Positions 1-30,350 of a stretch of 30,350 nucleotides of DNA are shown in pieces. Position 1 is the first letter of the stretch. Each line of letters opens with the position of its first letter. The stretch is from assembly GCA_020697375.1 (NCBI GenBank), contig JAJFBJ010000050.1, positions 1 through 30,350 of the forward strand. The letters run 5' to 3'. Position numbers and translations under genes: made by a program. The notes under the pieces are model-generated. The model saw nothing but the letters and a program-made list of their open reading frames with translations. It did not search any database and was not told where the DNA came from. The DNA is from Nitrospira sp. GTDB lineage: Bacteria; Nitrospirota; Nitrospiria; Nitrospirales; Nitrospiraceae.

Positions 1-1320
1 GATGTAATAGAGGTCGTGCTCGATCCGTTTTTCGAGCGACGTATTGCCGCGCCAGCCGTTAATTTGCGCCCAGCCGGTGATGCCGGCTTTCATCTTGTGG
101 CGCAGCATGTACTGCGGCAGCGTTTCGCGGAAACGGGCGATGAACTCCGGCCGTTCCGGCCTCGGACCGACGATGCTCATTTCTCCACGCAACACGTTCC
201 AGAATTGCGGAAGTTCGTCCAAGCTCGTTCGGCGCAGAAATGCCCCGATCGGCGTCCGGCGGTCGTCGTTGGGCTGGGTCCAGACCGGACCGGTTTCAGA
301 CTCCGCGTCAGGTTTCATGGACCGAAACTTCAACATTTCAAACGCCTGCCCGTCGAGCCCCATACGGAGCTGGCGGAAGAAGATCGGGCCGGGAGATGTC
401 AATTTAACAAGCAGCGCCACCGTGACCAGAAGCGGAGCGAAGAGGACCAGAGCAGCCGATGCGCCGACCACATCCATGGAGCGCTTGATCACCAGGTTCC
501 ACCCGTGCAACGGCGACCCCTGAAGCGTGATCAGCGGAAGCCCCTCGAACATCTCGGCTTCCGCCCGCAAACTCGTGAACTCACACATGGCCGGCAAGGC
601 CTTGACCTCCACCATGGTGGTGGACAGGATGCCGAACATTTTCTCGACCCATCGCTCATCCTCGGGAGGGAGACAGATAAACACGATGTCGATTCCTGAT
701 TGCACCAGCTCTTGAAGGTCATCATACCGCCCCAGGACCGGGACGTTATGAATCCGTTCTCCCACGTTCCGAGGATCCGCGCTCAAGAATCCAAGCACGC
801 GGACGCCCAGTTCCGGATGATGTTCCAGCGCATCCACCACACGGCGTCCCAATCGACTGGCGCCGATCACCAGCGCATGCCGCTGGTTGTAGCCGTGCCG
901 ACGAAAGAATCGGAGCACCTCTCTGAAGAGAACCCGCGAGAAGCCCAATACGACGAGATTCAATAACCAGAAAAAGAGCAGCACCAGTCGAGAGTATTCG
1001 TACTGTCGCAAAAAAAACGTCAATGCGACGAGAATCAGCACCGAGAGAGTATTGGCCTTCGCCACATCCAGAAACTCAGCTAAACGAGTGCCCATGCGCC
1101 GGGGCCGGTACAGGTCGAACGCTTGGAACGACATGCCCCACACCGCGATGATCGGCACGAGCAGCACCAGATACATCCGTAGAGGAGGAATACCTTTCGT
1201 CGCGGGCTCGACGATTTCTGAGAACCGAAGGTAGTAGGCGCCGATCCAGCAGGCGCAAATCAGCCCGAGGTCCACACAGAACAGCAGGCTCTTGAGAAAT
1301 TGGGAGTGGCGTTTGAGCAT
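1..1320 (-). CDS. Undecaprenyl-phosphate sugar phosphotransferase (WcaJ/EpsE-type polyprenyl glycosylphosphotransferase), C-terminus cut by window edge
   Basis: Transfers a hexose-1-phosphate from a nucleotide sugar to undecaprenyl phosphate at the inner membrane, the first committed step of the glycan. The reading frame runs from an ATG at 1320 to the left edge without a stop (440 codons seen; the family is usually about 460-470, so roughly 25 residues are missing). N-terminal hydrophobic helices lie near residues 10-30, 48-65, 92-105 and 112-130. They are followed by a Rossmann-like CoA-binding_3 region starting at ALVIGASRLGRR. A further membrane segment precedes the catalytic bac_transf domain, which carries SPGPIFFRQ, MLKFRSM, RRTSLDELPQFWNVL, MSIVGPRPE and AGITGWAQINGWRG. 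These are the diagnostic motifs of the family. The next gene upstream ends only 7 bases away, which suggests co-transcription. Sugar specificity (Glc, Gal or other) cannot be read from the sequence. Confidence 0.93.
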   Translation of the reverse strand, partial: MLKRHSQFLKSLLFCVDLGLICACWIGAYYLRFSEIVEPATKGIPPLRMYLVLLVPIIAVWGMSFQAFDLYRPRRMGTRLAEFLDVAKANTLSVLILVALTFFLRQYEYSRLVLLFFWLLNLVVLGFSRVLFREVLRFFRRHGYNQRHALVIGASRLGRRVVDALEHHPELGVRVLGFLSADPRNVGERIHNVPVLGRYDDLQELVQSGIDIVFICLPPEDERWVEKMFGILSTTMVEVKALPAMCEFTSLRAEAEMFEGLPLITLQGSPLHGWNLVIKRSMDVVGASAALVLFAPLLVTVALLVKLTSPGPIFFRQLRMGLDGQAFEMLKFRSMKPDAESETGPVWTQPNDDRRTPIGAFLRRTSLDELPQFWNVLRGEMSIVGPRPERPEFIARFRETLPQYMLRHKMKAGITGWAQINGWRGNTSLEKRIEHDLYYI

Positions 1321-1327
1321 GACCCCC

Positions 1328-2512
1328 TTACGAAGCGGAGCTCGTCAAAGCCGCGAGAGCGAGGGCCTTCACCCGTTCCTTGAACAGTGCTCGATCAAAC
1401 CCGGCGACATGGCTCCGAATGGCACCGGGATCGAACGACGCTCGGCTGTGCTCGAACCGGTCCATGGCCTGAACCAGGGAGTCGGCGGATTGTTCGCCAA
1501 AAAATACACCGGTGACGACCCTGTCCGCGATTCTCGTGGAGTCGGATCGGTGTCCTGCCCCCGTGATGTCGTCGGATATCGACAACGGCAACACGGTTTC
1601 TAATACCCCGCCTCGGCCGAAGGCAATCACGGGTTTGCCGCAAGCCATGGCTTCAAGCGGGACGATACCAAAATCTTCCTCGCCGGGAAAGAGCAACGCC
1701 CGGCAGCGCGCGTAATGGTCGCGCACCACGTCGTCCGGCTGCCAGCCGAGAAATTCCACCGTCGGGCCGGCAAGTGTTCGCAATCTCGGTTCCTCCTGTC
1801 CCTTGCCGATGATCTTCAGGCGTCGTTTCATAACATTGCATGCCTGAATGGCCAGATCAACCCGTTTATAGGGCGCAAAGGCGGTGACCATGAGATAGAA
1901 ATCTTCGGACTTCTCCGATACGTGAAACGTCTGCCAGTCCACCGGAGGATGCAGAACGGAGGCCGGCCGATTGTAATACCGCCGCACCTTGGCGGCGATG
2001 TTATGAGAATTGGCCACAAACTGATCCACACGAGCGGCGGACGCCACATCCCAGGCCTGCAGTCGAGTCCGGAACAGCTCCATGCCCAACCGCGCCACAG
2101 TTCCGGATCGTCCGCCACGAGCATAGTTGTCGAATTGGTCCCACACATACCGCATGGGCGTGTGGATGTAGCACAGATGCTTGGCTCCTGCAGGTGAGCG
2201 GATGCCTTTCGCCACACAATGGCTCGAACTCAGGACCAGGTCGTAGGGATCCAATTGGAACCGCTCGATGGCATGGGGAAATAACGGCAAATAATACCGA
2301 TACCACTGCTTGGCCCATGGCATGGATTGAATATAACTGGTCCTGATCCGGTGACGCGCGATCGTCGGCGACACCGTCCCTCTGATGTGCAACAGGGTGT
2401 AGATGTCCGCATCCGGAAACAATTCACAAAACGCTTCCAGACAGCGCTCGCCACCCCGCATTCCAGTCAGCCAGTCGTGAATGATGGCAACTCGCGTACG
2501 ACCTGATCGCAT
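1328..2512 (-). CDS. Glycosyltransferase family 4
   Basis: GT-B-fold retaining glycosyltransferase, probably cytoplasmic and acting on the lipid-linked glycan. The 394-residue length is normal for GT4. The N-terminal domain begins VAIIHDWLTGMRGGE (residues 8-22), the usual acceptor-side glycine loop. The middle has CYIHTPMRYVWDQ, typical of WbaZ/mannosyltransferase-like members. The C-terminal domain has AFAPYKRVDLAI (211-222) and the donor-binding E-x7-E motif E279...E287 in GEEDFGIVPLEAM. It lies between the priming transferase (7 bases downstream) and another GT4 (11 bases upstream), so these three look like one transcription unit. No clear Shine-Dalgarno precedes the ATG at 2512, so coupling to the upstream gene is likely. 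Donor and linkage are unknown; the WbaZ-like look suggests mannose or rhamnose only weakly. Confidence 0.92.
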   Translation of the reverse strand: MRSGRTRVAIIHDWLTGMRGGERCLEAFCELFPDADIYTLLHIRGTVSPTIARHRIRTSYIQSMPWAKQWYRYYLPLFPHAIERFQLDPYDLVLSSSHCVAKGIRSPAGAKHLCYIHTPMRYVWDQFDNYARGGRSGTVARLGMELFRTRLQAWDVASAARVDQFVANSHNIAAKVRRYYNRPASVLHPPVDWQTFHVSEKSEDFYLMVTAFAPYKRVDLAIQACNVMKRRLKIIGKGQEEPRLRTLAGPTVEFLGWQPDDVVRDHYARCRALLFPGEEDFGIVPLEAMACGKPVIAFGRGGVLETVLPLSISDDITGAGHRSDSTRIADRVVTGVFFGEQSADSLVQAMDRFEHSRASFDPGAIRSHVAGFDRALFKERVKALALAALTSSAS

Positions 2513-2523
2513 TTAATTCGTAG

Positions 2524-3816
2524 CTACCCAGAGCCCCCGTGGCTATCCAGTTGAATTCCTTCTCCACCTCGCTGGAGACCATGTTTCGATCTGTCCCTCG
2601 TCATTTCGTAAATCTCTTCAAGCCTGTCTACGTGGGACTCAAGATGCTCTGGCGAAGACCAATATCGATCATATGCTGCACGTCCCATGCGTCGAGCAGT
2701 ATCATCGTCACGCATAAGCCGCATCTTCGCCGCAAGATCCTCCAGATCGCCTCCTTTGAAGCATAGTCCTGTCACGCCATCCACGACGCTCTCGCTGGCC
2801 GCGGATGTATCAGCAACAATCGCAGGAATTCCCAATGCGGCAGCCTCTACAACGGCCAGGCCTTGCGTCTCATAACAGAGCGAAGGCGCCACTAACACAC
2901 GCCCATTCGACAAGGCATGGATCAATTCCAGCCGGTCACACCATCCGGTGATCACCGCGGACGGAGATTCTTTCTCAATAGATTCTCGGCACTCACCATC
3001 CCCCACAAATGTCACCGGACAACCAACCTGATGTCCCGCACGTGCCAGCAAGAGACACCCCTTCTCGATTGCCAATCTGCCCAGAAAAATATAGGCCGGA
3101 TTGGCCTCGACGGTGACCGGCTCACGTTTTGGCATATCGATTGGATTTCGCACCAAATAAGTAGTCGAACTGGGAGGCAGGGTCTTCTGCAGCAAGCCTC
3201 GGCACAACTCTGAAGGAACAATAAACTGGTGGATACCGCCTGGCAAACGCCCCATTCGCTGCTGCACGATCTGACGGGCCACTCGCCAGAGTTTATGCGC
3301 GAAATTTCGCTTATCACAGGCGCTCGCAATACAGGCGAAAGAGAGGGGGCGGAGATGACAGGCTTCCGCTTTGGGGTAGTGGAAGAACGCCCCGTTCGGG
3401 CAAGCTGAAAAGTAATCATGTAGCGTGCACACGACGCTGAAGCCACGAACCACAGCCTGACGCACAACGCTCGCAGACAAAGCCTTTGTCCATCCATGAA
3501 TATGGATGATGGTCGCAGCCGGGTCGAGCTGACGCAGGAGACGAGCCATTTCTCGTGAGGCACGGAGATTCCATATTCCCTGAACAAATGCACGAAGGCG
3601 ATTGGGATCTTCCACGATTTCATGCTGTCCCAGACAGATGGTAGAAAGATTAGGTTGATGCAGGTCGGTTGATGCCGGACCGACCGCAGCAAATAAGATG
3701 ACGTTGTATTCTCTTGCAGCAAGTGCCTTCGCACTCACTAAGGCCACTTGTGCCGACCCGCCGTTCACATAGGCAAAGTCGTTGACGACGACGATAGTTA
3801 CATCACGCGGGTGCAT
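2524..3816 (-). CDS. Glycosyltransferase family 4 with Cys-rich insert
   Basis: GT-B glycosyltransferase, 430 residues. The N-terminus VVVNDFAYVNGGSAQVAL (9-26) is the GT4 acceptor-domain start. FLGRLAIEKG (244-253) opens the donor domain, and E316...E324 in YETQGLAVVEAAALG forms the E-x7-E motif. Between about residues 130 and 170 there is a cysteine-bearing stretch starting HDYFSACPNG with four more Cys over the next 30 residues. This is a known feature of a GT4 subset and may bind metal or stabilise the fold. The start at 3816 is an ATG with no obvious ribosome-binding site; it is kept because the conserved N-terminal strand begins within ten residues. About 75 bases separate it from the upstream GT2. 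Donor sugar is not predictable. Confidence 0.91.
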   Translation of the reverse strand: MHPRDVTIVVVNDFAYVNGGSAQVALVSAKALAAREYNVILFAAVGPASTDLHQPNLSTICLGQHEIVEDPNRLRAFVQGIWNLRASREMARLLRQLDPAATIIHIHGWTKALSASVVRQAVVRGFSVVCTLHDYFSACPNGAFFHYPKAEACHLRPLSFACIASACDKRNFAHKLWRVARQIVQQRMGRLPGGIHQFIVPSELCRGLLQKTLPPSSTTYLVRNPIDMPKREPVTVEANPAYIFLGRLAIEKGCLLLARAGHQVGCPVTFVGDGECRESIEKESPSAVITGWCDRLELIHALSNGRVLVAPSLCYETQGLAVVEAAALGIPAIVADTSAASESVVDGVTGLCFKGGDLEDLAAKMRLMRDDDTARRMGRAAYDRYWSSPEHLESHVDRLEEIYEMTRDRSKHGLQRGGEGIQLDSHGGSG

Positions 3817-3890
3817 AAAAGCCGACCAATAGCATTACCGCCACTCCACCCAAAGCCCTAGCTCCCCTCGACCTCGTTCAGAAATTGTTC

Positions 3891-4772
3891 CTAACGTCCC
3901 CTCAACCCGAGTGCCCATCGCCTGAATTCTCCGATCGGCGCCGCCCTACTAAACCGCACCAAGTTCCAGGCACAGAGTCCGACCAGACATGCCGTGAACA
4001 CTGCTTTACTCCAAACATGTGACCGATCCATTCGTGCATCAAGCAGACGATAGGCATAGCCGCACGACCACCTCGGCACAGCATATCCATAATTGGACTT
4101 CAACATCCTGACAGTTTCTGCGTAAGTTGCAGCACGGTCTTTCACAGTTTTGCAGTCTTTGTGCAGTCGAACACTAGCCATCGGGATTGGCACATACTGG
4201 AGCCGATACCGCTTCGAGATCCTAATCCATAGATCATAGTCCATACAGTATCGGAGTGATTCCCGGATAAATCCAATCTGCTCGATGACTGATCGTCGCA
4301 CAAAAGTCGCTGGTTGAGGGATAAAACAGGTCTCCTTGAGGCGATCCTTCGAGAAGGGTTCGGAGGGAAACCGCCCCATCGCTCTCCCCTCTTCTGATAT
4401 GTGAAGACCATCGCCATAGACGAGGCCGACGTCTGGGTGACTCTGTAAATAAGCAACTGCCTTCGAGATCGCACCTGGCATGTAGAAATCATCTGAGTTC
4501 AGCCAGGCCAGGATTTCTCCCCTTGCTCTTTTCCACCCTTTATTGATCGCCTCCGATTGGCCCCTATCTGGTTCAGAGATCCAGGAGACTCTGCTCCCGT
4601 AACTTTTCAATATCGACACCGTATCGTCCGTGGATCCGCCATCGATGACGATGTATTCGATCGCCGGATAGTCTTGCGACAGCACACTATCTATGGTCTC
4701 CCGTATGAAGCGGCCCTGATTGTATGATGGGGTGACGACGGTGACCGTTGGGAAAGGCTCTTGACTGGACAT
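3891..4772 (-). CDS. Glycosyltransferase family 2
   Basis: GT-A-fold inverting glycosyltransferase of about 293 residues. The core begins VTVVTPSYNQGRFIRETIDSV close to the start. It has the nucleotide-binding VIDGGSTDDTV, the SEAINKGWKRARGE stretch and the metal-binding WLNSDDFY, all classic GT2 signatures. Later come PATFVRRSVIEQIG and YCMDYDLWIRI, where the ED/xDY-type catalytic region lies. The open frame extends up to 4913, but the extra 47 residues are Ser/Cys-rich and unlike the family. The ATG at 4772, eight residues before the conserved VTVVTPSYNQ strand, is therefore preferred. A GTG near 4810 is a weaker alternative. The gene is followed closely by GT4 genes and preceded by a roughly 425-base gap, so it may be the first gene of a sub-operon. 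Confidence 0.88.
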   Translation of the reverse strand: MSSQEPFPTVTVVTPSYNQGRFIRETIDSVLSQDYPAIEYIVIDGGSTDDTVSILKSYGSRVSWISEPDRGQSEAINKGWKRARGEILAWLNSDDFYMPGAISKAVAYLQSHPDVGLVYGDGLHISEEGRAMGRFPSEPFSKDRLKETCFIPQPATFVRRSVIEQIGFIRESLRYCMDYDLWIRISKRYRLQYVPIPMASVRLHKDCKTVKDRAATYAETVRMLKSNYGYAVPRWSCGYAYRLLDARMDRSHVWSKAVFTACLVGLCAWNLVRFSRAAPIGEFRRWALGLRGR

Positions 4773-5197
4773 TCTCGCGGAACGGGAATCTTCTTGGCCG
4801 GACGTCGTCACGCTAAATCCAATCTCAAACTTGCTTGAGCAACATGATAATCGAGGCGAGCTACACAACACCCGGCAAATTGACCACGTATCCTCCAGTC
4901 GATCAGCAAGCACCGAAGCGATTGCGGCCCAGGAAAAACCGCTTAATGTGCCAACGACGTCAGCACCGCTGCAGCCGACGACTGTCTTGAGCCTTCAGCT
5001 TCTGAATGGAGCCGTGCGGTGCGATCGTAGTTATGCCTCCTGCTTGAAGTCTTCATCAAGCTATTCACTGTCTGATGTGCGATCGCAAATGGACTGACGT
5101 TGCCTAGCCTCCAACAAGTAGAAACCACTTCATGATGACTGGCGACACGCGTGTTCACCTGGAACGGCAACCCATGGCGACCCACAATCAGGAGAAT
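4773..5197. other. 425-bp stretch without a recognisable gene
   Basis: Only short open frames are present on either strand here (up to about 88 codons). None has a recognisable domain, a good ribosome-binding site or GT-like motifs. The stretch lies between the GT9 gene, which ends at 5198, and the GT2 start at 4772. It is the longest gap inside the glycosyltransferase block. It could hold a promoter for the downstream GT2-GT4-GT4-PHPT group or be the remains of a decayed gene. I found no convincing terminator hairpin or repeat in it. Confidence 0.5.
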
Positions 5198-6427
5198 TTA
5201 GCATGGTGGCACATTGTGGGGCTCCGTGGTACGCGTTACGGTATGCAGCTGCAGCTCCACGGCATACCACACGTCATCGACCGAGACATTCGCAATACAT
5301 GGGACAGCTTCATTAGCTCTGACATCATAGATACATTGCCAATTGCAATGAAAACAGTCCATTTTGTGAGTCACTGGGATCGGCATCGCTCGCAAGGAGA
5401 CACCCTCAGTTTCGTAGGGCACGAATCGACCATAATGCCCGCCGCCAACAACACAGACGACCGGACAATTTGTGGCCGCAGCCAAATGAACGGCGCCGGT
5501 ATCATTGGACACAACTAGTCTCGCATGCGCAAGGGTGGCTGCAAGCTCTTCCAACGATGTGCGGCCGGTCCAGTCCTCTGTTGGAATGTTCAAGCGAGAG
5601 ACGATTTCACCGTTGCGCTCTCGATCTTCATTTCCGCCACACACAACCACCAACCAACCCGTCGCCCGATGGATACGCTGAGACAATTCGACAAAGCATT
5701 CCTTTGGCCACCGCTTGCCATACCAACTGGCTCCCGGAAATATAACGAAGTAGTCCTTTCCTGAATCAGCGCCATGACCACGTGGAGGCTCTTGCGTCAC
5801 CGACAACTGAGGAACGTTTGCTTTGAAATCAACACAACCCAGCCTTCTCACAAAGTAGGCATTCCGCGTCAACTCCATGCACTGCTGTGCCGATGCCGGA
5901 ATCAATCGCGTGTACCACCGATCACTGAGTTGCTGCTGCCAGCGTCGCATGTTCGACAAATCGCCCGAATAACCGATCCGTTCCAATGCACCGGAAACAT
6001 GCACAATTGCATCGCTGTAGAGGAAATCTCTGGAATAGGTAGGATGGATCACACTTTCAAATCCACGCTTTCGAATGCTACTGAGTATCTTCCATCGATA
6101 AAGCAAGCTTCCTGTGAGCTTATCTCTGCTCAACCTGATTACCTCGTCGAAGAGCCCACTGCTTTCCGCAAGATCCGCCCAAACGGTATTGGCTATCAGC
6201 GTAACTCGATAGGCAGGTCGTGGATACTTGGCGCACAGCGCCGAGGCCGCGTCTAACCACAAGACAAAGTCTCCGATGGCATCCATACGGATAATAGCAA
6301 GGGTTCGGGGGGTGATCGTGCGCCGCCGCATCCGCACAACGTAATCCTCGACTAACAACAACCATCGAAATATGACACCTGAAATTCGCCCAGCCTTGAG
6401 AGTCATCATACGTATTGTGACAGCCAC
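5198..6427 (-). CDS. Glycosyltransferase family 9 (heptosyltransferase-like)
   Basis: GT-B protein of the ADP-heptose:LPS heptosyltransferase family (GT9), 409 residues. The N-terminal motif AIIRMDAIGDFVLWLDA (about 44-60) is the typical IRxDxIGD start. The C-terminal half holds FVIFPGASWYGKRWPKE, VVVCGGNEDRE and VVSNDTGAVHLAAA followed by CPVVCVVGGGHYGRF, the donor-site loop of the family. A Cys cluster, MDCFHCNWQC, follows; it is common in GT9 proteins from O-antigen loci. The start is a GTG at 6427 with an AGGAAG box about 10 bases upstream; ATG codons six and seven residues later are alternatives. A possible promoter lies about 120-150 bases upstream. It may transfer heptose or another sugar; the family assignment is firm, the substrate is not. 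Confidence 0.9.
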   Translation of the reverse strand: MAVTIRMMTLKAGRISGVIFRWLLLVEDYVVRMRRRTITPRTLAIIRMDAIGDFVLWLDAASALCAKYPRPAYRVTLIANTVWADLAESSGLFDEVIRLSRDKLTGSLLYRWKILSSIRKRGFESVIHPTYSRDFLYSDAIVHVSGALERIGYSGDLSNMRRWQQQLSDRWYTRLIPASAQQCMELTRNAYFVRRLGCVDFKANVPQLSVTQEPPRGHGADSGKDYFVIFPGASWYGKRWPKECFVELSQRIHRATGWLVVVCGGNEDRERNGEIVSRLNIPTEDWTGRTSLEELAATLAHARLVVSNDTGAVHLAAATNCPVVCVVGGGHYGRFVPYETEGVSLRAMPIPVTHKMDCFHCNWQCIYDVRANEAVPCIANVSVDDVWYAVELQLHTVTRTTEPHNVPPC

Positions 6428-6545
6428 GTCTGCACGTCTTCCTTTGGGTCACTCGTCCGTTCCGCAATTGAACAACAACACCATCAATACCTCATCATAA
6501 CGCAGTGGCCGCCCAGCAGTTAAAATGGGTTGTACTTCACCTGCA

Positions 6546-6573
6546 CATATAGCCTCGACTGAGCAACCTTCAA
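6546..6573 (-). promoter_or_regulatory. Candidate sigma-70-type promoter upstream of the GT9 gene
   Basis: On the minus strand TTGAAG (6568-6573) and TATATG (6546-6551) are separated by 16 bases. Each matches four of six consensus positions. The site lies in the 185-bp gap between the zinc-ribbon methyltransferase and the GT9 gene and points towards the latter. It was found by eye; such matches occur by chance. Confidence 0.22.
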
Positions 6574-6612
6574 CATCGATTTATCACCTGAAACAGATCC
6601 ACTGGCTCATGC

Positions 6613-7437
6613 TTAGGGGTTGCCTTCATTCGCCGATTGTTCTGAGCGATTTAACGGAACCTGACACCCTTTGCCCATGATTTGGCAATAGTCATCTTCA
6701 AGAAGCGATCTTCTTTTCAGTAGCATCGATACAATCGAAGCGACTCGCGAATTCGCGAGAAAGCGAAACACTTTCGGCGAGAGCTGCTTAGCAGTTAGCA
6801 GGTGGATAAAAGATCCATTGGTGTAGAGATTCAGACCGGTTCGTTTAGAAATGGCGCGCAACGAATCGACCGTATAAAATGATACGTGCTGACCGTGGTC
6901 CAGACCATAGTACCACCACTCAATTGGCGCCGGGTTGCCCAACGGAACGATCTCGGTTGTGAATAGGATGCTGGAAGATAGCGCAAGCATTTCTTCAATG
7001 CCTTCAAGCGGTCGATGCAAGTGCTCGAAGACCTCAAATGCCGTCAGAACCTCGTATCGATTACCGCGCAAGGGGACATCAAAGTGTGTCGCAAAAAGGT
7101 TCTCACAAAACTTGTCGTATCGATAGAAATCCAATCCGCGATCGCGCATCAACCGCACGAAGAGTCCATATCCTCCGCCATAATCTACAAAATTTCCGTT
7201 CCGGTTAAACAGGCTGGAGATAATGCTACTTGCTATGCGTGATAGGGCAAGATTCCTCGCCACCAAGCCTATGTCTGACTTCGCAATAGGTGATGAGTAG
7301 GCCTCTTCCAACCAATACGGCTCTTCTGTCTCAATAAACCCGCAGGCAGTGCATCGAAAATACCTGATGTCATATTTCTCAAGCATGCGACCGTAGCCGA
7401 AAGGTACATTGGGCATTCCACACACATTACAAACCAT
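6613..7437 (-). CDS. Class I SAM-dependent methyltransferase with N-terminal zinc ribbon
   Basis: Likely sugar C- or O-methyltransferase. From the ATG at 7437 the protein is 274 residues. It opens with a CNVCG pair (residues 3-7) and a second pair FRCTACGF about 25 residues later, together a zinc-ribbon as seen in sugar-modifying methyltransferases. The SAM-binding glycine loop is FVDYGGGYGLF, and AFEVFEHLHRP is the usual post-motif strand. The frame is open to 7536. Those 33 extra residues overlap the end of the upstream gene and precede the Cys motif without any conserved feature. The 7437 start overlaps the upstream stop by 11 bases, which suggests coupled translation. It probably methylates a sugar nucleotide or glycan residue made by this cluster. 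Substrate unknown. Confidence 0.82.
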   Translation of the reverse strand: MVCNVCGMPNVPFGYGRMLEKYDIRYFRCTACGFIETEEPYWLEEAYSSPIAKSDIGLVARNLALSRIASSIISSLFNRNGNFVDYGGGYGLFVRLMRDRGLDFYRYDKFCENLFATHFDVPLRGNRYEVLTAFEVFEHLHRPLEGIEEMLALSSSILFTTEIVPLGNPAPIEWWYYGLDHGQHVSFYTVDSLRAISKRTGLNLYTNGSFIHLLTAKQLSPKVFRFLANSRVASIVSMLLKRRSLLEDDYCQIMGKGCQVPLNRSEQSANEGNP

Positions 7438-8350
7438 GTGCGACACGCCATAATTTGGCCAAAGCCCTATACGCGAGTGGCCGGATGCCATAATGCCTTC
7501 GGTCCGTATATGCATCCGCACCGCTGTTCCGCTCAATGCATGGCGGGTGCCTCAAAGGAAACTGGAGGGCCCCGAGATCCATACCTGCGAATTCATTGAC
7601 GCTGCTCAAATGAGTTGCATCGCTTCCGAAACCAATATTCGAAATAAGATTTGCTTCGGGTAAAATCGTCAATGCCCCTCGTCTCCAGCACGCAAACGTC
7701 CATTGATAGTCCCAGGTATTAATTTCACCTGAATGAACCCGATCAAATATGCCTCGCCAATATTCTCCAACCCTCCTATCTCCTATCCAGGTTTCCAGCC
7801 ATTCCCCGCGCCGCAACTCGGGCCATGAGCTGATCCCTACATCATAACGTCTCCACGCTCGACGCCATGATGCCCAACCCCATATATGGTTATACCGAGA
7901 AAAATAATAGCTATATTCTGATCGCCTCCGACCAAACTGGAAGTTCACACCGCTGATTTGCGCAATACGCTCTTCATTTTTGTACTTCTTCAGTAGCTCT
8001 TCACAGTAACGGAAGAAACTCGGATGCGGCAAACAGTCATCCTCCAGAACAATCGCTTCCTCAACGGTATTAAATACCCAGTCAAGCCCGCTCGACACAC
8101 GACGCTTGCATCCAAGGTTGACCTCGGAATAGTTCGTCAGCACCTCGCAATCCCAATCTACTCGCTCAATGACAGCGCGTGCCGCCGCGCACCGCGTTGC
8201 CTCACCGGACCGATTAGGCCGGGGACCGTCGCCCACCACGAGAAGTTTCGATGGCCGAACCTTGGCAATTTCCTCAAAAACCTGCCTCGTGGTATCCGGT
8301 CGATTAAATATCACGAACGCAACGGGTGTATCGAGCTTCCATTCCGTCAT
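7427..8350 (-). CDS. GT-A-type glycosyltransferase (HlpA-like family)
   Basis: 307-residue protein with a nucleotide-diphospho-sugar transferase fold. The start TPVAFVIFNRPDTTRQVFE (residues 8-26) and the sequence KLLVVGDGPRP are typical. VLEDDCLPHPSFF carries the metal-binding acidic triplet. HIWGWASWRRAW and NTWDYQWTFACW are conserved in the family that databases often label hemolytic protein HlpA-like; that name is historical and says little about function. It is most likely a glycosyltransferase for this glycan. The ATG at 8350 sits in an ATGA overlap with the end of a doubtful 78-codon frame upstream. It overlaps the downstream methyltransferase by 11 bases. Base composition looks more AT-rich than the rfb genes. 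Confidence 0.82.
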   Translation of the reverse strand: MTEWKLDTPVAFVIFNRPDTTRQVFEEIAKVRPSKLLVVGDGPRPNRSGEATRCAAARAVIERVDWDCEVLTNYSEVNLGCKRRVSSGLDWVFNTVEEAIVLEDDCLPHPSFFRYCEELLKKYKNEERIAQISGVNFQFGRRRSEYSYYFSRYNHIWGWASWRRAWRRYDVGISSWPELRRGEWLETWIGDRRVGEYWRGIFDRVHSGEINTWDYQWTFACWRRGALTILPEANLISNIGFGSDATHLSSVNEFAGMDLGALQFPLRHPPCIERNSGADAYTDRRHYGIRPLAYRALAKLWRVAHGL

Positions 8351-8633
8351 ATCGTCAACTTCACACGTACTGTCTGACTACAAGGGCACTCGCAGCCCAT
8401 CGTACCATGCTGAAACGCTCCATACCCTCTGAACCTCTCGATAATCCCGCACAAGACTGACATGATGTTCCCTGTTCTCAAAGCATGCGGTAACTCTGGA
8501 AGCTGAAGCCGTGATCGCTCCGTAAGACCGAACTCCGATGGGCTGTAGCATGCCAAACCAATGCAGGCGGCCGCTTCGAGCATCCGTTCAGCCTTCAGCG
8601 CCTAACCTGCCCAAGCGAATTCGACCAAGCAGG

Positions 8634-9863
8634 TCACTGATCATGGGGGATTAAGGCCGCCCCCAATTCAGCGTGAACACGGACCACTTCCTTCACCCAC
8701 CGATGGTGAGAAAATAATTGTTGGTAGCGGGATCGAGACGACTCGCCGAACTTCTTGGCAAGCGCGTGATCTTGGATAAGCATGAACAACTTCTGGGCCA
8801 TACCCTCCTCGTCAGTCACCGGCACGACAAAGCCGGTCTCTCCATCGACCACAGACTCCGGCAAACCGCCAATATCCGACACGACCGCAGGAATACCGAA
8901 CTGCATGGCATCTAGCACCGAGATACCGTGGCTCTCCACAAGACTTGGCTGAAAATAGAGAGACGCACGCCGATACAACCCGCCGACATCTTCCTGGAAG
9001 CCGAGAAATTGAACATTTTCGCCAAGACCAGAATTGCGAGCAAGTTCTCTGTACTGTTCTAATAGGTCTCCGTCACCCGCCCAAATAAATGAACAACCAA
9101 GACCAGCCCCAGCAGCCGCATGAATCACCCGCTTCGCCACGCGAAACCACCCAGCAGGATTCTTATGCTGGGCTACATGTCCCAGCGTTAACACGATCAC
9201 TCTCTGTCGGTCGTCAGCCGCATCCGCCATAATCGCTTTTTTACGGTCAACGTATCCACTATTGTAAATAACACACACCGTACCCTCTCGCACTGTACCG
9301 CCGAACCATACCCTTTTAATACACTCGGAAGAGAACCGGGAGACTGTCACGATGCGTTTCCTGTCCGACGAGAACAGGCTCCGAAACAAAAACTGCTTCA
9401 GCCTCTTAGGCCACTTCACCACTCTACCGAGTTCAGGATATGTGTGGGCGACGTAAAGAAATCGTCCCGGTACTGCGGCGAGTCCCAAGAATTGTCCCGG
9501 CGTGCCATTCGAAACAACTACCATGTCGGCCTTATGGCGCCTCAAGAAACCGTAATAGCAATAGAGGTCAAACATCTCGGAACAGGGGAAATGATTCCAT
9601 ACGCTACCCAAACCCTTCGGGCGCTCCGGAAACAGGCAGACGCGCGTCTCCATTTTTTCGAGAAATACTTGCATGCGGGGGTCTACCTGCACCGTCGTCA
9701 ACCCGACCACCACTTCCAATCCGGAAGAGCGGTACAGTTCAATCAACCGCGTAAAGAACGTACGGGTTCCTCCAAAAGAACTAAACTCTGCAATCACAAG
9801 AATCTTAAACAAGGGATAATCGACTCGTCTGTCCGGTCCAATTAAGAGACATACTTCCCGCAT
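8634..9863 (-). CDS. Glycosyltransferase family 4, E-x7-D variant
   Basis: GT-B glycosyltransferase of 409 residues. ILVIAEFSSFGGTRTF (21-36) is the N-terminal acceptor loop. VLTLGHVAQHKNPAGW (224-239) opens the donor domain, FIWAGDGDLLEQY follows, and VESHGISVLDAMQFGIPAVVSD (from 309) is the donor site. In this site the usual second glutamate of the E-x7-E motif is Asp318, while Glu310 is kept. Asp at this place is seen in some active GT4 enzymes, so this is no proof of loss of function. The ATG at 9863 lacks a clear ribosome-binding site, and the first 18 residues are less conserved-looking, so a start nearer residue 18 cannot be excluded. It is 42 bases downstream of the next GT2 gene and probably co-transcribed with it. 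Confidence 0.88.
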   Translation of the reverse strand: MREVCLLIGPDRRVDYPLFKILVIAEFSSFGGTRTFFTRLIELYRSSGLEVVVGLTTVQVDPRMQVFLEKMETRVCLFPERPKGLGSVWNHFPCSEMFDLYCYYGFLRRHKADMVVVSNGTPGQFLGLAAVPGRFLYVAHTYPELGRVVKWPKRLKQFLFRSLFSSDRKRIVTVSRFSSECIKRVWFGGTVREGTVCVIYNSGYVDRKKAIMADAADDRQRVIVLTLGHVAQHKNPAGWFRVAKRVIHAAAGAGLGCSFIWAGDGDLLEQYRELARNSGLGENVQFLGFQEDVGGLYRRASLYFQPSLVESHGISVLDAMQFGIPAVVSDIGGLPESVVDGETGFVVPVTDEEGMAQKLFMLIQDHALAKKFGESSRSRYQQLFSHHRWVKEVVRVHAELGAALIPHDQ

Positions 9864-9905
9864 GGACGCAATTACAGCGTCACGGTAATGCCCTCAAGCC
9901 ACAAT

Positions 9906-10952
9906 CTACTTCCGGCCACTTCTTCCCTCTGCTCCACGCATCGCTCCCATGCCACAGGTTATCCAGAAACGCACCATTCCCCTGGTAGACATGCGCCACT
10001 CACCGGCTAACGGAGAATCCCAGAACTGCCGCCATGCAAAAAACCCATGCCGTGACGCCATGCGGCATATACCGTACCAACGTTCCGCCAAGACGTTTTT
10101 GAATGCTTTCTCCGGATATACCTTTGCGCGTGCATTGGCGTCGGCCAATCGATGCAACCATCCCGCAGATGCGTTAACAAAATTCCGATCTCCGAGAAAA
10201 TGAAATTTCACGCCAATAGTCGTATGAAGCTCTCTTTCGGCTTCACTTGGCTGAATGCCAAGCTTCATCAGTTGCCGTTCCTGGATCTCCCATACAGCGC
10301 ATCCCCCCATGAGCGGATTGACATTGGAAATTTGATCCGCATGCACTCGGTAAAACGTCAGGACCTTCGGAATGTTGGCCACTTCAGCGTACTGCGACAC
10401 TCGCTCCCACATGTCATAATCTTCTGCGAGAGGGAACCGATCATCGAAACGAAGTCCGAACCTCATCAATACCGCACGACGAACCATAGCCGCAGAAGTG
10501 GCAATCGGGTCGTCGAACAACATTCGTGAGCGGAGCACACCCGCTTCCGTTGGATATCGCCACACTTCGCCGGTCTTATTTCCGATCGTTTTGACCCAAC
10601 TACCACATAACGCCACAGACTGGTGCGTGTCGAGGAATTCGACCTGCTCGGCTAACCGCGTCGGCGCGCTCACGTCGTCGCAATCCAACCAGGCCAGATA
10701 CTCACCGACGGCCTCAGACAGTCCGACATTTCTGACTTTAGCAAGTCCAAGATTCATACGGTTCTGGATCAGTCGTATCCGTGGGTTCCGATAGGCTCGA
10801 ATGATCTCCGCGCTTGCATCAGTCGACGCATCATTGATGATAAGGAGCTCATAGTCAGAAAAATCCTGCCCGAGCACACTATCAACCGCCTCACGGAGGT
10901 AACGCTCGCCGTTGTAGACAGGCATGACAACGCTGACCTTCGGTCGATTCAC
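9906..10952 (-). CDS. Glycosyltransferase family 2
   Basis: GT-A inverting glycosyltransferase of about 348 residues. VSVVMPVYNGERYLREAVDSV is near the start. LLIINDASTDASAEII, AKVRNVGLSEAVGEY and the metal-binding AWLDCDDVS follow, then SAAMVRRAVLMRFG and PLAEDYDMWERV, all in GT2 order. The open frame continues to 11459, but that extension is the shadow of the upstream gene. Two starts fit. A GTG at 10952 lies 4 bases past the upstream stop codon and has GAGGG 9 bases before it. An ATG at 10973 overlaps the upstream gene by 17 bases. The GTG is chosen for its spacing. Donor and acceptor are not predictable. Confidence 0.86.
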   Translation of the reverse strand: MNRPKVSVVMPVYNGERYLREAVDSVLGQDFSDYELLIINDASTDASAEIIRAYRNPRIRLIQNRMNLGLAKVRNVGLSEAVGEYLAWLDCDDVSAPTRLAEQVEFLDTHQSVALCGSWVKTIGNKTGEVWRYPTEAGVLRSRMLFDDPIATSAAMVRRAVLMRFGLRFDDRFPLAEDYDMWERVSQYAEVANIPKVLTFYRVHADQISNVNPLMGGCAVWEIQERQLMKLGIQPSEAERELHTTIGVKFHFLGDRNFVNASAGWLHRLADANARAKVYPEKAFKNVLAERWYGICRMASRHGFFAWRQFWDSPLAGEWRMSTRGMVRFWITCGMGAMRGAEGRSGRK

Positions 10953-10956
10953 GATT

Positions 10957-12003
10957 CTACGCCCTCGCCTCATCCTGTCGTCTGACCAACTGAAACGGCA
11001 CTTCCTGATGGGTCGATTCGGGGCGCGTACCTCGCAACGCTCGATAGTCCATGCACATCCCCTGCTGCCACGCCTCCAACAGGGTTTCCTGATGAAGGCC
11101 TCCGAACCGATTCGGAAACTCGTCTTGCACTCTGTTACAAGGAATATTGACAATAATGGGATTGCGATAGCAAACACCCTCGCGCCGCGAGAACAGTTTG
11201 TTGAACACCTGCAGACAAGATTCGAGAGAATTTGGTGATTGGAATGAAATGACGCTCGCCATAGCGGATATTTCATTGGTATCGAACAGATGACCATCCA
11301 AGGAAATTGGATACCCCCACTCCAACTGTCCTTTCTCCCATCGCCATCGCAACTTGTCCTTTCCCTGGACATCAGCATACGGCAGCCATGGAGGCAAGCC
11401 TTGATGTTTCGATACGACATAGCTCTTTGATAGGCAAGCTCCCAACCGCAAACTGGCAACCTGTCTTGCAGGGTCTACCCTGGCGAAGTCCGCTAGATCA
11501 ACTCGGTCGATGAATAGGTCATCGTCGACAAGAAAGAACATCTTGTCGGACTTCACACCATCAAGTATTTCGAGTGTTTGCTCGCCAAAGGTAACCGATG
11601 TTCGTTGTCTCACAAACCTTACAGCACGTGACGCGAACAATGCCGAGACCTGCTCGTAAGCCGCCTGATGCTGCCCATTCGAAAAAAAATAGAGAACTGT
11701 GACTGGGACGGGAGGCTGGGCACACTCAAAGTACGAGGACAGGAGAGCATGTAACTGAAGTGCACGGTCTTTGCTGAACACGATGCATTCCGCTGCGAAC
11801 TGCGTGCCCCGTGGACTGAGCCTTGTCTCCGCCTCATACAGGGAGATGAGCGCTTCCAACTCCTTTTCGACCGCCTCTAATTGCCGCCCATCGACGGCAT
11901 CCCGCCACACCATGCATCCTAACTTCCGTCGAATCGCCGCGATTATGATGTCGAGAAAACTTGGACCTGCTTTCTTAAGCACATCCACAATCTGCATATC
12001 CAT
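10957..12003 (-). CDS. Uncharacterised GT-A-like protein with DDD motif
   Basis: 348-residue protein that I place only loosely. CIVFSKDRALQLHALLSS (73-90) resembles the first strand and helix of GT-A glycosyltransferases. MFFLVDDDLFIDRVDL (155-170) looks like the metal-binding DxD strand, with three consecutive Asp. RLGACLSKSYVV and WGYPISLDGHLFDTNEI follow, as expected for an acceptor-side region. No signal peptide or membrane helix is visible. The N-terminal 60 residues contain an amphipathic, Glu-rich helix. The ATG at 12003 has a GGAG box six bases upstream. It directly precedes a GT2 gene and follows the GT2-GT9-like fusion, so a glycosyltransferase role is the best guess, though the activity is unproven and the family is not one I can name with certainty. 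Confidence 0.68.
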   Translation of the reverse strand: MDMQIVDVLKKAGPSFLDIIIAAIRRKLGCMVWRDAVDGRQLEAVEKELEALISLYEAETRLSPRGTQFAAECIVFSKDRALQLHALLSSYFECAQPPVPVTVLYFFSNGQHQAAYEQVSALFASRAVRFVRQRTSVTFGEQTLEILDGVKSDKMFFLVDDDLFIDRVDLADFARVDPARQVASLRLGACLSKSYVVSKHQGLPPWLPYADVQGKDKLRWRWEKGQLEWGYPISLDGHLFDTNEISAMASVISFQSPNSLESCLQVFNKLFSRREGVCYRNPIIVNIPCNRVQDEFPNRFGGLHQETLLEAWQQGMCMDYRALRGTRPESTHQEVPFQLVRRQDEARA

Positions 12004-12075
12004 CGCCTACTCCAATGTGTTCACCGGCGCGCCCCAATAGTTTGACTTGATCTCCGCATGGCCTGGCCGGTCCCA

Positions 12076-13674
12076 TCACCCAATATAGCGATATTCATTC
12101 TTGGTCGAATGATGGAACCGTCTCATCACGCCCTTTCCATATAGAACTACCGCCTTCTTTCCCAAAGCCGCACACAAAGTGGCTGTCCCGGTTGTCAGGC
12201 AATACACCCTACCTACCGAATGGAGAATGTCACAGAACTGCTCCAGCGACGTCGCACTGAGCCATGCCCCAAACCGGCCAATTGGCAAAGATGTATGGCG
12301 CGGCTCCATTTGAAAATCGACACCTATATGGTACCGACGAAAAAACGCCTCAATCTGTCCTGGTCGTATCTTCCCTGCATTCGATATGAAGTTAGGGTCA
12401 TAGAGAGTTTTGCCTGCTAGTTCCGGCCGAAACGTCGGTTTGTAAAACAATTCTGGCTCATGATTCCGGCACTCGTCGTCAATGTCGTAATACAGCATCA
12501 CTTCATCAAGAAAGTTGACCCCCTCGCGCGGCGCGCCGACGTCAGCGATGTCGCCTCGCAACGAAACGAATCCATCGACAAACGGATTACGGTCCCACAC
12601 TAACGGGCGAATTTCCGGGCTACGGAACTCTGAGAATTCCGATATGTACACGCCCTTATACCCGCCGCACTGTTTAGCAATTCTCGGAACGTGGCTATAA
12701 AACAAGTGATCGCCGAGACCACCATACTTGACCTGCAGAACCAGGCTGTTCTGCAGGCGCTCGACCGGAATTCTGACCGCGCTGTGTTGAGGGACCCTCC
12801 ATCCGTATCTGGCAGGCTTGAGCGCATAAGCTGCATTTGCCCCCACGGCTGTCGGCCGCCATTGGTCGAGTATGGATTCCTCTCCTAAGTGCTCGACATA
12901 ACTGGTCTTAGTGCAGAAGTTTCTCACTTTGAGTCGCCTGAACTTCTCGGTCATCAGGGTTTCGTCATCTTTATGTTCTTCGAAATACCCGAGCTTGAGA
13001 AGATCCTCCTTGAAGTAGAGGTAATTCAGAGCTCCCATGCGCTCCTTCACTACGTAGGCCCCATCCGGGGACTCGTAGGTCCCCAGAATCCTATGGAACT
13101 CGCGGTCGCTCGAATTGAACGATGAGAAGGGACCGAGAATGTGGTCTCGATGATGTTCCTTGGCCCAGAGGCAAACCTTCAGCGTCTGGTCAAGCCACTC
13201 AGGATGAAAGAACGCGTCCGCATCACATGAGCCCAGAACGTCGAAGTCGTCAATCTCCATGAGCCTTTGCATAGCCTTATTAAAAGCCGCCCCCCACGAA
13301 TTATGTCCTTTCTCAGTATAGCTACGGACAATCTTGTATTTATGATCCCGTACCGTTTCAATGATTTCTCGCACCCTGGGATCTCTTGATCCATCATCCT
13401 GAATCAGGAACGTAATGTCGTAGCCATGAAGATTGGTTTGAAACAACGAATCGAGACACACCCGAAGATGTTCTGGTCGTTCATGAACCAACACCGCAAA
13501 ACCAATTTTGAAATTGACTCGCACGCGCTTCTCAAGCTGCATGGACATACCATGCCTGGCCCGAAAAGTTTCCACCTTTCTCCGAAGAGCGTCGTACCGG
13601 CTGTACATCGGTCCGAGCACCGATCCGAAATGGGGCAGACACCGCCTGTAAAGGAATCGAAGCACTTGCTTCAC
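12076..13674 (-). CDS. Two-domain glycosyltransferase: GT2 domain fused to GT9-like domain
   Basis: 532 residues, far longer than a single GT2. Residues about 55-290 are GT2: IGFAVLVHERPEHLRVCLDS (57-76), FLIQDDGSRDPRV and the metal-binding CDADAFFHPEW (150-160). From about residue 308 a second domain starts with LVLQVKYGGLGDHLFYSHVP (311-330). It later has VGRVYCLTTGTATLCAALG (487-505) followed by KKAVVLYGKG. This layout matches the first strand and donor loop of GT9/heptosyltransferase-like proteins. The protein may add two sugars in sequence, or the second domain may only bind the acceptor. The start is a GTG at 13674 with GGAGGG seven bases upstream. The upstream gene's stop ends one base before it, so translation is likely coupled. 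Confidence 0.82.
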   Translation of the reverse strand: MKQVLRFLYRRCLPHFGSVLGPMYSRYDALRRKVETFRARHGMSMQLEKRVRVNFKIGFAVLVHERPEHLRVCLDSLFQTNLHGYDITFLIQDDGSRDPRVREIIETVRDHKYKIVRSYTEKGHNSWGAAFNKAMQRLMEIDDFDVLGSCDADAFFHPEWLDQTLKVCLWAKEHHRDHILGPFSSFNSSDREFHRILGTYESPDGAYVVKERMGALNYLYFKEDLLKLGYFEEHKDDETLMTEKFRRLKVRNFCTKTSYVEHLGEESILDQWRPTAVGANAAYALKPARYGWRVPQHSAVRIPVERLQNSLVLQVKYGGLGDHLFYSHVPRIAKQCGGYKGVYISEFSEFRSPEIRPLVWDRNPFVDGFVSLRGDIADVGAPREGVNFLDEVMLYYDIDDECRNHEPELFYKPTFRPELAGKTLYDPNFISNAGKIRPGQIEAFFRRYHIGVDFQMEPRHTSLPIGRFGAWLSATSLEQFCDILHSVGRVYCLTTGTATLCAALGKKAVVLYGKGVMRRFHHSTKNEYRYIG

Positions 13675-13675
13675 A

Positions 13676-14824
13676 CTATGTCTCCCTCCATGAGGCGTCT
13701 AGAAACTTCACGGTCTGCTCGCACATTCGTGCTGAGCTAAACTCGTTTTGCACCGCTGATCTGTTACGGTTGCCCAAACGAGCTCGTTCGTTCTCGTCCT
13801 CTAACAATTGCACGATGGCTGTAGCGAGCGCTCCTTCATTTCCGGCCGGCACGTAGACGCCTGTATCGCCCAGGACCTCGCGAATGCCAGGAATGTCGCT
13901 GCCCACCACCGCCCTTCCCGCAGCCATGGCCTCAAGGACGGCGTTCGACAGACCTTCCGACTTCGACGCGTGAACGACCAAATCAATAGCATTGAGGAAG
14001 CCGGCAATATCGTCGATCCGATCGAGAAATATGACAGACCCGTCCAGCCCGGCTGAACTCACAAGCCGTTTCACCTCATCGACCCTCTCGATATTGAGCT
14101 GGTTTCCCACCAACAACAACTTTGCCCTTGCGTGCAACGAGTCAAGTACTTGACGCCACGCGCCGATCAGCGTTGGGTGATCCTTGAACGGGCTTATGTT
14201 TCCAATCATCGCCACGAGCAATTCGCCCTCATGCGCTGACAGACGCACTCTCCATTCCTGCCTCGAGCAGGATGGAGATGGCAGCGAAACACCATTATGA
14301 ATGGTGCGAATCCGTCCCTGCGGCACCTTCATAGATTCGGCCAGGAAACGAGCCGACCCCGACGAATTGGCCACAAAGGAATGGATCATCTTTGTGCTGA
14401 GATATTCAAGCCATCGTGCCTGCCGCTCCAGCCCTTCGTCGCGCTGACTCCATACGCACAACTTCACTCCGGCCAATTTCCAGGCCAGACCACACACAAC
14501 GTTTGGAGTCATCGTGTACGGCAACAAGATATCGGCTCTGGCTTCTCGTAGTCTTCTGATGAAGCGCGCCCACCTTCCTGGTAGCCCATATCGGCTGCCT
14601 CCCAGAGGCAGCGCAACGACATTCCATGGAATACCCTTCTCCTCGCACAGGGCTGCGACCTTACCAGGGCCATGAAATCCCCAGACCTGGACTTCCGCAC
14701 CAAGCTCACTCATCATGTACTCGGCAAGCATCAGACCTTGGCGCTCCGCGCCACCCAATTCCAGGCAACCGAAAAAAAAGATGATTCGCTTCCTTCTGAA
14801 CCGATCGGTTATCATACATTTCAC
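13676..14824 (-). CDS. Glycosyltransferase family 4
   Basis: GT-B glycosyltransferase of 382 residues. IIFFFGCLELGGAERQ (14-29) is the canonical GT4 start with the GGAER acceptor loop. RTIHNGVSLP marks the domain linker. LLVAMIGNISPFKDH (202-216) opens the donor half. Glu290...Glu298 in SEGLSNAVLEAMAAG form E-x7-E. The longest start is a GTG at 14824 with AGGA nine bases upstream; an ATG at 14815 is an alternative. The gene is divergent from the plus-strand FkbM gene, with only about 30 bases between their starts. It heads the left-hand run of minus-strand genes, so a promoter for that run must lie within or just upstream of this junction. Sugar specificity unknown. Confidence 0.92.
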   Translation of the reverse strand: MKCMITDRFRRKRIIFFFGCLELGGAERQGLMLAEYMMSELGAEVQVWGFHGPGKVAALCEEKGIPWNVVALPLGGSRYGLPGRWARFIRRLREARADILLPYTMTPNVVCGLAWKLAGVKLCVWSQRDEGLERQARWLEYLSTKMIHSFVANSSGSARFLAESMKVPQGRIRTIHNGVSLPSPSCSRQEWRVRLSAHEGELLVAMIGNISPFKDHPTLIGAWRQVLDSLHARAKLLLVGNQLNIERVDEVKRLVSSAGLDGSVIFLDRIDDIAGFLNAIDLVVHASKSEGLSNAVLEAMAAGRAVVGSDIPGIREVLGDTGVYVPAGNEGALATAIVQLLEDENERARLGNRNRSAVQNEFSSARMCEQTVKFLDASWRET

Positions 14825-14854
14825 AAAAATGAATCCTACAGCGGAGTCACAAGA

Positions 14855-15598
14855 ATGCTGAGATTCGTGAGGAAGTTGTTATCAAATACTTACGGGCCGG
14901 CACCCGATCCCACCACAATCGCTCACGCGGATGCTTTGAAATGGTCCAGGCACCGCCACGTGCAGTTTAACGAAGCCGTCAATGCGGTTCTTCCATATCT
15001 CAACAACAATGCTGCAATCTTCGATATCGGTGCAAACATTGGCTACTTCAGCCTCCTCCTTATGGAACGACTCCACTTTTCAGGGAAGGCTTACCTCTTC
15101 GAACCAGTACCCAACTTAGCGAGACTGTGCGAAGAAACGTTTCACAACACCGCTTATGACGTCACGATAAATCAGTTCGCTCTGAGCGATCAGGACACGG
15201 ACTTGAAAATGCTCGTCGACATGGACGGAAATATTGGCTGGAATACACTCATTGTAGAGAAAAAAACTGCGAACATGAAGCCAATCACGATTCATGCCCG
15301 GAGATTCGATTCACTGGCAATTCCACATCGACCGGATTTCATCAAAATTGATGTTGAGGGCAGCGAATACAAGGTACTCAGCGGAATGTTAACAAGCCTG
15401 AGCGCTTGGCGCCCGTTACCAGTCATTCTGTGCGAAGTAGGGTGGGGTAAGTCTCACCCCCATTGGCAAGAAGAGCTTGAGGTCTTCAACAATCTCGCAA
15501 AACTAGGCTATATGACATTTGACATTAACAAGCGTCCGATCAATCTTCTAGACCTAACTCATACATCCGACGTGTTGTTCTTGCCGTCATCTGCATAG
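14855..15598 (+). CDS. FkbM-family SAM-dependent methyltransferase
   Basis: Probable O-methyltransferase of a sugar hydroxyl, 247 residues. The SAM-binding loop is AAIFDIGANIGYFSLLL (53-69), with the acidic ribose-binding YLFEPVPNLARL after it. PDFIKIDVEGSEYKVLSGM (160-178) is the diagnostic FkbM motif. The frame is open from 14672, but that part overlaps the divergent GT4 gene and has no motifs. The ATG at 14855 has a GGAG box about 10 bases upstream and is chosen. It is the only convincing plus-strand gene in the window and looks more AT-rich than the rfb genes, both consistent with separate acquisition. It converges with the amidotransferase gene, the ends only 11 bases apart. It may cap or decorate the glycan. 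Confidence 0.88.
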   Translation: MLRFVRKLLSNTYGPAPDPTTIAHADALKWSRHRHVQFNEAVNAVLPYLNNNAAIFDIGANIGYFSLLLMERLHFSGKAYLFEPVPNLARLCEETFHNTAYDVTINQFALSDQDTDLKMLVDMDGNIGWNTLIVEKKTANMKPITIHARRFDSLAIPHRPDFIKIDVEGSEYKVLSGMLTSLSAWRPLPVILCEVGWGKSHPHWQEELEVFNNLAKLGYMTFDINKRPINLLDLTHTSDVLFLPSSA

Positions 15599-15609
15599 GT
15601 TTCTGTACT

Positions 15610-17469
15610 CTAATGGCACCTATCGCGCCTGGATTGATCCATCCACTCATCAAGAACAAGCAACAACCAAAGAGGTCCCACGAAGCGGTTGTCGATCAAT
15701 GCTTGAATCCCTTTCGTGTCGAAATATGTCCGTAGACCCGAATTCTGCGAGAACAGCCTCTCTTTTACATCACCCTTGATTCCCGATTCGTTAAAGAACC
15801 ATGTCTCCAAGGGAATCGAAAATCCTTGCTTGCGCCTATAGAGAAACGCCTTCGGATAATATTTTTCCAGCATCTTCTTGAGCAGCAACTTTCCCTGCCA
15901 CCGTCCGTCCGACCCCAAGGCCATGTTCAAAGACGCGGGAATAGTAGCGGCAAATTCCACAACTCTCTTGTCGACGAACGGCGTCCGTACTTCGAGACTG
16001 TTGGCCATACTCGCAATGTCTACCTTCGAGAGAATGTCGTAGGGCAAGTAGGTCTTCAGATCCATGTATTGGACTTTCTGGATGTCGGAACAGTGGCTCG
16101 TCCGGGAATACATCGTTTCAAAAACGTCCAAAGGACATGACAGCACATGCTTGAATTCCTCTCGCCATAACCCTGCTCTCAAGTCGCGAGACATATAATT
16201 CACCAAGCTGAGCCAATTGTCGACATGGTCTCGACGGCGTGATATCGGGGGATACCGGCGAGGAAGAATGCGACTGGCAAGCGGGTAGAGCCTCCTTTTC
16301 CAGGATGGCAGCCGTGATTGCGGATACAAATGTCCCATCCACTCAAGGTAGGATTGATAGCCGGCGAACAACTCATCACTCCCGTCACCCGATAGCACCA
16401 TCGGAACGTGTTCCCTGGCAAGCTTGGAAACGTAAAACATAGGGATAATGGAGCTATCACCAAACGGTTCTCCGGAATGGCGAACGAGTTCCGGAAGAAC
16501 GCCGAGAGCATCCGGTTCGAGGATTTCAGTGTGATGCTCCGTACCCCATCGCTCTGCAACCAATGAGGCATAACGCGATTCGTCGAATTCCGACGCCCGA
16601 AACCCGATACTAAAGGTCTTAATCGGACGATCGAGAAGCTGTGCCATATAGGTCACGACGGCACTGGAATCCACTCCTCCGGATAAGAAGGCCCCGAATG
16701 GCACGTCCGATACTAGATGCGCTTTGACAGACTCTGAAATGACATGCTCAAGCTCAGCCAGCCAGTCCTCCTCTGATCGTTGTGAACCGGGGCGAAACTG
16801 GATGTCCCAGTATTCATGAGGCCCATCAAGCGTTCCGTCGAACGTAATCGACATCCGATGCGCAGGCGGCAATTTGCGGATTTGCCGGAAGATGGAGCGA
16901 GGCGCGGGGATGTACTGCAGCCACAGATATTGATCGAGAGCCTGAAGATCAATGTCCAGAGGGATGTCTGGAAATGCTTTCAGCGCCTGTATTTCGGACC
17001 CGAATACAAAACATTCGTGATTCCAAAAATAGAAGAGCGGCTTGATTCCAAACTGATCACGCGCAAGAAAGACTCGGCGCCTTGCAAAATCAACGATGGC
17101 GAAGGCAAACATGCCTCGCAGGTGATTGACGCAATTGTCTCCCCATTTCTCGTAGGCATGAATAATTACTTCAGTATCGGAATGCGTCCGAAAAACATGG
17201 TTATCCGATTCGAGGGTTTGCCTGAGCTCACGAAAGTTGTAGATTTCGCCGTTAAAGGTGATCCATATCGATCCATCGTCATTGGACATGGGTTGTTTGC
17301 CCATCTCGGGATCGATGATAGACAACCGGCGATGACCGATGACGACGTTTTCCGCTGCCAGCAATCCATCACCGTCAGGACCTCGGTGAGCCAAGCGAGT
17401 AACCGCCTCGGAGATCTCCGATTTCTCAATGGGGCCGCGAAACCGGAGAAGACCGACTATTCCACACAT
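15610..17469 (-). CDS. asnB: Glutamine-hydrolysing asparagine synthetase-like amidotransferase
   Basis: Class II glutamine amidotransferase plus ATP-pyrophosphatase synthetase domain, 619 residues, normal for AsnB. Cys2 in MCGIVGLL is the glutaminase nucleophile. HRRLSI (46-51), FNGEIYN (72-78) and HSDTEVI (96-102) line the glutamine pocket. The PP-loop LSGGVDSS is at 262-269, and SGDGSDELFAGY and KVDIASMANSLEVRTPF complete the synthetase site. The complete active-site set implies an active enzyme. In polysaccharide loci such proteins are thought to amidate a sugar carboxylate (uronamide) or another carboxylated precursor; whether this one makes free asparagine instead cannot be told. The gene converges with the FkbM gene and lies 34 bases downstream of a methyltransferase. 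Confidence 0.93.
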   Translation of the reverse strand: MCGIVGLLRFRGPIEKSEISEAVTRLAHRGPDGDGLLAAENVVIGHRRLSIIDPEMGKQPMSNDDGSIWITFNGEIYNFRELRQTLESDNHVFRTHSDTEVIIHAYEKWGDNCVNHLRGMFAFAIVDFARRRVFLARDQFGIKPLFYFWNHECFVFGSEIQALKAFPDIPLDIDLQALDQYLWLQYIPAPRSIFRQIRKLPPAHRMSITFDGTLDGPHEYWDIQFRPGSQRSEEDWLAELEHVISESVKAHLVSDVPFGAFLSGGVDSSAVVTYMAQLLDRPIKTFSIGFRASEFDESRYASLVAERWGTEHHTEILEPDALGVLPELVRHSGEPFGDSSIIPMFYVSKLAREHVPMVLSGDGSDELFAGYQSYLEWMGHLYPQSRLPSWKRRLYPLASRILPRRYPPISRRRDHVDNWLSLVNYMSRDLRAGLWREEFKHVLSCPLDVFETMYSRTSHCSDIQKVQYMDLKTYLPYDILSKVDIASMANSLEVRTPFVDKRVVEFAATIPASLNMALGSDGRWQGKLLLKKMLEKYYPKAFLYRRKQGFSIPLETWFFNESGIKGDVKERLFSQNSGLRTYFDTKGIQALIDNRFVGPLWLLLVLDEWMDQSRRDRCH

Positions 17470-17503
17470 ATATTAGCTATCACTTCAGCGACAGATCTCA
17501 GCG

Positions 17504-18262
17504 CTATCTGGTTGCAACGCAAACAAGGTGAGGAAGCTTTGGCTCTTCACCTCGGACGCGCGGTTCGCTCATCTGTCTGATGCGACTAGCAAGAGCAGAC
17601 TTGACGGCGCGGATTCGATCCCAAGGCGATGGACAAAGAGGAGCGGCCTTATACCCTGAGAAATTGGTTGCAAATGCATCCACCACACTAAGGTCATGTG
17701 CCTGGATAAAGGAAGTGAGCGACTCTTTGGACCAGCTTCTCACATGCTGCCAGCGATGAAATACGACGTCACTCTCCGGGCAATAGACATATGACTTGGT
17801 CAGATCTTCCTCATTTGGTGTTGTGAAAATTGCCACCCCCCCAGTTCCCAGCAATGCCTTAATGGTATCGATACATTTACCCAACATCTTGTCATCGAGG
17901 TGTTCGATTATTTCAACCACCATGATGAGGTCAAATACCTTGCGATCTCGAATTAGAATTTCCGACTCAAATGCCCCCTTGAAGTTGGGATTCGCTCCAA
18001 ATTTACGTCTCACTATTTCTAATGACTTTGGAGAAAACTCAACAGCGGACACCTCCAGTTTCTGGTTAAGTAGATGTGGAATGAGGAATCCAGGACCACA
18101 TCCATAATCCAGCGCTGTTTTTGCACCGGCATAGAATCGCACGAGCGAGGCTACAACGGCGTCACCAACCTGGCGGGTAAAATAGTTTTCCTCGAATTGA
18201 GACTCATAATCCCAAAAGCGCGCAATTTTTTCGTTTGTCCATTCCATTAACTTGTATTGCAT
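17504..18262 (-). CDS. Class I SAM-dependent methyltransferase
   Basis: 252-residue methyltransferase. TALDYGCGPGFLIPHLL (49-65) is the SAM-binding motif I, VSAVEFSPKSLEIVR the acidic loop, and FDLIMVVEIIEHLDD the motif-II strand with the EHL signature. AIFTTPNEEDLTKSYVYCPE is typical of UbiE/UbiG-like Methyltransf_11/23 proteins in glycan clusters. It is cytosolic, with no membrane segment. The ATG at 18262 lies 12 bases after the CgeB-like gene, with an AAGGAT box before it. It is the second of three genes (with the CgeB-like protein and the amidotransferase) that look co-transcribed. The methyl acceptor is not known; a sugar hydroxyl or carboxyl is the likeliest. Confidence 0.87.
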   Translation of the reverse strand: MQYKLMEWTNEKIARFWDYESQFEENYFTRQVGDAVVASLVRFYAGAKTALDYGCGPGFLIPHLLNQKLEVSAVEFSPKSLEIVRRKFGANPNFKGAFESEILIRDRKVFDLIMVVEIIEHLDDKMLGKCIDTIKALLGTGGVAIFTTPNEEDLTKSYVYCPESDVVFHRWQHVRSWSKESLTSFIQAHDLSVVDAFATNFSGYKAAPLCPSPWDRIRAVKSALASRIRQMSEPRVRGEEPKLPHLVCVATR

Positions 18263-18274
18263 GGCACGAGATCC

Positions 18275-19390
18275 TTATCTCTTTAAAACTCTTCGCGCAA
18301 AATTTCGGAGCAGGGAAGAGTGCTTTTTTGCCAAATCCATCACCTGCTTGCCAAAAGTGCGTCGGCGATGCTTGCGGACATAGAGGGGAGCGCGCCCAGC
18401 CGACAAGGCTTTCGCCGGCCGGATTTCGCGCACATATTTTTCCACCAGGTTAAATACCGCTATTTCGTTGTAGTCTCTCACTGCTCTCGCCCACCCTGCC
18501 GCCGCGATCTGCCTTCTTTCCTCGTCGTGCGCTAAATAGTAACGGCAGAGATCAATCGCCTCCTCGACGGTATCGAATCCAATGACTTCCTTATTGAGAT
18601 CGAACAGCTTGCTCAGATGTGATCGGTTGTCACAGATCTGCAGCACCCCGTTTGCGGGGAGAATATAGGTTCGAAAGTTCACAGGGCCAGTCGAGTTGTG
18701 AAAGTTCGGCCCAATTTTGGTCCGCTGTAAAAGAGGAACCCTTTCAGCTTCGTCAAGGTAACCGCGTGGCCAACCCTTTCCGTAATAGCACCCGTCGGGA
18801 AAGGCATTCGCGAAATGGTCGACGCGTTGCCGGCGCCATCCCATCTCCCGCTCACACAACAATGCAATGTCTACATCACGCGATCCAATCAGTATATGCT
18901 CAGCGGTTAAAAATGGGTCATAATCGTCAACCCGAAACCCAAGTGGCCAAAACCGCACCTGCTTGACGCCCCATTTTCGATAGGACTCTACCTCAGCAAT
19001 ATTCCCGACCATCGCCAGATCATATGCAGCCGCTACTGGCTTGGATAGGAGATTGGATGATTCTGGATCATCGAAACAGCCGTATACATTGAAGGTGGGT
19101 AACTGAGCAACGAAATCCGGATGAAGATTTATTCCGTTCCAGTTGACAAAAATTTCGTACTCCTCTGAGACCTTGGCCAATTGCTCGTACATACTGAGGA
19201 GCTTTCGGTCTCCGCGCTGCCAGTCTCTTTCAAGCTGCGGCCAGGTAAGCGCCGGTCCGGGAGGATCAATCGTTAACGGAAACCCGTGAACGTCTATACC
19301 CGCCGCCCTCAGTCGGGCCAGCCAGGCATCAACCCACCCCCTGATATCTACAGGCGATCGGTAGTAGCTATACCCAAGCAGAATCTTCAC
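18275..19390 (-). CDS. CgeB-like glycosyltransferase (Glyco_trans_1_2 type)
   Basis: 371-residue GT-B-like protein. The N-terminus MKILLGYSYYRSPVDIRGW opens a Rossmann-like domain. FVNWNGINLHPDF and NVYGCFDDPESSN mark the middle. The C-terminal half has NSTGPVNFRTYILPANG followed by VLQICDNRSHLSKLF and FDTVEEAIDLCRYYL, the donor-binding region of CgeB/DUF3880-type glycosyltransferases. The final 40 residues are strongly basic (Arg/Lys-rich), which may help membrane binding. The ATG at 19390 lies 13 bases after the methyltransferase gene upstream, with a purine-rich AAGAGAA before it. The name CgeB comes from Bacillus spore coat work, but members in Gram-negatives occur in polysaccharide clusters. 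Substrate unknown. Confidence 0.83.
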   Translation of the reverse strand: MKILLGYSYYRSPVDIRGWVDAWLARLRAAGIDVHGFPLTIDPPGPALTWPQLERDWQRGDRKLLSMYEQLAKVSEEYEIFVNWNGINLHPDFVAQLPTFNVYGCFDDPESSNLLSKPVAAAYDLAMVGNIAEVESYRKWGVKQVRFWPLGFRVDDYDPFLTAEHILIGSRDVDIALLCEREMGWRRQRVDHFANAFPDGCYYGKGWPRGYLDEAERVPLLQRTKIGPNFHNSTGPVNFRTYILPANGVLQICDNRSHLSKLFDLNKEVIGFDTVEEAIDLCRYYLAHDEERRQIAAAGWARAVRDYNEIAVFNLVEKYVREIRPAKALSAGRAPLYVRKHRRRTFGKQVMDLAKKHSSLLRNFARRVLKR

Positions 19391-19403
19391 ATTTCTCTTT
19401 TGG

Positions 19404-20141
19404 CTATTTGATAACTCTATGAATGCCGACCCACGAATCTCGGATATGAAATATGCGTCCGCTCAAAAGACCTTCTGCGTAGAGCTTTTCAACTCCAAGA
19501 CACACCTCTTTAATCCAGGGATATTTGGGGGCCAGTTCAAGGTTGAAATCGTGCCAAAGGATAAATGATCCTGAATTCATATGCTCAAGAACTTTCCGGG
19601 AATCGTTGTAAACAAAGTCCATGTCATGGCATCCGTCAATGAACGCGACGTCAATCATTCCAATATTCGGCTCCCAAGTTGCGGTATTGGCGTAGATCTG
19701 CGTGATGTTCCCCAGTCCGCGCTCGCGATACGCGACACCGATCTTTTCGCGCTCCAATGCGATCGTTGTTAGCTGCCCGCCCTCTCCGGACACGATCTCT
19801 TCGGGGGGAATATTGACCGTATAGATCTTAGCCTCCGGAGCATTCGCCGCCATAAGAACCGTCCCCATGCCATTTGAAGTGCCAATCTCTACCGCTAGCC
19901 TTGGTTCCATATTGCGCATCACTGTCGCGAGGCTTTCAGCATCCCTTATCCGACGCTCGTTGACATCTTCCACGTACTGAAAGTCGCGAATGTCTGGGCG
20001 ATCAAGTATAGCTTCATGCTGCCAAGCAAATACCTTTCTTAATTCGTCGACGTTATTGATTTCAATAATCGCCTGCCCAAGATGACTGAATTCTTGCCTT
20101 GTCAGATAGTTCCGGATTCTGGACTTCAAACAATTGAACAT
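19404..20141 (-). CDS. Class I SAM-dependent methyltransferase (Methyltransf_24 type)
   Basis: 245-residue methyltransferase. LAVEIGTSNGMGTVLMA (82-98) is motif I. The acidic-strand position is IYTVNIPPEE. VAFIDGCHDMDFVYND (165-180) is the hallmark IDGxH metal/SAM strand of Methyltransf_24 and related O-methyltransferases. ILWHDFN follows, as in the family. It sits six bases downstream of the Wzt ATPase gene, so it is very probably in the same operon as the exporter. In ABC-dependent systems the terminal sugar can be methylated before Wzt recognises it. This gene, with the neighbouring methyltransferases, is a candidate for that capping role, though the sequence alone does not show it. Confidence 0.85.
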   Translation of the reverse strand: MFNCLKSRIRNYLTRQEFSHLGQAIIEINNVDELRKVFAWQHEAILDRPDIRDFQYVEDVNERRIRDAESLATVMRNMEPRLAVEIGTSNGMGTVLMAANAPEAKIYTVNIPPEEIVSGEGGQLTTIALEREKIGVAYRERGLGNITQIYANTATWEPNIGMIDVAFIDGCHDMDFVYNDSRKVLEHMNSGSFILWHDFNLELAPKYPWIKEVCLGVEKLYAEGLLSGRIFHIRDSWVGIHRVIK

Positions 20142-20147
20142 ATTGGC

Positions 20148-21440
20148 TCAGGCCGGCTCGGCTAGACGAAGCGTTGTCCAACGAATGAATGGGGCTAACT
20201 TCCCCCGTATGGGCTCACTGAGGTATGCACGGTTCGCTTTTCCGGTACGTTGTACATCCAATGAATATGTGATGCCATCAGGGAAAAATGACCGCTCGTT
20301 GAAAATCGTTGCGAAAACCCTGAGCTTATAATTCGTTGGAGCCAGCAAGTCTCCCGGAATAGTTCCTTTGGCTATGTAAAGTCCCGGCTGTACCGTAGGA
20401 ATCCCATCACTGTCCTCATCGTTGAAACTCCGAAAAAGCAACATATCCTGATCGTCCAACAAATCAAAATAGACTCTGAGACCGACCGCCTTCTCATAAA
20501 CGCGATAACGGATTTCAATTTCCAATACGCTGCCATTCTCCACGCTTGCATGCACGGGTTGTCCACGCTGCAACAGCCTAATTCCCTCCAACTTGAACGT
20601 CGGATCCGGTGGCAAATCGCGGATCATTTGGTCGATGCTGTCCAGGCTTGCCATACTCATTCCCTCCTGAAGGTACTGAGTTATCGCCTGTTCTTCTGAT
20701 CCATCGATGACAACTTGTCCGGCCTTCAGAAGGATTCCTCTTCGGCAGAGTTGGCGCACAGCCTGCATATTGTGACTCACAAAGAGTATCGTGCGACCCT
20801 TTTTTCCCACTTCCTCCATCTTGCCAAGGCATTTCTTCTGAAACTGCGCATCGCCCACAGCCAGCACTTCATCGACGACCAATATTTCCGGCTCAAGATG
20901 TGCCGCGACGGCAAAAGCGAGCCGCATGTACATGCCGCTGGAATAGTGCTTGACGGGTGTATCCAGAAATTTTTCGACTTCCGCAAAGGCCACAATTTCG
21001 TCGAATTTCCTTCTTATCTCGGTCTTCCTCATGCCGAGAATAGCACCGTTAAGAAATATATTTTCTCTCCCCGTTAGCTCGGGATTGAATCCTGTTCCCA
21101 CCTCGAGCAAGCTCGCGACACGCCCTCTGATTCTCACCCTGCCGGTTGTCGGTTCCGTGATGCGAGACAGGATTTTGAGCAGAGTCGATTTACCCGCGCC
21201 ATTCCGTCCGATGATGCCAACTCGTTCGCCCTGACGGATATTGAAATCGACATCTTTCAATGCCCAAAATTCCTCGTGCGTGGGATGGTCTTTCCAGGCC
21301 GTGAGCGGATGAGCAACTCTTTGCATCAGGGATCTCAAACCACTGCTCACAACGTCTCGTACCGTCTCGTGGCGCGGCAGATTTTGGTGTCGGATGATAT
21401 ATTTCTTCGACAGACTCTCGACGGTGACGGCGGTAGACAT
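20148..21440 (-). CDS. wzt: Polysaccharide ABC exporter ATP-binding protein with C-terminal carbohydrate-binding domain
   Basis: ATPase subunit of a Wzm/Wzt polysaccharide exporter, 430 residues. Walker A is GRNGAGKST (78-86), the signature motif is YSSGMYMRLAFA (166-177), Walker B is ILVVDEVLAVGD (186-197) and the switch His is in VSHNMQ (221-226). LLEVGTGFNPELTGREN is typical of the Wzt/TagH subfamily. About 150 residues follow the ATPase core (from about 275). They contain short beta-strand-like segments such as LEIEIRYRVY, consistent with a Wzt C-terminal jelly-roll domain that binds the non-reducing end of the finished glycan. It is seven bases downstream of the permease gene. This extension argues for a terminally modified polymer as cargo. 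Confidence 0.93.
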   Translation of the reverse strand: MSTAVTVESLSKKYIIRHQNLPRHETVRDVVSSGLRSLMQRVAHPLTAWKDHPTHEEFWALKDVDFNIRQGERVGIIGRNGAGKSTLLKILSRITEPTTGRVRIRGRVASLLEVGTGFNPELTGRENIFLNGAILGMRKTEIRRKFDEIVAFAEVEKFLDTPVKHYSSGMYMRLAFAVAAHLEPEILVVDEVLAVGDAQFQKKCLGKMEEVGKKGRTILFVSHNMQAVRQLCRRGILLKAGQVVIDGSEEQAITQYLQEGMSMASLDSIDQMIRDLPPDPTFKLEGIRLLQRGQPVHASVENGSVLEIEIRYRVYEKAVGLRVYFDLLDDQDMLLFRSFNDEDSDGIPTVQPGLYIAKGTIPGDLLAPTNYKLRVFATIFNERSFFPDGITYSLDVQRTGKANRAYLSEPIRGKLAPFIRWTTLRLAEPA

Positions 21441-21447
21441 TCCGACC

Positions 21448-22272
21448 TCAAATCACATCGGCAAAGGTTTTTTCGGTTTTGCGAAAATACCAGACGCCGG
21501 TCACCAGGCAGAACAGAACGACCAGGATCGACAGCACTAAGCCGGGCCAATAGAATTCCCCCTTGCCGCCCCAAATGGCCCACCGGAAACCGTCAATTAC
21601 CCCAACCATGGGATTCAACGAATACAGGAAGCGCCACCGCTCTGGCACGATCGCGCTGCTGAAACCGACGGGGGAAACATAGAGGCCAAGCTGAACCACA
21701 AACGGAATGAGGTGGCGAAAATCACGATACCTGACATTGAGCGCCGCCACCCACAGCCCTGCCCCCAGTGCTGCAGAGAAAGCGATCAAGATGAAGCACG
21801 GCAATACCGCAATGCGCCAGTCCGGAACGATGCCATACCACAGCATCAATACGCCGAGAATAACGCCGGATATCGAAAAGTCTATGAGACTCACGATGAC
21901 CGCGCTCGTCGGAATGATCAGCCGCGGAAAATATACCTTCGAGATTAACCCGGAATTACCCACCAGGCTATTACCTGCGTCGCTGAATGCGCCTGCGAAA
22001 AACTGCCACGGCAGCAATGCCGTGAATACCATCACGGAATAGGGCACGTTTTCAGACGGCAAGTTGGCAAGGTTACCAAACAGCACGGTAAAGACGATCA
22101 TTGTAATCAATGGACGCACCAACGCCCACGCGACGCCGATAACCGTCTGCCTGTAACGAACCAAAATGTCACGCCAGGCGAGGAAATAGAACAACTCCCG
22201 ATAGCGCCAAAGGTCCCTCCAATAATGACGTTCCGTTCGCCCCGCCTCAAATTCGAGTATTTCTATATCCAC
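21448..22272 (-). CDS. wzm: Polysaccharide ABC exporter permease
   Basis: Inner-membrane permease of the ABC-2 type, about 274 residues, the normal size for Wzm. YRELFYFLAWRDILVRYRQT is the conserved N-terminal amphipathic gate region. At least six hydrophobic segments follow, including IGVAWALVRPLITMIVFTVL, a segment near ISGVILGVLMLWYGIV, and a C-terminal helix before WYFRKTEKTFADVI. YVSPVGFSSAIVPE and YSLNPMVGVIDGFRWA are family hallmarks. The frame can start with TTG at 22275 or the next codon, GTG at 22272. The GTG is chosen, with AGGGA eight bases upstream. Together with wzt it moves the lipid-linked glycan to the periplasmic face. Confidence 0.92.
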   Translation of the reverse strand: MDIEILEFEAGRTERHYWRDLWRYRELFYFLAWRDILVRYRQTVIGVAWALVRPLITMIVFTVLFGNLANLPSENVPYSVMVFTALLPWQFFAGAFSDAGNSLVGNSGLISKVYFPRLIIPTSAVIVSLIDFSISGVILGVLMLWYGIVPDWRIAVLPCFILIAFSAALGAGLWVAALNVRYRDFRHLIPFVVQLGLYVSPVGFSSAIVPERWRFLYSLNPMVGVIDGFRWAIWGGKGEFYWPGLVLSILVVLFCLVTGVWYFRKTEKTFADVI

Positions 22273-22298
22273 CAAATCTGTCCCTATGCGCGCCGTCT

Positions 22299-23121
22299 CT
22301 ACTCTACCGAAACGCCGCCGGAAGGCGCTCCAAGCCGGCCATGCGATAGAAAATCACGATAGGTCAGCCCGAGCCCATGTTTCAGGTCGGTCCTGGCTTT
22401 CCATCCGAGGCCGTGCAGGCGCGAGACGTCAAGAAGCTTTCGCGGCGTTCCGTCTGGTTTACTTGGATCAAATACAAGAGCCCCTTCGAACCCCACAGCT
22501 TCTGCTACGGCATGAGCAAGTTCGGCGATGGTCAGATCCGTTCCCACCCCAACATTGATGAGATCTCCAGTCTCCCCCACACTTGCTTTTTCCATCAGGA
22601 ATACACACGCATCGGCCAGATCGTCGCTATAGAGGAACTCCCGGCGCGGGCTCCCGCTTCCCCACACCATCATCTCCCTGTCACCGCGTTCTTTGGCCTC
22701 ATGCGCCTTACGGATCAGTGCTGGAATGACATGTGAGTTTTTCGGATGATAATTGTCTCCCAGACCGTAGAGATTCGTCGGCATCGCTGCAATGAAGTCG
22801 CACCCGTACTGACGGCGATATCACTCCATGGACATAGGCCTGATGGATGACGTTGGTCTGAATCGCCAGATTGTCATAGATAAACTCGGCCGGAAATGTA
22901 CTGTTCGCCAGAATGCCACCCACCTTCGCTGCGGCAAGAAAAACGTATTCCGGCTTCGTCTCTGCAAACAACGTGGCCACGCTGGTATTGTCACGCAGGT
23001 CTAGTTCCCTGCTGGTCCGGAGGATCAGATTGTCATACCCTCGGGCGGTGAGAGCCCGCACGATTGCCGATCCGACCATCCCTCGATGCCCGGCAACATA
23101 AATGCGCGCCCGTTTGTCCAT
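22299..23121 (-). pseudogene. fcl: GDP-L-fucose synthase, broken by an internal deletion with frameshift
   Basis: Two frames together make a GDP-L-fucose synthase (NADPH-dependent epimerase/reductase acting on GDP-4-keto-6-deoxymannose) with its middle missing. The first frame, from ATG at 23121, carries the NADP-binding IYVAGHRGMVGSAI and YVFLAAAKVGGI, and is intact to HQAYVHGV (residue 100). One base later the sequence resumes in another frame as YRRQYGCDFIAAMPTNLYG and continues to the normal C-terminus with KPDGTPRKLLDV. Against E. coli WcaG, about 50 codons are absent, those for residues near 100-149. They include catalytic Ser107, Tyr136 and Lys140. Total coding length is about 273 codons instead of about 321. 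The gene starts three bases after gmd, the standard pairing. No enzyme activity is expected. An assembly error is the alternative. Confidence 0.88.
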
Positions 23122-23124
23122 GAT

Positions 23125-24132
23125 CTACACCTTTTTCCAGCCGGTGCCTTGGAGTTTGAGCTGTTCGGCTTCCACATCCGCTTCGACCATCATGATCGCC
23201 AATCGATGGAAATCCACATTTGGCTTCCATCCGAGCTGCCTCGCGGCCTTCGCCGGGTCACCGATCAGGAGATCCACCTCCGTCGGACGGTAATAGCGAG
23301 GATCGATTTTTACATGTCGCTGCCAGTCAAGCCCCAGATGGCCGAACGCGACATCGAGAAATTCCCGCACCGTGTGCGTCTCGCCGGTTGCCACGACATA
23401 ATCGTCGGGCTGATCCTGCTGCAGCATGAGCCACATGGCTTGGACATAGTCCCCGGCATAGCCCCAATCCCGCTTCGCGTCCAGATTGCCCAGGAACAAG
23501 TCCTGTTGCAATCCCAATTTGATCCGCGCCGCGGCCTTGGTAATCTTTCGCGTAACGAACGTTTCGCCCCGGCGCGGCGACTCATGGTTGAACAGAATAC
23601 CGTTGCAAGCGAACAGACCGTAGGCCTCCCGATAATTGACCGTAATCCAATGGGCATACACCTTCGCCGCGCCGTAGGGACTACGCGGATAGAAGGGTGT
23701 GGTTTCCCGCTGCGGCACTTCCTGCACCTTGCCGAACATCTCACTCGACGAGGCCTGATAAAATTTAGGCCGCAGGCCCGATTCACGGATGGCCTCGAGC
23801 AGTCGCACCGTACCTAAGCCGGTAATTTCCGCCGTGTATTCCGGAATATCAAAACTCACCCGGACATGGCTCTGCGCGCCGAGATTATAGATTTCGTCAG
23901 GCCGAACCGTGCGTAAAATCTTATTCAAGGAACTCGCGTCATTGAGGTCACCGTACACGAGATGCACCTTGGCCTCGACAATATGCGGATCCTGATAAAT
24001 GCCGTCGATTCTCGCTGTGTTAAACGAGCTGGACCGACGAATGATCCCGTAGACATCGTATCCCTTCGCCAGCAGGAATTCCGCAAGGTAGGACCCATCC
24101 TGCCCCGTGATGCCGGTAATCAACGCCTTCAC
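23125..24132 (-). CDS. gmd: GDP-mannose 4,6-dehydratase
   Basis: Converts GDP-D-mannose to GDP-4-keto-6-deoxy-D-mannose, the precursor of GDP-fucose, GDP-rhamnose, GDP-colitose and GDP-perosamine. 335 residues, full length. The NADP-binding loop is [17 protein letters not shown] (3-19), with [12 protein letters not shown] next. The SDR active site is intact: SSSEMFG (128-134) and Tyr153/Lys157 in [40 protein letters not shown] and [14 protein letters not shown] complete the Gmd signature. The start is a GTG at 24132. A GGAG sits 11 bases upstream. Its usual partner directly downstream is broken, so the product must be used by an enzyme elsewhere or accumulates unused. Confidence 0.95.
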
Positions 24133-24319
24133 TTTCGATAGACTCCGATTTGTCTACTCGATCTTGGGAACCGACGCATCACCAGCATCCCCCACGTCTC
24201 GACAAGACATCTTCACTTTTGATGGATCTATGGTGTCCTGTCAAGCCGCGGTTTCCAACAGCGGGGGAAACACGTTTGCAATCGACTCTCCCTGCTACAT
24301 ATAACCTTCTGCTCCGGCG

Positions 24320-25657
24320 TTATCCCTGCGGGTCGGTTACGTTCTTGTCTCTCCCCATTCGCTGCCAGGCGGGGCTGGTCACAGAGACTCCGATGGCCGC
24401 CAAAATCCAGAATACATGAGCCAGGCTCCCCATGAACATGTAGTCAAAGAGATTGCGCACCCCAAAGCCGACTACCGCCAGGCCTATGCCTAGGGCCATC
24501 ACCATGAATGGATCTTCCCGGTCGACTACTCGTGCCCGTAACATGAGCCGCCCGAGAAGCGCGAAGAAAATCCAGCCGAAGCACAGCAGCGCGGGAAGGC
24601 CGCTTCCCAAGGCCACCATGAGGAAAGCGTTATGCATGGCCGGAATGATACGTTCCCGCTCAGGAAGCTCTGCCTGCTCTTCCAGCGAATACTCGGGAAA
24701 TTTCTTAATGAACGAGTTGTTCCCGTAGCCGATACCCACCAGGGGATGCGTGGCCACCTCTCGCAATCCGATGCCCCAGACCTTCAGCCTCGTATCCACC
24801 GTTTTGGCCGCGACCGTGTCGGTTTGAATTCCGATCTGCGACGCGACAACCAACCCTCCAGTCACCAGAACCATACATCCCAGCACGGTCAAGGCCAAAC
24901 GCCGGCCGCCGATAATCAATGCGAAGGTGACTCCTTGCGCCGCGTGACCCAGCCACCCGCCGCGCGTGTATGAAAACAGCTGTGCTGCAAATGCCAGGAC
25001 AAGAGCCACCACCCCAGCCAGTCGAGCCCAGGCCATGCGGCTCATGATAACCAGACTGCCGATGACAGGAACGGTCATCACCATATAAGTGCTTAGCCAG
25101 TTATAGTCCGAGCCAAACGCCAAAGCTCGAACAAAGCGATCCCTCCAAGTGCCTCCCCGATCCACGAAATCGATCAGCGCGTAGCCAGCCAGAATGATCC
25201 CCCCCATGGCGAGCGACCGAAGGACCTGCTCGGGCAAAGTCTTTTCGCGGCGGCGATGCAGCACCAGCAGCGACCAGTAGAACACGTCGGCTTGCGCCAC
25301 GAACTTTTTCCACTCGGAGAAACTATAGGCAGGATCGACTGCGAAGGGCACCGTGCAGAGCACCCAGGTAATGAAGAGCCACAGGGGACGATCTAGCGGG
25401 CTTTTAATCCAGGGAGTCTCCTTTTCCAGCCAGCACATGCCGACGCACAGCACCGACAAGATAATGACAGCGTGTTCTTGAAATCGGAACAGCATGGGAA
25501 AGAAACTCGAGCAGGCGACGGCGAGCAGAACGAACTTCTGAAGTTCCCAAAACAGGGCCTGACCGGGAATGCGACGCCCTCGTTCGATGCCGGGCCTCAG
25601 AACGGATTCGGATGGTGACGTGTTCATGGACGCAGGATCGTTTGTGTCACCGGGCAT
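24320..25657 (-). CDS. O-antigen ligase/polymerase family membrane protein
   Basis: 445-residue integral membrane protein with about ten to twelve hydrophobic helices, for example around residues 43-58, 62-78, 93-108, 190-206 and 210-228. The Wzy_C-type region includes LFSYTRGGWLGHA (228-240), HPLVGIGYGNN (304-314) and MHNAFLMVALGSG (341-353) in a periplasmic loop context. Arg232 and His342 match the conserved charged residues of the WaaL/Wzy family. In an ABC-exporter locus the ligase role (joining the glycan to lipid A-core or another acceptor) is more likely than a Wzy polymerase, but the family does not separate these by sequence alone. Start: ATG at 25657; an ATG at 25627 is an alternative, and neither has a good ribosome-binding site. 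Confidence 0.85.
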   Translation of the reverse strand: MPGDTNDPASMNTSPSESVLRPGIERGRRIPGQALFWELQKFVLLAVACSSFFPMLFRFQEHAVIILSVLCVGMCWLEKETPWIKSPLDRPLWLFITWVLCTVPFAVDPAYSFSEWKKFVAQADVFYWSLLVLHRRREKTLPEQVLRSLAMGGIILAGYALIDFVDRGGTWRDRFVRALAFGSDYNWLSTYMVMTVPVIGSLVIMSRMAWARLAGVVALVLAFAAQLFSYTRGGWLGHAAQGVTFALIIGGRRLALTVLGCMVLVTGGLVVASQIGIQTDTVAAKTVDTRLKVWGIGLREVATHPLVGIGYGNNSFIKKFPEYSLEEQAELPERERIIPAMHNAFLMVALGSGLPALLCFGWIFFALLGRLMLRARVVDREDPFMVMALGIGLAVVGFGVRNLFDYMFMGSLAHVFWILAAIGVSVTSPAWQRMGRDKNVTDPQG

Positions 25658-26043
25658 AGGGTGATCTCATGCCGCAGAAGCCTTCATCAGCGCACAGAGA
25701 CCTGCTGAGGTAATCGTAATAGCTGATCCATAATCGCCTCCTACCCGCTTACAGGCCTGTGCATCCCATGGCTTGCCTGCGGCCAGCCACATTTCAGATT
25801 CGCACTTTATGGTGGATGATCGCCAAGAGGGCTTGCGGGGTCGATAGTGAACGCTCTGATGCACGCGTCTAAGGTCGTTGTGCGCAGGATGTAACGACAG
25901 TCCTGGATCAGCGGAATCGCAGTATAGAGGAATCAGGATGGTTGCACAAGAATGGCTTCCATGTGGGAACATCTTCAGGGCAGAAGCCGGATGCGGAAGC
26001 CCAGGTGCTCGACTGTGCCGAGAGTGGTGCCGGCACAACGTGC
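25658..26043. other. 386-bp leader/intergenic region between rfbD and the ligase-family gene
   Basis: No recognisable gene spans this stretch. A minus-strand open frame crosses it but begins inside rfbD in the wrong frame and has no family motif. It probably contains the promoter or 5' leader of the ligase-family gene. The only distinct item is a 14-codon open frame with a strong GGAGG box (25687-25731), listed separately. Confidence 0.5.
25687..25731 (-). CDS. Possible 14-residue leader peptide upstream of the ligase-family gene
   Basis: ATG at 25731 is preceded by GGAGG (25737-25741) with five bases between, one of the best ribosome-binding sites in the window. It encodes MDQLLRLPQQVSVR and then TGA. 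That stop overlaps an ATG of a six-codon frame that ends 8 bases before the ligase-family ATG at 25657. Such an arrangement could couple translation to the downstream gene, whose own start lacks a good site. No homology is known to me; chance is a real alternative. Confidence 0.25.
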   Translation of the reverse strand: MDQLLRLPQQVSVR

Positions 26044-26910
26044 TTAGGAAACAAAGGAAGTCGCCAGATTCTGCGGCGCACGGGGTGGAGCATTCACGAA
26101 ACGCCGCAACCCATCCTGCCAGGCAGGCATACGGAACCCCAGCTGATGGAGACGGTCTCCCGACAGTACCGAATAGGCCGGCCGCTTGGCTGGTCTCGGC
26201 ATATCTGCCGTCGTGATCGCCTCGACGGGAACCCGAAGCCCCGACAACCTGACGATTTCGGAGGCAAAAGCATGCCAGGTACAATCGCCTTCGTTGGTCA
26301 CATGCAGAATGCCCTGCGCCGGATGCGCAAGAACATTGCCGATCATGCGAGCAAGGTCTTCGGCGAAGGTCGGACAGCCACGTTGATCCGCCACAACTTT
26401 CAAGGAGGGCCGTTCGGCCGCAAGCTGCAGGATGGTCTTGACGAAATTCCTGCCGTGATGCCCATACAGCCACGCCGTGCGAATCACCAACGTATTCTCA
26501 CAGCCGGCAAGGGCCCGCAGCTCTCCCGCGCGCTTGGACTCGCCATAGGCACTGACAGGATTCGTCGGATCGGACTCCACATAGGGACGAGCTCCGCGGC
26601 CATCGAATACATAGTCGGTCGAAAGATAGATCAGCCTGGCCCCAGTTTTGGCGGCCGCGCGGGCCACGCGTTCGGTTCCCTCGGCATTCACGGCCATGGC
26701 CAGACGGGGGTTCCCTTCTGCCCCATCCACGTCCGTATAGGCGCCCGCGTGAATGACGACCTCGGGCGCCGCCTCGACAACGGCCCGTTCGCAGTCTGGA
26801 TCTGTGAGATCGAAGATCGGGAGATCCAGCGCCGTCAGCTGATGCCCTTGCAAGACTTGCCGGAGGTCGGTCCCCAATTGGCCCTGGGCGCCGGTGATTA
26901 CGATCCGCAC
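26044..26910 (-). CDS. rfbD: dTDP-4-dehydrorhamnose reductase
   Basis: Last step of dTDP-L-rhamnose synthesis: NADPH reduction of dTDP-4-dehydro-L-rhamnose. 288 residues, normal length. The cofactor loop is VITGAQGQLGTDL (4-16), followed by AGAYTDVDGAEGNP (55-68). LSTDYVFDG (96-104) and Tyr122/Lys126 in AYGESK form the SDR active site. IRTAWLYGHHGRNFVKT and VVADQRGCPTFAEDLA complete the RmlD signature. The start is a GTG at 26910 with GAAGGGG five bases upstream, overlapping the rfbB end by 13 bases. Substrate supply needs an RfbC epimerase, which is not in this window. Confidence 0.94.
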   Translation of the reverse strand: MRIVITGAQGQLGTDLRQVLQGHQLTALDLPIFDLTDPDCERAVVEAAPEVVIHAGAYTDVDGAEGNPRLAMAVNAEGTERVARAAAKTGARLIYLSTDYVFDGRGARPYVESDPTNPVSAYGESKRAGELRALAGCENTLVIRTAWLYGHHGRNFVKTILQLAAERPSLKVVADQRGCPTFAEDLARMIGNVLAHPAQGILHVTNEGDCTWHAFASEIVRLSGLRVPVEAITTADMPRPAKRPAYSVLSGDRLHQLGFRMPAWQDGLRRFVNAPPRAPQNLATSFVS

Positions 26911-27890
26911 GCCTGCCCCTTCTGCAACCGGTTGGCATATTGCTGCTGGTAATATTCCCTAAACTCCCCGGACTTGATCTTTCTCCACCAATGCTCATGA
27001 CTGCGATACCAGTCGACGGTCTGTTTCAATCCCTCTTCGAACGGCACCGTCGGCTTCCACCCCAGGGCGTGGAGCCGGCTGCAATCGATCGACCGGATCA
27101 GACTGCGCGATCGGCCCAACGCCGTCACGATCTGTTCGGCCACCGTCACGTTCTCGCGCTCATTCCCTCCGCCGAGGTTGTAAATGGTTCCCGGTTCGCC
27201 GTGATCAAATACGTGCTCGATGCCGGCCGCATGGTCATAGACCGAGAGCCAATCCCGGCAATTCTTGCCGTCGCCATAGAGCGGGAGCGGCTCACCATCG
27301 ATCGCATTCGTCACGAACAAGGGAATGAATTTCTCTGGATACTGATTCGGCCCGTAGGTATTGCTGCCGCGGGTAACCAGGACGGGAAAGCGATAGGTCG
27401 TCCAATAACTCATGACCAACAGTTCGCCGCCCGCCTTGCTCGCCGAGTAGGGACTGCGCGGCTCCAGCCGGTCTTCTTCCTTGGAACTCCCCTGCTCGAC
27501 ACTGCCATAGACCTCATCGGTGCTCACTTGAAGGAAACGCCCGATGCCCGCCTGGCGCGCCTCCTCCAGCAAGATGCCGGTCCCCACCACATCAGTGCGG
27601 GCAAAGGCTCCGGGATCGAGAATCGAACGGTCGACATGCGTTTCTGCCGCGCAATTGATGATGCCCTCGATGCGATGCTCCCGCAGAATCGCCTGCACCA
27701 CCGCCTGATCGCAGATATCGCCCTGCACGAAGGTATAGTGCGGATGGCCCGCCAGGTCCGTGAGATTCTCAAGATTGCCGGAATACTTGAGCGCGTCGAG
27801 ATTGACCACCGAATGGCGTCCGCCCTGAATCAAACGACGCACCACATGCGAACCGATAAAACCCGCGCCACCCGTGACAAGAATACGCAT
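26898..27890 (-). CDS. rfbB: dTDP-glucose 4,6-dehydratase
   Basis: Converts dTDP-D-glucose to dTDP-4-dehydro-6-deoxy-D-glucose using bound NAD. 330 residues. The NAD-binding loop is LVTGGAGFIGSHVV (4-17). AAETHVDRSI (81-90), STDEVYGS (123-130) with the Asp-Glu pair, and Tyr148/Lys152 in YSASK are the catalytic elements. SNTYGPNQYPEKFIPLF and GDGKNCRDWLSVYDHA are RmlB hallmarks. The ATG at 27890 directly follows the rfbA stop with no spacer, so the two are certainly co-transcribed and probably coupled. The product can feed rhamnose as well as other 6-deoxy sugars. Confidence 0.96.
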   Translation of the reverse strand: MRILVTGGAGFIGSHVVRRLIQGGRHSVVNLDALKYSGNLENLTDLAGHPHYTFVQGDICDQAVVQAILREHRIEGIINCAAETHVDRSILDPGAFARTDVVGTGILLEEARQAGIGRFLQVSTDEVYGSVEQGSSKEEDRLEPRSPYSASKAGGELLVMSYWTTYRFPVLVTRGSNTYGPNQYPEKFIPLFVTNAIDGEPLPLYGDGKNCRDWLSVYDHAAGIEHVFDHGEPGTIYNLGGGNERENVTVAEQIVTALGRSRSLIRSIDCSRLHALGWKPTVPFEEGLKQTVDWYRSHEHWWRKIKSGEFREYYQQQYANRLQKGQACGS

Positions 27891-28625
27891 CTAAAACTCC
27901 ATCCTATTCGCCCCGGTCTGCGCCACCAGTTGGTTGGCTGCGAGTAACGATTCGATTGTGCCGGCATCTGTCCACCAGCCATCCAGCACCGTCCAGGTCA
28001 GCGCGCCGGATGCGATATAGGCGTTGTTGACATCAGTAATTTCCAGTTCACCTCGCTGAGAAGGCCGTAGCGTTTTGGCGATCTCGAAGACGCGAGCGTC
28101 GTAGAAATAGATCCCTGTCACCGCATATGACGAGCGTGGATGCGCCGGTTTCTCCTCGATGCTCAACACCCGATCCCCCTCGAGATGCGGCACACCGAAG
28201 CGCTGAGGATCTTTCACTTCTTTCAGCAGAATCTTCGCGCCGGTCTTCTGCCGGCGGAAGGCCTCCGCCGCCGTGGCGATATTGCCTTGAATCAGGTTGT
28301 CTCCCAACACGACGCAAATCGGTCCATCGTCGGCAAAGTGTTCCGCCAGCCGCAAAGCATCGGCGATCCCGCCCTCCCCCTGCTGATAGGTATAACTGAG
28401 ATGCTTGAGCCCAAAGTCCCTGCCGTTCCCCAACAATTTCAAAAAATCGCCGGCGCTGTTCCCCCCCGTCACCAGCATGACTTCCGTAATACCGGCATTC
28501 ACCAGCGTTTGAATCGGATAGTAGATCATCGGCTTGTCGTACACCGGCAGGAGATGCTTGTTCGTGACTTTGGTGAGAGGCAGCAATCGAGACCCGAGAC
28601 CCCCGGCGAGTACGACACCTTTCAT
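27891..28625 (-). CDS. rfbA: Glucose-1-phosphate thymidylyltransferase, short form
   Basis: Forms dTDP-glucose from dTTP and glucose-1-phosphate. At 244 residues it is the short type lacking the C-terminal extension of enterobacterial RmlA (about 290). VVLAGGLGSRLLPLT (4-18) is the nucleotide-binding loop, KHLLPVYDKPMIYYPI follows, VVLGDN (105-110) holds the metal-binding Asp, and IEEKP (156-160) the sugar-binding site. The ATG at 28625 has GGGGGTGAGGG immediately upstream. It is the first gene of the rfbA-rfbB-rfbD unit. The 148-bp gap before it should contain the promoter, but I could not identify clear -35/-10 boxes. Specificity for dTTP is inferred from neighbours. Confidence 0.93.
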   Translation of the reverse strand: MKGVVLAGGLGSRLLPLTKVTNKHLLPVYDKPMIYYPIQTLVNAGITEVMLVTGGNSAGDFLKLLGNGRDFGLKHLSYTYQQGEGGIADALRLAEHFADDGPICVVLGDNLIQGNIATAAEAFRRQKTGAKILLKEVKDPQRFGVPHLEGDRVLSIEEKPAHPRSSYAVTGIYFYDARVFEIAKTLRPSQRGELEITDVNNAYIASGALTWTVLDGWWTDAGTIESLLAANQLVAQTGANRMEF

Positions 28626-28773
28626 CCCTCACCCCCGCAGCAACAGAATGTTTGGCTCACACGGACCATGATGGCTTGGCGCATGAGATTCAGGACCGGT
28701 CATCAACTACCGGATCTTAGCGTTTCGCCGGGGCTGCAGACCAGAAAATTCGATCATCACGTCCATCGGTTGC

Positions 28774-29976
28774 TCATTCACCCGTCAGCGCGTCGACGAC
28801 ATGCTCGGCAAAGGGGAGCGATGAGGTGAAAGCCGGCGAGACGGCATTCAACACGTGGGTGGAACGCGGCCCCGGCGCAATGACAAAATCACTCATGAGT
28901 TCGGCCGTTCTCACGTCGATCAATTGCGCCCTGATGCCCGGTTCTTTGCCCGGCAGCAAATCGGCCTTTTCAAACCCCACCCCCAAATTCTCCGCCTCAC
29001 GAAAAAAGCCTGCTTGCGTCAGTTTGACCATTTCCGTCCATGCGATCGAGCGAAAATGGTCACGGTTGCGACCGAAGAGCCGCATCAGGTAGATGAGCAT
29101 CGTCAGACTATCCCCGAACGTCGCCCCGCTCATGCCCCGATACTGCTCGCGCCCAAGCAAAGGGAGGGCCGAAGGCCCGATCGTGACGTCGCCTTCAGGC
29201 CGTCGCGTAAAGTGCACGCCCAAAAAGGGATTCCGCAAGTCCGGCACGGGATAGATGTTGCCTCGGACCTGGAGCTTGGACTCAGGACGCAAGCGAAAAA
29301 ACTGTCCGCGAAAGGGCAAAATTTTGAAGTGCCGCCCAACCCCATAGGCATGGGCAATACGATCTGCATACAGCCCGCCGCAATTCACGAAATGCCCATA
29401 CGAGAAAGCGCCGCAGGTGGTGCGCGCCCCCGTCTCGCCCTCACGCCCCTGCCAGGCACAGTCGTATCGAAACTGCACTCCTTCGCGCTCGGCATCCGCC
29501 ACCATCGCAGCCATGACTCGCTGGGGATTCACCACCGCCGTGTCCCTGACATACAGCGCCTGCTGCACCGTCCTGGCACAGGGTTCGACCTCCTTTAATG
29601 CCTTCGGATCGAGCAGATTCACATGCACTCCATTGGCCTGGGCTCGCGCGTGCAACTCGCGTAACGCGGGCAACTCGGCTTCCGTCCGCGCCACAATCAC
29701 CTTGCCGTAGTCGTTGAGCGGAATAGCCTTTTCCCGGCAATAGGCCCGCATCCGCCGGTTCCCCTCGATACACAATCGAGCCTTGAGCGTGCCGGCCTTG
29801 TAATAGACGCCCGCGTGCAGCACGCCGCTGTTACGACCGCTGGCATGCAAACCGGCCGCGACCTCCTTTTCGAGCACGACGACCGTGGCGCGGTGCCGAC
29901 GCCTGAGTTCCCTCGCGATGGCCACACCGATCACTCCAGCCCCGACAATCAGAAAGTCGCAGCTCGTCTCGTTCAT
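28774..29976 (-). CDS. lhgO: FAD-dependent L-2-hydroxyglutarate oxidase/dehydrogenase
   Basis: DAO-family flavoprotein that oxidises L-2-hydroxyglutarate to 2-oxoglutarate. From the ATG at 29976 it has 400 residues, the normal LhgO length. The FAD loop FLIVGAGVIGVAIAREL (8-24) is followed by VVVLEKE. SGRNSGVLHAGVYYKAGT is the strongly diagnostic LhgO stretch. NCGGLYADRIA, ILPFRGQFF and IYPVPDLRNPFLGVHFT follow, and LNAVSPAFTSSLPFAE closes the family pattern. The frame is open up to 30138, but the extra 54 residues are Arg-rich and lie in repeat-like DNA. A GGGGAG box sits four bases before 29976. It is separated from rfbA by 148 bases and has no role in glycan assembly, so it probably marks the right border of the cluster. 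Confidence 0.92.
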   Translation of the reverse strand: MNETSCDFLIVGAGVIGVAIARELRRRHRATVVVLEKEVAAGLHASGRNSGVLHAGVYYKAGTLKARLCIEGNRRMRAYCREKAIPLNDYGKVIVARTEAELPALRELHARAQANGVHVNLLDPKALKEVEPCARTVQQALYVRDTAVVNPQRVMAAMVADAEREGVQFRYDCAWQGREGETGARTTCGAFSYGHFVNCGGLYADRIAHAYGVGRHFKILPFRGQFFRLRPESKLQVRGNIYPVPDLRNPFLGVHFTRRPEGDVTIGPSALPLLGREQYRGMSGATFGDSLTMLIYLMRLFGRNRDHFRSIAWTEMVKLTQAGFFREAENLGVGFEKADLLPGKEPGIRAQLIDVRTAELMSDFVIAPGPRSTHVLNAVSPAFTSSLPFAEHVVDALTGE

Positions 29977-30107
29977 TGATCTCCCCACTTTGTGGATCCT
30001 GCGGAAGACGGCCCATGACAACCGAGCCGCACGACCCTGTCGAATCGCCAGCCTGATGCGTATCCCCCGACGCAGCGGACGCCCGCGCCGGAATCCGTGG
30101 CGGCCTA

Positions 30108-30202
30108 TCAGGCTGCGGAAAAACTCGATTTTGCACAATACCGCCGCGATCAGTCACGTGGCATACTGGTATCAGAATAGCCTGCAGGATGCGCACAAAG
30201 GC
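30108..30202. repeat. Possible dispersed intergenic repeat
   Basis: The left part reads CAGGCTGCGGAAAAACTCG and the right part has CCTGCAGGATGCGCACAAAG. These phrases resemble intergenic repeats I recall from Nitrospira-type genomes, where similar text recurs around GCAGGATGCGCA and AGTTTTTCxGCAGCC. Only one copy is visible here, so repetition cannot be shown from this window. Boundaries are approximate. Confidence 0.3.
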
Positions 30203-30225
30203 GACCTTCTTACCCGCCCGACCCC

Positions 30226-30244
30226 GGCGCGTCAAAGACGCGCC
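30226..30244. repeat. Perfect 8-bp inverted repeat with 3-base loop
   Basis: GGCGCGTC, AAA, GACGCGCC form a perfect GC-rich hairpin. There is no T-run on either side, so a classic intrinsic terminator is not supported. It may be a stem within the neighbouring repeat-like DNA or a Rho-independent-like pause site for a gene beyond the window. Confidence 0.5.
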
Positions 30245-30350
30245 CTGTCCTAGGCAAGGCCGCAGCGAGGTCCGCGACGCGAAGAAGAATGAGCGTCACG
30301 TCTGCGGACGGGCGCGAGCCGGTGAGCGCCCAGTGTCCCAGAGGCGAATC

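Follow-up and report, generated by a model that had tools for sequence, protein, structure and literature searches.

A gap across the catalytic triad of a Nitrospira GDP-L-fucose synthase gene probably reflects a faulty contig join

The GDP-L-fucose synthase gene (fcl) in the window, by which we mean the whole stretch of 30,350 nucleotides that was analysed, lacks 149 nt in its middle and, as printed, reads as broken, without its catalytic triad. It appears that this gap is an error made in joining contigs rather than a real, recent deletion; we regard the former as the probable explanation. Contig ends or reads on both sides of a poorly assembled stretch would have been joined and the stretch itself omitted. 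On this reading, the organism itself would have a normal, unbroken fcl behind gmd, as its relatives do. The discrepancies seen in rmlB, and those between the window and a near-identical genome, G019 (see below), may well have the same cause.

The fcl gene occupies positions 23121..22299 of the minus strand. Its frame is kept up to codon 100 and is resumed in another frame after one base (Table 1). In each of the 120 homologues compared (best 120 of 7998 scored), the two pieces are spaced by exactly 50 residues, which amounts to a net loss of 149 nt, and pairwise DNA alignment with the L001 locus likewise yields 149 nt. The first-pass annotation, which was made from the letters alone, was thus right about the junction and about the loss of some 50 codons. 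It had also reported the loss of the catalytic Ser, Tyr and Lys. We take Ser107, Tyr136 and Lys140 of E. coli GDP-fucose synthetase to be its catalytic residues. HMMER alignment of that enzyme (PDB 1BSV) with P0003, a close intact relative from a Nitrospira MAG (E 1e-112), places them at P0003 positions 108, 137 and 141, all three within the absent stretch 101-150, so that the loss holds for the gene as printed. Nor does the gene encode a full-length Epimerase (extended SDR) domain: Pfam PF01370 matches with profile positions 1-107 in one frame and 168-240 in the other, the middle being absent. The nearest relatives are GDP-L-fucose synthases, the named top homologues being called GDP-L-fucose synthase or synthetase, and an intact gmd adjoins the gene. 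Within the window, no other copy or moved version of the absent segment was found (best E 0.1). Among the matches listed, the 137-aa truncated Fcl protein comes from this one contig alone. The contig is given there with a length of 30350 bases, so the window appears to be a contig in full.

Table 1. Positions of the features discussed, in window coordinates
Feature	Position	Strand	Description	Basis
wzt and wzm	20148..22275	-	ABC-transporter genes, next after fcl	Pfam
fcl piece 2	22299..22820	-	C-terminal part, starts YRRQYGCDFIAAMPTNLYG...; stop at 22299-22301	
fcl 3' part downstream of MPTNLYG	22299..22763	-	fcl lineage different from that of the genus loci	identities and trees
N-terminal ORF (137 aa), tail out of frame	22708..22821	-	frame ends at 22708	ORF translation
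fcl lesion junction	22820..22822	-	single base 22821 against 150 nt (50 codons) in intact homologues	
fcl piece 1	22822..23121	-	codons 1-100, MDKRARIYVAGHRGMVGS...HQAYVHGV; NADP-binding half, Nitrospira-type sequence	translation
gmd	23125..24132	-	GDP-mannose 4,6-dehydratase, intact	Pfam PF16363
rmlB	26898..27890	-	330 aa; second gap of the contig at 27092-27094 (36 nt, frame kept)	
rmlA	27891..28625	-	no gap relative to L001	

In the genus Nitrospira, fcl is otherwise intact. Piece 1 is matched in 27 of 29 genomes (amino acid identity 83-89%), and the gene reads through in one open frame at all 27 loci, the frames of two of them (L094 and L098) extending to the edge of the locus sequence. 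The GSSC motif is present in each, PTNLYG in 26 and PTSLYG in the remaining one. Piece 2 is 93-94% identical to P0003 and P0002, the latter being the best intact relative listed (87% in the N part, 94% in the C part). The annotation had described both flanks as conserved, and this is borne out: piece 1 departs at none of the 47 columns that do not vary among 38 selected relatives, and piece 2 at none of the 57 that do not vary among 16 selected relatives. When all 146 rows of the alignment are used, the corresponding counts are 0 of 21 and 0 of 11. The dN/dS of piece 1 against the 27 loci ranges from 0.02 to 0.13, the median of 336 intact pairs being 0.07. The remnants therefore show no relaxed constraint of the kind expected of a pseudogene made by deletion, although a very young pseudogene would look alike. 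This absence of decay fits either a very young deletion or no deletion at all.

The contig has a second gap, in rmlB, that had escaped the first-pass annotation. Twelve residues, FVQDRPGHDRRY, are absent from the window protein. The gene is matched in 28 of the 29 genus genomes; with G019 set aside, the matched stretch is longer than that of the window by 36 nt in every one of the remaining 27. P0242 is an RmlB encoded on a JGI contig of 9203 bases. It is identical to the window protein at 329 of the 330 shared residues, one residue being the sole difference outside the gap, and it contains FVQDRPGHDRRY; an almost identical rmlB allele without the gap thus exists. The 119 RmlB homologues listed besides the window protein, P0242 among them, are 338-345 aa long, and 115 of these 119 carry the exact motif RPGHDRRY.

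Part of the window is found almost unchanged in G019, a genome of 3.5 Mb, whose contig C225 (3199 bases) matches window positions 26746-30131. Over these 3.2 kb there are three mismatches: those at 27495 and 29989 are isolated, and the third, 27159, lies on the edge of a junction. Larger differences are nevertheless evident. The G019 rmlB departs from the window at 27092, within about 2 nt of the 36-nt gap, and rejoins it near 27160; a stretch of 40 nt from window 27681-27722 is present twice in tandem; and the G019 rmlA lacks the 160 nt corresponding to window 28180-28339. Faulty joins would be expected to leave such a pattern, in which almost no bases are substituted and the gaps differ at a common breakpoint. 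G019 is no direct witness on fcl, since the fcl DNA has no match in it. Near-identical matches to window 10400-26745 were likewise absent among the best 40 of 105 candidates, and none was listed for 88-10400. Positions 1-87 of the window are exactly the last 87 bases of G019 contig C139, an identity that resembles the overlap of neighbouring contigs in an assembly graph. The other end of the window (30104-30350) is a dispersed repeat, about 245 bases long, in which 39 of the 44 listed G019 matches fall. Another G019 sequence, L217 (contig C7, 2895 bases), reads as a run of N.

Frame-changing breaks were also counted in G019 genes unrelated to the cluster. About 0.6 Mb of this genome was compared with samples of two relatives that have chromosome-sized contigs, G026 (800 kb) and G006 (400 kb), genes being admitted from 60% identity, 150 bits and 50% coverage upwards. 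The set excluded contig C225 and the C206/C13 excerpts and included a longer stretch of C206 (L288). Of 55 genes compared with G026, two were broken (net -191 and -1 nt), and of 38 compared with G006 likewise two (-50 and -5 nt), the two sets possibly having genes in common. The control, G006 compared with G026, gave no break in 61. In-frame gaps or inserts of at least 10 residues show no excess (2 of 55, 1 of 38 and 1 of 61 for G019-G026, G019-G006 and G006-G026, respectively). An earlier, smaller version of the comparison had flagged 3 of 19 genes, the 191-nt loss among them. This loss is clean, looks like the fcl lesion and affects a gene far from sugar synthesis, which by its sequence we take to be FAD-dependent-oxidoreductase-like. 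The excess of four breaks against none is small and not convincing on its own, and two of the four involve only 1 and 5 nt. Breaks in unrelated genes nonetheless speak for a technical cause in G019, and the window may share it. Exact tandem duplications of at least 20 nt, which are only suggestive as a signature of assembly, number two in about 220 kb of G019, of which one is the C225 case described above and from which the match in L217 was dropped, and none in 400 kb of G026 or in the window.

Several of these observations favour a misjoin. The contig contains a second gap that is absent from an allele identical at 329 of 330 residues; a near-identical genome differs from the window by its rmlB gap, its rmlA gap and a tandem repeat, and has frame-changing breaks in unrelated genes; both fcl halves are free of decay; and the truncated Fcl is listed from this single contig. 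Other observations count against it. The relatives listed do not include an intact fcl from the strain itself. To join ends that lack a long overlap, a read or a gap-closing step is needed. The other window genes that have relatives among the loci compared show no frame break or clear lesion. The frame-break excess of G019 is small, and this genome possibly stems from another assembly than the window. Finally, the 36 nt are absent from both the window and G019, as they would be if a strain shared a real rmlB deletion. Two further candidates were tried and rejected. Hairpin-prone DNA does not explain the loss, the folding of the L001 equivalents being not unusual (z -1.2 and 0.8). A supposed third lesion of the window concerned wcaJ, where a gap recurs near residue 340; it reflects differing loop lengths in relatives whose identity does not exceed 49%.

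The main alternative, which we consider possible but rather unlikely, assumes that the strain truly and recently lost 149 nt of fcl. This locus would then no longer convert the Gmd product to GDP-L-fucose, with the result that the surface polysaccharide has no fucose or is not made. The clean junction and the conserved flanks are as a recent loss would leave them, and the near-identical G019 yielded no second fcl when all 7 candidates were scored (best match 30% identity, E 2.7e-11). Elsewhere, O-antigen genes are commonly lost (PMC6712391; PMC5589760, on gmd and fcl of Yersinia pestis). Against this stand the disagreement between the window and G019 lesions at near-zero divergence, the breaks of G019 in unrelated genes, the rmlB allele without the second gap, and the intact state of fcl in the 27 genus genomes that have the gene (two frames of the 27 reaching the end of the locus). 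The first-pass annotation had read the gap as an event that looks recent and that could be a strain-level antigen switch. Its description of the gene, with the triad lost between conserved flanks, stands; its interpretation as a real deletion is not supported, given the conflicting gaps of the window and G019, the JGI RmlB that lacks the second gap and the breaks in unrelated G019 genes. Even a real gap would leave the phenotype in doubt. Second fcl matches occur in the genus, so the loss of fucose is not to be concluded without the genome of the strain: a second match of at least 134 bits occurs in 12 of the 27 genomes having the main fcl, the one in G011 containing an internal stop. Three loci hold second gmd-fcl pairs of another type, two in G003 and one in G027 (L143, L144 and L145).

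It is very improbable that in a wild Nitrospira population fcl, rmlB and rmlA have repeatedly suffered recent, independent deletions and duplications with hardly any substitutions, for example as mutations to phage resistance, with phages or grazers repeatedly favouring the loss or change of O-antigen and each assembly catching different alleles: indels almost devoid of substitutions do affect three polysaccharide genes of one cluster, but a single 3.2-kb contig of G019 would have to hold three such lesions, and the clean 191-nt loss falls in a gene of that genome unrelated to the cluster.

Better supported than any account of the gap is the mosaic nature of fcl, whose 5' part is of Nitrospira type and whose 3' part belongs to another lineage. 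Up to MPTNLYG, the window protein shares with L001 88 of the first 100 residues and all 19 residues after the junction, whereas beyond this motif only 74 of 143 (52%) are identical. The same contrast holds against the 27 genus loci (83-89% in the first part, 49-56% in the 3' part). The 3' type of the window is found instead in P0002, P0003 and P0004, with 97, 96 and 82% identity over 135 residues; P0048 was left out of these figures since it lacks the anchor motif. Trees built with 29 of the 120 proteins lead to the same conclusion. For the first part, the window falls in a branch of 39 rows that includes all 27 genus loci (support 99/97), the inner forks being weak. For the 3' part, from which L094 was dropped as too short, a 100/100 branch separates the window from the 26 genus loci. 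The switch point, at about 22763, lies some 57 nt from the lesion, toward the variable cassette. As a guess, strain mixtures that diverge from this point could also have troubled the assembler.

The gene belongs to a surface-polysaccharide cluster on the minus strand, which comprises an FAD-dependent oxidoreductase (presumably LhgO-like), rmlA, rmlB, rmlD, an O-antigen ligase/polymerase, gmd and fcl. Beyond fcl follow wzt and wzm, methyltransferases, asnB and glycosyltransferases. Genes below position 12003 were named by reading the sequence and not by Pfam, and a Pfam search of 7427-8350 gave no match. Among the Pfam-scanned ORFs there is no rmlC, while rmlA, rmlB and rmlD are present (25658-28773). 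The intact Gmd is 94% identical to that of the Nitrospira MAG RBC085, which marks the host as a Nitrospira. At the DNA level, gmd and fcl piece 1 are only 81% identical to RBC085, which is therefore taken as another species. Among the genomes listed, wzm is 69-72% identical to five of the family from outside the genus and about 45-52% identical to those of the genus.

Gmd makes GDP-4-keto-6-deoxymannose, which Fcl uses as substrate to yield GDP-L-fucose. Both pieces of the window gene align with known GDP-L-fucose synthases (GFS/WcaG/Fcl; PDB 1BSV and 1E6U) and gmd lies directly upstream, as expected of such a gene, but unlike these enzymes the printed gene is frameshifted and lacks the segment bearing Ser107, Tyr136 and Lys140. 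PMC5589760 describes a comparable loss of function of the GDP-fucose route within the O-antigen cluster of Yersinia pestis; fcl and gmd are reported there as inactivated in two sequenced strains, and later genomes, by that account, may have functional versions of some genes. In contrast with that case, the present one is a single contig with signs of assembly error. PMC5322557 concerns the gain, not the loss, of gmd and fcl. A single listed paper combines Nitrospira and GDP-L-fucose synthase, and its title points to an unrelated subject. For the mosaic, the closest parallel is provided by recombination junctions in the rml genes of Salmonella, where, as in the window, a shared sugar gene next to the variable block resembles the core at one end and the block at the other (PMC3715488). 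Here, the switch occurs instead inside a Nitrospira fcl, just after MPTNLYG. A mosaic fcl beside a variable polysaccharide cassette is thus a known kind of event.

A clean internal deletion seen in a single metagenomic contig calls for reads or a second assembly before it is given a biological reading. If the gap were real, it would mean that one strain of a nitrifier has lost fucose synthesis, in a manner akin to the known losses of O-antigen genes: Gmd would presumably still make GDP-4-keto-6-deoxymannose, but no GDP-L-fucose would be formed from this locus. The mosaic fcl, for its part, marks a site at which surface-polysaccharide cassettes are exchanged in Nitrospira.
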